Assembly: GCA_023259375.1 (NCBI GenBank)
Contig: JAHFQC010000006.1
Location: 1-64,000, forward strand
From: Alphaproteobacteria bacterium
GTDB lineage: Bacteria > Pseudomonadota > Alphaproteobacteria > Micropepsales > Micropepsaceae
Length of the DNA: 64,000 nucleotides
Direction of reading: 5' to 3'
Part shown: positions 1 to 64,000 of the stretch, piece by piece
How positions within the stretch are numbered: position 1 is the first letter of the stretch
Layout of the letters: each line of letters begins with the position of its first letter
Translations under genes and position numbers: made by a program
Notes under the pieces: generated by a model
What the model saw: only the letters and a program-made list of their open reading frames with translations
What the model was told of the DNA's origin: nothing
Database searches by the model: none

Positions 1-747
1 CTCTATCGCGACGGGAATTGCCTCAAGCCGATCGGGGTTTCGCTTTCGGACTATCAGGACATTTTGGTGGCGCCGGGCCGCGGGATTCGCGCGGCGATCG
101 CGTCCGCAATTGCGGCGATGCGGGATGTCGAGAGCTGCGATTTCGACGAAGTGTCGCCCGATGCCACGGTGTTGAGCCTGGAAATTTTCGGTTGGCACGA
201 GCGGATCGCCTGCGCCAGTTCGTGTCCGCAATTGAATCTGACGGCGGGGGCGGTGCCGCCCTCCACCTTGCGGCATTTGCGGACGGCGCGGCGGCGGGCG
301 GCGCGGCGCGGTGAGTGCATCATCCTCGAAGGCGATGCCGACAATGCGCTGCCGTTGATCGCCGAGTTGGCGCGGCTCTCCAAACTGTGCCAGGAAGACA
401 GTGCGTTTAAGGATCCGCGGGTCGAAGCGTTTCATACCGCGGCGCTGCCGGGGTTGATCGAGCAAGGCTTGGTCCGGCTTTATGCCCTCACCATCGCCGA
501 TGCCGTGGCCGCCGTTTATTACGGCTTCCTGCACAGCCGGCGCGCCTATGCCTATCTCGGCGGCTTCGATCCGGCGTTCGCCTTTGAGAGCCCCGGCGCG
601 ATCCTTTTGGCGCATGCCATCGAGAGTGCCGCAAAGGAGGGGGCGCGGGTGTTCGATTTTCTTCGCGGCGAGGAAGCCTACAAATATGCCTGGGGCGCCC
701 GCGGCTGCTATAATGTGCGCTATTTACTGGCGCGCCAGCATGGCTGA
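1..747 (+). CDS. BioF2/FemAB-type GNAT acyltransferase, 5' end outside window
   Basis: The reading frame is open from the first base, so the true start lies upstream of the window. What remains (about 248 residues) matches the second half of BioF2-like GNAT proteins. The clearest sign is the near-terminal block DFLRGEEAYKYAWG, preceded by a strand-rich segment with YYGFLHSRRAYAYLGGF. Proteins of this class move acyl or aminoacyl groups and are common in exopolysaccharide loci; the substrate here cannot be read from sequence. The stop overlaps the start of the downstream methyltransferase by 8 bases, which suggests translational coupling. Three more members of the superfamily lie in this window (21504, 27099 and 43263). 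Confidence 0.75.
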   Translation, partial: LYRDGNCLKPIGVSLSDYQDILVAPGRGIRAAIASAIAAMRDVESCDFDEVSPDATVLSLEIFGWHERIACASSCPQLNLTAGAVPPSTLRHLRTARRRAARRGECIILEGDADNALPLIAELARLSKLCQEDSAFKDPRVEAFHTAALPGLIEQGLVRLYALTIADAVAAVYYGFLHSRRAYAYLGGFDPAFAFESPGAILLAHAIESAAKEGARVFDFLRGEEAYKYAWGARGCYNVRYLLARQHG

Positions 748-1537
748 GCTTCCGCCCAACATCGAGCTTGTTCACTTGTTCGCGGTATCGCGCAGCGCAG
801 CGGCCGCGCGGGCCCGGCTGGCCGCGATGCTGGAAAATCCTGAGACCCACGTGCGAGCAGAACGGATGCTGACGCTATGGCGAAGCCATCCCGGCGTCTA
901 CGACCGTGTACGGAAGATCGAGGCCATCGCCCAGCAAGGTACGGCGTGGCGCGACGTGTTCGACGCGGCGGCGGCCGTCGATCCGTGTGCGGCGGTGGCG
1001 CTTTACAGTCTCGGCGATGCGGATTTGCTCGCTGCGGCGACGGAGGAGTTGGCCGAGGCGATGCGGCGCTGGCAGGTTCTCGCGTCCGGCACCGTGGTGC
1101 TCGATTTCGGCTGCGGCACGGGGCGGATTTCCGCCGCGATTGCGCCCTACGTGGCGCGCGTGCTGGGCGTCGATGCGTCGCCGCGGATGGTCGATGTCGC
1201 GCGCGCTGCGGTTGCCCGCCACGCCAATGCAGCGGTGATCGAGGCGGATTGCTTGTCGGCGCTGCGCGGCGACCGCTTCGATGTCGTGCTGGCGATCGAC
1301 ACCATGCCCTATGTGGTTCAGGCGGGCGATGCTGATGCGTTTTGGGAAGAAGCGGACGCGCTGCTCAATCCTGGCGGCGCCGTTCTGATGATGAACTATT
1401 CCTATCGCGGCGATCCGGCGCGAGATGACGAAGACGTGACGGCGTTCGCGGCGCGGCACGGATTTTTGGTCGCGCGCTGCGGCACCCAGGATCTGACGCA
1501 CTGGGACGGTCGCGCGTTTCTGCTCCACAAAATCTAG
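740..1537 (+). CDS. class I SAM-dependent methyltransferase
   Basis: A 265-residue protein with a class I methyltransferase core starting near residue 115. Motif I is VLDFGCGTG, followed by an acidic residue after the second strand (LGVDASPRM) and a motif-II-like stretch VVLAIDTMPYVV. The N-terminal 100 residues are helical and unassigned. The ATG at 740 sits inside the end of the upstream acyltransferase (8-base overlap), so the two are probably one transcript. The acceptor is unknown; a small molecule or a sugar is as likely as a protein. The stop codon overlaps the stop of the convergent cydB remnant within one CTAG. Confidence 0.8.
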   Translation: MAELPPNIELVHLFAVSRSAAAARARLAAMLENPETHVRAERMLTLWRSHPGVYDRVRKIEAIAQQGTAWRDVFDAAAAVDPCAAVALYSLGDADLLAAATEELAEAMRRWQVLASGTVVLDFGCGTGRISAAIAPYVARVLGVDASPRMVDVARAAVARHANAAVIEADCLSALRGDRFDVVLAIDTMPYVVQAGDADAFWEEADALLNPGGAVLMMNYSYRGDPARDDEDVTAFAARHGFLVARCGTQDLTHWDGRAFLLHKI

Positions 1538-2537
1538 TGATAGCCGATGTCGCCGCGGACCTTGCCGCGGAAAACCCAATAGGACCAGCCCGTGTACACC
1601 AGGATGACCGGCAGCAGGAACAGCGTGCCGATCAGGAGGAACGCCTGCGTCGAGGGCGAAGAGGCGGCCTGCCATAGCGTGTAGGTGTGCGGCACGATCA
1701 TCGGCCACAGGCTGATGGCGATGCCGAGATAGGAGAGAAGAAACAGCACGACGGCGCCGAAGAACGGCTGCAGGTCGGTGCGGGCATTAAGTGAGCGCCA
1801 TTCCCACCACGCCGCCAGCGCGGTCACCAGCGGGACCGGCCACAGCCATGTCAGGTTGGGCCAGGAAAACCAGCGCCGCGCGATGTCGTGGGCGATGAAC
1901 GGCGTCCACAGACTGACGACCGCGATGGCGATGAGAACGCCGAGAAACGCGTAGCGGCCGAGACGGCGGGCCCAGTCCTGCAAGGCACCTTCGGTCTTGA
2001 AGATCAGCCGGCGCCCAGCAATGCGTACCCCGCCATCAGCGCGAGGCCGGTGAATATCGAGAACAGCGTGAAGCAATCGAACGACGAACCGGTGAAATGG
2101 CGGCCGTCGGTCTGGAAGCCTTGGATGAAAGCACCGAGCACGATGCCCTGCGCGAAGGTGGCGGCGGCGGAGCCGTAGGCGAAGGCGTGATCCCAGAAGG
2201 TGCGGTGCTCGGAGTCACGGTAACGGAATTCGAACGCCACGCCGCGGAAGACCAGCGCCAACAGCATGATCAGGATCGGGAAATAGACGGCGGGCAGGAT
2301 GATCGCGAACGCCAGCGGGAACGCGGCCAGCAAGGCAATGCCGCCGAGCACCAGCCAAGTCTCGTTGCCGTCCCACACCGGTGCGATCGAGTTCATCACC
2401 AGATTGCGTGCAGTGAGATCAGGCGCCAGGCCGTACAGCATGCCGACGCCAAGATCGAAGCCGTCGAGCAGCACATAGAAGAACACGCCGAGGCCGAGAA
2501 TGAAGGTCCAGACGGGAACGAGATCGAGCATTTCCAT
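1534..2537 (-). pseudogene. cydB: cytochrome bd oxidase subunit II, frameshifted
   Basis: Two overlapping minus-strand frames together make one CydB/CioB of about 334 residues, the usual length. The first (from the ATG at 2537) holds the N-terminal half with DGFDLGVGMLYGL and PVWDGNETWLVLGG, and stops at 2004 after GYALLGAG. The second continues in another frame with RLIFKTEG and runs to 1534. Family members read GYALLGA-x-W-L-I-x-KTEG across this junction. The local sequence GGCGCCGGCTGATC looks as if one copy of a GGCT tandem repeat was lost (4 bases). CydB is the membrane partner of CydA, so the break should abolish the oxidase unless it is an assembly error or is bypassed. The ATG lies one base after the cydA stop. 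Confidence 0.85.
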
Positions 2538-2538
2538 G

Positions 2539-3921
2539 TCAGCCCTCCGGCACGGCGCGAACGGGATTTTTCGGGCGTCCGCTTTCGATGGCGTCGGGTT
2601 CGAGAACCGGCTCGGCCGGTCCGGCGCGCACGATGCGGCGCATCAGGTAATAGCCGGACGGAAACATGATGAGATAGACCACCATGTAGCCGAGCAGCGA
2701 CAGCAGCACATCGAATCCAGTGAGCGAGGGCGATACCGAGTCCGCGGTGCGCATCAATCCGTACACGGTCCAGGGTTGGCGGCCGACCTCGGTCGTGGTC
2801 CAACCGGCGAGCACCGCCAGGAAGCCGAGCGGCGCCGTCCAGATGCAGGCGGTGAGAAACCAGCGCGTGTCGTAAAGCCGCCGGCGCGCGCGCAGCCACC
2901 AACTCGCAATGATCAAGGCTAGCATGATCAGGCCGATGCCGACCATGGCGCGGAAGGCGAAGAACGGCACCGCCACCGGCGCGCGATCCTGTTTCGGGAA
3001 ATCCTTCAGGCCGCGGATGGTGCCGTTGGGATCATGCGCCAGAATGATGCTGCCGAGGACCGGCACTTCGACCGACATACGGTTTTTCTCGGCCTGCTGG
3101 TCTGGGATGGCGAACAGGGTGAGCGGTGCGCGTGCTTGCGTATCCCATAGCGCTTCGATCGCGGCGAGCTTGGCGGGCTGGTATTCGCGCGTGTTGAGGC
3201 CGTGCAGGTCGCCGAGCACGATTTGCAGCGGCACGAATAGCGTCAGCAGCCACAGCGTCATTGATAGCATGCTGCGGGCTTCGGCAACGAAGCGGCCGTG
3301 GCGGAGATAATAAGCTGCGACGCCGACCACCACGAACGCGGTCGTCACATAGAACGCGGTCACCGTGTGGGCGAGGCGATAAGGGAAGGACGGATTGAAG
3401 ATGATCGCAAGCCAGTTTTCGGGATAGAACGTGCCGTTTTCGAGTCGGTAGCCCGCCGGGGTCTGCATCCAACTGTTGGTGGCGAGAATCCAGAACGCGG
3501 AAAACAGCGTCCCCGCCGCGACCATCAACGCCGAAACGAAATGCGCCCATTTCGGCACCAGCTTGCGGCCGAACAAGAGCACCCCGAGAAACGCCGCTTC
3601 GAGAAAGAAGGCGGTCAAGCCTTCATAGGCCATCAGCGGCGAGAGCACGTTGGCGGTGGCGTCGGAGAAGCGGCTCCAGTTGGTGCCGAACTGAAACGGC
3701 ATCACCACGCCGGACACGACGCCCATGCCGAACGAGACGGCGAAAATCTTGATCCAGAAATTGGAGATGCGGCCATACATCTCCCGCCCGGTGAAGAAGC
3801 TCAAGCCCTCGAGCACGGCGATGTAGGAGGCAAGACCGATGGTGAAGGCGGGCAGGAGGATGTGCCACGCCACGACCCAGACGAATTGCAACCGGGATAG
3901 CAGCAGCGGATCGAGCGACAT
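2539..3921 (-). CDS. cydA: cytochrome bd oxidase subunit I (short, CioA-like)
   Basis: A 460-residue polytopic inner-membrane haem protein that oxidises quinol and reduces oxygen. Recognisable ligands are His20 (AWHILLPAF, haem b595), the His in PYRLAHTVTAF (haem b558) and the Met in FAFRAMVGIG. The quinol-site signature EVGRQPWTVYGLMRT is present. The protein is shorter than E. coli CydA (522 residues), in keeping with the short Q-loop, cyanide-insensitive type. It is the first gene of a two-gene operon with the broken cydB. The start codon lies just downstream of a GGGGG Shine-Dalgarno that is partly inside a perfect 8-bp inverted repeat (see 3928-3960). Confidence 0.95.
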   Translation of the reverse strand: MSLDPLLLSRLQFVWVVAWHILLPAFTIGLASYIAVLEGLSFFTGREMYGRISNFWIKIFAVSFGMGVVSGVVMPFQFGTNWSRFSDATANVLSPLMAYEGLTAFFLEAAFLGVLLFGRKLVPKWAHFVSALMVAAGTLFSAFWILATNSWMQTPAGYRLENGTFYPENWLAIIFNPSFPYRLAHTVTAFYVTTAFVVVGVAAYYLRHGRFVAEARSMLSMTLWLLTLFVPLQIVLGDLHGLNTREYQPAKLAAIEALWDTQARAPLTLFAIPDQQAEKNRMSVEVPVLGSIILAHDPNGTIRGLKDFPKQDRAPVAVPFFAFRAMVGIGLIMLALIIASWWLRARRRLYDTRWFLTACIWTAPLGFLAVLAGWTTTEVGRQPWTVYGLMRTADSVSPSLTGFDVLLSLLGYMVVYLIMFPSGYYLMRRIVRAGPAEPVLEPDAIESGRPKNPVRAVPEG

Positions 3922-3927
3922 CGGACC

Positions 3928-3960
3928 CCCACGTTTAGCGCCTTACAACGTCAACGTGGG
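3928..3960 (-). promoter_or_regulatory. inverted repeat in the cydA leader overlapping the ribosome-binding site
   Basis: CCCACGTT at 3928-3935 is perfectly complementary to AACGTGGG at 3953-3960, with a 17-base loop. On the cydA strand the 3' arm (AACGTGGG) runs into the GGGGG Shine-Dalgarno seven bases before the ATG. A folded leader could therefore limit cydA translation. It could also be a protein-binding palindrome or the terminator of the upstream copper-protein gene, though no T-run follows. Confidence 0.35.
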
Positions 3961-3995
3961 AACCCGAAGCCGGTTCCGGAATTGCGGGTCGATGA

Positions 3996-4373
3996 TTACG
4001 GCGCGTGCGCCGCTCCGGCATTCAGCGCCGAGGCATGATCAGAGCGCGCGATCTCGCGGCAGCGCTCGGCACAGTCGCGGCAGGCGGTGACGCAATCGTC
4101 CATCTGGCCGAGTTTCTGGCATTCTTCGGCGCAGGTTTCGCAGATTTCGACGCACAATGCGCTGAGCTGCGTATGGAACTGACTCTTGCGTCCGATGAAG
4201 TCGGCGGTCGCGGCGCAGATGTCGGCGCAATCGAGCATCAGGCGAAGATGCTGCGGCCGCGCATGCTCGCCGCCGATCTCCAGGCAATGCACCATCGCCA
4301 TGCTGTGACAAGTCTGGTGGCAAATGCCGAGCGCCTTCAGCGCTTCGTGCGCCTGGTTGGAAAGCTGGTTCAT
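3996..4373 (-). CDS. four-helix-bundle copper-storage-like protein (Csp/DUF326)
   Basis: A 125-residue cytosolic protein rich in paired Cys, His and Met: CHQTCHSMAMVHC near residues 18-30, then CADIC, CVEICETCAEEC and CVTACRDCAERC. This spacing (Cys-x3-Cys or Cys-x2-Cys on successive helices) is typical of Csp-type copper-storage bundles, which hold Cu(I) ions on inward-facing cysteines. No signal peptide is seen, pointing to a cytosolic Csp3-like form. The chosen start (MNQLSNQAHEAL) overlaps the DUF2934 stop in an ATGA. It lies upstream of cydA on the same strand; a link with copper or respiratory stress is inferred only. Confidence 0.8.
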   Translation of the reverse strand: MNQLSNQAHEALKALGICHQTCHSMAMVHCLEIGGEHARPQHLRLMLDCADICAATADFIGRKSQFHTQLSALCVEICETCAEECQKLGQMDDCVTACRDCAERCREIARSDHASALNAGAAHAP

Positions 4374-4636
4374 GACCGCCGCGCCTTCACGCCCGGGGTG
4401 TTGATGCCGTCGGCGCGTTCGAGGCCCGGTGTAGGCGAGGATGAGGTCGCGCCCTTGTGGACAGTGATATTGGCGGCCGGCACTTCGTTGACCCCGGCCT
4501 TGTGGGCGGCGGCGCCGTCGCTCAGTTCCTTCTCGATCTGGCGGCGGGCGCGTTCCCAGTGATCGGCGTCGCGGCCGAGCGGTTTGCCCTCGCTCAGCCA
4601 AATTTGATAGGCGCGCTCGCGGATGCGGTCGTCCAT
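4370..4636 (-). CDS. DUF2934 domain protein
   Basis: An 88-residue protein beginning MDDRIRERAYQIWLSEGKP and continuing with DADHWERARRQIEKEL. This is the short DUF2934 motif found in many alphaproteobacterial stress or plasmid-borne proteins of unknown function. The tail is low in complexity. The ATG at 4636 is preceded by a clear AAAGGAGA ribosome site; an in-frame upstream extension lacks one. Its stop overlaps the copper-protein start by 4 bases, so the two are probably co-transcribed. Confidence 0.75.
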   Translation of the reverse strand: MDDRIRERAYQIWLSEGKPLGRDADHWERARRQIEKELSDGAAAHKAGVNEVPAANITVHKGATSSSPTPGLERADGINTPGVKARRS

Positions 4637-4741
4637 ATGCGTCTCCTTTTGTCTGTTCCTGGAACGTCTGGCAGGCCGCCAAGCTCCGCCGACCGCGAAA
4701 ACTCCAGGATTTTCCAGAGCGTAGCGCCCCAAAATAATCGG

Positions 4742-4785
4742 CTTGCAATGGAGTACTCTGTCGTGTAGAGTAATCTACATGCAAG
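4742..4785. promoter_or_regulatory. nested repeats in a divergent promoter region, candidate operator
   Basis: The 237-base gap between the divergent DUF2934 and ABC-transporter genes holds several superimposed repeats. GAGTACTCT (4751-4759) and GAGTAATCT (4768-4776) are near-identical direct repeats 17 bases apart. GTAGA-gtaa-TCTAC (4765-4778) is an inverted repeat. CTTGCA (4742-4747) pairs with TGCAAG (4780-4785). Such an arrangement is typical of a dimeric repressor site. No regulator gene lies next to it. Confidence 0.4.
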
Positions 4786-4873
4786 TCGTTCGCGACAGCC
4801 GCGGGTCGCGCGATCACCTCACTTTAGGGCAATATTACAACCTAGCCGGGTCACTTTTGGGGAGCACAGATCA

Positions 4874-5581
4874 GTGTCGGAGTCAGCCACAGCACCGGTC
4901 GTCGCCTTGCGCGATGTCGTGAAGACCTATGACGACGAAGGTCTCAAGGTCACCGCGATCAACGGCATCACCATGGACATCCCGCGCAAGCGCTTCGCCA
5001 TGATCGTGGGGCCGTCGGGCAGCGGCAAGACCACCTTGCTTAATCTCATCGGCTGCATCGACAAGCCTTCGGCGGGCACGCTCGAAGTGGCGGGCGAGAT
5101 GGTCGGGCGCCTGTCGGACAACAAGATCACCGATTTTCGCGCCAAGAACATCGCTTTCATCTTCCAGAACTTCAGCCTTTATCCGGTGCTGTCGGCCTAC
5201 GAGAATGTCGAATACCCGCTGCTCCTGATCGGCATGCCGGCGAAACAACGCCGCGAGCGCGCCATGGGCATGCTGGAGGCGGTCGGGCTCGCCGATCAGG
5301 CCAAGCAGCGTCCCAACCAGCTTTCCGGCGGTCAGAAGCAGCGCGTCGCCATCGCCCGCGCTCTGGTCAAGCATCCCGAGATCGTGCTGGCCGACGAGCC
5401 CACCGCCAATCTCGACAGCCAGACCGGCGCGCAGATCATCGAACTGATGCGCAAGATGCAGCACGAGCAGGAAGTGAGCTTCATCTTCGCCAGCCATGAT
5501 CCGCAGCTGATCAGCCATGCCGAGGAAACCTATCTCATCCGTGATGGCAAGCTGGTCGAGCATCGCACGGAGAGTGTGTGA
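4874..5581 (+). CDS. ABC transporter ATP-binding protein (LolD/MacB type)
   Basis: A 235-residue ATPase with Walker A GPSGSGKT (residues 46-53), signature LSGGQKQR, Walker B VLADEPT and the switch His in FASHD. It resembles LolD/MacB/DevA-type subunits, which power mechanotransmission permeases rather than importers. The GTG at 4874 has GGGGAG just upstream. It heads a tight operon of two FtsX-like permeases, a LolA-like protein and an outer-membrane barrel. Together they probably form an envelope lipid or lipoprotein transport machine. Confidence 0.93.
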   Translation: MSESATAPVVALRDVVKTYDDEGLKVTAINGITMDIPRKRFAMIVGPSGSGKTTLLNLIGCIDKPSAGTLEVAGEMVGRLSDNKITDFRAKNIAFIFQNFSLYPVLSAYENVEYPLLLIGMPAKQRRERAMGMLEAVGLADQAKQRPNQLSGGQKQRVAIARALVKHPEIVLADEPTANLDSQTGAQIIELMRKMQHEQEVSFIFASHDPQLISHAEETYLIRDGKLVEHRTESV

Positions 5582-6984
5582 TGACGCTGTTCAAGATCGC
5601 GTTTCGCAACATTCTCCGGAATGGCAGGCGTTCGCTGATGACAGCGTCGGCGATTGCCGTCGGCGGCATCGCGATGATCCTGTTCGGCGAGTACAACGAT
5701 TTCGCCTTTCTCGGCCTGCAGACCCAGACGGTGACGGCCTCGGGCCACATGTCGGTGTTCGCCAAAGGCTATTTCGAATTCGGCAGCGGCAATCCGTCCG
5801 GCTATTCGATTGCGAACTATAAGCGCGTGATCGACACGATCGAGAACGATCCCGAACTGAAGCCGATGCTGAACGTGGTGACGCCGACCGTGTCGTTGTT
5901 CGGCATTGCCGGCAATTTCTCGGTCGATGCCTCCAAGACCTTCTTCGGCACCGGCTTCATTCCGTCGGACCGCGACCGCATGCGCCATTGGGACGAATAT
6001 CATCTGCGCCCGGCCGATTATGTGTTCTCGCCGCTCGGCGTCAGCGACAAGGAAATCAACAAGGGCGTCGTCGGCATCGGCTTGGCGCGCGTGCTGGGGC
6101 TGTGCGAGGCGCTGAAAGTGCCCAATTGTCCGCCGCCGCCCAAGGAAGCCGCGCCGGACGTCAAGAATGCGCCGGCCTTGTCGGTCGACCTGACGGAACT
6201 GACCGCCCGCGACCGCACGGCAACAGCCGCCGCTGCGCCGGCCGAGCCGAGGCTCGATTTGCTCGGCGCCACCGCCAACGGCGCGCCCAATGTCGTCACC
6301 TTCTATGTGAGTGAGGCGCAGAATCAAGGCATCAAAGAACTCGACGACGCCTTTGTCGGCATGCACATCGCACTGGCGCAGGAACTTCTCTACGGCCGCG
6401 GCGAGCACAAGGCGGTGGCGATCCAGATCCAGCTTCACCGGAGCGAAGATCTCGAACGCGCCAAGGCGCGGCTGAACCGCCTCTTCGCCGAGAAGAAGCT
6501 GCCGCTGGAAGTGCACGATTTCACCGAACTGTCGGCGTCCTATGTCCAGATCCGCAACTTCCTCACCGTGATGTTCGGATTCCTGACCGTGATCATGCTG
6601 ATGATCGTGATCTTCACGGTGGTCAACACAATGACCATGAGCGTGATGGAGCGGGTCAACGAGATCGGCACCGCGCGCGCCATGGGTATTCGCCGTTCGG
6701 GCATTCGCCGGTTGTTCGTCCTGGAAGGCTTCCTGCTCGGGGTGATCGGCGCCACGGCGGGAGCCGCGCTCGGTACGGTTCTGTCGATCTGGTTCAATAA
6801 CGCCGGCATCATGTACACGCCGCCGGGGCAGGCCCATGCGGTTCCGGTGCGGCTGCTGACCAACGACTGGGTCCTGATCTATCGCGTGTGGATCGGCTTG
6901 GTGGTGATCGCCACTGTCGGTGCGCTGGTTCCGGCCGGCCGTGCGGCGCGGATGAAGGTCGTCGACGCCTTGCGGCACGTTTGA
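5581..6984 (+). CDS. FtsX/MacB-type ABC permease (first of tandem pair)
   Basis: A 467-residue inner-membrane protein. It opens with FKIAFRNILRNGRRSLMTA and an N-terminal membrane helix, carries a large periplasmic domain (about residues 45-320), and ends with three membrane helices of the FtsX domain. These include VIMLMIVIFTVVNTMTMSVM followed by RVNEIGTARAMG. It closes with RMKVVDALRHV. The ATG overlaps the ATPase stop (TGATG); a GTG one codon earlier is also possible. The next gene is a clear paralogue with the same first and last motifs, so a heterodimeric permease like LolC/LolE is likely. Confidence 0.9.
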   Translation: MTLFKIAFRNILRNGRRSLMTASAIAVGGIAMILFGEYNDFAFLGLQTQTVTASGHMSVFAKGYFEFGSGNPSGYSIANYKRVIDTIENDPELKPMLNVVTPTVSLFGIAGNFSVDASKTFFGTGFIPSDRDRMRHWDEYHLRPADYVFSPLGVSDKEINKGVVGIGLARVLGLCEALKVPNCPPPPKEAAPDVKNAPALSVDLTELTARDRTATAAAAPAEPRLDLLGATANGAPNVVTFYVSEAQNQGIKELDDAFVGMHIALAQELLYGRGEHKAVAIQIQLHRSEDLERAKARLNRLFAEKKLPLEVHDFTELSASYVQIRNFLTVMFGFLTVIMLMIVIFTVVNTMTMSVMERVNEIGTARAMGIRRSGIRRLFVLEGFLLGVIGATAGAALGTVLSIWFNNAGIMYTPPGQAHAVPVRLLTNDWVLIYRVWIGLVVIATVGALVPAGRAARMKVVDALRHV

Positions 6985-6994
6985 GGGGAATGAA

Positions 6995-8290
6995 GTGTTC
7001 AAGATCGCGTTCCGCAACGTCCTGCGCAATGGACGCCGCTCCTTGATGACGGCCATGGCGATCATCGTCGGCGCCACCGCGCTGGTGCTGCTCGGCGAAT
7101 ACAATGCGATGATCAAGGTCGGCATGGAGACGGGCATCGTGCGCGGCCTGGGCCATCTGCAGGTCTTCAAGACCGGCTATTTCACGTTCGGCAGCGGCAA
7201 GCCGGCCGCCTATTCCATTGCCGATTACGAAAAGACGATGGCGATGATCCGCAAGGACCCGCAGCTGTCGTCGATGATTGCGGTCATCACGCCGCGCGTC
7301 AGCCTGGGCGGCATCGCCGGAAACGCGGCCGTCGACAAATCCAAGACGTTTTTCGGCTCGGGTCTGGTGCCGTCCGACAAGGACCGGATGAACACCTGGG
7401 ATGCCTATGGCATTACCAACGGCGACCGGCCGAAAAGCGGCCTCGACGATGCCAAGCCGGATCAGGTCGTGGTCGGCGTCGGCTTGGCGCGCATTCTCGG
7501 TCTGTGCCGGCCGCTCAAGCTGAAGGACTGCCCGGCCGGGCCGCAAACCGATGCGAAGCTCCAGCTTCTGTCGGGCGGCAGCGGCGCGCCGAATATCGTG
7601 ACGGTCACGGCCGTGAAGGCGAGCGGGCAGGGCGCCAAGGAGCTGGACGACTCCTATATCGGCCTGCATTTCGCGAAGGCGCAGCAGCTTCTCTATGGCG
7701 GCGATCTGCACAAGGCGACGGCGATCGTGATCCAGCTCAAGCGGACGGCGGACATCGCGCGCGCCAAGGCGCGTCTCGTCCAGATTTTCGCTCGCGACAA
7801 GCTCGATCTCGAGGTCAAGGATTTCGACGAATTGTATCCGTCCAACCGGCAGATCCTGGGTTACTTTATGGCGATGTTCGCGTTCATCGGCGTGGTGATG
7901 GCGATCATCGTCGGCTTCACCATCGCCAACACCATGAGCATGAGCGTGATGGAGCGCACCAACGAGATTGGCACTGCCCGCGCGATGGGCGTGCGCCGCG
8001 GCGGCGTTCATCGCCAGTTCCTGCTTGAAGGGGCGATCCTCGGCGGCATTGGTGCAACCGCAGGCATCGCAATCGCGCTGGCGCTGACCCATGTCATCAA
8101 TCACGCCGGTATCACCTATACGCCGCCGGGAAACGCCTCGGCGGTCGCTCTCACTCTGTTGACCAAAGGCACCGAGGGGCTGCTTGCCACCGTCTGGATT
8201 CTCTTGACGGCGATTGCGACCCTTGCCTCCATCATTCCCGCCAACCGCGCGTCACGCATGAAGGTCGTCGACGCTCTCCGCCACGTGTGA
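6995..8290 (+). CDS. FtsX/MacB-type ABC permease (second of tandem pair)
   Basis: A 431-residue paralogue of the preceding permease. It has the same N-terminal block (FKIAFRNVLRNGRRSLMTA), a somewhat shorter periplasmic domain, the same ERTNEIGTARAMGVRRGG segment and the same C-terminus RMKVVDALRHV. The GTG start at 6995 follows a GAGGGGAA ribosome site. The shared ends imply a local duplication followed by divergence of the periplasmic domains. It is expected to pair with its neighbour and the ATPase at 4874. Confidence 0.9.
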   Translation: MFKIAFRNVLRNGRRSLMTAMAIIVGATALVLLGEYNAMIKVGMETGIVRGLGHLQVFKTGYFTFGSGKPAAYSIADYEKTMAMIRKDPQLSSMIAVITPRVSLGGIAGNAAVDKSKTFFGSGLVPSDKDRMNTWDAYGITNGDRPKSGLDDAKPDQVVVGVGLARILGLCRPLKLKDCPAGPQTDAKLQLLSGGSGAPNIVTVTAVKASGQGAKELDDSYIGLHFAKAQQLLYGGDLHKATAIVIQLKRTADIARAKARLVQIFARDKLDLEVKDFDELYPSNRQILGYFMAMFAFIGVVMAIIVGFTIANTMSMSVMERTNEIGTARAMGVRRGGVHRQFLLEGAILGGIGATAGIAIALALTHVINHAGITYTPPGNASAVALTLLTKGTEGLLATVWILLTAIATLASIIPANRASRMKVVDALRHV

Positions 8291-8310
8291 GCCCACGGAT
8301 GAGGATAGTC

Positions 8311-9084
8311 ATGAAAAACGTGTTGATCGGTTTTGTCATTGCCGTGGCGCTGACGGCGGGCGCGCGGGCCGCCGACCTTTCGGCCCAGCAGATCGTCGCC
8401 AAGGTGGACGAGGGTCGCAATCCGGGGCAGGCGTTCCGGGTCGTGGATACCCTCACCGAATACATCAACGGCAAGCCGCGGGATTCGATGCAGATCGTGG
8501 TGTTCGCGGTCGAAAACAAAACCACGCACCAGTACAACAACCTTATCCGCTACGTGCTTCCGGCGCGCGATGCCGGCAAGATGGTGCTGATGAACGGCTC
8601 CAACATGTGGTTCTACGATCCTTCGTCAAAGGCGTCGGTCCGTATCTCGCCGCAGCAGCGCCTGTTGGGCCAGGCGTCGAACGGCGACGTCGCCACGGTG
8701 AATCTGGCGCGCGACTACACCGCCAAGCTGGTCGGCGAGGAAACGCTGCAGGATGCCGACAAGCAGAACCGCATTTGCTGGCATCTCGAACTGAAGGCGG
8801 CAAACGACGAAGCGGTCTATTCGCGGGTCGAATATTGGGTCGAGAAGGGCACGTTCCGGCAGATCAAGGGCAAGTTCTATTCCGACAGCGGCCGGCTTCT
8901 GAAGATCGCCTACTATCACAAGTTTGCGCCGATGCTGGGCCGTACCGTTCCGGCGGAGACCATCGTGATCGATTCCGTCAACACCAATCTCGTCACCACG
9001 ATGGCGATTTCGGACATGCGGTCCCAAGCGGTGCCGGATTCGTGGTTTCAGCGCGATTTCCTGCCGCGCCTCAAGATCGACTGA
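8311..9084 (+). CDS. LolA-like periplasmic outer-membrane lipoprotein-sorting protein
   Basis: A 257-residue exported protein with a type I signal peptide (MKNVLIGFVIAVALTAGARA). The body has the alternating strand pattern of the LolA-like fold annotated as outer membrane lipoprotein-sorting protein: repeated amphipathic strands such as MVLMNGSNMWFYDPSSKASVR and RVEYWVEKGTFRQIKGKFY. It probably carries a hydrophobic cargo between the inner-membrane transporter and the outer membrane. The ATG at 8311 follows GAGGATAG; earlier in-frame starts (8287, 8299) would spoil the signal peptide. Gene order with two FtsX permeases recurs in other proteobacteria. Confidence 0.75.
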   Translation: MKNVLIGFVIAVALTAGARAADLSAQQIVAKVDEGRNPGQAFRVVDTLTEYINGKPRDSMQIVVFAVENKTTHQYNNLIRYVLPARDAGKMVLMNGSNMWFYDPSSKASVRISPQQRLLGQASNGDVATVNLARDYTAKLVGEETLQDADKQNRICWHLELKAANDEAVYSRVEYWVEKGTFRQIKGKFYSDSGRLLKIAYYHKFAPMLGRTVPAETIVIDSVNTNLVTTMAISDMRSQAVPDSWFQRDFLPRLKID

Positions 9085-9087
9085 TCC

Positions 9088-10458
9088 ATGCGCAAGGCGG
9101 CTTTCCTGATTGCTTTGGTTGGTGCCGTGTTTCCCGCCGCGGCGCAGGAAAACGGTGACCTCGCGCGTATTCCCGGTGCGGTCGAAAACGCGGCGCCTCC
9201 GCCGGCAACGGCGGAGGATCACGGCAAGTACTCGCTCGCCAATGCCGCCGGCTGGTACGGTTATCGCGGCACTTTTGCGGTGTCGCCGGGCGCCGATATC
9301 CCGTCGCGCTGGAATGATCGCGTCAGTGCCGATGCGCTGGTGACGTGGAAGCTGTCGGAAACTGTGCGCGTCACCGTGAGCGATGTGCTTTCTGCCAGTT
9401 TTGCCGACGGGATCGGTTTTCCCCGCCAATCGGTGCGCAACGATTTGCGCGAGCTTTACGCGACCTGGGAAGTGGCGCCGGAGACTTATCTCGAAGCCGG
9501 GCGCATCAATGTGCGCTACGGCGTGGCGTTCGGCTACAATCCGACGGATTTCTTCCGCGCCCGTACATCGGTGGCGCAGTCTTCGTCCGATCCCGGCGAG
9601 CTGCGCAATAACCGGCTCGGCACGGTGATGGTCCGCGGCCAGCATGTGTTCGACGGCGGCTCGCTGGAAGTGATTTATGCGCCCAAGCTGCATAGTCCGG
9701 TGCCGATGGGCGGCACCGCCTGGCCGCTCGATCCCAAAATCGATCAGACCAACGGCACCGACCGCGTCTCGGCGGCGTTTTCTTTCGAGTGGGAAGAGTT
9801 CAGTCCGCAGCTTCTGGCGTTCTACGACAGCGGCCGGCTGAAGTTCGGCTTCAACGCCTCCCATCCGATCGGCAATACCATCATCGCTTATGCCAGCTGG
9901 GCGGGCGGTCAGGCGCCGAGCGAGATCGTCGACGCCATCGCCTTCGGCAAGCGCACGCGCATGCTGCCGTCGTTTACTCCGCTGCTGCCGCCGGTCGCGA
10001 CCGGGCGCGGCTTCAAGAACGACATCTCCGCCGGCGCCTATTGGAACGGCGAAGACAAGGAAACGATCAGCATTGAATACAATTTCCATCAGGCTGGGTT
10101 CTCGCAGGACGAGTGGCGGGGCTGGTTTGCGACTGGCGCCGATCCGAAGTTCGCGTCGCTGATGTGGTACCTCCGCGGCTATGCCGCCGACCGCCAGGAT
10201 CCGGCCAGCCGGCATCAGGCGTTTGTGCGCGCCGATTGGGCCGAGCCGTTCCATATTCTGCACGCCGACCTCAACGCCTACGTCATGACCAATCTCGCCG
10301 ATGGGGCGTGCTCGGGGCAGTTGGGCGGCTCTTACGACTTTTCCGATTATTGGAGCGTCGGCGCCTATCTCAGCGCCTCGACCGGCGGACGGAAAAGCGA
10401 GTGGGGCTCGCTGCGCAGCGCCTCAAGCGCGATCATCCAGGTCGTCCGTTATCTTTAG
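9088..10458 (+). CDS. predicted outer-membrane beta-barrel protein
   Basis: A 456-residue exported protein with signal peptide MRKAAFLIALVGAVFPAAA. The rest shows many short alternating strands with aromatic girdles (WYGYRGTFAV, LYATWEVAPETYLEAGRINVRYG) and a strand-like C-terminus, in the style of porin or alginate-export barrels. No specific family could be named with certainty. It starts three bases after the LolA-like gene and closes the ABC-transporter operon. It may be the outer-membrane end of that system, or its cargo. Confidence 0.65.
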   Translation: MRKAAFLIALVGAVFPAAAQENGDLARIPGAVENAAPPPATAEDHGKYSLANAAGWYGYRGTFAVSPGADIPSRWNDRVSADALVTWKLSETVRVTVSDVLSASFADGIGFPRQSVRNDLRELYATWEVAPETYLEAGRINVRYGVAFGYNPTDFFRARTSVAQSSSDPGELRNNRLGTVMVRGQHVFDGGSLEVIYAPKLHSPVPMGGTAWPLDPKIDQTNGTDRVSAAFSFEWEEFSPQLLAFYDSGRLKFGFNASHPIGNTIIAYASWAGGQAPSEIVDAIAFGKRTRMLPSFTPLLPPVATGRGFKNDISAGAYWNGEDKETISIEYNFHQAGFSQDEWRGWFATGADPKFASLMWYLRGYAADRQDPASRHQAFVRADWAEPFHILHADLNAYVMTNLADGACSGQLGGSYDFSDYWSVGAYLSASTGGRKSEWGSLRSASSAIIQVVRYL

Positions 10459-10589
10459 CCGGCATTACGCTACGTTAGCATCACAAACATAGTTGGCGTT
10501 GGGTTCCGCGATTTTTTCCATACGCGACGAAACGGCTTGATTTGTGCGCCTTTTTTTCCCATAGCGGCAGGCGTTCAGCCGAGATCGAC

Positions 10590-11567
10590 ATGCCGCAGCG
10601 GAAAGACGAAGACCAGCCGTTCTTCATCGTCGGGTCCGGTCGGTCCGGCACGACGCTTCTGCGCATGATCCTGGCGTCGCATTCGCGCCTCGCGATCCCG
10701 CCGGAGACCTATTTCCTCGATCCGCTGCTGAAACGGCTTCCGGCGACGCGGCCACTGACCGAAGACGAGGTTGCGCGCGCGATCACAATCGTGACGGGTT
10801 CCATCCGCTGGCCCGATATGGGGATCGATGCGGACGCCTATGCCGCTGAAGCCTCGGTCTTGCCGCAACAGACGCTGCGCGATCTGGTCGAGATCGTCTA
10901 CCGCACCCACCTCGTGCGGGAAGGCAAGCAGCGTTGGGGCGACAAAACGCCGGCCTATATTCGCATCGTGCCGCAACTGGCGGAGCTTTATCCCGGCGCC
11001 CGGTTCATTCATCTGCTGCGCGACGGCCGCGACGTCGCCAAATCGTTCCAGTCGGTCGGCTGGTACGGCCCGCTGCTCAATCGCAACATGGGCGAGTGGC
11101 TGGAGGCGACCGAACTCGATGCGCGCTGGCGCCAGGGGCCGCTGGCCGACCGCCTGTTCCTGGTGCGCTATGAAGATTTGGTGCGCGATACCGAACGCAC
11201 GGTGCGCGGCATCTGCGAATTCCTCGGCGAGAATTACGAACCGCAAATGCTGGCGTGGGAAGACAAAGTCGACCGCCTTGTGCCGCAGCGCGAGATGGGC
11301 ATTCACGCCAAACTGCGCCGCCGTCCCGATCCCAGCGATATCGAACGCTGGCGCCGCGAGATGTCGCTGTCCGAACAACTGGTCGCCGAGGCCTTCATGG
11401 GACACGAGCTTTCGCGTGCCGGCTATGCACGCCGTTTCGGTGGACTGATGTGGCAGCCGGTGATGCCGGCCGTGCGCTATTTCTGCCGTCTGGTACTGCC
11501 GTTGGCGAGCGCCGTGTGGAGCCGCGTCGGACTCAACGCGCGCAAGGCCGCATCGGCGCGGAGCTGA
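10590..11567 (+). CDS. PAPS-dependent sulfotransferase family protein
   Basis: A 325-residue cytosolic protein. The 5'-phosphosulfate loop is GSGRSGTTLLRMIL at about residue 13, and the 3'-phosphate region lies around RYEDLVRD with LLRDGRDVAKSF upstream. These are typical of the Sulfotransfer family that moves sulfate from PAPS to sugars or lipids. The ATG at 10590 places the loop near the N-terminus as usual; an in-frame start at 10542 adds an atypical extension. It heads a three-gene run with two glycosyltransferase genes, so a sulfated polysaccharide or glycolipid is a reasonable inference. Confidence 0.88.
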   Translation: MPQRKDEDQPFFIVGSGRSGTTLLRMILASHSRLAIPPETYFLDPLLKRLPATRPLTEDEVARAITIVTGSIRWPDMGIDADAYAAEASVLPQQTLRDLVEIVYRTHLVREGKQRWGDKTPAYIRIVPQLAELYPGARFIHLLRDGRDVAKSFQSVGWYGPLLNRNMGEWLEATELDARWRQGPLADRLFLVRYEDLVRDTERTVRGICEFLGENYEPQMLAWEDKVDRLVPQREMGIHAKLRRRPDPSDIERWRREMSLSEQLVAEAFMGHELSRAGYARRFGGLMWQPVMPAVRYFCRLVLPLASAVWSRVGLNARKAASARS

Positions 11568-11569
11568 TC

Positions 11570-13789
11570 ATGGCCAATCTTCTGTTGCTCAGTTACGCCT
11601 TTCAGCCCGACAACACGCCCGCCGCGGCGCGGCCAAGCCAGCTTTTCCGTTATCTGCCGGAATTCGGCGTCACACCATTCGTGTTCGCGTCGTCGGTGGA
11701 GGGCAGCGTCAATCCGGAGACGACGGTCTGGCGCGTGCCGGAACAAAGGGAGGCGGCCGGCCTGGTGGCGGCTTCGGCGGCGGCGCGCGTATTCATGCGC
11801 TTTGCCGCGCCATACAACGATCGCCTGCCGTGGGTGCCGTATGCCGCCGCCGCCGCCGCGCGGTTGATCCGGGCACGGAAGATCGATGCGATCTATTCCA
11901 CGTCGCCGTTTCTCGCCTCGCATTTCGCGGCGCTGTGGCTGAAGCAGAAGTTCGGATTGCCGTGGATCGCCGATTTCCAGGACCCGGTTTGCGACAATCC
12001 GTTCCGCAACCGCAATTGGTTCTATCCTTACGATCCGCTGCTGGAGCGGCGAATCTTCGAACGCGCCGATCATGTGATCGCCAATACCGACGTCATCGCT
12101 GAGGTTTGGCGGCAGCGCTATCCGGCGCGCCGCGATGCCATATCCGTGCTGTGGAACAGCTACGATCCCGACGAGGCGATCGAGCGGGTGCCGTCGGCCG
12201 TGCGCGACCATCGCGTCCTGGCGCACATCGGCACGCTTTATGGCGGCCGTCATCCCGGCCAGTTGCTCGGCTCGCTCAAGCGGCTCGGCACGCGTGCCGA
12301 TGCGCTGCGGGTGAAGCTGATCGGTCCGATCGACGAGGCGGTGCTGAGCGCGCATGGCGCTTCGCTGGCGTCTAGTGAGGTGGTCGAAGTCACCAATGCG
12401 CTGGTGCCGCGTGAAGAGGCATTGCGCGAAACCGCCGAAGCCGATTGCCTGCTGCTGCTCGACGTCAACGAGCGCAATACCGCCTTCCAGGTGCCGTCGA
12501 AGCTGCTCGACTATATCCGGATCGGTAAACCCATTCTCGCTTATACGCCGGCGGATTCGCCGGTCGACCGCATCCTGCAGCAGAGCGGCATCGCCTACGC
12601 CGTGATCGCGCCCGACATGCCGGAGGCTGAAGCGGACCGCCGGGTGCAGAAATTCCTGTCGCTGCCGCTGACGGTGCGCGAACCTTCGCCGTGGTTCGTG
12701 CGGACCTTTAGCGCCAGAACGCAGGCAGCCACCGTGGCCGAGATGGTGCAGGGGCTGGTCAAGCCGCAAGTCCGCACCGCAAAGCGCGCGCGGCCCTCCG
12801 CCGAACGTCCGCTGATCGTCACATCGGTCGATGCCGAAGAAGCGTTCGATTGGGAAAAGCCGCTGTCGCGCGACTTCCGTAATGTCGCTTCGATGAACGA
12901 GCAGGTCGTGCTGCATCGCGTGTTCGACCGGTTTGGCGTCGTGCCGACCTACTTCGTCACCTATCCGATCGTGACCCAACCCGACGGCTATGCCTTTCTC
13001 GCGGAATGCCTTAAGGCGGGAAAATGCCAGATCGGCGCCCAGCTCCATCCGTGGGTGACTCCGCCGTACGAAGAGGTGGTGAACGCCTATAACAGTTTTG
13101 CCGGCAACTTGCCCGAGGCGCTGGAGCGCGACAAGCTGAGGACGTTGACCGAGGCCATCGCGACGCGTTTCGGCGTGCGTCCAACGGCCTATCGCGCTGG
13201 CCGCTACGGTGTCGGGCCGAATACGGTGAAGACGCTTGCGGCGCTCGGCTATCGAGTCGATTCCAGCGTGGTGCCGGAATTCTCCTATCACGTGACGGGC
13301 GGGCCGACCTTCTTCGGACGGCCGACGACCCCTTATTGGCTCGATGCCGAGCGGCGCGTGCTCGAATTGCCGCTGACCTCGACCTATATCGGGCATTTGT
13401 CGCGCGGAAACTGGCGCCATCTCGCCAACGGACTGTTCGAGAACGACGCCCGTCATGCTCTGGCGCGATCTGTGATGGCGCGCACCGGCATGATGGAGCG
13501 CATCCGCCTGACGCCGGAAGGCACCAACGTCTCCGATGCCAAGCGACTGGTGCGCGCCTTGCTCAAGCGCGGCACCCGTGTTTTCACGCTGTCCTATCAC
13601 ACGCCGTCGCTGCTGCCCGGCAATACGCCCTATGTGAGAAGCCGCGCCGACCGCGACCGTTTCATCGGCTGGTTCGAGGAGTTTTACGAATTCTTCCTCG
13701 GCGAGGTCGGAGGTGCGCCGGCGACGATCGAAAACATCTATGATGAGGCGCGCGCCACCTGCAAGGATCTGGCGCCGGCGCTGCCATGA
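11570..13789 (+). CDS. fusion of GT4-like glycosyltransferase and polysaccharide deacetylase
   Basis: A 739-residue two-domain protein. Residues 1 to about 395 are a GT-B glycosyltransferase (N-terminal LLLSYAFQPDNTPAAARP, acceptor-side DFQDPVCDNPF, C-terminal FQVPSKLLDYIRIGKPILAY). From about residue 413 a WalW-like polysaccharide deacetylase domain begins with IVTSVDAEEAFDWE (metal-binding Asp region), then IGAQLHPWVTPP and PTAYRAGRYG. The ATG follows the sulfotransferase stop by two bases and the stop overlaps the next glycosyltransferase in ATGA. The fusion would let sugar addition and N-deacetylation be coupled on the cytosolic side. No frameshift or internal restart is seen between the domains. 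Confidence 0.82.
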   Translation: MANLLLLSYAFQPDNTPAAARPSQLFRYLPEFGVTPFVFASSVEGSVNPETTVWRVPEQREAAGLVAASAAARVFMRFAAPYNDRLPWVPYAAAAAARLIRARKIDAIYSTSPFLASHFAALWLKQKFGLPWIADFQDPVCDNPFRNRNWFYPYDPLLERRIFERADHVIANTDVIAEVWRQRYPARRDAISVLWNSYDPDEAIERVPSAVRDHRVLAHIGTLYGGRHPGQLLGSLKRLGTRADALRVKLIGPIDEAVLSAHGASLASSEVVEVTNALVPREEALRETAEADCLLLLDVNERNTAFQVPSKLLDYIRIGKPILAYTPADSPVDRILQQSGIAYAVIAPDMPEAEADRRVQKFLSLPLTVREPSPWFVRTFSARTQAATVAEMVQGLVKPQVRTAKRARPSAERPLIVTSVDAEEAFDWEKPLSRDFRNVASMNEQVVLHRVFDRFGVVPTYFVTYPIVTQPDGYAFLAECLKAGKCQIGAQLHPWVTPPYEEVVNAYNSFAGNLPEALERDKLRTLTEAIATRFGVRPTAYRAGRYGVGPNTVKTLAALGYRVDSSVVPEFSYHVTGGPTFFGRPTTPYWLDAERRVLELPLTSTYIGHLSRGNWRHLANGLFENDARHALARSVMARTGMMERIRLTPEGTNVSDAKRLVRALLKRGTRVFTLSYHTPSLLPGNTPYVRSRADRDRFIGWFEEFYEFFLGEVGGAPATIENIYDEARATCKDLAPALP

Positions 13790-14799
13790 AACCGCATATC
13801 GTATTGTTGCCATCGAACCGGCTGCAGAAGTCTGGCGCGCCGCCGCCGCGTTTCGGCATCGCCGAAGCGTTCGAGCGGCAGGGGTTTTCGGCCGAAGTGC
13901 TGGACGTGAACGAATCCCCGCGCAATCCCTTTGCCGGATGCGTGTCACTGTTCGCGAGTGTCGATCCCTGGCGTGCCGCGAAAATTCTGTTCGGCCGGCG
14001 CAAGGCGTATGCCGTGGTGTCCTATTATCAGTCCGGCGCGCTTCTGATCCTGGCGCTGCGACGGCTCCTTGGGTTCAAGCCGCTGGTGGTGATTGTCGAT
14101 GTCGGTGACGACTCCAATTGGCCTTTGCGCGCACGGATCGTTGCGTTTTGCCTAAAGCGGGCCGATGCGGTGTTCAGCTTTGCCAGCGATCAGACCGCCT
14201 ATCTGGCGCGCCGCTATCCGGGCGCCAGGGTTCAATTCCTGCCGCAGCAGATCGATACCGCGTTCTTCACACCGGCGGAGGGCGATGGCAGCTATATTCT
14301 CTCCGTCGGCAACGACCTGTCGCGCGATTACGACACGCTGCTTGAAGCCGTTCGCGATCTCGACGTGCCGCTGAAATTGCGCACCGACTGCGTCCCGCCG
14401 CGCCCGGGTCTCACGATCGCGCCGCGCGGCGACGACGAAGCCCTGCGCGCGCTCTATCGGGCGGCAAAGATCGTGGGGCTGCCGCTGCACGACATGCGCC
14501 ATCCCGGCGGAATTTCGAGTCTGTTCGAGGCGTTCGCCTGCGGCAAGGCGGTGGTGGCGAGCGATGCGCGCGGCATTCGCGATTATCTGCAGCACGAAGA
14601 GAACTGTCTGGTCGTTCCCAGCGGCGATGTCGCGGCTTTGCGGGCGGCTGTCTTGCGCTTGCTGCAGGATGAGGGATTACGTCTGCGATTGGGCAAGGCG
14701 GCGCGGCGCTATGCCGAAACGGAACTTTCGCAGGACCGCTATGCCGCGCGCCTCAAGAATGCTTTCGCGGCGCTAAGGCCGTTTCCGACGATTGTGTAA
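13786..14799 (+). CDS. GT4-family glycosyltransferase
   Basis: A 337-residue protein with a GT-B layout. The C-terminal half carries LPLHDMRHPGGISSLFEAFACGKAVVASDARG, the GT4 nucleotide-sugar motif with its EAF...G pattern. The N-terminal acceptor domain (HIVLLPSNRLQKSGAPPPRF) is diverged. The ATG overlaps the stop of the upstream fusion gene, so the two are translationally coupled. Its last 47 bases overlap the end of a small convergent membrane-protein gene. Confidence 0.85.
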   Translation: MKPHIVLLPSNRLQKSGAPPPRFGIAEAFERQGFSAEVLDVNESPRNPFAGCVSLFASVDPWRAAKILFGRRKAYAVVSYYQSGALLILALRRLLGFKPLVVIVDVGDDSNWPLRARIVAFCLKRADAVFSFASDQTAYLARRYPGARVQFLPQQIDTAFFTPAEGDGSYILSVGNDLSRDYDTLLEAVRDLDVPLKLRTDCVPPRPGLTIAPRGDDEALRALYRAAKIVGLPLHDMRHPGGISSLFEAFACGKAVVASDARGIRDYLQHEENCLVVPSGDVAALRAAVLRLLQDEGLRLRLGKAARRYAETELSQDRYAARLKNAFAALRPFPTIV

Positions 14800-14902
14800 G
14801 TTGAAGGCGCGTCTCGCGATGACCGCCCAGATAGTAGCCGATCAGCGGTGCCGCTACGGCGGAAACCGCGACCCAGATGCCCAATGCAATCACCAGCGTC
14901 AT
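14753..14902 (-). CDS. 49-residue single-pass membrane protein, twin of 26885-27034
   Basis: A short frame encoding one membrane helix near the N-terminus (MTLVIALGIWVAVSAVAAPL) followed by IGYYLGGHRE and a polar tail. The ATG at 14902 has a strong AAGGAG ribosome site eight bases upstream, which supports real translation. The WVxxSxxAxPLxG core is shared with another 49-residue frame in the same locus at 26885-27034, on the same strand and also tail-to-tail with an exopolysaccharide gene. No known family was recognised. The 47-base overlap with the convergent glycosyltransferase is unusual and lowers confidence. Confidence 0.5.
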   Translation of the reverse strand: MTLVIALGIWVAVSAVAAPLIGYYLGGHRETRLQLTQSSETALAPRKHS

Positions 14903-15030
14903 GTGCCCGTCTCCTTGAGGGCAAGATAGCGTGGTTGCGGGCATTCCGTAACCGCCGAGCCGATTTCGGTAACAGCTTTTTTTTGTCGTACGACTAAGAA
15001 ACGCGCGAGAGGTGATCGGGATTAACATTG

Positions 15031-15047
15031 CTTGTAATATAAACAAG
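15031..15047. promoter_or_regulatory. inverted repeat upstream of the dwarf sugar transferase
   Basis: CTTGT (15031-15035) and ACAAG (15043-15047) form an inverted repeat with a 7-base AT-rich spacer. It lies in the 236-base gap between the 49-residue gene and the gene at 15139. The same gap has an eight-T run ending at 14984 followed by the palindrome GTCGTACGAC (14985-14994). These are candidate operator or promoter elements only; no -35/-10 pair was convincing. Confidence 0.25.
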
Positions 15048-15138
15048 ACATGCCGTCATCGTCACAGCGGTTGCGATTGCATTCACGCTGCAAACTTGCT
15101 TCAACTTGTAGCGATCACGAACGAGAAAGAGGAGCACG

Positions 15139-15486
15139 ATGACCATCCGGCGTCTGGGCGATATCGCAATGGCCTTGGCACTTCTCTTCGTCTGCCTGCC
15201 TGTGATTGTCCTTGCCGCGACGGCAGTTTCGATCGAGCTGGCGGCGTCTCCGCTTGTCCGCGTCGAACGGGTGACCCGCGACGGCCGCATTGTGCGGTTA
15301 TGGCGGCTGCGCACCACGCGCGCCAAGGGCCGGCAACTGACGCAGACCGGCGCCATCCTGCACCGCTATCATCTCGAGCAGATTCCGCAGCTCTTGAACG
15401 TGATGACCGGCGACTTGTCGTTCCTGTCCGCCGAGGGCACGCATCACACGGCGGTCGGCAAGACCTTTGCGCTGCGCGAGCGCTAA
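15139..15486 (+). CDS. dwarf sugar-transferase-like protein lacking the catalytic Asp-Glu
   Basis: A 115-residue relative of bacterial sugar transferases (polyprenyl-phosphate glycosyl-1-phosphate transferases such as WcaJ and EpsB). It keeps the N-terminal membrane segment (LGDIAMALALLFVCLPVIVL), a remnant of the KFRTM region (VRLWRLRTT) and the PQLLNVMTGDLSFL segment. The family's catalytic pair, Asp-Glu in DE(L/I)PQL, is Glu80-Gln81 here (LEQIPQLL). The protein ends before the GPRP motif and lacks the whole C-terminal part. It is probably not a transferase; it could be a regulatory partner or a decaying fragment. The ATG at 15139 follows AAAGAGGAG, a good ribosome site, and the next gene starts 9 bases after its stop. 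Confidence 0.75.
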   Translation: MTIRRLGDIAMALALLFVCLPVIVLAATAVSIELAASPLVRVERVTRDGRIVRLWRLRTTRAKGRQLTQTGAILHRYHLEQIPQLLNVMTGDLSFLSAEGTHHTAVGKTFALRER

Positions 15487-15495
15487 CACAAGTTC

Positions 15496-16581
15496 ATGCC
15501 TCCCACGCTGCTGCACGTTTTCCCGAGCTTTGCCGTCGGCGGATCGCAAGCGCGCTTTGCGGTCGTCGCCAACCGGCTCGGCGACCGCTTCCGCCACATC
15601 GTCGTTTCGATGGACGGGCGCGAGGATTGCCGCGAGCGGCTTGATTCCGGGCTCGACATTGCTTTCGAGAAGCTGGCGCTGCGGCCGCGCGATACGCTCG
15701 GCAATTGGCGCCGCTTTCGCGCCTTCCTCTCCCGCGTGCGGCCGCACCGGCTTGTCACCCATAACTGGGGCAGCATCGAGTGCGCCATGGCCAACTGGCC
15801 GAGGCTTGCCGGACACGTCCATATTGAAGACGGCTTCGGTCCGGAAGAAGCCAACCGGCAACTGCCGCGGCGAGTCCTGACACGACGCTATGTGCTGGCC
15901 CGCAGCACCGTCGTGCTGCCGTCGCGCACGCTGTTTGCGCTGGCCAAGGACGTGTGGCGTCTGAGCCCATCCGTGCTGCGCTATGTTCCGAACGGGGTCG
16001 ATTGCGCGCGTTTCGGCGCCTCCGGTATCGAGCCCTACGCCTGGGCGGGCGAGGGGCCGGTTATCGGCACGGTGGCGGCGCTGCGGCCGGAGAAGAATCT
16101 CATCCGACTGCTCGATGCCTTCCGGATCGTCCGCGCCCAGACGCCGTGCCGGCTGTTGATCGCGGGCGACGGACCGGAACGCCCCCATCTCGAGGCGCAT
16201 GCGGCGGCCTTGGGGCTTGGCGCCGATATCCGCTTTGCCGGCCATATCCGCGAGACGGAAAAGATCTACGCGGCGCTTTCCGTGCTCGCGCTGTCGTCCG
16301 ATACCGAGCAGATGCCGACTGCGGTGCTGGAAGCGATGGCGGCCGGCCTGCCGGTGGTCTCGACCGATGTCGGCGATGTGACGGCCATGGTCGCGACGGA
16401 AAATCGCGCACTGGTGGTGCCGCGTGACGCCAGCGCGCTGGCGGAAGGGCTTTTGCGGCTTGTGATCAATCCTGACGCTGCGTCGCAAATCGGTTCCGCC
16501 AATCGCATCAAGGCCTGCCGCGACTACGGCGAAGATCGTATGGTGGCGACCTACGAGGCCTTGTACGGAGGAGCAGCATGA
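15496..16581 (+). CDS. GT4-family glycosyltransferase
   Basis: A 361-residue GT-B enzyme. The N-terminus has the donor-loop signature VFPSFAVGGSQARF and the C-terminal domain has IGTVAALRPEKNLIRLLDAF, AGDGPERPHLE and QMPTAVLEAMAAGLPVVSTDVG. The layout is that of retaining GT4 enzymes using nucleotide sugars. It lies in a short run with the dwarf sugar transferase and a small membrane protein, with which it overlaps (ATGA). Probably adds one sugar to the lipid-linked repeat unit; the sugar cannot be predicted. Confidence 0.9.
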   Translation: MPPTLLHVFPSFAVGGSQARFAVVANRLGDRFRHIVVSMDGREDCRERLDSGLDIAFEKLALRPRDTLGNWRRFRAFLSRVRPHRLVTHNWGSIECAMANWPRLAGHVHIEDGFGPEEANRQLPRRVLTRRYVLARSTVVLPSRTLFALAKDVWRLSPSVLRYVPNGVDCARFGASGIEPYAWAGEGPVIGTVAALRPEKNLIRLLDAFRIVRAQTPCRLLIAGDGPERPHLEAHAAALGLGADIRFAGHIRETEKIYAALSVLALSSDTEQMPTAVLEAMAAGLPVVSTDVGDVTAMVATENRALVVPRDASALAEGLLRLVINPDAASQIGSANRIKACRDYGEDRMVATYEALYGGAA

Positions 16582-16796
16582 TCGGTGGCATCTTCTTCCT
16601 GGCGTCGATCATCGCGATCTTCATCGTGCTCAACTGGTTCAAAGAGAACGACAAACGCCCCGAGAACGAGCCGACGACGGGTCTGCTCGCCATGCCGTTG
16701 CCGGAGGCGGAAAAGCCGAAAGCCGCGAAGCGCTGGTCGCGGGAAGAGGCGTTGCGCAAAGCGGGGCAGGCTAGTTCGCCGAGCCAAGGCCGGTGA
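16578..16796 (+). CDS. small single-pass membrane protein
   Basis: A 72-residue protein with one strongly hydrophobic N-terminal helix (IGGIFFLASIIAIFIVLNWF) and a charged tail rich in Glu, Lys and Arg. The ATG overlaps the stop of the upstream glycosyltransferase, which supports translation. It was not recognised as a known family. Its position suggests an accessory role in the membrane glycosyltransferase complex. The last 26 bases overlap the end of the convergent beta-helix gene. Confidence 0.6.
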   Translation: MIGGIFFLASIIAIFIVLNWFKENDKRPENEPTTGLLAMPLPEAEKPKAAKRWSREEALRKAGQASSPSQGR

Positions 16797-17682
16797 GCGT
16801 GCGCGCCGGTCCTTTGACCACGTTATCGGAGAGCTGTGCGCGATCCTTGCCGGCATTATGAACGAACACGGTCGGCCGCCCGCGATTGACAAACGTATTG
16901 CCCGAAATGACGATCTCGCCCGGCTTGCGCTTGCCGCCTTCCTCGCCGATGGAAACGGCGGCGGTCGGATTCTGGCTGCGCGAACTCTTTTCCAGCGTAT
17001 TGCCGGTCATCGTCAGGCTGCCGCCGTTGGGCAGATCGACGAGATAGCTCGACGTTCCGCGCGGGCCGTCCTCGATCGTGTTGCCGACGATTTCGGTGCG
17101 GCGGGCGCGCGATTTGATGTGATGGCCCACTTGCGTGTTGATGAAGTGCGAATTCTCGACCCGGAAGAGATTGACGAAGCCGGAATAGATGCCGTGGGCG
17201 CAGCCCTTGTCCGGCAGGCAGGCGCCGTTGCCGTCGAAGGTGGAGTTGCGCACCAGCAGCGTCGCTTGCGGATTGTTGGCGGACAGGATGCCGTCCTGGT
17301 TGTTGCGGAAAATGCAGCGTTCGACGGTGAGGAACTCGCCGTTGGCGCGCACGCCCGAGCCGTTGCCTTCGGGAATTGCGGCGCCTTCGAGCGTCAGTCC
17401 GCGCAGCGTGGCGTGGGGGGCGTTGACGACGAGAATGCCGGCGTTCTGGCAGATCGCCTCACTGAGAACCGTGCCGTTTTCGCCTTCGATGGTGAGATTG
17501 TCGGTCGTCCACGCGGCGCAATCGCGATACGTGCCGGGCATGATGTGGATCGTGTCGCCAGGCTTGGCGGCGGCGATGGCCTGGCTCGGAAGCGCGTAAG
17601 GCTGGCCCGGACCGACGGTCAATGTGGCGGCGGCGGCGCCCGGCATCAGGCACGCCAAAAACACGACGCTGGGGAATCTCAC
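16771..17682 (-). CDS. secreted right-handed parallel beta-helix protein
   Basis: A 303-residue exported protein with signal peptide VRFPSVVFLACLMPGAAAA. The body starts with TLTVGPGQPYALPSQAIAAAKPGDTI, the classic opening of right-handed beta-helix proteins, and repeats short coils with Asn ladders (RNNQDGILSANN, NSTFDGNG, GNTIEDG, GNTLEKS). Such folds include pectin- and alginate-active enzymes and C5-epimerases. The GTG start at 17682 has AGGAG seven bases upstream. A much longer open frame continues upstream but only shadows the gene at 17752. Probably a polysaccharide-binding or modifying enzyme of the periplasm; activity unknown. Confidence 0.8.
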   Translation of the reverse strand: MRFPSVVFLACLMPGAAAATLTVGPGQPYALPSQAIAAAKPGDTIHIMPGTYRDCAAWTTDNLTIEGENGTVLSEAICQNAGILVVNAPHATLRGLTLEGAAIPEGNGSGVRANGEFLTVERCIFRNNQDGILSANNPQATLLVRNSTFDGNGACLPDKGCAHGIYSGFVNLFRVENSHFINTQVGHHIKSRARRTEIVGNTIEDGPRGTSSYLVDLPNGGSLTMTGNTLEKSSRSQNPTAAVSIGEEGGKRKPGEIVISGNTFVNRGRPTVFVHNAGKDRAQLSDNVVKGPARTLTGLGSAN

Positions 17683-17751
17683 GCACACACTCCTGCTTGA
17701 CGGGGAACGACGCGCATACTCTAACCGTCGCATCAGGTCGGGGCGAGTGAC

Positions 17752-18531
17752 ATGCTGTATATCCTGGCGCGCGCGATGGACGTTGTGGCGCGCCCGAGCA
17801 TGCTGATCTTCATCTGCTGCATCGCCGGACTGGTGCTTACGCTGCGTCGCAAGCATTCGGGTCGCTGGTTTCTGATCTCGGGGATCGGCGGGCTTGCGGC
17901 GTTCGCGATTCTGCCGCTGTCGACCTGGATGCTGCGTCCGCTCGAGCAACGGTTTCCGCCGCCGCAGGTGACGCATGTCGACGGCCTCGTCGTACTCGGC
18001 GGCGCCATCAGCCTGCCGCGCAGCGTCGATCGCGACACGCCGCAGCTCAACGGCATGGCGGGACGGATGACGACGTTCGCCATGCTGGCGCGGCGTTACC
18101 CCAAGGCGCGTGTGCTGTTCACCGGCGGCAGCGGCGATCCGTTCGATCAGAGCCACAATGAAGCAGCCTATGCCCGCGTGCTGTTCGACGGACTCGGTCT
18201 TCGCGACGTGCGCTACGAAAGCCGCAGCCGCAACACCCACGAGAACGCCGTCTACGGCGCGCAGATGATGCGGCCGAAAGCCGGAGAGACTTGGCTGCTC
18301 GTCACCTCCGCCGCCGATCTGCCGCGTGCGGTGGGATCGTTTCGCGGTGCCGGCTGGCCGGTGCTCGGCTATCCCGCCGACTATCACACGCTTCGCGGTA
18401 GTAGCGGGTTCTTTCCGGGTATGATTTCGGGGCTGGGCGAAGCTGATTGGGCCGCGCACGAATGGATCGGTCTGGTCGTCTATTGTTTGCGCGGCTGGAC
18501 ACCGTCGCTGTTTCCGGGACCGCAGGCATGA
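17752..18531 (+). CDS. YdcF/ElyC-family (DUF218) membrane protein
   Basis: A 259-residue protein with two N-terminal membrane helices and then the DUF218 core: VDGLVVLGGAI, RMTTFAMLARRYPKARVLFTGG, SRNTHENAVYGA and LLVTSAADLPRAVGSF. ElyC, SanA and YdcF of this family affect envelope polysaccharide and lipid-carrier metabolism. It starts 69 bases from the divergent beta-helix gene and ends in an ATGA overlap with the next gene, so these two are coupled. A role in recycling or handling undecaprenyl carrier during polymer synthesis is an inference from the family. Confidence 0.85.
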   Translation: MLYILARAMDVVARPSMLIFICCIAGLVLTLRRKHSGRWFLISGIGGLAAFAILPLSTWMLRPLEQRFPPPQVTHVDGLVVLGGAISLPRSVDRDTPQLNGMAGRMTTFAMLARRYPKARVLFTGGSGDPFDQSHNEAAYARVLFDGLGLRDVRYESRSRNTHENAVYGAQMMRPKAGETWLLVTSAADLPRAVGSFRGAGWPVLGYPADYHTLRGSSGFFPGMISGLGEADWAAHEWIGLVVYCLRGWTPSLFPGPQA

Positions 18532-19436
18532 GACTTCCCGGCCGCATCGTTCATCCCCGCTTCGCGCGTTTTACCGATTACGCGATCGAACTCGAGCAGG
18601 TCGGGCAGGGCGTGTGGGGCGCCTTTCGCGCGCTGGATCTGTCATTGGATGAGGTGATGGACATCGCTGCCGGCTGGGGGCGCGCGCTCGACGGGATCGA
18701 AAAGCCCTGGCTGTGCTGGAATGTCGACAGTGACTGGTGTCTGGTGCAGCAGAAGCTGGTGCGCGACGCCGGATGGACGCCGCTGGTCGGCTTCGATCCG
18801 CGGGTGGGGCCGCCACGCCAAACGGTGCCCGGCGCGGTGGTGTTCGATTTCAATGCGGCGCTCGGCCTGCCGCTGCTCTATCCGCATTTTCCGCTCGAAT
18901 TCGCATTCCTGTTCGCCGAGCGGATTGCGTTCTGGCATTCAGACCTGTTGATCCGTCCGGCCAAACTGGCGGGGCTGGCCGAACTCTTCCGTACGCTGAA
19001 GGACGGCCAGACCGCGGCCTGTCATGCCGATCCCGGGCTGCGGCACCGCTATCTGCCGTGGTGGCAGCGCTATTGGGAGCTGGTCGGCTGCACCACCCGC
19101 GCGGCCAGCCGCGATCAGTTCGAAAAGGGCTGCGGCTGGTGGATGGCGTGGTGGGCGCATCCCAACCAGCGGCGCGAGCGCTTCGTCCGGCGCTGGTATT
19201 ATTGGGACCACGGCGCCGGGATCTGGTACTGGCACCGCCATGCCGGCGGCGATTGCGTCGTGCTCGATGCCGACGACTTCGCGGAAGGTCATTTCACCAA
19301 GATCGGCAAGGACGATTACGTCGGCGTGCGCGAACCGAACGGCTCCGACGTCCGCCGCAATATGGGCGACGAACTGGTGCGCCATTTCGATCTCAGCGAA
19401 GCCTGTGCGCGGCTGGGTCTGTCGGACCTCATTTAG
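18528..19436 (+). CDS. unrecognised protein, Trp/Tyr-rich
   Basis: A 302-residue protein without signal peptide or membrane helix that I cannot place in any family. It is unusually rich in Trp, Tyr, His and Arg, with clusters such as RYLPWWQRYWEL, WWMAWWAHPNQRRERFVRRW and HGAGIWYWHRHAGGD. The C-terminal third (HFTKIGKDDYVGVREPNG) looks globular. The ATG overlaps the DUF218 gene stop (ATGA). Aromatic density suggests carbohydrate binding, but this is weak evidence. The stop overlaps the convergent gene by 8 bases. Confidence 0.7.
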   Translation: MRLPGRIVHPRFARFTDYAIELEQVGQGVWGAFRALDLSLDEVMDIAAGWGRALDGIEKPWLCWNVDSDWCLVQQKLVRDAGWTPLVGFDPRVGPPRQTVPGAVVFDFNAALGLPLLYPHFPLEFAFLFAERIAFWHSDLLIRPAKLAGLAELFRTLKDGQTAACHADPGLRHRYLPWWQRYWELVGCTTRAASRDQFEKGCGWWMAWWAHPNQRRERFVRRWYYWDHGAGIWYWHRHAGGDCVVLDADDFAEGHFTKIGKDDYVGVREPNGSDVRRNMGDELVRHFDLSEACARLGLSDLI

Positions 19437-21396
19437 CCGACCACGGCAGGATATCCCATTTGGGTTCGACGCCGCCGCGCGGCCGCACTGGGCGGTTCTT
19501 AAACTTGGCCCAGGCTTCATCCGCGCCCGGCACGCCGGCATCGACGGCGGCCGCCAAAGCGGGTTGCATCTGCGCGGGGTAGCCGGTGGGCGAATTCGAG
19601 TCGCCCATCATCTCGCCGGGCTGGTGCAGTTTGAACATGCGCGCCATCTCGTCGCTGGCGCAGGCGACTTTCGGACCGTCGCGCTTGTCCTTCGGAAGAT
19701 TGGCGACATAGGCATCGGCCCAGTTGGCGATGAAATGATGCGGGCGGTCCATCACCTTCATGTAGTATTTGGTCGCCATCACGTAGCAGTAGTCCGGATT
19801 GATCATCCGCTGCACCGGTGCCACGGCTTTCCAGCGCGCGAAGGGCCGGAATTCGTCGAAGCCGAGCTGCACCGCGTATTGCGCCGCCCAGGTAAGATAG
19901 TCGTCCATCCACGGCGCCACCGAGTCCGCATTGTCCGACGCGCGCAACGCGACATGGAAGATGTTCGCCTCGCGATTGTTGGTGTACGCCGCATCGTACC
20001 ATTCGGCATTGGCTTTCATCTCGCGCAGCAAGGTAGGTTTCGCGGGATCGTTGTCGGGCGTCGCCCAGGCGGCTTGTGCCAGGGTTCGCAGCGACCAGCC
20101 CTGGCCGCGGATCTGGTCCCAGCCGATCAGGCCTTTGGCGTAGCCGTGATATTCCGGCGCCGTGCCCCACGCATTCCATTGCGACCAGAACAGCAACTCT
20201 TCGAGATAATAGCGATCGCCGGTGACAAGATAGGGCACGAATGCGAGCGACGGCTCGTGCGCTGCTTCGGCCCCGTATGGCTTGGGCAGTCCGGCGAGGT
20301 CGGGCAGCGGCAGGTTGCCGTTGCCGCGTCCGACATAGTTGTAGTGCGTGCTGATCTTGGGAAATTCCTCGGTCGTTGCCGGCCGGCCGGTTTTCTCATT
20401 GCGATAATGCGACGGAAAGCTGCCGCTGAGATCGCCCGCATTGAGCATCATTTCGGACGTCTTCGAATCCATCGACAGCAGCCAGCCGACCGTCCACCCC
20501 GGCAACGGCCCGATATCTGGACGCTGGCCGGTCACCGGCATGGCGGGATAAATGATGCCGGTTTGCATCGGCCCGCGGCCCTTGCCCGAATAGACGTGAT
20601 TGAGCGCACCGAGACCGGGATCTCGGTCGGCGTCGTAGTTCGGGATCGCGCGGGAGGCTTTGAGATCGGCGATATCGTAGCGCACCGATGCATCGGCGGT
20701 GGTATCCCACCAGAACACCTGTCGCCAGCGCGTGTGCGACTGCTGCGCGATCTTGTCTTTGGAAAAGACCGTCTTGCCATGGGCGCGAATTTCCGCGGCG
20801 TACTGATAGCTTCTCGGGTTCGCGGCCCAGGTCCAGGTGTTCTCGACATCCACCTCGATGCGTAGGGGCTTGCCGGGGCCATAGCTGCGAAGGCCGAAGC
20901 GCACGCTCAAATGGGGATCGGATTTGCCGGACGCATCGTGCAACGGCGCGCCAATCCACCATTCGCTGACCAGCGGTCCGGAAAGCCACGTCTCCGGCTT
21001 GCCGCGTGCGAGCATTTCGCGCGCCGAGGCCGTGAGTTTGCGGTCGCCGAAATCGAGCGTGACCGCCGCATCGAAATCCGCGGGCAGCGACGAGAGCGCA
21101 ACCGGCGCGCCTTGCGCCGGCGTTCCGGCGACGAACTGCACGGTTCCGGTGCGTGGCACTGTCAGAACGGCCTGGCGCAGCGAGCCGTCGCGGTTCTTCG
21201 CCTTCACATCCACCTGCAGTGGGATTGCGCCTCCCGATTTGTCGGTGGCGGCGAGCGAGGTACCCGGCGGCACGGCGCCCGGCGCGAACACCATGCCGAA
21301 GGTGGCCGGCCCGTTGCCATCGACGACAACGCGCGGCAAGGCGGACGCAGGCACCGCCAGCGTGCAAGCGATCATCAGCATACGGAAGCAGTGCAT
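19429..21396 (-). CDS. secreted protein with YetA/PcRGLX-like N-terminal domain, possible polysaccharide-active enzyme
   Basis: A 655-residue exported protein with signal peptide near MHCFRMLMIACTLAVPASA. The first domain (PATFGMVFAPGAVPPGT, then SGGAIPLQVDVKAKNRDGS) resembles the N-terminal RIFT-barrel domain of YetA/PcRGLX exo-rhamnogalacturonan lyases. The C-terminal part is helical and aromatic (YYLEELLFWSQWNAWGTAPEYHGY), as in alpha/alpha toroids of polysaccharide lyases or hydrolases. Start at 21396 chosen for an AGG six bases upstream; 21411 is also possible. It likely trims or turns over the exopolysaccharide. Substrate unknown, family call tentative. Confidence 0.6.
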   Translation of the reverse strand: MHCFRMLMIACTLAVPASALPRVVVDGNGPATFGMVFAPGAVPPGTSLAATDKSGGAIPLQVDVKAKNRDGSLRQAVLTVPRTGTVQFVAGTPAQGAPVALSSLPADFDAAVTLDFGDRKLTASAREMLARGKPETWLSGPLVSEWWIGAPLHDASGKSDPHLSVRFGLRSYGPGKPLRIEVDVENTWTWAANPRSYQYAAEIRAHGKTVFSKDKIAQQSHTRWRQVFWWDTTADASVRYDIADLKASRAIPNYDADRDPGLGALNHVYSGKGRGPMQTGIIYPAMPVTGQRPDIGPLPGWTVGWLLSMDSKTSEMMLNAGDLSGSFPSHYRNEKTGRPATTEEFPKISTHYNYVGRGNGNLPLPDLAGLPKPYGAEAAHEPSLAFVPYLVTGDRYYLEELLFWSQWNAWGTAPEYHGYAKGLIGWDQIRGQGWSLRTLAQAAWATPDNDPAKPTLLREMKANAEWYDAAYTNNREANIFHVALRASDNADSVAPWMDDYLTWAAQYAVQLGFDEFRPFARWKAVAPVQRMINPDYCYVMATKYYMKVMDRPHHFIANWADAYVANLPKDKRDGPKVACASDEMARMFKLHQPGEMMGDSNSPTGYPAQMQPALAAAVDAGVPGADEAWAKFKNRPVRPRGGVEPKWDILPWSAK

Positions 21397-21503
21397 TCTT
21401 GACCTGATCATAAAGAGGGAGCTTATCATTTGGACGTCCGTCGAGCTTACGGGGAAACCACCGGGGCGCAACAGGGCGCTGTGCGGCTATCGCTGGGGAA
21501 AGT

Positions 21504-22589
21504 GTGCACGCCTTATCAAACGGTCTGGAACGCAAGAGCGGTACGACGACGTTTGCGCTCGAGCCGGTTCGCGACCTTCCGGCGCTGGAGCGGCAATGGC
21601 GGGCTCTCGATCATGGCGGCGCTCATTCCTTCTTCACGAGTTGGACCTGGGTCTCGGCACTGTTGCAGCGTGCACCCGGGCTTCTGGTCCTGAAGGCCAC
21701 GCGCGGCGGCGCGCCAGCGGGGCTTGCCTTGTGCGCCCGTAAACGCTGGCGGCGGCAGGCGTGGCTCAATGCGAGCGGCAACCGGGCGCTCGACGGGATC
21801 ATGATCGAGCACAACGGCTTTGCGCTGCCGGGCGGCGAGGACGCCGTGCTGTGGGAGGATCTGGCGCGATGGTTCGCAGACGGTGGCTTGCGGGCGGATG
21901 AGTTGGTCGTTCCGGGAACGGCCGAGCGTTGGAAGGCGTCCGGCGATCTGATCGTGCTCGACGATTGCCGCACCGCCTATCGCACGCCGCTTTCCGGCTT
22001 GGGCAGTGAAGGCGTCGCGCCGGTTCTGTCGCGCAACGCGCGTCAGCAGCTGCGCCGGTCGCTGCGCGATTTCGGCGGCGAACTGCGGATTTCCGTGGCG
22101 CCCGATGCCGAGACGGCCCTCGGCTATTTCGAGAAGATGAAAAGCCTGCATGTTCGTTCCTGGACACGCCGCGGGCGCGCCAACGCCTTCGACAATCCGG
22201 CCTTCGAACCGTTCCATCGCACCATGATCCCCGCCGGCGTTGCCGATGGTAGTGTCGATCTGATGGAGATTACCGGCGGCGACCGGGTGCTCGGCTATCT
22301 CTACAATTTTAAGCGCAACGGCGTGGTGCATTCCTATCAGAGCGGCTTCTCCGACGACGACCGGTCGCTCAGGCCGGGCTACGTCTGTCATGCGCTGGCG
22401 ATCGGTCATTACGCCAAGGCCGGCATGACGACGTACGATTTCCTGGCCGGCACCAATCGTCTGAAAACGTCGTTCGGCATCGAGACCTACGAGATGTGCT
22501 GGCGCCGCTATCGCCGTCCGACGGTCGGCTTCAGGATCGAACAATGGTTGCGCGGGTTCAGGCCGCCGCAAGCAGCCGCACGGCACTGA
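21504..22589 (+). CDS. BioF2/FemAB-type GNAT acyltransferase
   Basis: A 361-residue protein with the two-lobed architecture of the BioF2-like GNAT family. Markers are SFFTSWTWVSALLQ near the N-terminus, ARQQLRRSLRDFGG in the middle, then GYLYNFKRNGVVHSYQSGF and TYDFLAGTNRLKTSFG at the end (equivalent of the DFLRG block). A GTG at 21504 is the best available start, with GGGGAAAG very close upstream. It is divergent from the YetA-like gene. Probably acylates a sugar or carrier lipid of the exopolysaccharide pathway. Confidence 0.82.
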   Translation: MHALSNGLERKSGTTTFALEPVRDLPALERQWRALDHGGAHSFFTSWTWVSALLQRAPGLLVLKATRGGAPAGLALCARKRWRRQAWLNASGNRALDGIMIEHNGFALPGGEDAVLWEDLARWFADGGLRADELVVPGTAERWKASGDLIVLDDCRTAYRTPLSGLGSEGVAPVLSRNARQQLRRSLRDFGGELRISVAPDAETALGYFEKMKSLHVRSWTRRGRANAFDNPAFEPFHRTMIPAGVADGSVDLMEITGGDRVLGYLYNFKRNGVVHSYQSGFSDDDRSLRPGYVCHALAIGHYAKAGMTTYDFLAGTNRLKTSFGIETYEMCWRRYRRPTVGFRIEQWLRGFRPPQAAARH

Positions 22590-23496
22590 AGGAAGGATGC
22601 AGCAGCAGCGATTCCAGCGCGAACTGGCGTGCCTGCTGCCGCCGTCCGTCGGCGAGAGCGGCTTTGGTGAGGTCGAGCAGGTCCCAGGCGCGATTGGCGC
22701 GCGCCAGCCGCCGCAGCTTCGGATTGCGCACCTCGAACTCGCTGTGCAGCGTGGCGAGATAGGCGAACAGCGCCTTTTCCTCGTGCGCGAAGGTCCGGTA
22801 AAGGCTGACGTGGTGGGAAACATCGAGCTCGCCCACGGTCTCGGCGCGGAACAGGATTTTCGCGGCGCGGTCGACGAGACGGAAGGAGAGATCGCGATCT
22901 TCCGCCAGGCTGGTCTTTTCCCAATAGAGCCCCGCCTCGTGCAATAGGGTGCGGGTGGCGACCAGCGTGTCGGTGTGCAGCGTGCGGTGGCGGATGAGCC
23001 CGATCATGCCCTCGACCGGCACATGAAAAATGCCGGGCTCGTTCGCGATGGGATGGCGCTGCAGGCCGGCGCGTGCCGGGGCGTAGAGATCGCAATCCTT
23101 CACTTCGCCGAGCGCCGCCGTTTGCATGGCGGCAAAGAAGAGATCGCCGCCATGTGTCTCCATCACGCGAACCGCCGTGGAGAGGTGATCGTTGCGGATC
23201 CAGCGGTCGTCGTCGTCGCAGAACGCGACATACTTGCCGCGCGCCAGCGCGATGCCGCGGTTGCGCATCCGCGACGGTCCGCCGGGCTGGCGATCTTCGC
23301 GACGGTGGAGCTGGAAACGCTCGTCCAGCTCGATCCAGATCTCATCATAGGCCGCCAGCGTATCGGGCGACGAGCCGTCGTCGACGACGATGCATTCGAA
23401 CTCCGCCATGTCCTGGTCGCGGATGCAGGCGAGCAGGCGCTTCAGCGTCGGGGCGCGGTTCTTGGTGGCGATGACGACGGAGATCACGGGTCGCAT
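22558..23496 (-). CDS. GT2-family glycosyltransferase
   Basis: A 312-residue GT-A enzyme with VISVVIATKNRAPTLKRLL, VVDDGSS (nucleotide binding), the metal-binding FCDDDDRW, and TSLAEDRDLSFRLVD. The upstream gene at 23499-24470 is a close relative in the same orientation, two bases away, suggesting tandem duplication. The final 32 bases overlap the convergent acyltransferase. Inverting GT2 enzymes of this kind add one sugar to the repeat unit in the cytosol. Confidence 0.9.
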   Translation of the reverse strand: MRPVISVVIATKNRAPTLKRLLACIRDQDMAEFECIVVDDGSSPDTLAAYDEIWIELDERFQLHRREDRQPGGPSRMRNRGIALARGKYVAFCDDDDRWIRNDHLSTAVRVMETHGGDLFFAAMQTAALGEVKDCDLYAPARAGLQRHPIANEPGIFHVPVEGMIGLIRHRTLHTDTLVATRTLLHEAGLYWEKTSLAEDRDLSFRLVDRAAKILFRAETVGELDVSHHVSLYRTFAHEEKALFAYLATLHSEFEVRNPKLRRLARANRAWDLLDLTKAALADGRRQQARQFALESLLLHPSFSAVRLLAAA

Positions 23497-23498
23497 GT

Positions 23499-24470
23499 CT
23501 ACTGCGCCTCCGGGTGGCTTAGTTGCGATAGCGGCTCCGCCGGATGTCCGGCGAGAAGAAACCGGATCGCCGCTACGGTGGGGCGCAACAGCACCGATTG
23601 CACGGCAAGTTCGCGCGCTGCACGCGGACGACCTTCGCTGCGGGCACTCTGCGCCAGCTCGTACAGCATCCAGGCACGATAACCGCGCGCCACGCGGCGC
23701 AGTGCCGGGCTGCGCATCGTCGTTTCCGCGTGCAGCATGGCGACCACCACGAACTGGCGGATTTCGTCTTCGGTGTAGGCCTTGCAGAGACCGGTATGCG
23801 CGGTGCGGTCGTAATCCGCCGTCACGACATCGCGGTAGATGACGCGCTTGGAGCGGTCGAGCAGGCGCAAGGCGAGGTCGCGATCCTCGGCCATCGACAG
23901 CTTTTCCCAGAACAGGCCGGCCTCGCGCAGCAAGGCGGTGGATGCTACCAGGCTGTCGCAATGCAGGAAGATGTGTTTCATCGCCGCCGCCCGGTCCGCG
24001 GGCGCAACTTCGAACAATTCCGGCGCCAGCGGGCGCCGCGTCAGAAACGGACGGATGACGCCGTAGAAATCGCCGCCGAGAATCTCGCCGCTACGCGAGG
24101 TTTGCATATTGGCGAAATAGAGATCGGCATCGTGGCGGCGCATGGCCGCGACGGCCGTGCTGAGATGATCGGTGCGGACCCAGCGGTCGTCGTCATCGCA
24201 GAAGGCCACCAGCGGCGCCGTTGCCGCCGCAATGCCGCGATTGCGGGCGCGCGAAGGTCCTTCGGCGAGCGCGGTCGCCGAACGCAGCAGGCGGAAGCGC
24301 CCGTCGAGGTCCTGCCAGAGGCGATCGTAAGCCGCCTCGTCGCGCGAACCGTCGTCGACGACGATGCATTCGAAGGCGGTCAAATCCTGTGACTTCACGC
24401 AGGCAAGAAGGCGGGCCAGGCTTTCGAAGCGGTCGCGGGTGGCGATCACGACGGATACGTCGGGTGTCAT
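23499..24470 (-). CDS. GT2-family glycosyltransferase (tandem paralogue)
   Basis: A 323-residue GT-A enzyme with VSVVIATRDRFESLARLLACV, VVDDGSR, FCDDDDRW and LSMAEDRDLALRLLD. The spacing of these motifs and the C-terminal helical part (RRVARGYRAWMLYELAQSA) parallel the downstream gene, so the two are probably duplicates that diverged in specificity. They form a two-gene operon. The 249 bases upstream, shared with the divergent gene at 24720, hold no other gene; an AT-rich TATACA stretch near 24503 may be part of a promoter. Confidence 0.9.
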   Translation of the reverse strand: MTPDVSVVIATRDRFESLARLLACVKSQDLTAFECIVVDDGSRDEAAYDRLWQDLDGRFRLLRSATALAEGPSRARNRGIAAATAPLVAFCDDDDRWVRTDHLSTAVAAMRRHDADLYFANMQTSRSGEILGGDFYGVIRPFLTRRPLAPELFEVAPADRAAAMKHIFLHCDSLVASTALLREAGLFWEKLSMAEDRDLALRLLDRSKRVIYRDVVTADYDRTAHTGLCKAYTEDEIRQFVVVAMLHAETTMRSPALRRVARGYRAWMLYELAQSARSEGRPRAARELAVQSVLLRPTVAAIRFLLAGHPAEPLSQLSHPEAQ

Positions 24471-24719
24471 GCGTCCTTCGGTGAATGCGTTTGCGTCGTC
24501 ATCTATACAGGCGGCGTATTGCGGTACTACGTGCTTATACGCGAGGCCACGGCTTTTACACGGTTTGTGACGGCGGAAGCACGCTGGAAAGCTGTCGCTA
24601 CGTCAGTGTTCATCGCGTGACACGAAGCCGAAGAACGTCCGCGGCCTATACAAAACAGCGGGCGTTTGTATTGTGCGGACGCGGCAGACATTGGATGTTG
24701 CAGCAAATAGAGAGACCAC

Positions 24720-25598
24720 ATGGCGTCAACACCGAGCGTGAGCGTCGTCGTTCCCGCCCATAACGCGGCGGCAACGATCCGGCGCGCGCTGCAGTCGGTG
24801 CTGGCGCAGACCCGTCCGGCCGACGAAATCATCGTGGTTGACGACGCCAGCAGCGACGCCACGGCGGTCATCGCGTTAACGTGCCCTGGCGTCAAACTGG
24901 TGCGGCTCGCCGAGCGGCGAGGGGCTGCGGCGGCGCGCAATGCAGGAATTGCAGCCGCGAAGAGCTCCTGGATCGCATTTCTGGATGCCGACGATGTCTG
25001 GCGGCCGCAAAAGCTCGAAAAACAGCTCGGCGAAATTCACGACGGTATCAGCCTCGTATTCTGCGCCTCGGAAGAGTTCGATTGCGACGGCCGATCGTTG
25101 GGAGACACGTTTCGCGGGCATGCGGTGGAGACCGGAGCGCGGGCGTTGAAGGATTTGTTGCGGCGCAATTTCGTGGCGACGCCGACGGTGATGGCGCCGC
25201 GTGCGCTGCTGGCGCGGTTGTGTTTCGACGAAGACCTCGCGGTGGGCGAGGACCAGGACATGTGGATCCGCTTGGCGCTCGAAGGATCGCTCGCGTATGT
25301 GCCCGAAACACTGGCCGAGGTTTACGTACAGCCGGATTCGTTGTCGCGTTATCGCGGCTCGGATCAGGGCCGCTATGTGCTGCCGATGATCCGCCGCCAT
25401 GTCGAGCGGCTGCGTCATCGCCTGTCGCGCAAGGAAATCCGGACCATTCTGGCCGAGCGCTACGCCAATGCCGGTCATATCGCGCTCGCCCACCACGATT
25501 TCGCGCGCGCGGCTTCATTCTTCGCGCGGGCGCTGTTTGCGGGCTACCGGCCATCGACCTGGACCGCACCCGCGGCGCTGCGGCGGCAAGCAAGCTAG
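24720..25598 (+). CDS. GT2-family glycosyltransferase
   Basis: A 292-residue GT-A protein with VSVVVPAHNAAATIRRAL, VVDDASSD, AARNAGIAAAK, FLDADDVW and VGEDQDMWIRL. The motifs are complete, so it should be active. It is followed nine bases later by the exosortase-associated O-glycosylation ligase gene, suggesting co-transcription. It differs more from the tandem pair at 22558-24470 than those do from each other. Confidence 0.9.
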   Translation: MASTPSVSVVVPAHNAAATIRRALQSVLAQTRPADEIIVVDDASSDATAVIALTCPGVKLVRLAERRGAAAARNAGIAAAKSSWIAFLDADDVWRPQKLEKQLGEIHDGISLVFCASEEFDCDGRSLGDTFRGHAVETGARALKDLLRRNFVATPTVMAPRALLARLCFDEDLAVGEDQDMWIRLALEGSLAYVPETLAEVYVQPDSLSRYRGSDQGRYVLPMIRRHVERLRHRLSRKEIRTILAERYANAGHIALAHHDFARAASFFARALFAGYRPSTWTAPAALRRQAS

Positions 25599-25607
25599 GG
25601 GAACGAT

Positions 25608-26888
25608 TTGCGCTCACTACTGCTCCTCGTTGCGATCCTTGCCGGACTCGGCATGACGTTGCGCTGGCCGTTCGTCGGGGTGCTGATCTGGGAATGGTTC
25701 ACGCTGCAGAATCCGCATCGCGAGACCTACGGCTTCATCGGCTCCGCCAATATGGTGATCGCGCTCGTCACGCTGATCGCATGGGCGATGTCGAAAGAGC
25801 GCAAGGCCCCGCCCAACGGATTTATCCTGTGGGGCGTCATCATTTTCATCCTGTGGACGACGATCGGCACCTTCTTCGCCTACGATCCCGGCTGGTCGTG
25901 GGACTATTGGGACCGGACCTGGAAAACCTTTGCGCTCGGCATTCTGTTGGCAGCCACGGTCACCAATCGCGTGCGGGCGCAGGCGGTGATGTGGGTTGCG
26001 GTGATCTCGCTGTTCTATTATGGCGTCAAAGGCGGACTATTTACGATCGTGACGGGCGGCCATAACCATGTGCTGGGTCCGTCCGGCACCATGATCAACG
26101 ACAACAATCAGCTTGCCGTGGCGATGCTGATGACCTTGCCGCTGGCGCATTATCTGCGCGGGCAGTCGACCGACAAATGGGTCCGCCTCTCGCTGTTGGC
26201 AGGCATAGTCTTGACGGTGATCGCGGTGATCGGCACCTATTCGCGCGGCGCGCTGATCGGTCTTGCCACGCTCGGATTCCTCGGGCTTTTACGGATGAAA
26301 CGGCGGCTGACCTATATCGCCGTGGCGTCGGTGCTGATCGCCTTTACAGTGCATTTCATGCCGGCCCAGTATTTCGACCGCATGAGCACGATGAATTCGG
26401 TGTCCTCGGTACAGGAGGACCAGTCCTTCCACGGACGTATCGTGGCCTGGAAGGTGGCGTGGAATGCCGCCAAGGACCGCTTTCCGTTCGGCGCCGGATT
26501 CTACGGGCCGCAGCTGGGGCCGTTTTTCCATTCCTATTTTCCCAACGAGAAGAACCACGCCGCCCACAGCATCTACTTCCAGGTGCTGGGCGAGCACGGC
26601 TTCATCGGATTGGGGATTTATCTTCTCTTGATCGGGGCGTCGTTCTTCCGCGTGTCGCGCATCATCAAGATGGCGCGGCGGTCGGCGCAGCAGCGCTGGG
26701 TCGCCGAGCTGGGCGTGGCGCTGCAGGCCAGCTTGCTCGTGTTCTGCGTTTCGGGCGCAGCGCTCAGCCTGGCCTATTACGACCTGTTCGTAATCGTGAT
26801 CTGCCTGATGCTACCATTGTGGGAAATGGTGCGCCCGAAGCAGGGCCAGCCCGCCTGGCAGCGGGTTCCCATCTCGGCGACGGGTTAG
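25608..26888 (+). CDS. exosortase A-associated O-glycosylation ligase (Wzy/WaaL-like)
   Basis: A 426-residue polytopic inner-membrane protein of the Wzy/O-antigen ligase superfamily, in the subgroup found with exosortase A. It opens with the DUF5935-like segment (GLGMTLRWPFVGVLIWEWF, LQNPHRETYGF) and later has the ligase loop FPFGAGFYGPQLG and KNHAAHSIYFQVLGEHGF. These proteins are thought to polymerise or transfer lipid-linked glycan at the periplasmic face. A TTG at 25608 after AGGGGAA is the best start. Its stop overlaps the convergent 49-residue gene. Confidence 0.88.
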   Translation: MRSLLLLVAILAGLGMTLRWPFVGVLIWEWFTLQNPHRETYGFIGSANMVIALVTLIAWAMSKERKAPPNGFILWGVIIFILWTTIGTFFAYDPGWSWDYWDRTWKTFALGILLAATVTNRVRAQAVMWVAVISLFYYGVKGGLFTIVTGGHNHVLGPSGTMINDNNQLAVAMLMTLPLAHYLRGQSTDKWVRLSLLAGIVLTVIAVIGTYSRGALIGLATLGFLGLLRMKRRLTYIAVASVLIAFTVHFMPAQYFDRMSTMNSVSSVQEDQSFHGRIVAWKVAWNAAKDRFPFGAGFYGPQLGPFFHSYFPNEKNHAAHSIYFQVLGEHGFIGLGIYLLLIGASFFRVSRIIKMARRSAQQRWVAELGVALQASLLVFCVSGAALSLAYYDLFVIVICLMLPLWEMVRPKQGQPAWQRVPISATG

Positions 26889-27034
26889 TCGTGCGCGGTC
26901 CGGGTCCATTCCGGCGCGAGGCTTTCGTCCGGGGGCGGATCGCCGAGACGGTTCGCCACCAAGCGGCCGACCAGCGGCGTGGCAATCACGGAGATGACAA
27001 CCCAGCCGATGAGAAACCAGTCGAGAAAATCCAT
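26885..27034 (-). CDS. 49-residue single-pass membrane protein, twin of 14753-14902
   Basis: A short frame with one hydrophobic helix (FLIGWVVISVIATPLVG) and a polar tail rich in Pro, Asp and Glu. The ATG at 27034 follows AAGGAAG eight bases upstream, and the stop overlaps that of the convergent ligase gene. The WVxxSxxAxPLxG core and exact length match the protein at 14753-14902, so the two are likely homologues of an undescribed small family in this locus. Function unknown; small membrane partners of glycosyltransferase or ligase complexes are one possibility. Confidence 0.55.
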   Translation of the reverse strand: MDFLDWFLIGWVVISVIATPLVGRLVANRLGDPPPDESLAPEWTRTAHD

Positions 27035-27098
27035 TGCCGCCGCTTCCTTGCTCGCGAGGTGAAGGTGCGGGGGACGCCCTTAAGAATGCGTAAAGCAC

Positions 27099-28172
27099 AT
27101 GCTTGAGCTTCTGCCATGGTCGGAATTGTCGCGCGTGGAACCGCTCCTGACGAGAAGTTCCCATGCGGAAGGCCTGCCGGGTTGGTTTGATGCGCTTACA
27201 GAGACCACGCTCGCTTCGGGAGAACGCGCCGCCATCCTGGCCGCGGGCGGGTCGGCGGCCTTGCCGGTGGCGATCGGAGCATCGGGCGTGCGTGGATTGA
27301 CCGCTCCGTACACCACACGCTACAGCCCGGCGCTACCGGACGTAGAAATTGCATACGAAATGGGCCGGCAGATGCGTGCGGTCGCGGGCGGCGCGGTGCG
27401 GTTTGACGCCATCGACCGCTGCGATCCCGGAATGGCGGCATTCTTGCGCGGGTTGCGCGATGGTCTCGTTGCAGCGGCGTATCAGGGCTTCGTCAACTGG
27501 TCCGAACCGGCTGCCGATTTCGCCGGCTATTGGGCGCGACGGCCTTCACGGCTGAGGACCACGGTGCGGCGCAAGTCCGCCGCTGCGCGGGCCGCTTTCA
27601 CCTATGTGCGCGAGGATTTCGATGCCGCGCTGGCGCACTACGACGCCATTCAGCACGCCTCGTGGAAAGCTCCGGAACCGCATCCTGATTTTCTTGCCGC
27701 CATGGTGCGGCGGCTTGCGCCCGCCGTGCGGATGGGATTGCTCGAAATCGATGGCCGGATCGTGGCGGCGCAGATCTGGCTGGTGCATGGCGGCCGCGCG
27801 ACCATCTTCAAACTGGTGCATCGCGAGGACGCCGCTGCGCTGTCGCCGGGGACGCTGCTCACCCATCGCATGATTGAAACCTGCCTCAGCGACGAAGCCG
27901 TATCGGTGCTCGACTTCGGCCGCGGCGATGATAGCTACAAGCGCGACTGGATGGGGCAGCGCACTTCGCGCCTGGGTGTTGTTGCGGCCGATTGGCGGAG
28001 CGGCAACGGACTGCGCACCCTAGCTGCCGATGTCGTACCGACGCTGGCCGGGCGTGCATGGCGGCGACACTTCGGCGCTAATCGCTCCGGTTCCGCAACG
28101 ATACCGGATGGCAAAGCATTGGATGGTTTCGAGGATAGGGGCAAAGTGGCCGCGGCTGAGGCGCTTTCATGA
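27099..28172 (+). CDS. BioF2/FemAB-type GNAT acyltransferase
   Basis: A 357-residue protein with the family layout: N-terminal TRSSHAEGLPGWFDAL, central RRPSRLRTTVRRKSAAARA, then RMGLLEIDGRIVAAQIWLVHGG and the near-terminal LDFGRGDDSYKRDWMGQR, the equivalent of the DFLRG block. It is the third of four such proteins in the window. Its stop overlaps the start of the next gene (ATGA). The target is unknown but gene context points to an exopolysaccharide intermediate. Confidence 0.82.
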   Translation: MLELLPWSELSRVEPLLTRSSHAEGLPGWFDALTETTLASGERAAILAAGGSAALPVAIGASGVRGLTAPYTTRYSPALPDVEIAYEMGRQMRAVAGGAVRFDAIDRCDPGMAAFLRGLRDGLVAAAYQGFVNWSEPAADFAGYWARRPSRLRTTVRRKSAAARAAFTYVREDFDAALAHYDAIQHASWKAPEPHPDFLAAMVRRLAPAVRMGLLEIDGRIVAAQIWLVHGGRATIFKLVHREDAAALSPGTLLTHRMIETCLSDEAVSVLDFGRGDDSYKRDWMGQRTSRLGVVAADWRSGNGLRTLAADVVPTLAGRAWRRHFGANRSGSATIPDGKALDGFEDRGKVAAAEALS

Positions 28173-28792
28173 CGGTATCCGCAACAATGTCCGCATCCGG
28201 GCTCGAATTCATTCTGTTCACGGTGTTTCCCGTGGCGTTCCGCGAATTGCTGCGCTGGCTCTACGAGTGGCAGATCCTGATTTGCGGCGTGCTGGCGCTG
28301 GTTGCAGCGCGCGTTTGGGGGCGCTCGGTCATCCGTGCCGCCCGCATCACGGCGCGCGCCAAGCAGCAGCCGGCCGAAATTCGCCGTCCAGCGGCCGAAC
28401 CTGTCGTCGTGCCGACGCCGCTTGCGGCCGGCGCCGAACCCGCCGTGGAAATACCTGCGAAAACGCCGGATCTGGCCGATCGGTTGTTCTCGTTGCGCGA
28501 GCAGATCCGCAACACCTTGGGCCGGATGCCGTGTACGGACGAAGTCCTCAACGCCGAACGGCTGAGCGATTGCCGCGCCATTGCCGATTTCCCGCTGGGC
28601 GAGCCGCCGTCCGCGGCCGGCCGGGCGCAAGTCGCTCGCTTCGAGGCATTAAAAAGCAAACTGGCGGCGCTCAGGGATGTGCGGGACACTGACACCTGCC
28701 GCAACGCCTGGGAAGCGCTGGTTCGCATCAGCATGGATGCCCGCGACCTGATGGGCGAGGAGCCCGCCAAGGCCGCGGGGCATTCTGCATAG
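28169..28792 (+). CDS. unrecognised membrane-anchored protein
   Basis: A 207-residue protein with one or two membrane helices in the first 50 residues (LEFILFTVFPVAF and WQILICGVLALVAARVWG), a Pro/Ala-rich linker and a helical C-terminal domain of about 110 residues (ADRLFSLREQIRNTLGRM onward). No family was recognised. It is translationally coupled to the upstream acyltransferase. The downstream gap contains a palindromic repeat. Confidence 0.65.
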   Translation: MTVSATMSASGLEFILFTVFPVAFRELLRWLYEWQILICGVLALVAARVWGRSVIRAARITARAKQQPAEIRRPAAEPVVVPTPLAAGAEPAVEIPAKTPDLADRLFSLREQIRNTLGRMPCTDEVLNAERLSDCRAIADFPLGEPPSAAGRAQVARFEALKSKLAALRDVRDTDTCRNAWEALVRISMDARDLMGEEPAKAAGHSA

Positions 28793-28793
28793 A

Positions 28794-28836
28794 GCGCTTT
28801 CAGGAAAAGTGGATCCGGTTTTCCGTCCGAAAGCGC
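28794..28836. repeat. palindromic dispersed-type repeat between convergent genes
   Basis: GCGCTTTC (28794-28801) pairs with GAAAGCGC (28829-28836), and inside it GGAAAA (28803-28808) pairs with TTTTCC (28819-28824) around GTGGATCCGG. This hairpin closely resembles the short repeats with a GGAAAAGTGGA...CGGTTTTCC core that are scattered between genes in many alphaproteobacteria. It lies between two convergent genes, where it could also act as a bidirectional terminator, though it lacks a long T-run. Only one copy was noticed in this window. Confidence 0.6.
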
Positions 28837-28849
28837 GACAACTAGAGAA

Positions 28850-31651
28850 TCAGCGCAGCTTCCCGCTCAGCGCCATCGCGTCCTTCCGCTCGGAGAAGTC
28901 CTGGCTCGAAGCGATCACCGCGGCGAGGGTCTTCTTCGCTTCGGCGCGGCGCCCGGTGCCGTTCTGCACCACGGCGAGGTGATAGGCGATCTCGGCATTA
29001 TCGGGCGCGGCGGCATGGGCCTTCTGCAGCACGGCAAGAGCGCCCTGCGCGTCCTTGGCCAGCCACTTCACCCAGCCGAGCGTATCGAGCACCGGCGCGG
29101 AGTCCGGCGCCAGCTTCGCAGCCTGTTCGGCATAGGCGAGCGCCTGCTTGGTGTCCTTCTTCTGCAGCAGCCACGAGAGATTGTTGAGCGCGACCATGTT
29201 CTGTGGCTGTGTTTTCAGCACGGCGCGGAATTCGCGCTCCGCCACGTCAGGCTGGCTCATCATGACTTGTTGCGCGAGCTCGAGCCGTGCAGCGATGTCG
29301 CTCGGATGCTTGGCGGACCACGCCGTCAGCATCTGATCGGCGTCCTTGGTTTTCTTCGCCTGCCGCAGCAACTGGCTCAGCATGATGGCGCCGTTCTCGC
29401 TCGGATGCTTTGCCTGGCTCTGCTTCAGCACGGCCATCGCCTGGTCGTTGCGCTTCAGCGTGGTGAGCGTCGAGGCATAAAGCAGATCGGCGTTGGAGCC
29501 GGGATCCTGCTTGACGCCGTCTTCTGCCGCGGCCAGGGCCACGTCAGGCTTGTTGACGGCGAGGGCAAAACGAACCAGGGCGGTGCGGGCAAGGGTGAAT
29601 TTCGGCGCCAGTTGCAGCGCCTTCTTGTACGCCGCCATGGCGCCGTTGTTGTCCTTCTTGGCAACCAGCGCGCTGGCCAGCATCAACTGGACCTGCGGCG
29701 AATCCGGACGTTGGGCGGCCAGCTTGCGGAAGGTCGCCAGCGCCGGATCGTTCTGTCCGGTCGCCAGTTGGACCTCGGCCTGGATCATCTGCGCGTTGGT
29801 ATCGTTCGGTGCGACCTTCAGATAGCTGCCGACGGCCGCGCCCGCTTCCTTCAGCCGGGTGCGCGTGATGTAGTAGGTCGCCAGTGCCAGATTGGGCGTC
29901 GGACTTTTGGGATCGGTGGCGACGGCGCGCTTGAGCAGTCCTTCGGCCTTGTCCGGCTGGCCCATGCGGATCTGCAGTTCGGCACTGCGGATCATCGCCA
30001 TCGTATTCTTCGGATCGGCGGCCAAGAGGGCATTGAGATCGCTGTTGGCGCCATTGTTGTCGCCGCGGGCCGCCTTGGCGACGGCGCGATTGTAGAGACC
30101 GAGGAGAAATTTCGGGTCCAGCGTCAAAGACCGGCCGAAGGCGGCGATGGCGCCGTCGAGGTTCTGCTTGGCGAGCAGAATCTGCCCCTGATAGAGCGGT
30201 CCATAGGGACTTTTCGGCGCCGCGGCAGCGAACTTGTCGGCCGTTGCACTGGCACCGGGGATGTCGCCGGCACGCATCTGTGCTGCCACCAGCATGCCGA
30301 CATTGATGGCATCACCCGGCTGCTTGGCAACCAGTTCGCGCAACTGCTTGATGGCGTCGCTGTAGTTGCCCTGTTGGATATTCGAGGCAGCGAGGCGTTG
30401 CTTCAACAGATCGCCGCCGAAGCCGCCGGAGCTGGCCTTGTCGAAATACTCCGCCGACTTCGCGGTATCCTTGCGCATCGCATAGGTCTGCCCGAGCAAG
30501 GCCATTACCCGCGGCTCGCCGGAATCGCGCAGCGGCAGCAACAGGTCGAGCGCCCGCTGGGTGTTGTTGGCCTTCAGATACTGCGCCGCCAGGAGAATGC
30601 GCGGCTCGACGACATCGGGGTTGCGCGCCACCGTGGTGTTGAGGATGTTCGTCGCAATATCGTTGTGGCCGTCGGCGGCAGCGATCTGCGCCACCATGAT
30701 GCCGATTTCCGGCCGTCCGTTGACGAACTCCGGCGGCAGCGACTGCGCCGCGGCCCACGCGGCCTTGGTATTTTTCGCCCGCTGATACAGCACGGCCTGG
30801 AAGTACTGCGCCTGCGGCAGATTCTTCCAGCGCTTCATCACCGTGTCGATATCGGCCTTGGCGCGTCCGTCCTGGTTCAACTGGATAAGAACGCCGGCCC
30901 GCGACAAATACGAGACGGGATTGTCGGGATAGCGCTTGACCATATTCTCGGCCACACCCAGAGCCTCGCCGGCCCGATTGGAGGACTGCAGCAGCGAGAT
31001 GCGGAGCAGGAGGACGCTCTGGTCGCCGGAGGCCTTGGCGTAGGCTTCTTCGCTGAGTTTCAGCGCGGTCGCCGTGTCCTTTTTCTCTTTGGCGAGACGT
31101 GCCCGCACCACCAGGTTCGGCGCATCGCGGTTGATGGCTAGTGCGGAATCGATGCTGGCGATGGCGTCGTCGGGATGTCCGGTCGTCGCAAGCGCCAGCG
31201 CGCGGGCGCGCAACGTGGCGGCGGCCAGTGGGGAACGATCGCCGGCAGCGGGGGCGGGGAACTGGTCGAGCACGGCTTGGCCCTCGTTGCGGGCCAGCAT
31301 GGCGTCGAACAGCAGCGGCAGAACGCGCGCATCCGGCGCACCGGCTTGGCGCGCCGCGCGAAGCTCACGCACGGCCGACGACGCATCGCCCGCCCGCAGG
31401 TAGGCATAGCCGAGTTCGATCTTCACGTTGGCGTTCTTCGGCGCCAATGCGGCGGCATTCTTGAGGTAGATCACGGCGACGTTGGGATGGCCCTGGCTCA
31501 TCGCCTGACGGGCCTGCCGCAACAGATCGTTGAGGCCGGAGGGATTGTCCGAGTTGCTTTGTGCGGCCGGCGGGATCGCCGCGGTGGCGGGAACAGCGGC
31601 AAGAACACCGACGGCGGCGGCGATCATCATGGCACGGCGGAAATTCGTCAT
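28850..31651 (-). CDS. prsT: PEP-CTERM system TPR-repeat protein PrsT
   Basis: A 933-residue periplasmic protein built almost wholly of tetratricopeptide repeats (for example GHPNVAVIYLKNAAALAPKN and PKSPTPNLALATYYITRTRL). Length, repeat content and linkage to prsR and prsK identify it as PrsT of the exosortase A system. The N-terminus (MTNFRRAMMIAAAVGVLAA) is a type I signal peptide without the lipobox Cys expected for the family, which is usually annotated as a lipoprotein. It probably scaffolds polymer synthesis or export in the periplasm. It is the last gene of the prsK-prsR-prsT run. Confidence 0.9.
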   Translation of the reverse strand: MTNFRRAMMIAAAVGVLAAVPATAAIPPAAQSNSDNPSGLNDLLRQARQAMSQGHPNVAVIYLKNAAALAPKNANVKIELGYAYLRAGDASSAVRELRAARQAGAPDARVLPLLFDAMLARNEGQAVLDQFPAPAAGDRSPLAAATLRARALALATTGHPDDAIASIDSALAINRDAPNLVVRARLAKEKKDTATALKLSEEAYAKASGDQSVLLLRISLLQSSNRAGEALGVAENMVKRYPDNPVSYLSRAGVLIQLNQDGRAKADIDTVMKRWKNLPQAQYFQAVLYQRAKNTKAAWAAAQSLPPEFVNGRPEIGIMVAQIAAADGHNDIATNILNTTVARNPDVVEPRILLAAQYLKANNTQRALDLLLPLRDSGEPRVMALLGQTYAMRKDTAKSAEYFDKASSGGFGGDLLKQRLAASNIQQGNYSDAIKQLRELVAKQPGDAINVGMLVAAQMRAGDIPGASATADKFAAAAPKSPYGPLYQGQILLAKQNLDGAIAAFGRSLTLDPKFLLGLYNRAVAKAARGDNNGANSDLNALLAADPKNTMAMIRSAELQIRMGQPDKAEGLLKRAVATDPKSPTPNLALATYYITRTRLKEAGAAVGSYLKVAPNDTNAQMIQAEVQLATGQNDPALATFRKLAAQRPDSPQVQLMLASALVAKKDNNGAMAAYKKALQLAPKFTLARTALVRFALAVNKPDVALAAAEDGVKQDPGSNADLLYASTLTTLKRNDQAMAVLKQSQAKHPSENGAIMLSQLLRQAKKTKDADQMLTAWSAKHPSDIAARLELAQQVMMSQPDVAEREFRAVLKTQPQNMVALNNLSWLLQKKDTKQALAYAEQAAKLAPDSAPVLDTLGWVKWLAKDAQGALAVLQKAHAAAPDNAEIAYHLAVVQNGTGRRAEAKKTLAAVIASSQDFSERKDAMALSGKLR

Positions 31652-31667
31652 GGCAGGTTCTCCCGGA

Positions 31668-33031
<1,364 letters not shown>

Positions 33032-33035
<4 letters not shown>

Positions 33036-35068
33036 GAGGCTTCCTTGAGTTGTACGTCTTCGCCGGGCAGGACCAGGGTGACCGTGGTCCCGCTGCCGAC
33101 AGTGCTTTCCACTTCGATGTCGCCGCCGAGGTCGCGCATCATGGCGCGCGCCTGATAGGCGCCGATGCCGAGGCCTTTGGTCTTGGTCGTGCGCAAGGGG
33201 CGGAACAGGTCGCGCGCGATGAAGTCAGCGCTCATGCCGGGACCGCGGTCGCGCACGGCAATGCGGATGCGCCCGCCTTGGGAAGCGACGCTGAGTTCGA
33301 CGCTGCCCGGTTCGGGACTGGCTTCGATCGCATTGGTGACGACATGTTCGAGCGCGTTTTCGAAGGCGGCCGGCTGCGCGATTTCCGCGAAGATCTGCGT
33401 CTCGCCGCGATTGCGTGCGAACACCACGCCCGCCGCGGCCTTCTTAAGCGCAAAGCGGGCGACCAGATCGGTGACGTTGATGCGTGTGCGCGCGGGAGGC
33501 GCGGCCGGCTTCGATCCGTCGCGCAGCTTGCCGATCAATCCTTGCAGGTTGTCGACCGCGTGCCGGATGGTTTCGATCATGTCGGCGCGGAAAGCGGCAT
33601 TGTCGCCGAACTTCTCGGCGTTCTGGACCAGAAGGCTGAGCTGTCCCGCCGTATTCTTCAGATCATGCAGCGCGAAGGTGACGCGATTGTTGAATTCCGC
33701 CAGTTGCTGGGAATCGGCCAGCGCCTGCGCCGTCTGTTCGTGCACGAGATAGCCCGCGAGTTGCGAGGCGATCAGGGCGACGAGGTTCTTGTCTTCCCAA
33801 TCGAGCTTCTTCGGCGCGCGCGGCTTGTGCAGCAGCGAGAACCCGATCAGCTCGTTGCGGAAGCGCAACGGCACCACCAGCCACGCTTCCGGCGCGCGCG
33901 GTTTCCACTGTGTGTCGTCGTCGCCGAGTTCGAGGAACGCAACGCGTTCGTCGGCAAGACTGGCAAGGACCGGGTCGGTCTCCTGGATCGGTCCGAGATT
34001 TTCACCGAACTGGGAATAGGCGAGGCGGGCGTATTGCTTCCAACCGGCGCGCCGCACGAACAGTACGCCGCCGGGGCTGTCGAGTAGGTCGGACAAGGTC
34101 AGCAGCACGCGCTCGGGTCCGCCGCGATCCTCGTAACGCGACAGCGCCTGGTTGAACTTGGTCCATTCCAGACGGTAATCGTATTTGTAGCTGTAGAAGT
34201 TCTCGTTGATGAAGGTGCGGATCTGGGAACGCACCGATGCGGTGGATAACGCCACGATCAGCGCGACCAGACTGCCGAAACCGAGCACGATCGCCAGCAC
34301 GACGGCGGGCGTACCGCCGAAATGGCGTACATAGAGCGCGGCGGCGGCAACGCCTTGCAGGATCACGCCGGTGACGATCAGGGTCGCGGAATGGAACACC
34401 ACCCGCCGCGACGAATGGACCTTCAGTCTGAGAGAGTCGCTGCGTACCGCCGTGACGACGAACAGCGGCAACGCCAGCAGATAGAGCAGCGGTTCGGCGG
34501 CGGCGAAAGCCTCGGGCGTATCGCGGCCCAGGATCTCTGGGATGCGTTCGAGGATGTGGTAGGTGTAGAGCGCCGTCAGAGCGATCAAAAGAAGCTTCAC
34601 CGACCACAACCGAGCAGTGCCGACATTGCGTGCGAGGTTCTCGGCCAGGATCAATCCCATCACCGCGACCGCGAACGCGATCAACGGCGGGTTGAGGCGA
34701 ACGCCCAGGCCGGTATCGATGCTCGCCGAAGTCGCAGCAAAGAGAAGATTGACGGTCGCAAGCGTCAGGGCCGCGACGGCGAGTTGCCGCCATAGCGGAT
34801 GACGCTCGGCATCGTGGTGGAGAATTGCGATCAGCAGCGCGAACCACGTGCCTTCGCGCAGTGCGGCGGCGCATCGTGCGGTCCATGGTTCCGCCCATCC
34901 GGCATCGCTGAACGCCGTCGCGAGCGCCCATAGCGCCGTCGCAGCGCTGGCAACCGCGAACATCATGTTGAGCTGGGATCGCTTGCCCCAGGTCGGCAGG
35001 ATCGCAGCGAAGGCGGAGTACGCCAGTGCCGCGACGAGGCCTGCGAAAAGCGAAATGCCCAGTCCCAT
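33032..35068 (-). CDS. prsK: membrane sensor histidine kinase PrsK
   Basis: A 678-residue kinase. The first ~285 residues hold a multi-helix membrane sensor region, followed by a GAF-like domain (about 300-440), the phospho-acceptor His468 in FALHDLKNTAGQLSLL, and an HATPase with DRGPGMS and KGLGIGAYQARAM. This order matches PrsK of the exosortase A system. It is co-translated with prsR. The signal sensed is unknown. The 90 bases upstream are AT-rich and probably carry its promoter. Confidence 0.94.
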
Positions 35069-35158
35069 TCGTCTTCTTCGTACTCAGAATGAGATGGAAC
35101 AACTAGCAATAACACGCGTCACTCACAATCAAGCGACGCCAGGGACCGTATAAAATAA

Positions 35159-36388
35159 TTACAGATGTGGGCTCGTTGCACGTGCCGCCGCGGCAGCACT
35201 CGGATGTTGACGTGCGTGTCGTTCCGCTACGATGCGATGAAATAAGCGAAGTTGCCCCTGGGTGGTCGCGTCCCACGAAAACTGCTCCGCATACGCACGG
35301 GTCGCGGCGCGGCTGGGCAGGTTGGCGAACAAATGCGCAAGGCCGTGCGCCACGCCTTCGGCGTCGAGGCTGGACATCAAAACGCCGGCCGCAGGCTCGG
35401 CGACGACTTCCGGCGTTCCCCACACGGAAGACGCCACCACCGGCGTGCCGGATGCCATCGCTTCCAACAGCACATTGGCCCAGCCTTCGCGGCTGGATGC
35501 CAGCACCAGCGCATCAAGGCCGCGATAAACCTCGGCGAGACGATGCCGATCGAGCGAACCAAGGAAGCGAACCCGGTCGGAGACGCCAAGCGATGCCGCG
35601 AGCCGTTCGATCCGCCCCCGTTCGGGGCCTTCGCCGGCGATGACAAGATCGGTGTCGGGGTGCTTCGCCAGAGCCGCAATGACATGATGATGGCCCTTGC
35701 GCTCGATCAGCCAGCCGACCGATCCGATAGTCCGGCGTTGGAAGCCAAGCTTCCGTCGCGCCTCATCGCGTCCTTCGGGATGAAAGAGCGAAAGATCGAC
35801 GCCGTTGCGCAAAACCATGATCCGTTCCGCCGGCACGCCGAGCTCGATCATGCGATCTTTCAAGGCCTGACAGACCGTGATTAGCCCATCGGCCTGGCTT
35901 GCCGCTTTCAGAATCATGCGCCGCGGCGTGGCGAATTCCGGAATCAAGTTGATGTCGGTCCCGCGGGCGGTCACCACCACCGGCAGTCCGAATTCGCGCG
36001 CCAGCCGCACCGCGGCAATGCCGTCGGGGTAGAAATAGTGCGCATCGATGAGATCGAAGCGGCGGCCTTCGGCCAGCAGCCGCTGCAGCGCACTTCGCAT
36101 CGCAAGGTAAAGCGTGTGCGGCGTGATCGTCATGCCGATCTTGGGGATCACCAGATAGCGCGGATGATGGACGGTCCATGGGCCGCGCGTGGTCGTGCGC
36201 GGGACGAGATCGAGGCGTCCGGCATCGGGATAACGCACGTAGGGCGGCAGCCACGGCACCGGCGCCAATACCTCGGCGGAAACTTCGCCGCTCTCGCACA
36301 GCTTGGCGAGACGGGTCGCAACGAAGGCGCCATGGGTCGGCTTGGCGTCGTTGGGGAAGAGTGTGGTTGCCGTCAAGATCGAGAGCAT
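35159..36388 (-). CDS. GT4-family glycosyltransferase
   Basis: A 409-residue GT-B enzyme. The N-terminus has ILTATTLFPNDAKPTHGAFV, then VTARGTDINLIPE and VLRNGVDLSLFHPEGRDE. The C-terminal domain has GWLIERKGHHHVIAAL, AGEGPERGRIE and EGWANVLLEAMASGTPVV. This is the profile of exosortase-locus GT4 enzymes. Start at 36388 (MLSILTATTLF) fits the family; an in-frame ATG five codons earlier is possible. The long open frame upstream only shadows the divergent dehydrogenase. Confidence 0.9.
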   Translation of the reverse strand: MLSILTATTLFPNDAKPTHGAFVATRLAKLCESGEVSAEVLAPVPWLPPYVRYPDAGRLDLVPRTTTRGPWTVHHPRYLVIPKIGMTITPHTLYLAMRSALQRLLAEGRRFDLIDAHYFYPDGIAAVRLAREFGLPVVVTARGTDINLIPEFATPRRMILKAASQADGLITVCQALKDRMIELGVPAERIMVLRNGVDLSLFHPEGRDEARRKLGFQRRTIGSVGWLIERKGHHHVIAALAKHPDTDLVIAGEGPERGRIERLAASLGVSDRVRFLGSLDRHRLAEVYRGLDALVLASSREGWANVLLEAMASGTPVVASSVWGTPEVVAEPAAGVLMSSLDAEGVAHGLAHLFANLPSRAATRAYAEQFSWDATTQGQLRLFHRIVAERHARQHPSAAAAARATSPHL

Positions 36389-36508
36389 GGTGCGTTCTCG
36401 CATCGCTATGCGGACGCAATCAATTCCTTTTTTGGCAATTCCTTTTTGCTTGTCTGTGCATCGCCGTTCTGCAAGGTGTGCAATGAAACTTTGTGTGCGG
36501 AGCAAGCG

Positions 36509-37822
36509 ATGAAGGTGTCCATCTTCGGCATGGGATATGTCGGCGTAGTTTCCGCGGCGTGCCTGGCCAAGCACGGACACACGGTCGTCGGCGTCGACGT
36601 CAATCCCGACAAGGTGGCGCTGATCAATTCCGGCCGTTCGCCGATCGTCGAGCCGGGTATCCCCGAACTTCTCGCCGAACTCGTGGCCGCGCAGCGCTGC
36701 ACGGCGACGACCGACGCCGATGCTGCCGTAGCGGCAAGCGACATTTCGATGGTGTCGGTCGGTACGCCGAGCAGCAAGACCGGTGCGCCATCGCTCGATG
36801 CCATCGATCACGTTGCGGTGCAGATCGGCGAGGCTATCGCGCGCAAGAATTCTCCCCACACAGTGGTGATCCGCTCGACGGTGCCGCCGGGAACGGTCAA
36901 GGATCGCATCGCGCCCGCCTTGGCGCGCGCCTCCGGCCGCCGGATCGGCGATGGGTTGGAGATTTTCGACAATCCCGAATTCCTGCGCGAGGGGCGGGCG
37001 GTCGCCGACTTCGAGAAGCCGCCGTTCACCTTGATCGGCGCCTCCAGCGACAAGGCCGAGGCGGCGGCGCGCGAACTCTATGCCGGCATCGATGCGCCGT
37101 TCATCGTCACCGACGAACGTACGGCGGAGAGCATCAAATATCTCTGCAACATTTTCCACGCGGTGAAGATCGGGTTTGCCAACGAAGCCGGGGCGGTGCT
37201 GAAGAGCCTCGGCATCGATGCACGCAGGGCGCTGGAAGTATTCTGCCAGGATCATGTGCTGAACATCTCGCCGGCCTATCTGAGGCCCGGCTTCGCCTTT
37301 GGCGGATCGTGCCTGCCGAAGGATTTGCGCGGCTTTCTGGCGCTGGCGGCGGGCGAGCATGTCGAGACGCCGTTCCTCGGCAGCCTTCTCACCGCCAATG
37401 CGCGCCATGTCGATCGCGCCTTCGATATGATCGTCAAAGGCGGACGGCGGCGGATCGCGTTCTTCGGGCTGTCGTTCAAGCCGGGCACCGACGATATGCG
37501 CGAGTCCCCTCAGGTGGCGCTCGCGGAAAAGTTGATCGGCAAAGGCTATGAGTTGGCCATTTACGACCGCGATGTCGAGCTGGCGCGTCTCACCGGCGCC
37601 AACAAGGCGTTCATCGAGCACGAAATCCCCCATCTCGGACGTCTCCTGAAACAGACCGTCGAGGAAACGCTGGATGGGGCGGGCGTGATCGTGATCGGTC
37701 ACGTCGGCAAGACCGAACGTGCGGCGATTGCCGCCCAGCATGCCGGCCGCACTATCGTCGATCTGCAAGGTGTCGCCGAACTCGAGCACGCAGGCGCCGA
37801 TTACCAGGGCATCTGCTGGTGA
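36509..37822 (+). CDS. nucleotide-sugar 6-dehydrogenase (GDP-mannose/UDP-glucose type)
   Basis: A 437-residue dehydrogenase that oxidises a nucleotide sugar twice to the uronate with NAD. The N-terminal Rossmann motif is FGMGYVGVVSAACLA, the catalytic Cys268 lies in FGGSCLPKD, and FKPGTDDMRESP marks the C-terminal domain. The Cys number and the NPEFLREGRAVADF block resemble GDP-mannose dehydrogenase AlgD more than UDP-glucose dehydrogenases. The product would give the polymer an acidic sugar. The ATG at 36509 has CGGAG upstream. The next gene overlaps by four bases (GTGA). Confidence 0.9.
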   Translation: MKVSIFGMGYVGVVSAACLAKHGHTVVGVDVNPDKVALINSGRSPIVEPGIPELLAELVAAQRCTATTDADAAVAASDISMVSVGTPSSKTGAPSLDAIDHVAVQIGEAIARKNSPHTVVIRSTVPPGTVKDRIAPALARASGRRIGDGLEIFDNPEFLREGRAVADFEKPPFTLIGASSDKAEAAARELYAGIDAPFIVTDERTAESIKYLCNIFHAVKIGFANEAGAVLKSLGIDARRALEVFCQDHVLNISPAYLRPGFAFGGSCLPKDLRGFLALAAGEHVETPFLGSLLTANARHVDRAFDMIVKGGRRRIAFFGLSFKPGTDDMRESPQVALAEKLIGKGYELAIYDRDVELARLTGANKAFIEHEIPHLGRLLKQTVEETLDGAGVIVIGHVGKTERAAIAAQHAGRTIVDLQGVAELEHAGADYQGICW

Positions 37823-39072
37823 AGCCGCGCCTTGTTTTTGTTTCGCCGCGATATCTGTTGCCCGCCGACATGGGCGGCAAGATCCGCACAGCGCATGTGC
37901 TGAAAGGGCTTACCGGCGGCCGCTTCCACGTCACCTTGGTGTCGCCGGTGCCGCGCGACGTCCCGCCCGAGCACACCGCCGAACTTGCCGCGATGTGCGA
38001 TACCTTCGTCGGCTGGCCGGACCTGCCGCGCGGGCCGCTGTTCGGTGTGACGCGTCTGCGGCATTTGCTGTCGCCGTTGCCGGTCCCGGTGGCGACGGAC
38101 CGCTCCGACGCGGCGCGCACTGTCGTGCAAAAGGCCCTGGCCGGCGCCGACGTGCTGGTCGCCGATTTTCTGCATTCCGCGGTGCTTCTGCCGTTACGTC
38201 ACGACGCCGTGTCGGTGCTGTTCACCCACAATGTCGAAACCGAGATTTTCGCGCGTCATTGCGAGATCGCGCAGGGTTTGAAGCGTATCGTCTGGCAGGA
38301 CCAGCTGCGCAAAATGCAAGCCTTCGAAGCCGCGACGCTCAAGGCGTTCGATGCGGTCGTGGCGGTGTCGGAGCGCGACCGCGATGCCTTCCGGCGCGAT
38401 TACGGCGTGCTCGCCTCGGTGATCCCGACCGGCGTCGATCTCGACTATTTCCCGTTTCATCCGCAGGCGGAGAACATCCGCCCGGTCTTCGCCTTCACGG
38501 CGTCGATGGATTCGCTCGCCAATATCGATGGCGTGCGCTGGTTCATGGACAAGGTGTGGCCGCGCATCGTTGCTGCGCTGCCGGAGGCGCAGATGCGGGT
38601 GATCGGCCGCAGGCCCGATCCCGGCTTGGTGGCGGAAGCCTCGCGGCGCGGGATCAACTGGATTTTCACCGGCACCGTCGACGACGTACGCCCGCATCTC
38701 GAAGGCGCGGCGGCCTATGTCATCCCGCTCAGGGTCGGCGGCGGCACCCGGATCAAGGCTTATGAGGCGATGGCGTTCGGTCTACCCACCGTGTCGACGG
38801 CAATCGGTATCGAGGGACTAGCGGTCGAGCCCGACCGTCATTTCCTGCAGGCGGACAGCGACGAAGCCTTCGCCGCCGCGGCCGTTCGCTTGGCGACGGA
38901 TCAGGAACTGCGCCGTCGTCTTGCCGCCGAGGCGCGGGCGCTGGTGGAAAAGAGCTGCTCCGCGCGCAGTGTCGGTCAGGTGTTCGAGACCATCTGCGCC
39001 GCCGCGATGGAGAAGCATGGGCTCAGCGCGAGCCCTGTGCGAACACCAGAACGCGGAACGTCTGCAGCATGA
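37819..39072 (+). CDS. GT4-family glycosyltransferase
   Basis: A 417-residue GT-B enzyme with FVSPRYLLPADMGGKIRT at the N-terminus, FTHNVETEIFARH in the acceptor domain, and LRVGGGTRIKAYEAMAFGLP as the nucleotide-sugar motif. It resembles the exosortase-associated stp1 type, like the enzyme at 50631. The GTG start overlaps the dehydrogenase stop. The last 50 bases overlap the end of the convergent sugar transferase gene. Confidence 0.9.
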   Translation: MKPRLVFVSPRYLLPADMGGKIRTAHVLKGLTGGRFHVTLVSPVPRDVPPEHTAELAAMCDTFVGWPDLPRGPLFGVTRLRHLLSPLPVPVATDRSDAARTVVQKALAGADVLVADFLHSAVLLPLRHDAVSVLFTHNVETEIFARHCEIAQGLKRIVWQDQLRKMQAFEAATLKAFDAVVAVSERDRDAFRRDYGVLASVIPTGVDLDYFPFHPQAENIRPVFAFTASMDSLANIDGVRWFMDKVWPRIVAALPEAQMRVIGRRPDPGLVAEASRRGINWIFTGTVDDVRPHLEGAAAYVIPLRVGGGTRIKAYEAMAFGLPTVSTAIGIEGLAVEPDRHFLQADSDEAFAAAAVRLATDQELRRRLAAEARALVEKSCSARSVGQVFETICAAAMEKHGLSASPVRTPERGTSAA

Positions 39073-40570
39073 TCGACAGATCGCGCAGCACCGAGAAGTG
39101 CTTCAGGTAGAACAGATCGTATTCCAGCTTGCGCATCGCATCTTCGACCGACGCGCCGTAGGGATAGTTGATCTGCGCCCAGCCGGTGACGCCCGCCTTG
39201 ACGCTGTGGCGCAAGTGATAGAGCCGGATCTGGTCCGAAAGCTGATCGACGAATACGGGACGTTCAGGGCGCGGCCCGACCATCGACATCTCGCCGATCA
39301 GGACATTGATGAGCTGCGGGATTTCGTCGATGCGGGTGCGCCGGAGGATGCGGCCGACACGAGTCACGCGCGGATCGTTCTCGCTCGCCCATTGGGCGCC
39401 CATCTTCTCGGCGTCGACGCGCATGGTGCGGAACTTGATGATCTTGAAGATGCGGCCGCCGTGGCTGACGCGCTCCTGACGGTAAAACACCGGTCCGAAG
39501 TCCTCGAACACGATGGCGATGGCGATCACCGCCAGCGTCGGCAGGGTGAGGAGCAGCAGCGAGGTCGAGGCCGCGATATCGAGCAGGCGCTTGATCGCGC
39601 GGTCGAGCCAGCCGAAGCGGAAGCCTTCCGAATAAAGCAGCCAGTGCGATTCCGTCCATTTGAGGTCGACGCGCCCGGTTTCGCGTTCGATGAAGGTGTT
39701 GAAGTCGAACACCGGCACGCCGTTGGCTTTCCACGGCAGGAGATGGTCGAAGTGCAGGCCGGCGGGATCGTCCACGGCGACCACTACCTGATCGATGTGG
39801 AGTTTGGCTTCCAATTCCTCCACCGATTGCACTTTCGGCAGCGGCACAAGCGCGTCGCCCGACTGGTTGGTGGGCTGTACGCCGCCGAGATATTCTTCGG
39901 AGACGAAATTCAATTCCGCCAGCCGCCGGTCAGAGCGGCGGAACAAGTCGCGCAGATAACGCGCCCGTACGCCGGTGCCGATGACGAGGATATGGCGGCG
40001 GAACCAATGGCGCCGCGCCATGGAGAGGAACAAGGGACGGGCAATCATGCCGCCGAGCAATTCGGCGCCGGTTCCGACCAGCACGATGGTGAGGCTGCGG
40101 CTTGCACTGCGGAACGCGAGCGTGTCGAACAGTTGGCTGAAGCCGAAATGGATCAAGGCGAGCGAGAGTGCTGCGCCGACGCCGAGGGCGACCACCAGCC
40201 GGGTGATCGAGGTCGAGAAGTTCACCAGCGCATCATAGCGATAGCAGCCGGCGGCATAGGCGAACGCGATGGAGCTCGCGGCCAAGGTCGCGATGACCAA
40301 GGAAGTCTCGGTAACCGTGATCAGGCCCAAGCGGTCATGCACGGCGGAAATCAATGCCGCCATGGCTCCGATCATGAAGACGATGTCGAGTGCGGCGAGG
40401 GTGGTGCGGGAGCCCGGCACGAAACGCTTGCGCATCGTCGAGTTGGCCGCAGCCGCGCTGGGCAGATCGATATTGCGCGAGGAGCGAGCCGGAACATTCC
40501 AGGGGGTGGGGCTGAACGCGCTAGTTGACCCATGAGCATGGGAACCGTCGAGAACGTTTCTCATTGTCAT
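39023..40570 (-). CDS. EpsB-type initiating sugar transferase, PEP-CTERM system associated
   Basis: A 515-residue polyprenyl-phosphate sugar-1-phosphate transferase that starts repeat-unit synthesis on undecaprenyl phosphate. It has several N-terminal membrane helices, a central Rossmann-like domain (RRHILVIGTGVRARYL), then the catalytic domain: IKFRTMRVDAEKMG, the Asp-Glu dyad in RIDEIPQLINVL, SMVGPRPERP and VKAGVTGWAQINYP. Start at 40570 follows GGTGGGAAGA; an ATG at 40594 is also in frame. It is divergent from the export lipoprotein gene across a 356-base gap. Confidence 0.93.
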   Translation of the reverse strand: MTMRNVLDGSHAHGSTSAFSPTPWNVPARSSRNIDLPSAAAANSTMRKRFVPGSRTTLAALDIVFMIGAMAALISAVHDRLGLITVTETSLVIATLAASSIAFAYAAGCYRYDALVNFSTSITRLVVALGVGAALSLALIHFGFSQLFDTLAFRSASRSLTIVLVGTGAELLGGMIARPLFLSMARRHWFRRHILVIGTGVRARYLRDLFRRSDRRLAELNFVSEEYLGGVQPTNQSGDALVPLPKVQSVEELEAKLHIDQVVVAVDDPAGLHFDHLLPWKANGVPVFDFNTFIERETGRVDLKWTESHWLLYSEGFRFGWLDRAIKRLLDIAASTSLLLLTLPTLAVIAIAIVFEDFGPVFYRQERVSHGGRIFKIIKFRTMRVDAEKMGAQWASENDPRVTRVGRILRRTRIDEIPQLINVLIGEMSMVGPRPERPVFVDQLSDQIRLYHLRHSVKAGVTGWAQINYPYGASVEDAMRKLEYDLFYLKHFSVLRDLSIMLQTFRVLVFAQGSR

Positions 40571-40926
40571 TCTTCCCACCTGTTGCGCGGCCATCCATAA
40601 CGAATTCGTTTATTTATACAAAGTACATTTTAATAAGAATGAGTGTGACATGCGCAAAACAATAGTAAGTTAGTTAATGCGTTTGCATCGCTGTCGCATC
40701 TTGAAACCGCAGTGCGACGAGAGGCACGCGCCGCTATTTGGGTTTTCCGAACATCGGATTAACCGGCAGAACGATGCAGCGCCGAGCCTGTTCCCGGCGC
40801 CTCGCGCGAGGCTTCGCAGTAGGTGCAGGGAAGACACACGTTCCCATAGGTACATGCGAAGCGCTATTGGAAAAGTTCCAGATTACTGGCTAAGTTGATT
40901 CCCTCGAACACATTCAGGGGCATTCC
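40571..40926. other. divergent regulatory region between epsB-type gene and export gene
   Basis: No convincing gene lies here; short open frames on both strands lack ribosome sites and family features. The first 110 bases are strikingly AT-rich (tracts such as TTTATTTATACA and TTTTAATAAGAAT), which fits promoters for one or both flanking genes. I looked on both strands for a sigma-54 site (GG-N10-GC with TGGCAC) because PrsR is encoded nearby and found only weak matches. Confidence 0.5.
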
Positions 40927-41553
40927 ATGATCGGATTCGCACGTGCAGGCTTATCGCGTCCTCTAGCTTTGGTGATCCTCGCGTTGAGCGTGCTCGCGGC
41001 GGGCTGCGCCAATCATCTGCCGCCACCGCCGCCAGTGCCTGAGAACCCCACCGCCTATCGCATCGGTCCGGGCGATTCTCTCGGAATTTTTGTTTGGCAG
41101 AACAAAGAATTGTCGACCGAAGTCCCGGTCCGTCCGGATGGCAAGGTCTCGCTGCCCTTGATCAACGACATCGTCGCTGCGGGCAAAACACCCACAGAAC
41201 TCTCGAATGATATCCAGGATCAGTTAAAGAAGTTCGTGAACAATCCGCTGGTTACGGTTATCGTCCATTCGTTCGTGGGGCCCTATTCGCAGCAGGTCCG
41301 CGTCGTGGGTGAAGCCCAGAAACCGCAGTCCCTGGCCTATCGCGACCGGATGACGGTTCTCGATGCCTTGATTGCGGTTGGTGGATTGACCCCGTTGGCG
41401 GCCGGTGACCGTGCCACGTTGGTGCGGAGCGTATCCGGAAAACAAGTCAGCTACGGATTGCGCCTCGACGATCTGATCAAGGACGGCGACATGTCGGCGA
41501 ATGCGCCGCTTGCGCCAGGGGATGTCATCATTATTCCGCAGAGCTACTTCTGA
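40927..41553 (+). CDS. polysaccharide export outer-membrane lipoprotein (Wza/OPX), PEP-CTERM system associated
   Basis: A 208-residue lipoprotein with lipobox LAAGC (Cys27). The Poly_export domain starts with YRIGPGDSLGIFVWQNKELS and continues with VRPDGKVSLPLINDIVAAG; a SLBB-like segment follows (VVGEAQKPQSLAYRDRM onward). It forms the export channel for the polymer, together with the chain-length protein at 46220. It heads a plus-strand run with the outer-membrane protein and FemAB genes. The family usually lacks the long C-terminal helix of E. coli Wza, as here. Confidence 0.93.
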   Translation: MIGFARAGLSRPLALVILALSVLAAGCANHLPPPPPVPENPTAYRIGPGDSLGIFVWQNKELSTEVPVRPDGKVSLPLINDIVAAGKTPTELSNDIQDQLKKFVNNPLVTVIVHSFVGPYSQQVRVVGEAQKPQSLAYRDRMTVLDALIAVGGLTPLAAGDRATLVRSVSGKQVSYGLRLDDLIKDGDMSANAPLAPGDVIIIPQSYF

Positions 41554-41581
41554 AGCGGAGTGGCGCGGGGGACGGGGTGAA

Positions 41582-43195
41582 GTGGCGAACGCAACGGGCA
41601 CGGGCGTGACGGATCAATTGGCGTGGACAATCGCGAGGTGCAGCCGGTGTTTTGCGGCGGCCCTCGTCTTCGGAATACCTGCGGTAGCGGCAGAACCCGC
41701 TGCTCCCGCGGAGATTCCGACCGATACGGCGTGGGCCGATACTGCGCTGTCCGCGCTGCCGCCGATGACCTGGAACGCGTTCGCCGAAATCGCCGAAGGC
41801 TATTCGACCAATGCGCGCGGCGGCGGCCACGACGACACCTTCACCCGCGGCACCATCGGCGGCGCGCTTCACTATAACCATCCGCGACTGAGCGCCGATG
41901 CGTCCTATGCCCTGTCGGGCCAGTATTGGTCGAAGTATCACGGCCTCAATCATCTCTCGCAGCGGCTCAACCTCGCTTCGCAGCTGGTTGCGGTCCCGGA
42001 AATGCTGTTCGTGCGCGCCAATGCGTTTGCGACGCCGACCAATCTGACCCGCGTCGGCGATATCTCGGCCGGCGGCGATGCGACCTCGCGCTACAACACG
42101 CGCGACACCTACGGATACTCGGTGGCGCCGCAGATGCTGTTGCGCCTCAAGGACTATGTGACGTCCTCGACGACGGCCACGCACGGCGGCGTATTCTTCG
42201 TGCGTCCGTCGACGGACAACAGCGGAAACGTGCCGCCGATCGATCCGGCGCGCAATTCGCTCTCGACCACGATCAGCCAGGAGTTCTCGAGCGGGACATG
42301 GTTCGAGCGGCTCCAGTGGAGCGCGGTCGGCAGCTATTCGCAGTATTCGCAGAGCGTGCGCACCCAGCGCCAGACCGAAGGTCTCGGCACCCTGAACTAT
42401 GCGGTGTTGCGCGAACTCAAGCTGTTCGTCACGGGCGGCTATAGCGAGTTCAAATCGTCCACCGCGCTGGCGCGCGACGTCAGCGGGCCGACGGCGATGG
42501 GCGGTTTCACCTATAATCCCACGCCCGATCTGATCTTCACGTTCGAGGCCGGTTCGCAGCACAATTTCCCCACTTATATGGGATCGTTGCGCTGGACGCT
42601 GTCGCCGATGACCCAGATCATCGCCGAAGCCACCGACGGCATCTCGACGCCGCAGGGCGATATACTCGGCCGCCTCGGCGGTATGGGCGCGACCGGCTAC
42701 GGTTCGTTCGGCGATCTCGGCACCTCGCTCGGCGCCGGCAATTTCAACGGCTATTCGCCGATCGGTCCCGGCGGACTGGCGCTCGACAATTCGATCAACC
42801 GCAGCCGCTCGATCAACATGTCGTTCGTCCACTCCGACGACCGCATGCGCTACACCCTTTCGGTGTTCGGCTCCGAGCGCGACCGTCTCGACGTGGCGCC
42901 CGGCACGCCCGTGCTGCCGCGAACCTCGGTCTACGGCGTTCGTGCCAATGTCACGCGCACCTTCAACGCCGACATGAACGGCGATCTTTCGGCCGGCTGG
43001 TCGCGCAGCAACGAATTCGGCGGTCGCGACGACATCTATTCGGCCGATATGCGGGTGAATTATCACTTGTCTGAACACGTCGATCTGTTCCTCACCAATC
43101 ACGTCGTGCATCGCGACTCGGTGGGGCTGGTCAACGTTTCGACCGGCAATCTGACGGAAGACCAAGTGCTGATCGGCATTCGGGGCAGGCTTTAG
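41582..43195 (+). CDS. PEP-CTERM system-associated outer-membrane barrel protein
   Basis: A 537-residue protein with an N-terminal hydrophobic export segment (CFAAALVFGIPAVAAEP). The rest is strand-rich with repeated aromatic-polar patterns (NAFAEIAEGYSTNARGGG, LRLKDYVTSSTTATHGG) and a beta-barrel-like C-terminus. Size and position match the uncharacterised outer-membrane protein conserved between the export and FemAB genes in exosortase A loci. A GTG at 41582 is the likeliest start, with GGGGTGA just upstream; an upstream open extension overlaps the export gene and is unlikely. Confidence 0.75.
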   Translation: MANATGTGVTDQLAWTIARCSRCFAAALVFGIPAVAAEPAAPAEIPTDTAWADTALSALPPMTWNAFAEIAEGYSTNARGGGHDDTFTRGTIGGALHYNHPRLSADASYALSGQYWSKYHGLNHLSQRLNLASQLVAVPEMLFVRANAFATPTNLTRVGDISAGGDATSRYNTRDTYGYSVAPQMLLRLKDYVTSSTTATHGGVFFVRPSTDNSGNVPPIDPARNSLSTTISQEFSSGTWFERLQWSAVGSYSQYSQSVRTQRQTEGLGTLNYAVLRELKLFVTGGYSEFKSSTALARDVSGPTAMGGFTYNPTPDLIFTFEAGSQHNFPTYMGSLRWTLSPMTQIIAEATDGISTPQGDILGRLGGMGATGYGSFGDLGTSLGAGNFNGYSPIGPGGLALDNSINRSRSINMSFVHSDDRMRYTLSVFGSERDRLDVAPGTPVLPRTSVYGVRANVTRTFNADMNGDLSAGWSRSNEFGGRDDIYSADMRVNYHLSEHVDLFLTNHVVHRDSVGLVNVSTGNLTEDQVLIGIRGRL

Positions 43196-43262
43196 GGCGC
43201 TTCTGGCGATGACCGGGGAACCGGATATCGGCTGAGAAGCGCTGCAAACCAGAAGGACGGGA

Positions 43263-44339
43263 ATGGCGGACAAAGGTATGGCGGGGGAAGGGGACTTTCT
43301 CCGCGCGGACACACGCGTCTTCGTGCGGCCTGCGACGGACGGCGATCACGCCGCCTGGGACGCCTTCGTTCTCGCCCATCCTCAAGGCAGTTTCTTCCAT
43401 CGTTTCGCCTGGCGGAACCTGTTCTGCGACGTGTTCTCCCTTTCGCCGCGCTATCTGGTGGCCGAGCGCGATGGCGAGATCGCTGGCGTGCTGCCGCTGG
43501 TGCATCAGAAAAGCCGGCTGTTCGGCGACGGACTGATCGCGACGCCGTTCGTGGTGGAAGGCGGGCCGATCGGTGACGCCGCCGCCGTCAAGGCGCTCGA
43601 TTCCGCGGCGCTGGCGCTGATGGCGCAAGTGCGCGCCCCGTTCGTCGAATACCGCTGCCGCAAGGCGACACGCCCGGGCTGGATCGCCAAAACGGGGCTT
43701 TACGCAGGCTTTGTGCGGCCGCTCGCAGCCGATGACGAGGCCAACCTGAAGGCCATCCCGCGCAAGCAGCGTGCCGTGGTGCGCAAGGCGATGACAAGCT
43801 CGCTGACCGCCGCGGTGGAAGAGGGCATCGATGCGCATTATCGGGTCTATACCGAGAGCCTGCGCAATCTCGGCACGCCGGCGTTTCCCAAGCGCTGGTT
43901 CCAGGCGTTGCGAGCCGCGTTCGGCAACGATTGCGACGTGATGGTGATCCGCGACAGCGGCGAACCCGTCAGTGTGGTGATGAACTTCTATCACAACGGC
44001 GTCGTCATGCCGTACTACGGCGGCGGCACGCTCGCGGCGCGCAAGTCGGGCGCCAACGATCTTGTTTATTGGGAAACCATGCGCCATGCCGTCCGGCGCG
44101 GCTGCACGGCCTTCGATTTCGGCCGCAGCAAAGCCGATACCGGCGCCTTCGCCTACAAGAAGAACTGGGGCTTCGAGCCGGAGTGGATGGAGTACGAGTA
44201 CTACCTGTCGCCCGGCTCCAAGCTTCCCGAGAAAAATCCCAACAACCCCAAATACGCGGCGTTCATTTCCGCCTGGAAAAAGCTGCCGTTGCCGGTCGCG
44301 AATTTCCTAGGCCCGTTCCTCATCCGCGGCTTGGGGTAG
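43263..44339 (+). CDS. FemAB-related protein, PEP-CTERM system associated
   Basis: A 358-residue GNAT/FemAB-fold protein. Markers are PQGSFFHRFAWRNLFCDVF near the N-terminus, AIPRKQRAVVRKAM in the middle, MNFYHNGVVMPYYGGGT and DFGRSKADTGAFAYKKNWGF near the end. This profile and the locus position identify the exosortase-associated FemAB family. It probably transfers an acyl or aminoacyl group onto the glycan. The ATG is preceded by AAGGACGGGA. The last 33 bases overlap the convergent flippase gene. Confidence 0.9.
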   Translation: MADKGMAGEGDFLRADTRVFVRPATDGDHAAWDAFVLAHPQGSFFHRFAWRNLFCDVFSLSPRYLVAERDGEIAGVLPLVHQKSRLFGDGLIATPFVVEGGPIGDAAAVKALDSAALALMAQVRAPFVEYRCRKATRPGWIAKTGLYAGFVRPLAADDEANLKAIPRKQRAVVRKAMTSSLTAAVEEGIDAHYRVYTESLRNLGTPAFPKRWFQALRAAFGNDCDVMVIRDSGEPVSVVMNFYHNGVVMPYYGGGTLAARKSGANDLVYWETMRHAVRRGCTAFDFGRSKADTGAFAYKKNWGFEPEWMEYEYYLSPGSKLPEKNPNNPKYAAFISAWKKLPLPVANFLGPFLIRGLG

Positions 44340-45842
44340 GGACCGGACACGCAGCGCCATGAGGCGGCCATACGCGCGCCGCCACAGCGTGAGGATGTCG
44401 GCTTCCGCGCCTTCCGGCCGGCCGCTGAGCTGCCACAGCGCCAGGACCGAGCCGACATAGGTCACCGCGCCGACCAGCACGTCGAGCGCCAGGCGCCCCG
44501 CGCCGGCGAACGGCAGCACACTATTGAAGGCATAGATCGCCAAGGCCATCGCCGCAGCGGCGGTGCACGGCCGCCACATCGCGGTCCAGTAATCGCGGGC
44601 CGGCACGCCGGTCACGCGCTGCACGGCGAAAATCACCGACGGGATGAACAGCGCCGACACGATCAGCCGGGTCTCGACCACGGCCATGACGCTGCGCGTC
44701 GACCAGGCGACGATGAAGATCACCGCCGTGAACACGGCAAACCGCGACCATTGAATGCGCGCGCCCATGGCCGGCATTCCCTTAACGTCAAGCAGGGTCG
44801 GCGTGCCGGAGAGGATCGCGGCGGTGGCGGCGTTGAGTGCCATCCATACCACCAGCGGTGTGGCGTCGATCCATTTCGCGCCCAGCACGACCGCCACGAG
44901 GTCGGTCGCCACCATCGCCACGCCGACGCCGGTCGACAGGCAGACGATCGCCGACCAGCCCAGCATCCTCAAGTACAGCCGTTTGAGTTCGGCCGGGTCC
45001 TGGCGGCATTTGCTCATCACCGGGAAGAGCGCGGCGACCATCGGATTCATGATTTCCTGGGTCGGGCTGGCGGCGATGTCCTTGGCTACGGTGTAGCGGC
45101 CCATCATGGCCGATCCGGCGATGCCGCCGATCGCGATATTGTCGACCTGCGTCTGCAGATACATCGCGACCGAGCGGGCGAAGGTCCAGATCGAGAAGCC
45201 CCAGATTTCGCGGGTGCGCGCGAACGACAGGCGCGGCCGGAACGGGCTCATGACATACGAGAGAATGGTGCGCGAAACCTGCCCGGCGAGGATGCCCGCC
45301 ACCAGCGCCCAATAGCTGCGCAGCATGACCGCCAGCACCACCGTCAGCACGAACTGCAGCACTTTCGTCAGAACGTTGTAAATGAAGAATCGGTCGAAGC
45401 GCAGCTCGCGCGAGAAGTCCACGGTGCCGATGTTTTCGAGGCCGCCCAGCACCGCGCGCAAGGCCAGGCACTGCATCACCGGAACGGCCCGCGGCTCGTG
45501 GAAATAGAGTTCGGTGAAGGGAGCGGCGATCAGGATCGCCACCGCGATGAAGATCCCGATCAGCAGCGTAACGGTCCAGGCGCTGTCGTAATGCTCGCGC
45601 GTCGGGGCTTCGTGGCGCACGATCGCCGCCGATTGGCCGGTGAGATTGAGCATCTCGAACAGACCGACCAGGATCATCGCCACGGCGACGATGCCGAAGT
45701 CCCGCGGGGTCAAAAGACGGGCCAGGATGACGGTGCTGATAACACCTATCAATCGCATTGCCCAACGTAAGCCTATCATCCAGGCGGACCCGCGCAGCAT
45801 GTGCTCGCCCATTCCCTGAGGCTTCGCGGAATTCGTCGTCAT
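44307..45842 (-). CDS. Wzx-type polysaccharide flippase
   Basis: A 511-residue polytopic membrane protein of the MOP exporter/polysaccharide biosynthesis family. It begins with a helix after MLRGSAWMIGLRWAMRLIG and LARLLTPRDFGIVAVAMILV, a hallmark opening, and continues with about 12-14 helices. It should move the lipid-linked repeat unit across the inner membrane. The ATG at 45842 follows AGGAG. It is divergent from the chain-length determinant gene. Confidence 0.9.
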   Translation of the reverse strand: MTTNSAKPQGMGEHMLRGSAWMIGLRWAMRLIGVISTVILARLLTPRDFGIVAVAMILVGLFEMLNLTGQSAAIVRHEAPTREHYDSAWTVTLLIGIFIAVAILIAAPFTELYFHEPRAVPVMQCLALRAVLGGLENIGTVDFSRELRFDRFFIYNVLTKVLQFVLTVVLAVMLRSYWALVAGILAGQVSRTILSYVMSPFRPRLSFARTREIWGFSIWTFARSVAMYLQTQVDNIAIGGIAGSAMMGRYTVAKDIAASPTQEIMNPMVAALFPVMSKCRQDPAELKRLYLRMLGWSAIVCLSTGVGVAMVATDLVAVVLGAKWIDATPLVVWMALNAATAAILSGTPTLLDVKGMPAMGARIQWSRFAVFTAVIFIVAWSTRSVMAVVETRLIVSALFIPSVIFAVQRVTGVPARDYWTAMWRPCTAAAAMALAIYAFNSVLPFAGAGRLALDVLVGAVTYVGSVLALWQLSGRPEGAEADILTLWRRAYGRLMALRVRSLPQAADEERA

Positions 45843-46219
45843 AGCTCTCCTGGCGCGACAGACGCGCGATCTAAAACGAATGTAATGCCAACTGCGGAAA
45901 TCTCTCCACGACTGGCGATTGCGTTTGCATGCGGTTCTTAACCATCGACAGCCAGTGTCAAATTCGTAACAGCGCGAAAGACAAAGTTAAGGTGCGAACG
46001 ATGGCAGTTCTGTGCATGACGATACGGTCGCGCTGAATCTCCGATGTTTTCCGTATGATACGCGAATGCATTTGCTTCGCTTCCGCAGCGGCGTGACGGG
46101 CGCCGCGCCTTGAGGGTTATCTGTAACTAGTATAAGGATCACTCGCGCTTTGCCACAGGATTGGTGGACCATTTCTGGCCGGCAAAGCGGACTGCGGCAT
46201 ACGGAACACAAGGAACGAA
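45843..46219. other. divergent regulatory region upstream of the chain-length operon
   Basis: No supported gene; short frames on either strand lack ribosome sites. This 377-base gap should hold promoters for the flippase (minus) and for the long plus-strand operon beginning at 46220. Near-matches to a -24/-12 site were seen (TGGCGATTGCGTTTGCAT at 45913-45930 with 11 instead of 10 bases between GG and GC; TGGCAGTTCTGTGCAT near 46002 with 9), but none has the strict spacing. Confidence 0.5.
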
Positions 46220-47764
46220 ATGCAGAGCTGGAAGCTTCAGCTGCTCGGCCTCCTGGGGGGCGGTTGGCAGTTTCGTTGGATCGGGCTGGGGATGGCGTGG
46301 GTGGTCTGCCTTATCGGCTGGATTGCCGTCGCGTTGATACCCGACGCGTATCAATCGTCCGCCAAGGTTTATATCGACACGGACTCGCTGATGCGGCCCT
46401 TGCTGCGCGGCATCATCGTGTCGACCAATACGCAGCAGGAGATCGACGTCATGCTGCGCACGCTGCTGACCGCGCCCAATATGGAGCGGGTGGTGCGTGC
46501 GACCAATCCGAAGTCGGCGAGCTGGAGCGCGCCGCAGATGCAGGACGCGGTGGCTGATCTCACCAAGAGCGTCAAGCTCAAGGCGCTCGGCACCAAGAAC
46601 CTCTATCAGATCGGCTTCACCGACGAGAACCCTGCCTACGCCCAATCGGTGGCGCAGACGCTGCTCTCGGTGATGGTCGACTCCAATGTCGGTGACCGGC
46701 TGCGCGATTCCAACGACGCGCGGTCGTTTATTGATCAGCAGATCGCGGTGTACGAGAAGAAGATCCAGGACGCCGACAAGCGCAAGGCCGACTTCCGCGC
46801 CGCCCATCTCGACGTCTTTTTCGGCGGCAACGATGTCGACGAAGCCAAGGGCGATATCGTCAAGGCGCAGCAGTCGGTCGATGAGATCACTGCCCGCCGC
46901 AACTCGCTGCGGGCCCAGCTCGGCTCGACGCCGGTGACGCTCGACATCAACGGCCCGGCGCCGATCCAGGTGGGCGGGGCCGGCACGATCGAGAACAAGC
47001 GCCAGGCGCTGGGTCAGGCGCGCGCCAAGCTCGACGAACTGCGGGCCCGCTTCACCGAGGATTATCCCGACGTCGTTGCGCAAAAGCACCTGGTCGAGCG
47101 CTTGAAGACGCAGATCACCGAGAAGACTTCGCGCGACGAAGATCCCAGCCTGCAATCCGTCGCCAATCCGACGCATCTGATGCTGCGCACCAAGCTGGCG
47201 GACGAAGAAGTTAATCTGGCGGTGGCGCGCAACCGGCTCGCGGAGGCGCAGAAGCGGCTCGACGATGCCGGCAAGAATGTCGGCACATCGCTGGCGATAC
47301 GGCAGCAATACGCCAACCTCGATCGCGACTATCAGGCGCTGAAGAAGAACTACGAGGCGCTGGTGGAACGCCGCGAGTCCGCCAACATTTCCCAGGCCGC
47401 CGGCGATACGCAGTCTAACATGGTTTTCCGCGTCGTCGAACCGCCGAGCCTGCCGAACCGTCCGGCGGCGCCGAACCGCATCGTTCTCAATATTCTGGTG
47501 CTGCTCGCCGGCGTCGGTGCAGGCGGCGCGGCGGCAATTGCGCTCGGTGCGGTGTCGGGACGTTTCCTCACCGTGGAGCAGCTCAGTCAGGCGTTTGCGC
47601 TGCCGGTGCTGGGGGCCGTCACCATCGCACGCACCGCCGCCGATATGGTCCGTATGCGCAGGTCCGCGTCGTTCTTCGCCGCGGGGGCGGGGGCCCTGGT
47701 AGTCGGCTATATGGTCGTCCTTGTCTTCTTCCACACCACCGTCACGGGCGGGAGCCTCATATGA
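46220..47764 (+). CDS. polysaccharide chain-length determinant (Wzz/PCP), XrtA system
   Basis: A 514-residue inner-membrane co-polymerase with one N-terminal helix (GMAWVVCLIGWIAVALI), a long periplasmic coiled-coil domain (residues ~60-410) and a C-terminal helix pair (IVLNILVLLAGVGAGGAAAI and ALVVGYMVVLVFF). The entry motif YQSSAKVYIDTDSLMRPLL is typical. It sets polymer length with the kinase encoded next door, whose start overlaps its stop (ATGA). Confidence 0.92.
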   Translation: MQSWKLQLLGLLGGGWQFRWIGLGMAWVVCLIGWIAVALIPDAYQSSAKVYIDTDSLMRPLLRGIIVSTNTQQEIDVMLRTLLTAPNMERVVRATNPKSASWSAPQMQDAVADLTKSVKLKALGTKNLYQIGFTDENPAYAQSVAQTLLSVMVDSNVGDRLRDSNDARSFIDQQIAVYEKKIQDADKRKADFRAAHLDVFFGGNDVDEAKGDIVKAQQSVDEITARRNSLRAQLGSTPVTLDINGPAPIQVGGAGTIENKRQALGQARAKLDELRARFTEDYPDVVAQKHLVERLKTQITEKTSRDEDPSLQSVANPTHLMLRTKLADEEVNLAVARNRLAEAQKRLDDAGKNVGTSLAIRQQYANLDRDYQALKKNYEALVERRESANISQAAGDTQSNMVFRVVEPPSLPNRPAAPNRIVLNILVLLAGVGAGGAAAIALGAVSGRFLTVEQLSQAFALPVLGAVTIARTAADMVRMRRSASFFAAGAGALVVGYMVVLVFFHTTVTGGSLI

Positions 47765-48711
47765 ACGAACCGACCCCGCCGCGTCTGAATCTCATTCAGC
47801 GCGCGATGGCCAAGGCGCCGTCCGCGGATGCATATGCTCCGCCGCGCCGCGAGCCGGCGCCCGAACCCGTGTTCGACAGCCCCGCCGCCAAGGCGCCGCC
47901 GTCCGAACCGGTCCGCGCTCCCGAGCACAAGCCGGTCAACGGCGCAGCCGTCGCACCGGCGGCACAAGCGTCGAACACCGTCGCGCTCAACATGAGCCGG
48001 CTGCGTGAAGGCCGCATGGTGACGCCGGACAATCGCGCCTCGGTGACCTACAACGAGTTCCGTTCGATCAAGCGCAAGCTGTTGCCGCTGACGCGCGATC
48101 CCGAAACCCGTGCGACCACCAAAAATATCGTGATGATCACCTCCGCACTGGCGGGGGAGGGCAAGACCTACACCGCGATGAATCTGGCGATCTGTCTTGC
48201 CGCCGAGCGCAATCTCGACGTCATTCTGGTCGACGGCGACGTCGTGCGCGCGTCGGTGGCGCAGTACTTCGAAGGTGCGCCGGCCGAGGGTCTGCTCGAT
48301 CTCCTGCTTGGACGCCGCCAGCACGTCGACGAAGTGCTGACCCGCTGTTCCGAAATTCCCAATCTGCATGTGTTGTTCGCGGGGCGCCGTGACGATTCCT
48401 CGCCCGAACTGCTCGCCAGCCAGCGTATGGCCGACGTGTGTTCGGCGCTGTCGCGCCGCTTCCGGGAATGCATCGTGGTGATCGATGCGCCGCCGGTTCT
48501 GGCAACGGCCGAGCCGTCGGCCCTCGCGATGCATGTCCATCACCTCCTGATGGTGGTGGCGGCAGGGCAGTCGGCCCGCCATCAGATCGAAGAGGCGCTG
48601 GCCGGGGTTGTGGCTTGCCCGTCGATCAACCTCATCTTCAACAAGTCGCCCGAATGGCAGCGCGCGACGCCTTATCCCTATTATTACAGTTACGGCGAGA
48701 AGACCGGCTGA
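47761..48711 (+). CDS. XrtA-associated tyrosine autokinase
   Basis: A 316-residue bacterial tyrosine kinase. After a Pro/Ala-rich N-terminus of about 95 residues come the variant Walker A ITSALAGEGKTYTAMNLA, Walker A' VILVDGDVV and Walker B CIVVIDAPPVL. The C-terminus has a tyrosine cluster (YPYYYSYG) that is the usual autophosphorylation site. Phosphorylation state controls the interaction with the chain-length protein and so polymer output. It is separated by five bases from the ATPase gene. Confidence 0.93.
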   Translation: MNEPTPPRLNLIQRAMAKAPSADAYAPPRREPAPEPVFDSPAAKAPPSEPVRAPEHKPVNGAAVAPAAQASNTVALNMSRLREGRMVTPDNRASVTYNEFRSIKRKLLPLTRDPETRATTKNIVMITSALAGEGKTYTAMNLAICLAAERNLDVILVDGDVVRASVAQYFEGAPAEGLLDLLLGRRQHVDEVLTRCSEIPNLHVLFAGRRDDSSPELLASQRMADVCSALSRRFRECIVVIDAPPVLATAEPSALAMHVHHLLMVVAAGQSARHQIEEALAGVVACPSINLIFNKSPEWQRATPYPYYYSYGEKTG

Positions 48712-48716
48712 AAACC

Positions 48717-49715
48717 ATGTACACCGAGTTCTACGGACTCAAAGTCGAACCTTTCCTGCTCACGCCGGACCACCGCTTTTATTTCGAAAGCCAGGTCCAC
48801 GAGCAGGCGATGGCGCATCTGCTCTACGGCCTCTCGCGCGGCGAGGGCTTCATTGTCATCACTGGCGAGGTCGGGGCGGGCAAGACCACCATCGTGCAGC
48901 GCCTTTGCGCCACCGTCGATCGCGAACAAGTGGTCCCCGCGCATGTGGTGACGACGCTGCTGTCCGGCGCCGAGCTCCTGCGCATGGTGTGCTCGGCGTT
49001 CAAGATGCGCGACGTGCCGGAAAAGAAGGACGCCGTGCTGCTCTGTCTGCAGGACTATTTCGAATCCCTTGAGCGGGCGGGGCGCAAGGCGCTGTTGATC
49101 GTCGACGAGGCGCAGAACCTCTCCGCCAGTGCGCTGGAAGAATTGCGCATGCTGTCGAATTTCCAGGTCGGCACCTCGGCGCCGTGCCAGATCTTCCTGG
49201 TCGGCCAGCCGCAGTTCCGCCAGACGCTGTCGCATCCAAACCTGGAGCAGCTCCGCCAGCGCATCATCGCCTCGTATCACCTGGGGCCGATGAGCCACGA
49301 TGAGGTGGCACAGTATCTGGCGCACCGGCTGAAGCACGCGGGCTGGACCGGCGATCCGCAATTCAACGAGGGCGCCGTCGAAGCCATCTTTACCGCGACC
49401 GGCGGTGTGCCGCGCCAGATCAACACGCTGTGCTCGCGCCTGTTGCTGCTCGGTTTCCTCGACAACATGCATGCGTTTACCGCCGCCGATGTCGAACGCG
49501 TCGCGGCAGACCTGCGCGAGGAGTATTGCGGCCGGTCGCTGACCCCCGCTGCCAACGACATGGATGACACCTATCTGTCGCGCATGGACAAGCAGCAGTT
49601 GGCGGAGCGCGTCGACACGCTCGAAACCCGCGTCAATCATCAGGAGCAGTCGCTGCGCCGTCTGGCCGTAGGGCTGGCCGACATGATCGATCCCGTCCGC
49701 CCGGCTCGGGGGTAG
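48717..49715 (+). CDS. XrtA/PEP-CTERM system-associated AAA ATPase (ExeA-like)
   Basis: A 332-residue ATPase resembling the ExeA/GspA type. It opens with MYTEFYGLKVEPFLLTPDH, then Walker A TGEVGAGKTT, Walker B LLIVDEAQNLS and sensor-type FLVGQPQFRQTL. A predicted coiled coil lies at the end (QQLAERVDTLETRVNHQEQS). This protein is a fixed member of exosortase A loci between the kinase and the deacetylase; its role is unknown. Start at 48717 matches the family N-terminus. Confidence 0.92.
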   Translation: MYTEFYGLKVEPFLLTPDHRFYFESQVHEQAMAHLLYGLSRGEGFIVITGEVGAGKTTIVQRLCATVDREQVVPAHVVTTLLSGAELLRMVCSAFKMRDVPEKKDAVLLCLQDYFESLERAGRKALLIVDEAQNLSASALEELRMLSNFQVGTSAPCQIFLVGQPQFRQTLSHPNLEQLRQRIIASYHLGPMSHDEVAQYLAHRLKHAGWTGDPQFNEGAVEAIFTATGGVPRQINTLCSRLLLLGFLDNMHAFTAADVERVAADLREEYCGRSLTPAANDMDDTYLSRMDKQQLAERVDTLETRVNHQEQSLRRLAVGLADMIDPVRPARG

Positions 49716-49719
49716 GCGC

Positions 49720-50634
49720 ATGGATTCGGGCCTCCTCGAACGCGCCGACCCAGATACCGTTATCGCAACCTGGCGGAACCGTCCGGCGGCGAACACGGGA
49801 TCGTCGCTTAACGCGCTGACGGTCGACGTCGAAGACTATTTCCAGGTCGAAGCGTTTTCCCGCGTGATCGATCCGGCGTCGTGGTCGTCGCGCGAGTGCC
49901 GCATCGAAGCCAACGTGCATCGCATCCTCGACCGATTTGCGGCGGTGGGCGCGCGCGGCACGTTTTTCACGCTCGCCTGGATTGCCGAACGCTATCCGCG
50001 ATTGGTGCGCGACATCGTCAAGGCGGGTCACGAGCTCGCCTCGCACGGCTCGGAGCATCGCCGCATCGATCGCCAATCGGCCGAGGCGTTCTATGGCGAT
50101 GTGCAGCATGCCAAGCATGTACTGGAGGACATTGCCGGGGTGGCGGTCAAAGGCTACCGCGCGCCGAGCTTTTCGCTCACCCGCACCAGCCTGTGGGCGC
50201 ATGAGACCTTGGCGCGCGCGGGGTACAGCTACTCATCGAGCCTTTATCCCATCGCGCACGACACCTATGGCATTCCCGAAGCGCCGCGCTTCGCGTTTCA
50301 CCCGCTGGACGGCAGTTTTCTCGAACTTCCAGTCAGCTCGATGCGTTGGCTGAACCGCAACTGGCCCTGCGGCGGCGGCGGCTATTTCCGCCTGTTGCCG
50401 TATGGCCTCAGCCATCGTGCGCTCGATACGGTCAAGCGCCAGGACCGCCAGCCGCTGGTATTCTATTTCCATCCCTGGGAAATCGATCCCGGCCAGCCGC
50501 GCATTACCGGTGCGCCGCTCAAATCCCGCGTGCGCCACTACGTCAATCTCGGCGCCATGGAGGGAAAGCTCGTCCGCCTGCTGAAGGATTTCCGCTGGGG
50601 ACGAATGGACGAGATTTTCCTGGGTGGGCCATGA
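49720..50634 (+). CDS. XrtA-associated polysaccharide deacetylase (DUF3473)
   Basis: A 304-residue cytosolic NodB-type deacetylase with the catalytic start TVDVEDYFQVEAF, metal-site motif ELASHGSEHRRI, and KGYRAPSFSLT. The C-terminal DUF3473 extension contains FYFHPWEIDPGQPR. It probably removes acetyl groups from amino sugars of the repeat unit. The stop overlaps the start of the next glycosyltransferase (ATGA). Confidence 0.93.
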   Translation: MDSGLLERADPDTVIATWRNRPAANTGSSLNALTVDVEDYFQVEAFSRVIDPASWSSRECRIEANVHRILDRFAAVGARGTFFTLAWIAERYPRLVRDIVKAGHELASHGSEHRRIDRQSAEAFYGDVQHAKHVLEDIAGVAVKGYRAPSFSLTRTSLWAHETLARAGYSYSSSLYPIAHDTYGIPEAPRFAFHPLDGSFLELPVSSMRWLNRNWPCGGGGYFRLLPYGLSHRALDTVKRQDRQPLVFYFHPWEIDPGQPRITGAPLKSRVRHYVNLGAMEGKLVRLLKDFRWGRMDEIFLGGP

Positions 50635-51869
50635 ACGTCCTGTTCCTCTGCCACCGCATTCCGTTTCCGCCGGACAAAGGCGAAAAGATCCGCGCCTTCC
50701 ACATCCTGAAACACCTCGCCGCGCGCCACACCGTGCATCTGGCGGCGTTTGTCGATGATCTCGCCGATCTCGCGCACGCCGACGCGTTGCGCAGCTATGT
50801 CCGGGGCGAGATGCTGCTGGTGCCGCTGTCGCGCACGGTCGCCCGGGCCCGCATGGCGATGGCGCTCGTGGCCGGCACGCCGCTCACCACCTCGTACTTC
50901 GCATCGACCAAGCTTGAGCACTGGATCGACGACGTCGTGAAAACCGTCGATCGCGCCGTTCTCTTCAGTTCGGCGATGGCACCGTTTTTTCTCGACCGGG
51001 GCGATTTCGATCCGGCCAAGGTCGTGCTCGACATGGTCGATGTCGATTCCGACAAGTGGCGCCAGTATTCCGGCTCCGCCCGCGCGCCGATGAAATGGAT
51101 TTACGCCCGCGAGGCGCGGACGTTGCTCGATCTGGAGCGCAGCGCTGCGGCCGCGTTCGGTGCCACGCTGCTGGTATCGCCGTACGAAGCGCAGACCTTT
51201 GCCGAACTGGCGCCGGAAGCGCACGGCCGCATCCATAGCGTCGCCAACGGTGTCGATCTGACGTTGGCCCCTGCGTCCGCCAGTCCCTACGGGGACGACG
51301 AAATCCCGCTGGTGATGGTCGGTACCATGGACTACTGGCCCAACGTCGAAGGCGCGATCTGGTTTGCGGAAGATATCCTTCCCCGGGTGCGCAAGGTTCT
51401 GCCGCGGGCACACTTCTATATTGTCGGCGCCAAACCCGCCCCAACACTGCAGAAGCCCCGCGAGGGCGTGACCGTCACCGGCCGGGTTGAAGACGTCCGT
51501 CCTTATATTGCGCATGCCGCCGCCGTGGTGGCGCCGCTGCGGCTGGCGCGCGGTGTGCAAAACAAGGTGCTCGAAGGGCTGGCGCAGCAGAAGCCGGTCG
51601 TTGCTACTGGCGCGGCCACGCGGGGCCTCGATATCGTGCCCGGCCGTGATCTCTGGGTCGCCGATCATCCGCAGGCGTTTGCCGAAGCAGTCATCGCGGC
51701 CGCGACCGGCCCTGATCGTGATCGCATCGCCGCCAACGGCCGCGCCTTGGTCGAACGAGAATACGATTGGGACGTCACGCTCGGCGCACTCGATCGCATT
51801 CTTAGCGTTCCTCCCAGCCTCAGCGAGGCCGTGGCTTGGAAGGGCGAACTGGTGGGGGAAGCGAAATGA
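50631..51869 (+). CDS. stp1-type glycosyltransferase, PEP-CTERM/EpsH system
   Basis: A 412-residue GT-B enzyme beginning MNVLFLCHRIPFPPDKGEKI, the signature of the exosortase-associated stp1 family. Further motifs are VVLDMVDVDSDKWRQYS, VMVGTMDYWPNVEGAIWFAE and PLRLARGVQNKVLEGLAQQ. It is coupled to the deacetylase upstream and to the exosortase gene downstream (overlap in ATGA). It adds one sugar to the repeat unit; the donor is unknown. Confidence 0.93.
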   Translation: MNVLFLCHRIPFPPDKGEKIRAFHILKHLAARHTVHLAAFVDDLADLAHADALRSYVRGEMLLVPLSRTVARARMAMALVAGTPLTTSYFASTKLEHWIDDVVKTVDRAVLFSSAMAPFFLDRGDFDPAKVVLDMVDVDSDKWRQYSGSARAPMKWIYAREARTLLDLERSAAAAFGATLLVSPYEAQTFAELAPEAHGRIHSVANGVDLTLAPASASPYGDDEIPLVMVGTMDYWPNVEGAIWFAEDILPRVRKVLPRAHFYIVGAKPAPTLQKPREGVTVTGRVEDVRPYIAHAAAVVAPLRLARGVQNKVLEGLAQQKPVVATGAATRGLDIVPGRDLWVADHPQAFAEAVIAAATGPDRDRIAANGRALVEREYDWDVTLGALDRILSVPPSLSEAVAWKGELVGEAK

Positions 51870-53380
51870 GCAGTTTCGAAGATGCCAGCCGTCCGCAGAC
51901 TCTCGGCGTGTCCGCCTGGACCGCCCATCTGGCGGCGCTCGCCGGACTGATCCTCGTGCTCGGGCTGCTGTATGCGCGCACGGTTGCCGCCGCCGTGACG
52001 GTGTGGTGGGTGTCGCCGACCTTCTCGCACTGCTTTCTCATCATTCCGGTGGTGGGCTATCTCATCTGGGGCAAACGCCAAGCGCTGGCGCAGTTGACCC
52101 CGGCCGCCTATCCACGCGCGTTGTGGCTGGCATTGCCGGTGATGGCGGCGGCACTCGTCGGCGCATTGGCGGCGATCAACGAACTCGAACAGCTCGCGCT
52201 GATCGCCTTCGTGCAGGTGCTGGCGCTGTCGCTGCTCGGGCCCAAAGTCTACCGCGTTGTTTTGTTTCCGGCGCTGTATCTGTTTTTCCTGGTGCCGATG
52301 GGCGAATACTTGATCGGGCCGCTGCAGCGCTTCACCACTTGGTTCATCGATCAGGGACTGACGCTGCTCGGCATCCTGCATTACACCGAAGGCAACCTCG
52401 TCGAACTGGCCAATGGCCGCTTCCAGGTTGCCGAGGCTTGCGCCGGCTTGCGCTTCCTGATCGCCACCATCGCGGTCGGGGCGCTGTTTGCCCATCTGAC
52501 CTATCGCAAATGGAATAAGATCGCGCTGTTCATGGTCGCCTGCGTGATCGTGCCAATCATCGGTAACGGTTTCCGCGCCCTCGGCATCGTTCTGCTGGCG
52601 CATTTCTCCGATAACCGGATTGCGGTCGGCGCCGATCATCTCGTTTACGGCTGGGGCTTCTCAGTCGCGATCCTGGCTCTGCTGATGTTCGTCGGATCGA
52701 AATTCGCCGATGACTTCCCGCCGGAGCCCGCCGCCGTAACGCCGCCGCGTCCGCCCCGCCCGCATTTGTTGCCGCTGACGGTGCTGCTGTCGCTCGTCGC
52801 GGTATCCGCCGTTCCCGCGTTCGCCGCGTGGCACGCCAGCGGCAAGCCGGTCGATGCGAGCGTGTTCGCCGTTGTTCCGGAAATCCAGGATTTCTCGACG
52901 GAGTCCGTGTCGCACGACTGGGCGCCCGGTTTTCAGGCGCCGGACGCCAAACTCGAATTCGCCATGCGCAAGGACGGACCGGCCATCGACGTGTTCGTCG
53001 ACTACTACAGCGGCGAAGGCCGCAATTTGATTTCGTCCGCCAACAAGTTTTGGGACGAGGAAGTCTGGCATCCCATTGCGGAACGGCAGGCAAGCGCCAA
53101 GGTCGGCGCGGCTCCGGTGACGTTCCGTGAACTGCAGATAGGCTCGGCCGGGGTGACGCGCCTCGTTTGGTGGACTTATGTCAGCAACGGCGCCTTCACG
53201 CAGAGCGGTCTCGCGGTTAAGCTCGATCACGTGAAGTCGGCCTTCATCGGCGGCCGCGGTGCGGCGCTGCTGGCGCTGTCGACGCCGATCGACGGCGAAA
53301 CCGAAACGGCCCGCGCGCGTTTGCGGGAAGCGGCGGCGGCGCTTCAGCCGGTCAAGGACCGCCTCGCCAGGATGGAGTAG
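51866..53380 (+). CDS. xrtA: exosortase A fused to EpsI domain
   Basis: A 504-residue protein. Residues 1-285 are a polytopic exosortase with the cysteine-protease-like triad Cys192 (VAEACAGLRF), Arg237 (GNGFRALGI) and His258 (GADHLVYGW). Residues ~300-504 are the EpsI/DUF3485 domain, beginning with one more hydrophobic segment. Exosortase A cleaves the PEP-CTERM tail of secreted proteins at the inner membrane and is thought to hand them on to surface attachment. Fusion of EpsH and EpsI is known in other loci. It is followed by the amidotransferase gene after three bases. Confidence 0.96.
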   Translation: MSSFEDASRPQTLGVSAWTAHLAALAGLILVLGLLYARTVAAAVTVWWVSPTFSHCFLIIPVVGYLIWGKRQALAQLTPAAYPRALWLALPVMAAALVGALAAINELEQLALIAFVQVLALSLLGPKVYRVVLFPALYLFFLVPMGEYLIGPLQRFTTWFIDQGLTLLGILHYTEGNLVELANGRFQVAEACAGLRFLIATIAVGALFAHLTYRKWNKIALFMVACVIVPIIGNGFRALGIVLLAHFSDNRIAVGADHLVYGWGFSVAILALLMFVGSKFADDFPPEPAAVTPPRPPRPHLLPLTVLLSLVAVSAVPAFAAWHASGKPVDASVFAVVPEIQDFSTESVSHDWAPGFQAPDAKLEFAMRKDGPAIDVFVDYYSGEGRNLISSANKFWDEEVWHPIAERQASAKVGAAPVTFRELQIGSAGVTRLVWWTYVSNGAFTQSGLAVKLDHVKSAFIGGRGAALLALSTPIDGETETARARLREAAAALQPVKDRLARME

Positions 53381-53383
53381 GGC

Positions 53384-55297
53384 ATGTGCGGCATCAGCGG
53401 ATGGTTTGACATAGCGGGGCTCAAGTCCCCGGATCGGCTGATGGCCAAGGCGATGAACGACGCCATCGCCCATCGCGGACCGGACGGCGAGGGCTTCCAT
53501 TTCGAGCCCGGTCTGGCGCTCGGCCATCGCCGGCTTGCGATCATCGACCTTGCCACCGGCGAGCAGCCGATGTTCACCGAAGGCGGCCGCATCGGCATCG
53601 TCTTCAACGGTGAGATTTTCAACTACCGCGACCTCCGGCGCGTGCTCGAACGGCGCGGCCATTCCTTCCGCACCCGTTCCGACACCGAAGTGATCCTGCG
53701 CGGCTGGGTGGAGTGGGGCCCCGATGTGGTCGATCATATCCACGGCCAGTTTGCCTTCGCTTTGTGGGACAAGAGCGAGCAGACCTTGTTCCTGGCGCGC
53801 GACCGTCTTGGCGAGAAGCCGCTCTATTATTCCATCCTGCCCGACCGCACCTTCCTGTTCGCGTCGGAACTGAAGGCATTGATGGTCGATCCCGCTCTGC
53901 CGCGCGCCATCGATCCGCTGGCGGTGGAAGACTTCTTCGCCTTCGGCTACGTCACCGATCCGCGCACCATCTATGCCGGCGTGAAGAAGCTCGGCGCCGG
54001 GCAGTGCATGCTGCTGCAGCGCGGCCAGTCGCCGCGCATCCGCACCTATTGGGAGCCACGTCCCGCCCACGTCAGCGAACACGATCTCGATCGCGCAGCT
54101 AACAGTCTGCGCGACCGGCTGTCCGGCGCGGTGCGCTCGCAGCTGATCGCCGATGTGCCGGTGGGTGCGTTCCTGTCCGGCGGTGTCGATTCCAGCGCCG
54201 TCACCGCGTTGATGGCCGGGGCCGTGCCGCAGGGACTGTCGTGTTTCACCATCGGCTTCGACGATCCCAAATTCGACGAACGCCGTTATGCCGAGGAAGT
54301 CGCCTCGCGCTACGACATCCGCCATCACATCGAGGTGGTTTCGCCCGACGACATGGAAACCGTCGAAGCTTTGCCTGGCATGTTCGACGAGCCGTTCGGC
54401 GATTCCTCCGCGCTGCCGACCTATCGTCTCGCCAAGCTGGCGCGCCGGCACGTCACCGTGGCGCTGTCGGGCGACGGCGGCGACGAGTTGTTCGCCGGCT
54501 ATCGCCGCTATCTCTTCCACGGCCGCGAAGAGGCCTTGCGTGGTCTGCTGCCGGCGCCGGTGCGCCGCTCGGTGTTCGGAACGCTGGGGCGGATCTATCC
54601 GCAGCTCGACTGGGCGCCGCGCTTCATGCGCGCCCGTCAGACCTTCCGCGAACTGTCGGTATCGGCGGCGGAAGGCTATTTCCATAATGTGGCGGTCTTG
54701 TCCGACGAGCAGCGTGCCGCGCTGTTTTCGGCCGACTTGAAGCGCGCCACATCCGGTTATCGTCCGGCCGACCTGATCGCCGAGCACATGGCCAAGGCGC
54801 CTTCGAAAGATCCGGTCAGTGCCGCGCAATATGTCGACCTCAAGACCTGGCTGGTCGGCGATATCCTCACCAAAGTCGACCGCACCGCGATGGCGAACAG
54901 TCTGGAAGTGCGCGTGCCGATGCTCGATCCGACCTTTGTCGAGTGGGCGATGGGACTGCCGCGGCCGCTCAAGCTGTCGGGCGGCGAGGGCAAACTGGTG
55001 CTGAAGCGGGCCATCGAGCCGCTGGTGCCGAACGATTTGCTCTATCGCAAGAAGCAGGGCTTTTCGGTGCCGCTGGCGCGCTGGTTCCGAGGGAGCTTCG
55101 GCGATGCGTTCGCCGCCAAGCTGGGCAAGGGCACGCCGCTGGCCGAACACTTCGATATGACGACCGTCCGCAAGCTGGCCGACGCCCACCGCCAGGGCTG
55201 GTCCGACAACAGCCGGACGCTGTGGCTCTTATGGATGTTCAACGGTTTTCTGGAACGTCACGGCAGCAGTCTGCGGCTGCCCGAAACGGCGGCGTAG
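53384..55297 (+). CDS. XrtA-associated amidotransferase (asparagine-synthase-like)
   Basis: A 637-residue two-domain enzyme. The N-terminal glutaminase begins MCGISGWFD with catalytic Cys2; the C-terminal synthetase has the PP-loop FLSGGVDSSAVTAL and SGDGGDELFAGYRRY. The subgroup occurs in exosortase A loci, where it probably amidates a sugar carboxylate or an amino-acid substituent. A uronate made by the dehydrogenase at 36509 would be a fitting acceptor, by inference. It is the last gene of the long 46220-55297 operon. Confidence 0.94.
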   Translation: MCGISGWFDIAGLKSPDRLMAKAMNDAIAHRGPDGEGFHFEPGLALGHRRLAIIDLATGEQPMFTEGGRIGIVFNGEIFNYRDLRRVLERRGHSFRTRSDTEVILRGWVEWGPDVVDHIHGQFAFALWDKSEQTLFLARDRLGEKPLYYSILPDRTFLFASELKALMVDPALPRAIDPLAVEDFFAFGYVTDPRTIYAGVKKLGAGQCMLLQRGQSPRIRTYWEPRPAHVSEHDLDRAANSLRDRLSGAVRSQLIADVPVGAFLSGGVDSSAVTALMAGAVPQGLSCFTIGFDDPKFDERRYAEEVASRYDIRHHIEVVSPDDMETVEALPGMFDEPFGDSSALPTYRLAKLARRHVTVALSGDGGDELFAGYRRYLFHGREEALRGLLPAPVRRSVFGTLGRIYPQLDWAPRFMRARQTFRELSVSAAEGYFHNVAVLSDEQRAALFSADLKRATSGYRPADLIAEHMAKAPSKDPVSAAQYVDLKTWLVGDILTKVDRTAMANSLEVRVPMLDPTFVEWAMGLPRPLKLSGGEGKLVLKRAIEPLVPNDLLYRKKQGFSVPLARWFRGSFGDAFAAKLGKGTPLAEHFDMTTVRKLADAHRQGWSDNSRTLWLLWMFNGFLERHGSSLRLPETAA

Positions 55298-55549
55298 GCT
55301 CCAGATGATGGCGGATACGAACAGCGCAGCCGTATCGCTCTCAGGGTTGTTGTGCGTGGCTGCGCCATTGGATCCGCCGCCCGATCCGCCGCTGGAGCCA
55401 CCACCACCACTGGATCCGCCGCCCGATCCCCCACCGCCGCCGTTGGAGCCACCTCCGCCGGAACAGCCTCCGCCCGAACCGCCGGTCCCAGATCCACCGC
55501 CGCCGATGATCGCGATCGGCAAGACAGTTTCTTGCCGGCGGTCCACCAA
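55229..55549 (-). CDS. candidate Gly/Ser-rich protein with PEP-CTERM-like tail
   Basis: A minus-strand frame whose central 45 residues are almost pure Gly and Ser, followed by NNPESDTAALFVSAIIWSL and then RRRF. A Pro-Glu motif, a short hydrophobic helix and an Arg cluster is the three-part plan of exosortase sorting signals. Caveats: the hydrophobic stretch is short, about 17 residues follow the Arg cluster, starts are only TTG/GTG, no signal peptide is visible, and the end overlaps the amidotransferase by 69 bases. It could be a real substrate with a damaged front, a decayed gene, or chance. The plus strand of the same DNA reads as Pro-rich. Confidence 0.35.
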   Translation of the reverse strand: MVDRRQETVLPIAIIGGGGSGTGGSGGGCSGGGGSNGGGGGSGGGSSGGGGSSGGSGGGSNGAATHNNPESDTAALFVSAIIWSLRRRFGQPQTAAVTFQKTVEHP

Positions 55550-55937
55550 GCGTCCGAGATAGCGTCACCGAGCGGTGTCCGGGCGGGCTGGGTCGACGCG
55601 CTGCACCTTCATTGCGCTGTGAATGAGACCTGGATCAGAGCGGCAAGAACCGCCTGCCCCAACCAGCAAAGGGCAGCTAAGAGCGATTTGCGGCTTGGCA
55701 CGCAATTTTTGAATGATATTTGATCACGAGGCACAAGTTATATCCAAATATGATGTGGCATTTGTGTCATCCTTTCCAAGGCTTTTACGTCAACGGCACC
55801 CGTAAACGTTGAAGTTACCCTGCGGTTGGGGGATCTTTCGTGAGCGCCCGATACATTTGGATGTTTCCTTACAGCTGTTCGCATGCGGGGGGCGCTGCGC
55901 CCGTGTGGGCGACCGGATCTGTCGAGGGGGGGGGCTC
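55550..55937. other. gene-free region upstream of the autotransporter
   Basis: No supported gene. The part near 55700-55800 is AT-rich, with TTTGAATGATATTTGATCACG and ATATCCAAATATGATG, and probably contains the autotransporter promoter. TTGGCACG at 55695-55702 matches the -24 half of a sigma-54 promoter exactly but lacks the GC at the correct distance. The last bases form a G-rich ribosome site. Confidence 0.45.
55926..55934 (+). repeat. nine-G homopolymer next to the autotransporter start
   Basis: GA followed by nine G residues lies three bases before the ATG at 55938. It is the only plausible Shine-Dalgarno. Runs of this length can gain or lose bases by replication slippage, which would alter ribosome spacing. 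If translation began further upstream, it would also shift the frame. Confidence 0.7.
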
Positions 55938-58900
55938 ATGACAAGTTCACGTGTGCTGAAGTCGGTGTTGCGGACGAGTACGGCGGTGCTCGGTTTGGCG
56001 GCTGCGGCGGTATCGCCGTCGTACGCGATTGTTGGCAACGATGCTTATTTGCCGGCCTCACTGGTCGATACCACCAATATCACCGGCGTCGGCCAAATGG
56101 TGATCGACCAGAAGAACGACTACATCGGCCTCTGCACCGTGAGTTTGATCAACCCGCGTACTGTGATCTTCGCATCGCACTGCGTGAACGAGGGAGATAC
56201 TGATTTCCGGCCTGCATCGGATTACGGCGCCGCCAACGGCGGCTATCCCATCGCATTTTTCTTCAATGCCAATAACAACGTCCAGGGCAATTCCGCGATC
56301 GGTCATTGGTTGCGCGGTAGCAACGGCGGCGCCAAATACCTGACCCGGACCGACGAATACGCGTACAATTCGAATTACGTAATCTACAACACCCTGAGTA
56401 CCCAGCTCGGCATGGGCAACAACTTTCTGCAGGCCGACATCGCGATGGCCTCGCTCGACACGCCAGCGACCAACATTCCGACCTGGACGCTGCTGTTTTC
56501 GCCCATTACCGAACCGACGCATGCCACCATTGTCGGCTATGGCAACAACGGCATTGGTTCAGTCGGTGGGGCGGGCGGCATCGATTACCGCCGGCGTGTG
56601 GCCGAGAACACCATCAGCGTTCTCAGCTCTCTGGACGATCAAGATTCGTTCCTGTTTCCGAAATACAGCGGCGGGTTGCCGCAGAATCTCTATATGGCCG
56701 ACTTCAACGATCCCAAATTCGGGACCGCACAGGCCAACGAATACGACTTCAACATCTTCCACGATGCCGCGCTGCCGAAGGAAGGCATCACGGCGCCCGG
56801 CGATTCCGGCGGGCCGCTGATCATCGATCAGCTTTTCTCGAAGCAAGTAATAGCCGCCGTATTGTCGGGCGGTGATCGCTTTTACACTGGCCAGCCGTCG
56901 TCAAGCTACGGCACGACGTCCTTCTATCAGCCGCTGTATCTGTTCTGGGACTGGATCGTTTCCAACAATCCCTACAAGTATGTCTCGGCCAAGACGGGCG
57001 ACGGCAGCTGGACCGATCCCACTCATTGGGTGATGAACCTCGATCCGAATTACGTCACCATCGATGCCAACGGAAATCTCGTGAACGCGCTGCCGACAGA
57101 GCCGGCGCAAGGCGTACCCGAGGTCGACCAGGTCAACTCGCCCAAGTTCGGCCAAGTCTGCTACTTCAATGACTGCTACGACATCGGCAAGGACCAGGCT
57201 GTCCATTATTCGAATGCCGCCAATGGCGAAGTGTCCGGTCTGCCGGGCCTCGTAAAATTCACCCCGGATGAAACGGATACGTCGGCGAGCGATCCGATGA
57301 TGTCGCTGGTTCAGCATTGGCTGGAATCGCAAGCGTCGAACCAACCCTCCGCCATCATGCACGGCGCCCCGGTGGACGGCGCTCCGGGATCGAGCAACTT
57401 CGTTCCCGACAACATCGACCCGGTGGAGAACGCCGTCCCGCGCTACTACGACGTGACGCTGTCGGCCGACGGCACCACCACGCTCAGCGGCGCACAGGTA
57501 GTGATTGACCGGTTGACGATCAACGGCGCCAAGACCGGATTGAACATTGCCAGCAGCGGCGGCCTCGGTGTGAATATTGATGTCACGATGTATGCCGGTA
57601 TCCTGAATGTCGACGGCGTCTTGGTCACCAACGGCGATTTGGCACTGATGGGCGGCCTTCTGACAGGTAGCGGCACCGTGTGGGCGCCTTACACGACGGC
57701 CGTGCTCGGCGGCATCGCGCCGGGTGGCGTGGGCAAGATCGGCACTCTGCGGATCAATGGCAACGTGATCCTGTCCAGTGGTTCGGGTTTCCTGGTCGAT
57801 GTGGGCGCCAACGCGAGTGATCGCTTGGATGTTCGCGACGGAACGCTGTCGCTCGGCGGTACGCTGGTTGTGATGCCGACGGCCGGCTATACACCCAAGT
57901 GGCATGAGACCAAGATCATCGCCAGCGGCGACGCCATCACCGGCAAGTTCGACAACATTCCCGATACCATCGCCGGCGTGTTGTATCCGGTCGCCGGCAA
58001 AGTTGCGGCGGCCACCTATGACACCGAAGTGGTGACCTTCGAAGCGGCGAAATTCCAAGCGGTGCTGAGCAACCCGACAGCCGATCAGGTCGCCATCGGC
58101 GGCGTTCTGGATACGGATCGTGCCGGGTCCTACGACAAGTTGGCGAGCATCTATAGCGCGGTCGATTCTCTGGCCGATGGCAGCCTGAGCGGCGCCCTCG
58201 ACGCCCTGGTACCGAACGCGGCGCGCTCGGTTCCGCAGACCGCGCTGCTTCTGTCCGGCGCCCATGCCAATTTCCTCTGGCAGTATATGGGCGCGACGGA
58301 TCCGTCGAGTGAGCCTCGTGTTGCCGTTCAGACCGGCACGCTGAAGCTGGCGCAGAACTCGCAGTCTGGTTCGTTCGAGATGCGCAATCTGCTGACCAGC
58401 CTCGGTTCGGCCGGTGATTGCTCCAGCGGGCGGATTGCCTGCGCGACGGATGCTACCTCCGGCGGTTCTTCGGATACCGGCGGAATGGCGCTGCCGAAGG
58501 GTGTCGGCGCCTTCCTGTCGGGCCAGAAGATCGACGGCAACATCAAGCTGGGCGGCGATGGCGGCAAGGCGGACGTCGATGGTTTCCTCATCGCGCTCGG
58601 CGCCGACGTGCCGGTCAGCTCCCGGACCCGTGTCGGTGTGTCGTTCGGCATCGGCGAGGCCGATACCAATCTGCGCGACCAGCCGGCCCATACCAAGCTG
58701 TCATCGCGGCAGTTCTTCGCCTACAGCATGTACATGCATCCGGAGGGGTACTTCGCGAACGGCTTTGTCGGGATCGGCTGGCAGTCGTTCCACACTGTGC
58801 GTCAGGTGACACTGGGAACCACGCCGTCCGTGCTGGAAGGCCGGGCTGGTGGCTACTCGCCGTCGTTCGGCTTGCAGGTCGGTATGGCGTTCGCCGATGT

Positions 58901-59336
58901 GATCGGCGGCACTATCAAACCGGCGGTCGGCATTCAGTACGGCCAGACGCGCTTCGACGGGTATACCGAGACCGGTGGCCCGGCGGCTCTGACGGTGGGC
59001 AAGCTCGGTCGGCCGAGCGCCAATACCCGCGTCGGTTTCGATTCCGATTGGACCTTCGACGTGAGCGGCATTGCCGTGAAGCCGCAAGTCCATGCCTTCC
59101 TGGTCAATCGCCTCGAAAGCCATGTCAGCCATATCACCGCCGGCTTTGCCGCGGCCCCCGACGCGACGGCCAGCTTCGAGGTCGCCGGCGATTCGCCGGT
59201 TTGGGCGGATCTCGGCTTGAAGCTCGATGCCGAGGTTTACGACAACACGACGCTCGGGTTCACCTTCAACGCCAATCCCGGCAACGCCGGCGGCACCTAC
59301 ACCGCAGTGGGCGGTTCGCTGCACGTGAAGCTGTAA
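55938..59336 (+). CDS. autotransporter with N-terminal trypsin-like serine protease domain
   Basis: An 1132-residue exported protein. A signal peptide ends near residue 30 (VSPSYA). A trypsin-like domain follows directly with IVGNDAY, His81 (FASHCV), Asp167 (LQADIAM) and Ser290 (APGDSGGP), so the triad is complete. The middle (about 370-800) is a strand-rich passenger with a beta-helix-like part (TLSGAQVVIDRLTING onward). The C-terminal ~270 residues are an autotransporter barrel, ending GGSLHVKL. It should be displayed or released at the cell surface as a protease. It is monocistronic: a strong terminator follows. In-frame upstream sequence lacks a good start. Confidence 0.88.
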   Translation: MTSSRVLKSVLRTSTAVLGLAAAAVSPSYAIVGNDAYLPASLVDTTNITGVGQMVIDQKNDYIGLCTVSLINPRTVIFASHCVNEGDTDFRPASDYGAANGGYPIAFFFNANNNVQGNSAIGHWLRGSNGGAKYLTRTDEYAYNSNYVIYNTLSTQLGMGNNFLQADIAMASLDTPATNIPTWTLLFSPITEPTHATIVGYGNNGIGSVGGAGGIDYRRRVAENTISVLSSLDDQDSFLFPKYSGGLPQNLYMADFNDPKFGTAQANEYDFNIFHDAALPKEGITAPGDSGGPLIIDQLFSKQVIAAVLSGGDRFYTGQPSSSYGTTSFYQPLYLFWDWIVSNNPYKYVSAKTGDGSWTDPTHWVMNLDPNYVTIDANGNLVNALPTEPAQGVPEVDQVNSPKFGQVCYFNDCYDIGKDQAVHYSNAANGEVSGLPGLVKFTPDETDTSASDPMMSLVQHWLESQASNQPSAIMHGAPVDGAPGSSNFVPDNIDPVENAVPRYYDVTLSADGTTTLSGAQVVIDRLTINGAKTGLNIASSGGLGVNIDVTMYAGILNVDGVLVTNGDLALMGGLLTGSGTVWAPYTTAVLGGIAPGGVGKIGTLRINGNVILSSGSGFLVDVGANASDRLDVRDGTLSLGGTLVVMPTAGYTPKWHETKIIASGDAITGKFDNIPDTIAGVLYPVAGKVAAATYDTEVVTFEAAKFQAVLSNPTADQVAIGGVLDTDRAGSYDKLASIYSAVDSLADGSLSGALDALVPNAARSVPQTALLLSGAHANFLWQYMGATDPSSEPRVAVQTGTLKLAQNSQSGSFEMRNLLTSLGSAGDCSSGRIACATDATSGGSSDTGGMALPKGVGAFLSGQKIDGNIKLGGDGGKADVDGFLIALGADVPVSSRTRVGVSFGIGEADTNLRDQPAHTKLSSRQFFAYSMYMHPEGYFANGFVGIGWQSFHTVRQVTLGTTPSVLEGRAGGYSPSFGLQVGMAFADVIGGTIKPAVGIQYGQTRFDGYTETGGPAALTVGKLGRPSANTRVGFDSDWTFDVSGIAVKPQVHAFLVNRLESHVSHITAGFAAAPDATASFEVAGDSPVWADLGLKLDAEVYDNTTLGFTFNANPGNAGGTYTAVGGSLHVKL

Positions 59337-59356
59337 TTTTGGCGCTATCCTAAGTG

Positions 59357-59395
59357 AGGGGCCTGCAGACGATGTCTGCGGGCCCTTATTTTTTG
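59357..59395 (+). terminator. rho-independent terminator after the autotransporter
   Basis: GGGGCCTGCAGAC (59358-59370) pairs with GTCTGCGGGCCCT (59374-59386) around a 3-base GAT loop, giving a 13-bp stem with two G-U pairs, followed directly by TATTTTTT. This is a textbook intrinsic terminator 20 bases past the stop codon. Confidence 0.93.
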
Positions 59396-59489
59396 ACGCG
59401 GGCGAGGGGCGAACGAGCCCGTTTGTCCCGGCGGCGGCTTGGGTTTATGAGTGTCCGGGCGGCAATGCGCGCGTAGAACAGGTGCTCCT

Positions 59490-60101
59490 TTGAAGATCAA
59501 ACTCCATAAGAACGATTTGCCCGACGGCCTCGATCTCGGTCCCATGGTGGCCATCGATACCGAAACCATGGGCCTTCAGCCCTACCGCGACCGGTTATGC
59601 CTGGCCCAGATGTCGGCGGGCGACGGCGTCTGCCATGCGGTGCAGTTTGCGCCGGGCGCCTATGCCGCGCCCAACCTCAAGCGGATGCTGACCGACCCGA
59701 AAGTCCTCAAGCTGTTTCATTTCGCCCGGTTCGACATGGCCAAGTTCCGCCAGGAGTTGGGTGTGGTCACCGCGCCGGTCTATTGCACCAAGCTGGCTTC
59801 CAAGCTGGTGCGGACCTACACCGACAAGCACGGCCTCAAGGATCTGGTGCGCGAGCTTCTCGGCGTCGATCTCAACAAGGAACAGCAAAGCTCCGATTGG
59901 GGCGCCGCGGAATTGACGGAGCGTCAGCTTGCTTATGCCGCCAACGACGTCGCCTTTCTCCACCGCCTGAAGGACGCGCTCGACGCCATGCTGGCCCGGG
60001 AGCACCGCACCGAGCTTGCCCAAGCCTGCTTCGACTTCCTGCCGACCCGGGTGGAACTCGACCTGAAGGGCTGGCCGGAAATCGATATCTTCGCCCACTG
60101 A
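59490..60101 (+). CDS. rnd: short ribonuclease D (3'-5' exonuclease domain only)
   Basis: A 203-residue DEDD exonuclease with the catalytic residues in AIDTETMGL (Asp, Glu), HFARFDMAKF (Asp) and LAYAANDVAFL (Asp). It lacks the HRDC domains of E. coli RNase D, as is usual for the short alphaproteobacterial form upstream of the kdsD-lpt cluster. The TTG at 59490 follows AGG; an in-frame GTG at 59451 is possible but would add a Cys/Arg-rich extension. It trims 3' ends of structured RNAs. Confidence 0.88.
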   Translation: MKIKLHKNDLPDGLDLGPMVAIDTETMGLQPYRDRLCLAQMSAGDGVCHAVQFAPGAYAAPNLKRMLTDPKVLKLFHFARFDMAKFRQELGVVTAPVYCTKLASKLVRTYTDKHGLKDLVRELLGVDLNKEQQSSDWGAAELTERQLAYAANDVAFLHRLKDALDAMLAREHRTELAQACFDFLPTRVELDLKGWPEIDIFAH

Positions 60102-60181
60102 AACAAATTTAAGTTGGCGGTTCAGGCGTTTACTGCCATGCAAGAAGTCGCCTTGAACCGCGGCTCGGATTTGGCCACATT

Positions 60182-60197
60182 TGGCACGAATTTCGCG
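60182..60197 (+). promoter_or_regulatory. candidate sigma-54 (-24/-12) promoter upstream of kdsD
   Basis: TGGCACGAATTTCGC has a full -24 box (TGGCACG) and GC exactly ten bases after GG, as the sigma-54 consensus requires; the -12 box is TCGC instead of TTGC. It lies about 125 bases before the kdsD ATG, in a 221-base gap without other genes. Since rpoN itself is the fifth gene of this block, autoregulation is conceivable. A chance match is also possible. Confidence 0.35.
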
Positions 60198-60322
60198 TTA
60201 GGGCGTCGCCCCCGGGCGCCGACCTGCTTTCCGGAGAGCCGTTCGCGGACGGCGCTCGACGACAACACAGGGTTCCCCGACCGCGCGCGTCCTGCGCGAG
60301 GGGGGACGTCACAGGTGGCTGA

Positions 60323-61321
60323 ATGGGGTCCGCCGTACTAGACGAAGTTGCGCCTGCCACGGCTGATCTGACGGTTGCCCGCCGGGTGATCGACGCAGCC
60401 GGCGAGGCCGTGCGGCTCCTGGGCGACAGCCTGGGGCCTGAGTTCACCAAGGCGGTCGACACGCTTCTGGCCGCCAAGGGCCGTGTGATCGTCAGCGGCA
60501 TCGGCAAGTCGGGTCACATCGCGCGCAAGATCGCGGCGACGATGGCGTCCACCGGCACGCCGGCGCATTTCGTTCACCCGTCCGAAGCCAGTCACGGTGA
60601 TCTCGGCGAGATCACCCGCAACGACGTGCTTCTGATCCTGTCGTGGCGGGGCGAGACCAAGGAGCTTTCGGACCTCATTGTTTATGCCAAGCGCTTTCGC
60701 ATTCCGCTGATCGGGATGGCGTGGAACGCGGAATCGACCTTGCTCAAGGCCGCGGACGTGGCGCTGGTGCTGCCGCATGTCAGCGAGGCCTGTCCGCACG
60801 GTCTGGCGCCGACGACCTCCACCACCTTGATGATCGTGCTCGGCGATGCGCTGGCGATGGCGCTGATGGAACGGCGCGATTTCTCGGTCGACGAATACCG
60901 CAATCTCCATCCCGGCGGATCGCTCGGGCGCGCCTTGATCCGGGTGCGGGACTTGATGCACGGCCCCGCCGAATTGCCGCTGGCGGCCGAAACCGCGCCG
61001 CTGCGCGAAGCCATCGCGGAGATGGAGCGGCACAATTTCGGCTGCGTCGGGATCACCGGTGCGGATGGCGCGCTGGTCGGCATCATCACCGATGGCGATT
61101 TGCGCCGCCGCTTCGATCAGAACCTGAAAGACGCCAAGGCCGGGGACGTGATGACCAAGTCGCCCAAGGTCATGCGCGCCGATCAGTTGGCCGCCGAGGC
61201 GGTCGCCTTGATGAACGACAAGCAGATCACCCAGCTTTTCGTGCTCGATGCCAAGGCCAAGCTGGCCAAGCCGGTCGGCATCCTGCACATCCACGATTGT
61301 CTCCGAGCGGGGCTCAGATGA
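60323..61321 (+). CDS. kdsD: arabinose-5-phosphate isomerase
   Basis: A 332-residue enzyme that converts ribulose-5-phosphate to arabinose-5-phosphate, the first step of KDO synthesis for LPS. The SIS domain has VSGIGKSGHIARKIAATMAS and PSEASHGDLGEI; LLILSWRGETKEL follows, where the family usually has SxSGxT-like residues. Two C-terminal CBS domains are present (LMHGPAELPLA and VMTKSPKVMRA). The ATG at 60323 has AGGTGG upstream. It overlaps lptC (ATGA), starting the LPS export operon. Confidence 0.94.
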   Translation: MGSAVLDEVAPATADLTVARRVIDAAGEAVRLLGDSLGPEFTKAVDTLLAAKGRVIVSGIGKSGHIARKIAATMASTGTPAHFVHPSEASHGDLGEITRNDVLLILSWRGETKELSDLIVYAKRFRIPLIGMAWNAESTLLKAADVALVLPHVSEACPHGLAPTTSTTLMIVLGDALAMALMERRDFSVDEYRNLHPGGSLGRALIRVRDLMHGPAELPLAAETAPLREAIAEMERHNFGCVGITGADGALVGIITDGDLRRRFDQNLKDAKAGDVMTKSPKVMRADQLAAEAVALMNDKQITQLFVLDAKAKLAKPVGILHIHDCLRAGLR

Positions 61322-62010
61322 CCCGACGCGAGCAGGTCAACAGCGCCGTTGCCCAGGCCCTGCCGCCGCAGCCTGAGCGCGACTGGTCGGCCCGGCAGCG
61401 TCTGAAGGCGACCGACGCCTTGCGCTATTCGCGCTTCGTCAGCGTGATGAAGAAGGTCCTGCCGATCGGTGCCGCTGTGCTGATGGCTTCGGTGGTCGCC
61501 TATTCGGTGCTGCCGCGCCACAACGACCGCATGATGGCCATGAAGCAGAGCGGCAATCTCGCCCGCGACCTGACCATGACCAAGTCGAGCTTCACCGGCA
61601 CCGACGAGAAGGGCAATCCCTTCAAGGTCACCGCCGCCGAAGTGATCCAGGACCCCAAAGCCAAGTCGATGCGCGCCGAACTGAAGCAGATCGACGCCGA
61701 CATGCAGTTCGGCAACGAAAGCTGGATCAACGCCACCGCCGGGCACGGCTGGATCGACGGCGATAGCGGCATCCTGAAGCTCGACGGCGGCATCTCGGTG
61801 TTCACCGACAGCGGCTATCAACTGCAGACCAAGAGCGCCACCGCCCTGATCAAGGCCAACATCCTGGAAGGCACCGAAGGCGTGAAGGGGCAGGGGCCGA
61901 CCGGACAGTTCAGCGCCGACCGTTTCCATTTCGACCGCGTCAAGAGACAGCTCAGGCTGTCGGGGCACGTCCACATGACGCTGTATCCGAAGAAAGCGAA
62001 TAGACGATGA
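61318..62010 (+). CDS. lptC: LPS export periplasmic/inner-membrane protein LptC
   Basis: A 230-residue protein with a cytosolic N-terminus, one membrane helix (VLPIGAAVLMASVVAYSVL) and a periplasmic beta-jellyroll (LTMTKSSFTGTDEKGNPFKV onward). LptC passes LPS from the LptBFG complex to LptA. The start overlaps kdsD and the stop overlaps lptA, as expected for this conserved operon. The relatively long N-terminal tail is common in alphaproteobacteria. Confidence 0.9.
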   Translation: MTRREQVNSAVAQALPPQPERDWSARQRLKATDALRYSRFVSVMKKVLPIGAAVLMASVVAYSVLPRHNDRMMAMKQSGNLARDLTMTKSSFTGTDEKGNPFKVTAAEVIQDPKAKSMRAELKQIDADMQFGNESWINATAGHGWIDGDSGILKLDGGISVFTDSGYQLQTKSATALIKANILEGTEGVKGQGPTGQFSADRFHFDRVKRQLRLSGHVHMTLYPKKANRR

Positions 62011-62516
62011 GAGGACCAATCGCGATCCTGCTGGCGGGAACCGTCCTTGCGGGCGCCGCCCTGGCGCAGCAGATGACGATGACCAAGGGCATGTCCAATC
62101 CCAATGCGCCGATCGACCTTTCGGCCAACGACATGTTCGCCGACCAGAACACCGGCATGGTGGTCTACACCGGCAATGTCATCGTCAAGCAGGGCGAGGT
62201 GAAGCTGCGCGCCGACAAGATGCGGGCCAAGCTCGTCGCCAACAATCCGAGCCATCTTTATGCTGACGGCCGGGTGGTGATCGATGCGCCGAGCGGGATC
62301 GCAACCGGCAATAGCGGCGTCTACGACGTCGAGCCGCGGCTCATCACGCTGACCGGCAATGTCGTTCTGACCAAGGACAAGAACGTACTGCGAGGCCAGA
62401 AGCTGGTGGTGAACCTCATCACCGGTCAGGCCACGCTGGACGGCGGTCAGGGCAAGGCCGGCAGAGTACAGGCTTTGTTTACCCCAAAGAACGAAGACGG
62501 CACGCAAAAACCCTGA
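62007..62516 (+). CDS. lptA: LPS transport periplasmic protein LptA
   Basis: A 169-residue exported protein with signal peptide MRGPIAILLAGTVLAGAALA. The OstA/LptA domain shows the expected motifs: PIDLSANDMFADQNTGMVVYTGNVIVKQG, with YDVEPRLITLTGNVVLTKD later. It forms the periplasmic bridge that carries LPS to the outer membrane. It is followed after 40 bases by lptB. Confidence 0.93.
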   Translation: MRGPIAILLAGTVLAGAALAQQMTMTKGMSNPNAPIDLSANDMFADQNTGMVVYTGNVIVKQGEVKLRADKMRAKLVANNPSHLYADGRVVIDAPSGIATGNSGVYDVEPRLITLTGNVVLTKDKNVLRGQKLVVNLITGQATLDGGQGKAGRVQALFTPKNEDGTQKP

Positions 62517-62556
62517 ATTTCATAGATCCTTAAGCACAAACAGGCACAGTTCTCGC

Positions 62557-63336
62557 ATGGACCCGACTTCTGAAACCGCAACCGATGGCCAGCGCCCCCG
62601 CGTGATCGAGGGTGGCAAGGGTCTGATTGCGACGCGCATCGCGAAAAGTTTCAAGCAGCGTCCCGTCGTCCGCTCCGTCAGTCTATCGGTGAAGCGCGGC
62701 GAAGTGGTGGGTTTGCTCGGCCCCAACGGTGCCGGCAAGACGACCTGCTTCTACATGATCACCGGCCTGATCCCGGTCGATGCCGGCACCATCGAGGTCG
62801 ATGGCTATGACGTGACGCGCCTGCCGATGTACCGGCGCGCCCGCATGGGCATCGGTTATCTGCCGCAGGAAGCCTCGATCTTCCGGGGCCTCACGGCCGA
62901 GGAAAACATCCGCGCCACGGCGGAACTGGTCGAACCCGAGCCGGGTCTGCTGGAAGCCGCGGTGGAAGAACTCTTGGCCGAATTCGGCGTCACCCATGTG
63001 CGCAACACCCCGTCGATCGCGCTGTCGGGCGGCGAACGCCGCCGCGTGGAGATCGCGCGCGCCCTGGCGACGCATCCGTCCTACATTCTGCTCGACGAAC
63101 CGCTGGCCGGCATCGATCCGATCGCGGTCGGCGAAATCCGCACTTTGGTGAAACATCTGAAGGACCGCGGCGTCGGCGTTCTCATCACCGATCACAACGT
63201 GCGCGATGCGCTCGACATCATCGATCGTGCCTACATCCTGCACGACGGCGTCGTGATGAAGGAAGGCACGCCCGCCGAGATCGTCGAAGACCGCGACGTG
63301 CGGCGCGTCTATCTGGGAGAACGGTTCTCGCTATGA
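62557..63336 (+). CDS. lptB: LPS export ABC transporter ATPase LptB
   Basis: A 259-residue ATPase with Walker A GPNGAGKTT, the family-typical GYLPQEASIFRGLT, signature LSGGERRRVEIARALA, Walker B ILLDEPLAGIDPIAV and switch His in ITDHNVRDAL. It drives LPS extraction with LptF and LptG, which are encoded elsewhere. Gene order lptC-lptA-lptB-rpoN is conserved in proteobacteria. Confidence 0.96.
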   Translation: MDPTSETATDGQRPRVIEGGKGLIATRIAKSFKQRPVVRSVSLSVKRGEVVGLLGPNGAGKTTCFYMITGLIPVDAGTIEVDGYDVTRLPMYRRARMGIGYLPQEASIFRGLTAEENIRATAELVEPEPGLLEAAVEELLAEFGVTHVRNTPSIALSGGERRRVEIARALATHPSYILLDEPLAGIDPIAVGEIRTLVKHLKDRGVGVLITDHNVRDALDIIDRAYILHDGVVMKEGTPAEIVEDRDVRRVYLGERFSL

Positions 63337-63380
63337 CGACGACGATGCCTCCGCGTTGCGTGTGGGAGGGAGAAACCTAG

Positions 63381-64000
63381 ATGGCTGTCTCCCAGCGCCT
63401 AGAACTCCGGCAGGGCCAGTCCCTGGTGATGACTCCGCAACTGCAGCAAGCCATCAAGCTGCTGCAGCTGTCGAACATCGAGCTGACGGAGTTCTGTGAA
63501 CAGGAGCTGGAGAAGAATCCTCTTCTTGAACGCGACGACAGCACCCCGTCCCTCGAAGCCGAACGCGAGCCCCCCGCACCCGAACCCGCCCCGGCCGAGA
63601 CCCTCGACCGCGAACTGGCGCGCGAGGACTTCTCCAAGTGCGCCGACATGGACGCGACCGGCGAAGACCGCTATTCCGACGGCGAGGAGCGCGGCGCGAC
63701 CAACTCCAGTCCCGACAACGCACCGCTGGCCGACTGGTCGACGGTGCGCAGCAGCGGCCAGCGCTACGAGGGTGACGAGGACCTGCTCGAATCCACGGTG
63801 GCCGAAGGCGGTACGCTGAAGGATCATCTGCTCGAGCAGCTCGCGATTGCCGCGCTCGATCACGACAAGCGCCTCATCTGCGTCGGCCTGATCGATGCCG
63901 TGGACGAAGCTGGCTATCTGCGCGCCGATCTCGACGAGATGGCTGCACGTCTCGGTTGCGACAAGGCGCTGATCGAACAGACGTTGACGATTTTGCAGGG
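63381..64000 (+). CDS. rpoN: RNA polymerase sigma-54 factor, 3' end outside window
   Basis: The first 206 residues are present. Region I is MAVSQRLELRQGQSLVMTPQ followed by LQQAIKLLQLSNIELTEF and ELEKNPLLE, the glutamine-rich activator-responsive region. Region II is acidic, and the core-binding domain begins around LKDHLLEQLAIAALDHDKRL. The ATG at 63381 lies after GGGAGG. Sigma-54 is required by PrsR-type activators, linking this gene functionally to the exosortase locus. The DNA-binding RpoN box is beyond the window. Confidence 0.95.
   Translation, partial: MAVSQRLELRQGQSLVMTPQLQQAIKLLQLSNIELTEFCEQELEKNPLLERDDSTPSLEAEREPPAPEPAPAETLDRELAREDFSKCADMDATGEDRYSDGEERGATNSSPDNAPLADWSTVRSSGQRYEGDEDLLESTVAEGGTLKDHLLEQLAIAALDHDKRLICVGLIDAVDEAGYLRADLDEMAARLGCDKALIEQTLTILQ

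Follow-up and report, generated by a model that had tools for sequence, protein, structure and literature searches.

Small membrane proteins of exosortase-A-type exopolysaccharide loci: a candidate family in the genus of Rhizomicrobium electricum

Exosortase-A loci are known mostly through large, readily called genes, and we know of no named exosortase-A/PEP-CTERM locus protein that is a single-pass protein of the size described here. The closest likeness is offered by ExoX of Sinorhizobium and PsiA of Rhizobium leguminosarum, small proteins of the inner membrane that inhibit, respectively, the sugar-1-phosphate transferases ExoY and PssA (PMC3233446); the marks of such inhibitors are a gene near that of the target transferase, less exopolysaccharide with extra copies and more upon loss. 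The proteins considered below would resemble them as predicted small membrane proteins of an exopolysaccharide system, and in eight of 14 copies their genes adjoin a gene of a sugar-transferase family; however, they sit in exosortase-A-type loci, and the two groups are likened by description rather than by sequence. Searches of the exosortase and PEP-CTERM literature found no paper pairing both with a small membrane protein, and none joining Rhizomicrobium and PEP-CTERM.

The DNA analysed here (the window) is a stretch of 64,000 nucleotides from a soil alphaproteobacterium. It is an exosortase-A exopolysaccharide locus in which exosortase A, PrsT, PrsR and TIGR03097 ligase genes are all present (bits, with cut-offs in brackets: TIGR03109 284.9 (208), TIGR03097 409.3 (188.1), TIGR02917 493.2 (312.2) and TIGR02915 602.8 (502.6)), the same genomic system as that of EpsH/XrtA, PrsK, PrsR, PrsT, TIGR03097, TIGR03013 and TIGR03088 (PMC1569441). 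The locus type is marked by exosortase A with an EpsI domain (TIGR03109, TIGR02914; 51836-53380, plus strand); in other genomes it rests on glycosyltransferase, ligase, transferase or PEP-CTERM-type genes.

Two 49-residue frames of the window

Both minus-strand frames named in a preliminary description of this DNA are present in the window translations: ORF1 at 14753-14902 (MTLVIALGIWVAVSAVAAPLIGYYLGGHRETRLQLTQSSETALAPRKHS and stop) and ORF2 at 26885-27034 (MDFLDWFLIGWVVISVIATPLVGRLVANRLGDPPPDESLAPEWTRTAHD and stop), each of 49 residues. The claim of a common core was likewise borne out, as BLASTP aligns a stretch in which 7 of 13 residues are identical, and six-frame translation of the window contains the strict motif WVxxSxxAxPLxG two times, whereas 60 windows simulated by a second-order Markov model never contain it (relaxing the motif gives four occurrences, against a simulated mean of 0.6). 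The predicted topology is also alike, with a single N-terminal hydrophobic helix in each frame and a mean hydropathy over the best 19 residues of 2.47 (ORF1) and 2.02 (ORF2). The structure predicted for ORF1 has a helix at residues 2-41, with pLDDT of 96 and 93 for the first two ten-residue blocks; a Foldseek search of this single-helix model against the PDB gave no match at E<=10, which is uninformative for one helix. A lone hydrophobic helix with basic residues after it recalls the PEP-CTERM signal, which consists of a C-terminal PEP motif, helix and basic tail on secreted proteins (PMC1569441); here, however, the helix is N-terminal and is not preceded by a PEP motif, and neither protein has a PEP motif at its C terminus.

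Ribosome sites precede both frames, as had been described: AAGGAGA at 14910-14916 on the minus strand, 7 nt before the ATG of ORF1 and kept in R. electricum, and a Shine-Dalgarno-like AAGGAA at 27044-27049 on the minus strand, 9 nt before that of ORF2. The ORF1 frame stays open upstream as far as a TTG (97 codons), and the ATG carrying the ribosome site was chosen over it. Codon scores, from a table built on nine window genes, favour the claimed frame in ORF2 (12.2, with the other five frames at or below -0.2) and in the part of ORF1 without overlap (7.1, next best frame 0.4); whole ORF1 scores -0.05, still the highest among its six frames.

Tail-to-tail placement with an exopolysaccharide gene holds for the two window frames. 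ORF1 overlaps by 47 nt a glycosyltransferase-like gene (13786-14799, plus strand; best model 41 bits, under the cut-offs), and ORF2 overlaps by 4 nt the TIGR03097 exosortase-A-associated O-ligase (25608-26888, plus strand). On its other side ORF1 is separated by a divergent intergenic region (14903-15138; 190 of 236 aligned bases identical in R. electricum) from a short, C-terminally truncated PF02397 sugar-transferase-like gene of 115 aa (15139-15486, plus strand), which has EQ where full-length relatives have DE and is followed by a TIGR03088-like glycosyltransferase (15496-16581, plus strand; 166 bits, under the model cut-off of 409). Divergent from ORF2 is a PF13480 GNAT acetyltransferase-like gene (27099-28172, plus strand), and beyond it lies a 207-aa gene of no known family (28169-28792, plus strand); in two other genomes (G080, G081) the homologue of this gene and the small gene are transcribed divergently. 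A palindrome at 14975-15004 is not kept in R. electricum, and sigma-54-type sites with at most two mismatches gave no signal in the window (10 against 13.5 expected).

Conservation in R. electricum and across the genus

Conservation in relatives, whose absence the preliminary description had named as the result that would speak against it, was found in R. electricum and in ten further genomes. In R. electricum DSM 21034 both small genes are present at syntenic places (that of ORF1 at L009:5001-5135), with identities of 63% in the best segment (ORF1) and 76% (ORF2). The ORF2 pair has 83% DNA identity over 150 nt without a gap, against 70% in the 64 nt upstream, and a pN/pS of 0.44 over the full length and 0.35 in the core. 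The gaps of the ORF1 pair (6 and 9 nt) keep the frame, whereas those in adjoining intergenic DNA are of 1 and 2 nt. This pair alone proves little, because its pN/pS is 0.79 over 44 codons and its non-overlapping DNA (76% identical) is no better conserved than the adjacent intergenic DNA (80.5%).

Such figures leave room for the reading that the frames are non-genes, chance open frames riding on conserved DNA and on the overlapping end of the glycosyltransferase gene: many spurious frames likewise look conserved between the window and R. electricum at this divergence, and the tail of ORF1 does overlap another gene. We nevertheless hold this to be highly improbable, since ORF2 overlaps its neighbour by just 4 nt, gaps keep the frame, codon bias lies in the claimed frame, and the core is kept in 12 genomes, each with an ATG, despite a core nucleotide identity among copies that is often 40-60%.

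The wider set comprises 14 copies, which run from 40 to 83 codons, share a hydrophobic W...S core, usually in the form W...S....P, and come from 12 of the 69 genomes of the genus; the equal length of 49 residues, true of the two window frames, does not extend to the family. With a profile built from the window and R. electricum sequences only, copies were recovered in a further six genomes at E values from 4.0e-12 to 6.9e-5, and the enlarged profile added four short frames that score more weakly (E from 3.8e-5 to 9.7e-5); each of these ten genomes has one additional copy, and a whole-genome profile search found no other copy at E<=0.01 in the 12. An ATG start is available for every copy, and a match of at least five bases to the anti-Shine-Dalgarno complement precedes 8 of the 14 starts, compared with 5.3% of 1806 window ATGs. 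Third codon positions hold 41.7% of core differences, a share reached in 3 of 5000 column shuffles (relatedness ignored), and core pN/pS is 0.20-0.52 in four orthologous pairs. By these substitution patterns the family core is under purifying selection; that the family is real and conserved appears very probable, and ORF1 and ORF2 are to all appearances real genes and likely paralogues.

Outside the genus, nothing convincing as a family member was found. A Planctomycetia match (L010) is antisense to a long frame, and in the matching frame the likeness to the query is confined to a short LGGHRETRLQ run, without the helix core; a second rejected match (L004) is antisense to a 681-residue frame that by eye resembles a secretin. 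Weak profile matches were also set aside in G069 (inside a 1107-codon frame), G033 (a 198-codon frame without the core), and G041 and G343 (frames of 1030 and 758 codons), along with ten more at E 0.018 or worse in frames of at least 110 codons. Both window proteins gave no Pfam match at E<=10 and no NCBIfam match; the ten stronger members, scanned against Pfam, gave three single-member matches, none convincing (best E 0.039). The suggestion of an undescribed small-protein family tied to such loci thus gains from R. electricum synteny, from the ten additional genomes and from the lack of a Pfam or NCBIfam match for the window pair.

Gene neighbourhood and a possible role

With neighbours called as frames of at least 80 codons, the nearest gene 5' of the small gene is divergently transcribed in all 14 copies. 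It is this divergent 5' neighbour, and not the tail-to-tail placement, that is constant across the family. This neighbour encodes either a sugar transferase of PF02397, an acetyltransferase of PF13480 (divergent from five copies, four by Pfam and that of R. electricum by sequence), a conserved protein of 191-207 residues or, in one genome (G017), a PEP-CTERM-type protein. The eight adjoining sugar transferases (seven by PF02397, that of R. electricum by alignment) are short and degenerate beside four copies, and these four are probably inactive. In nine of the ten further genomes the copy adjoins an exopolysaccharide-type sugar-transferase, acetyltransferase or ligase gene; that of G017 lies between the PEP-CTERM-type gene and a frame that by eye is nitroreductase-like. 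Counting all copies, a TIGR03088-like glycosyltransferase gene is found in 11 of 12 genomes with the small gene and 6 of 57 without it (Fisher p 7.4e-8), and when only strong hits are counted it is found in all eight genomes that have one and in 9 of the remaining 61 (Fisher p 2.9e-6). The two genes are on separate contigs in G017 and G105 and about 18 kb apart in G081. Among the 17 genomes bearing the glycosyltransferase gene, six lack a copy, either in the whole-genome profile search or in the regions examined, several of these regions being cut off by the end of a contig; the small gene is therefore dispensable for such loci.

Taken together, these patterns point to an undescribed family of 40-83-residue, predicted single-pass membrane proteins tied to exosortase-A-type loci in the genus of R. 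electricum, whose function would, with good probability, lie inside the exopolysaccharide/exosortase pathway. It could instead have a general membrane role in stress, lipids or small signals, and occur in these loci by ancestry, in genomes that happen to share the locus. That the family is found in a single genus, that the G017 copy is not beside an exopolysaccharide enzyme and that helices which cross the membrane once and have few fixed residues are widespread would all agree with such a role; we consider it quite unlikely, however, given the glycosyltransferase co-occurrence and copies that sit at several differing places within such loci and, at the threshold above, nowhere else in the 12 genomes.

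For a locus-tied membrane protein that binds and adjusts an enzyme of its locus, most likely the chain-initiating one, the best explanation overall, we put the chances at about even. The protein would lie in the inner membrane with its N terminus outside and its C terminus inside, and its conserved helix (Trp, Ser and usually Pro) would bind a membrane enzyme encoded in the locus, for which the chain-starting polyprenyl-phosphate sugar transferase is the likeliest candidate. It may thereby adjust the amount of polymer started, as is thought for ExoX and PsiA on ExoY and PssA, by an analogy that involves no demonstrated homology, and be expressed perhaps from a bidirectional control region common to the small gene and the facing gene. 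The narrower proposal, in which it is the initiating transferase itself that the protein regulates or assists, is a tentative one; an active transferase as target is made less attractive by the degenerate enzymes beside half of the transferase-linked copies and by the distance of about 24 kb between the small gene and the full-length TIGR03013 transferase of the window.

The family could also be real and yet serve not in regulating initiation but as a subunit for the structure or assembly of the polymerase/O-ligase or export complex. The ORF2-type copies would fit it, as they adjoin or lie within about 1.3 kb of the TIGR03097 ligase (window, G101, G105) or its homologue (R. electricum), but eight of the 14 copies have a sugar transferase gene beside them, and six genomes with the TIGR03088-like gene manage without a copy; we regard it as unlikely. 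A more speculative and rather improbable reading is a dedicated membrane switch of exosortase-A loci, in which the small gene shares a bidirectional control region with a facing gene for a chain-starting transferase, acetyltransferase or PEP-CTERM substrate, and its product would hold or release polymer synthesis in step with protein sorting; in the window lineage it would work alongside a transferase fragment that is conserved yet catalytically dead.

A tiny membrane protein that recurs in exosortase-A loci would supply a part so far missing from their description and easily overlooked by genetics and biochemistry, for which the type strain R. electricum DSM 21034 offers a simple testable target. 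Such a protein could connect polymer synthesis with protein sorting, and its presence hints that more small proteins may have been overlooked within exopolysaccharide clusters.

Two small frames in an exosortase locus

The window is an exosortase-A/PEP-CTERM exopolysaccharide (EPS) locus, with genes scoring above curated cut-offs for exosortase A with an EpsI domain (51836-53380; searched for in the window only), a chain length determinant (TIGR03007, 46220-47764), a full-length transferase (TIGR03013, 39023-40594), an O-ligase (TIGR03097, 25608-26888), PrsT (TIGR02917, 28850-31651) and PrsR (TIGR02915, 31668-33035). A TIGR03088-like glycosyltransferase (15496-16581) scores 166 bits, below the model cut-off of 409.

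Translation bears out the two 49-residue minus-strand frames of the preliminary description, ORF1 (14753-14902) and ORF2 (26885-27034), which it held to be alike in length and topology. Both carry the WVxxSxxAxPLxG core attributed to them, with 7 identities in the 13 residues over which the proteins align, and both have the claimed ribosome sites (AAGGAGA and AAGGAA, respectively). The strict core occurs twice in the six-frame window, versus not at all in 60 second-order Markov simulations. Both frames also lie tail-to-tail with EPS genes, as described, ORF1 sharing 47 nt with the end of a glycosyltransferase-like gene and ORF2 sharing 4 nt with that of the O-ligase gene. Codon scores favor the frame described, both in ORF2 and in the part of ORF1 outside the overlap; the score of ORF1 as a whole is about zero, with the remaining five frames lower still.

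Family membership and selection

The preliminary description made its proposal hinge on conservation in relatives, and the small gene is present in Rhizomicrobium electricum DSM 21034 and ten further genomes of the genus. Scanning a public genome collection with a single sequence located the ORF1 gene in R. electricum, and a search of the R. electricum genome then located that of ORF2 (76% identity); both are syntenic with the window, the R. electricum ligase homologue again ending 4 nt within ORF2 and an acetyltransferase homologue being divergent from it. At E 0.1, single-sequence searches of the window's own genome and 60 relatives gave weak matches alone: for ORF1, one in genome G017 (E 0.03), subsequently taken as a member, and one further match that was rejected; for ORF2, two, neither accepted. 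A four-sequence profile built only from window and R. electricum sequences, run against 100 genomes (58 with some match at E≤1), added six genomes of the genus (G078, G073, G080, G067, G072 and G081; E 4.0e-12 to 6.9e-5). With a ten-row profile, 14 of 69 genus genomes matched at E≤0.01, comprising eight strong genomes (E 1.9e-16 or better), all of them in-sample as contributors of rows, four with weaker short frames new to the profile (G101, G017, G076 and G105; E 3.8e-5 to 9.7e-5), and two, G069 and G033, that were rejected. A 14-row profile places all 14 members at E 7.5e-15 or better and the best non-member of 4069 frames at E 0.4, a gap that speaks to coherence and is no independent test because the members are in the model. 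The out-of-sample support, from the four-sequence profile matches and the four frames new to the ten-row profile, stands.

Beyond the genus, 385 genomes from the class (a few of them of the genus) yielded no convincing member, in a search in which weak members could be missed because at most 15 candidates were scored per genome. Neither did eight other genomes with up to 150 candidates each, nor, in three of them, the neighborhoods of TIGR03097-like ligases (1262 frames, best E 0.3).

Members are 40-83 residues long (n=14). All 14 keep the Trp and Ser of W...S, and one Leu ahead of the Trp is nearly invariant; Pro is found in 12, with Gly instead in G076 and G105. Every member has an ATG start available, which was preferred whenever the open frame extended further upstream. 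Shine-Dalgarno matches of at least 5 bases accompany 8 of the 14, versus 5.3% of 1806 window ATGs, and of at least 4 bases 10 of the 14, versus 22.6%. The structure model shows a single helix spanning residues 2-41; confidence is high for the first 20 residues (pLDDT 96, 93) and low in the tail. The charge pattern suggests an outside N terminus and an inside C terminus.

Many spurious frames also look conserved between the window and R. electricum, and the weight therefore rests on more diverged genomes. Over all pairs, the 24-codon core has a mean pS of 0.65 and a mean pN of 0.41. Core pN/pS is 0.20 for G076/G105, 0.21 for G080/G072, and 0.35 (ORF2) and 0.52 (ORF1) for window/R. electricum; it exceeds 1 in four pairs (window or R. 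electricum ORF2 with G073 and G067) and is near 1 in several others. The third-position share of core differences is 0.417, a value that 3 of 5000 column shuffles attain, uncorrected for relatedness. At full length, the window/R. electricum comparison gives ORF2 a pN/pS of 0.44 and ORF1 a weak 0.79, beside yardsticks of 0.16 and 0.23 for two neighboring glycosyltransferase genes. ORF2 DNA is more conserved than its upstream region (83% versus 70%); ORF1 DNA outside the overlap shows no extra conservation (76% versus 80.5% in the upstream intergenic region), and the gaps in the ORF1 pair, of 6 and 9 nt, both keep the frame.

Gene neighborhoods

Tail-to-tail placement, true of the window, does not hold as a constant feature; the constant is a divergent 5' neighbor, the nearest called 5' gene being divergent in all 14 loci (frames of at least 80 codons from our own caller, plus short transferase frames). 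A sugar-transferase-family gene adjoins 8 of the 14 copies. A short gene of this family faces ORF1 in the window and in R. electricum and the G078 and G067 copies, and a full-length one faces the G073 copy; in G080, G081 and G072 a full-length PF02397 gene comes next, on the strand of the small gene. The G080 and G081 copies face a homologue of the window gene at 28169-28792, and the G072 copy a gene that resembles it by eye. A PF13480 gene faces window ORF2 and the G101, G105 and G076 copies, and a homologue faces R. electricum ORF2; in G076 its called frame overlaps the small gene, and we infer a true start further in. The G017 copy faces a gene (locus L057:420-1328, minus strand) whose product has an ending of the PEP-CTERM type and partly matches the model of the flocculation protein PepA (56.6 bits, cut-off 80).

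The 28169-28792 gene (plus strand) encodes a 207-aa protein that belongs to no known family and whose hydrophobic start has the pattern (E/D)WQ.L. G080, G081, G101 and, judged by eye, R. electricum have relatives of it close to the acetyltransferase or sugar-transferase genes. The region from which ORF1 and the transferase-like gene diverge contains an imperfect palindrome around GTCGTACGAC (14975-15004), which shows no conservation in R. electricum.

Of the 69 genus genomes, 17 carry the TIGR03088-like glycosyltransferase at E≤1e-30: all eight strong-hit genomes versus 9 of 61 others (Fisher p 2.9e-6) or, counting all copies, 11 of 12 versus 6 of 57 (p 7.4e-8), both uncorrected for relatedness. 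The one small-gene genome not among the 17, G101, carries a TIGR03097 ligase next to its copy. The glycosyltransferase and the small gene are on different contigs in G017 and G105, and about 18 kb apart in G081. In G031, G003, G082, G103, G104 and G107, which have the glycosyltransferase, the small gene was found neither by whole-genome profile nor in fetched regions, some of which stop at a contig end.

A second small membrane-type protein (16578-16796, plus strand; 72 aa, MIGGIFFLASIIAIFIVLNWFKEND...) starts across the stop of the TIGR03088-like glycosyltransferase (ATGA). Its R. electricum counterpart is 82% identical, with a pN/pS of 0.20, and neither Pfam nor NCBIfam has a matching model. 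G003 (L100:13003-13236, minus) and G105 (L094:3840-4022, minus) have frames that look alike by eye, close to exosortase ligase genes.

Transferase neighbors and a possible analogue

The best analogue is ExoX/PsiA, small inner-membrane proteins that a review (PMC3233446) describes as presumed post-translational inhibitors of the transferases ExoY and PssA, with polymer level set by gene-dose ratio. The likeness would be functional only and, on the side of this family, is drawn from the eight transferase-linked copies. A complication for the analogy is that in four of those eight loci the transferase is short and has another residue pair where full-length relatives have DE (EQ in the window and R. 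electricum, DR in G078, DH in G067). We take this DE, from its presumed placing, to be the Asp-Glu catalytic dyad. Such a dyad is mentioned in PMC10942596. The window gene concerned (15139-15486, plus strand) is conserved and C-terminally truncated; because its pN/pS against R. electricum is 0.33, its product is perhaps a pseudoenzyme kept by selection.

The two window proteins match no Pfam or NCBIfam model, and ten members gave no convincing Pfam match. Our literature search for such a small protein returned nothing relevant, and the portions consulted of two PEP-CTERM system papers (PMC1569441, PMC9850573) mention none. We rate these proteins as a new family of a kind already known, that of small single-pass proteins beside EPS enzymes.
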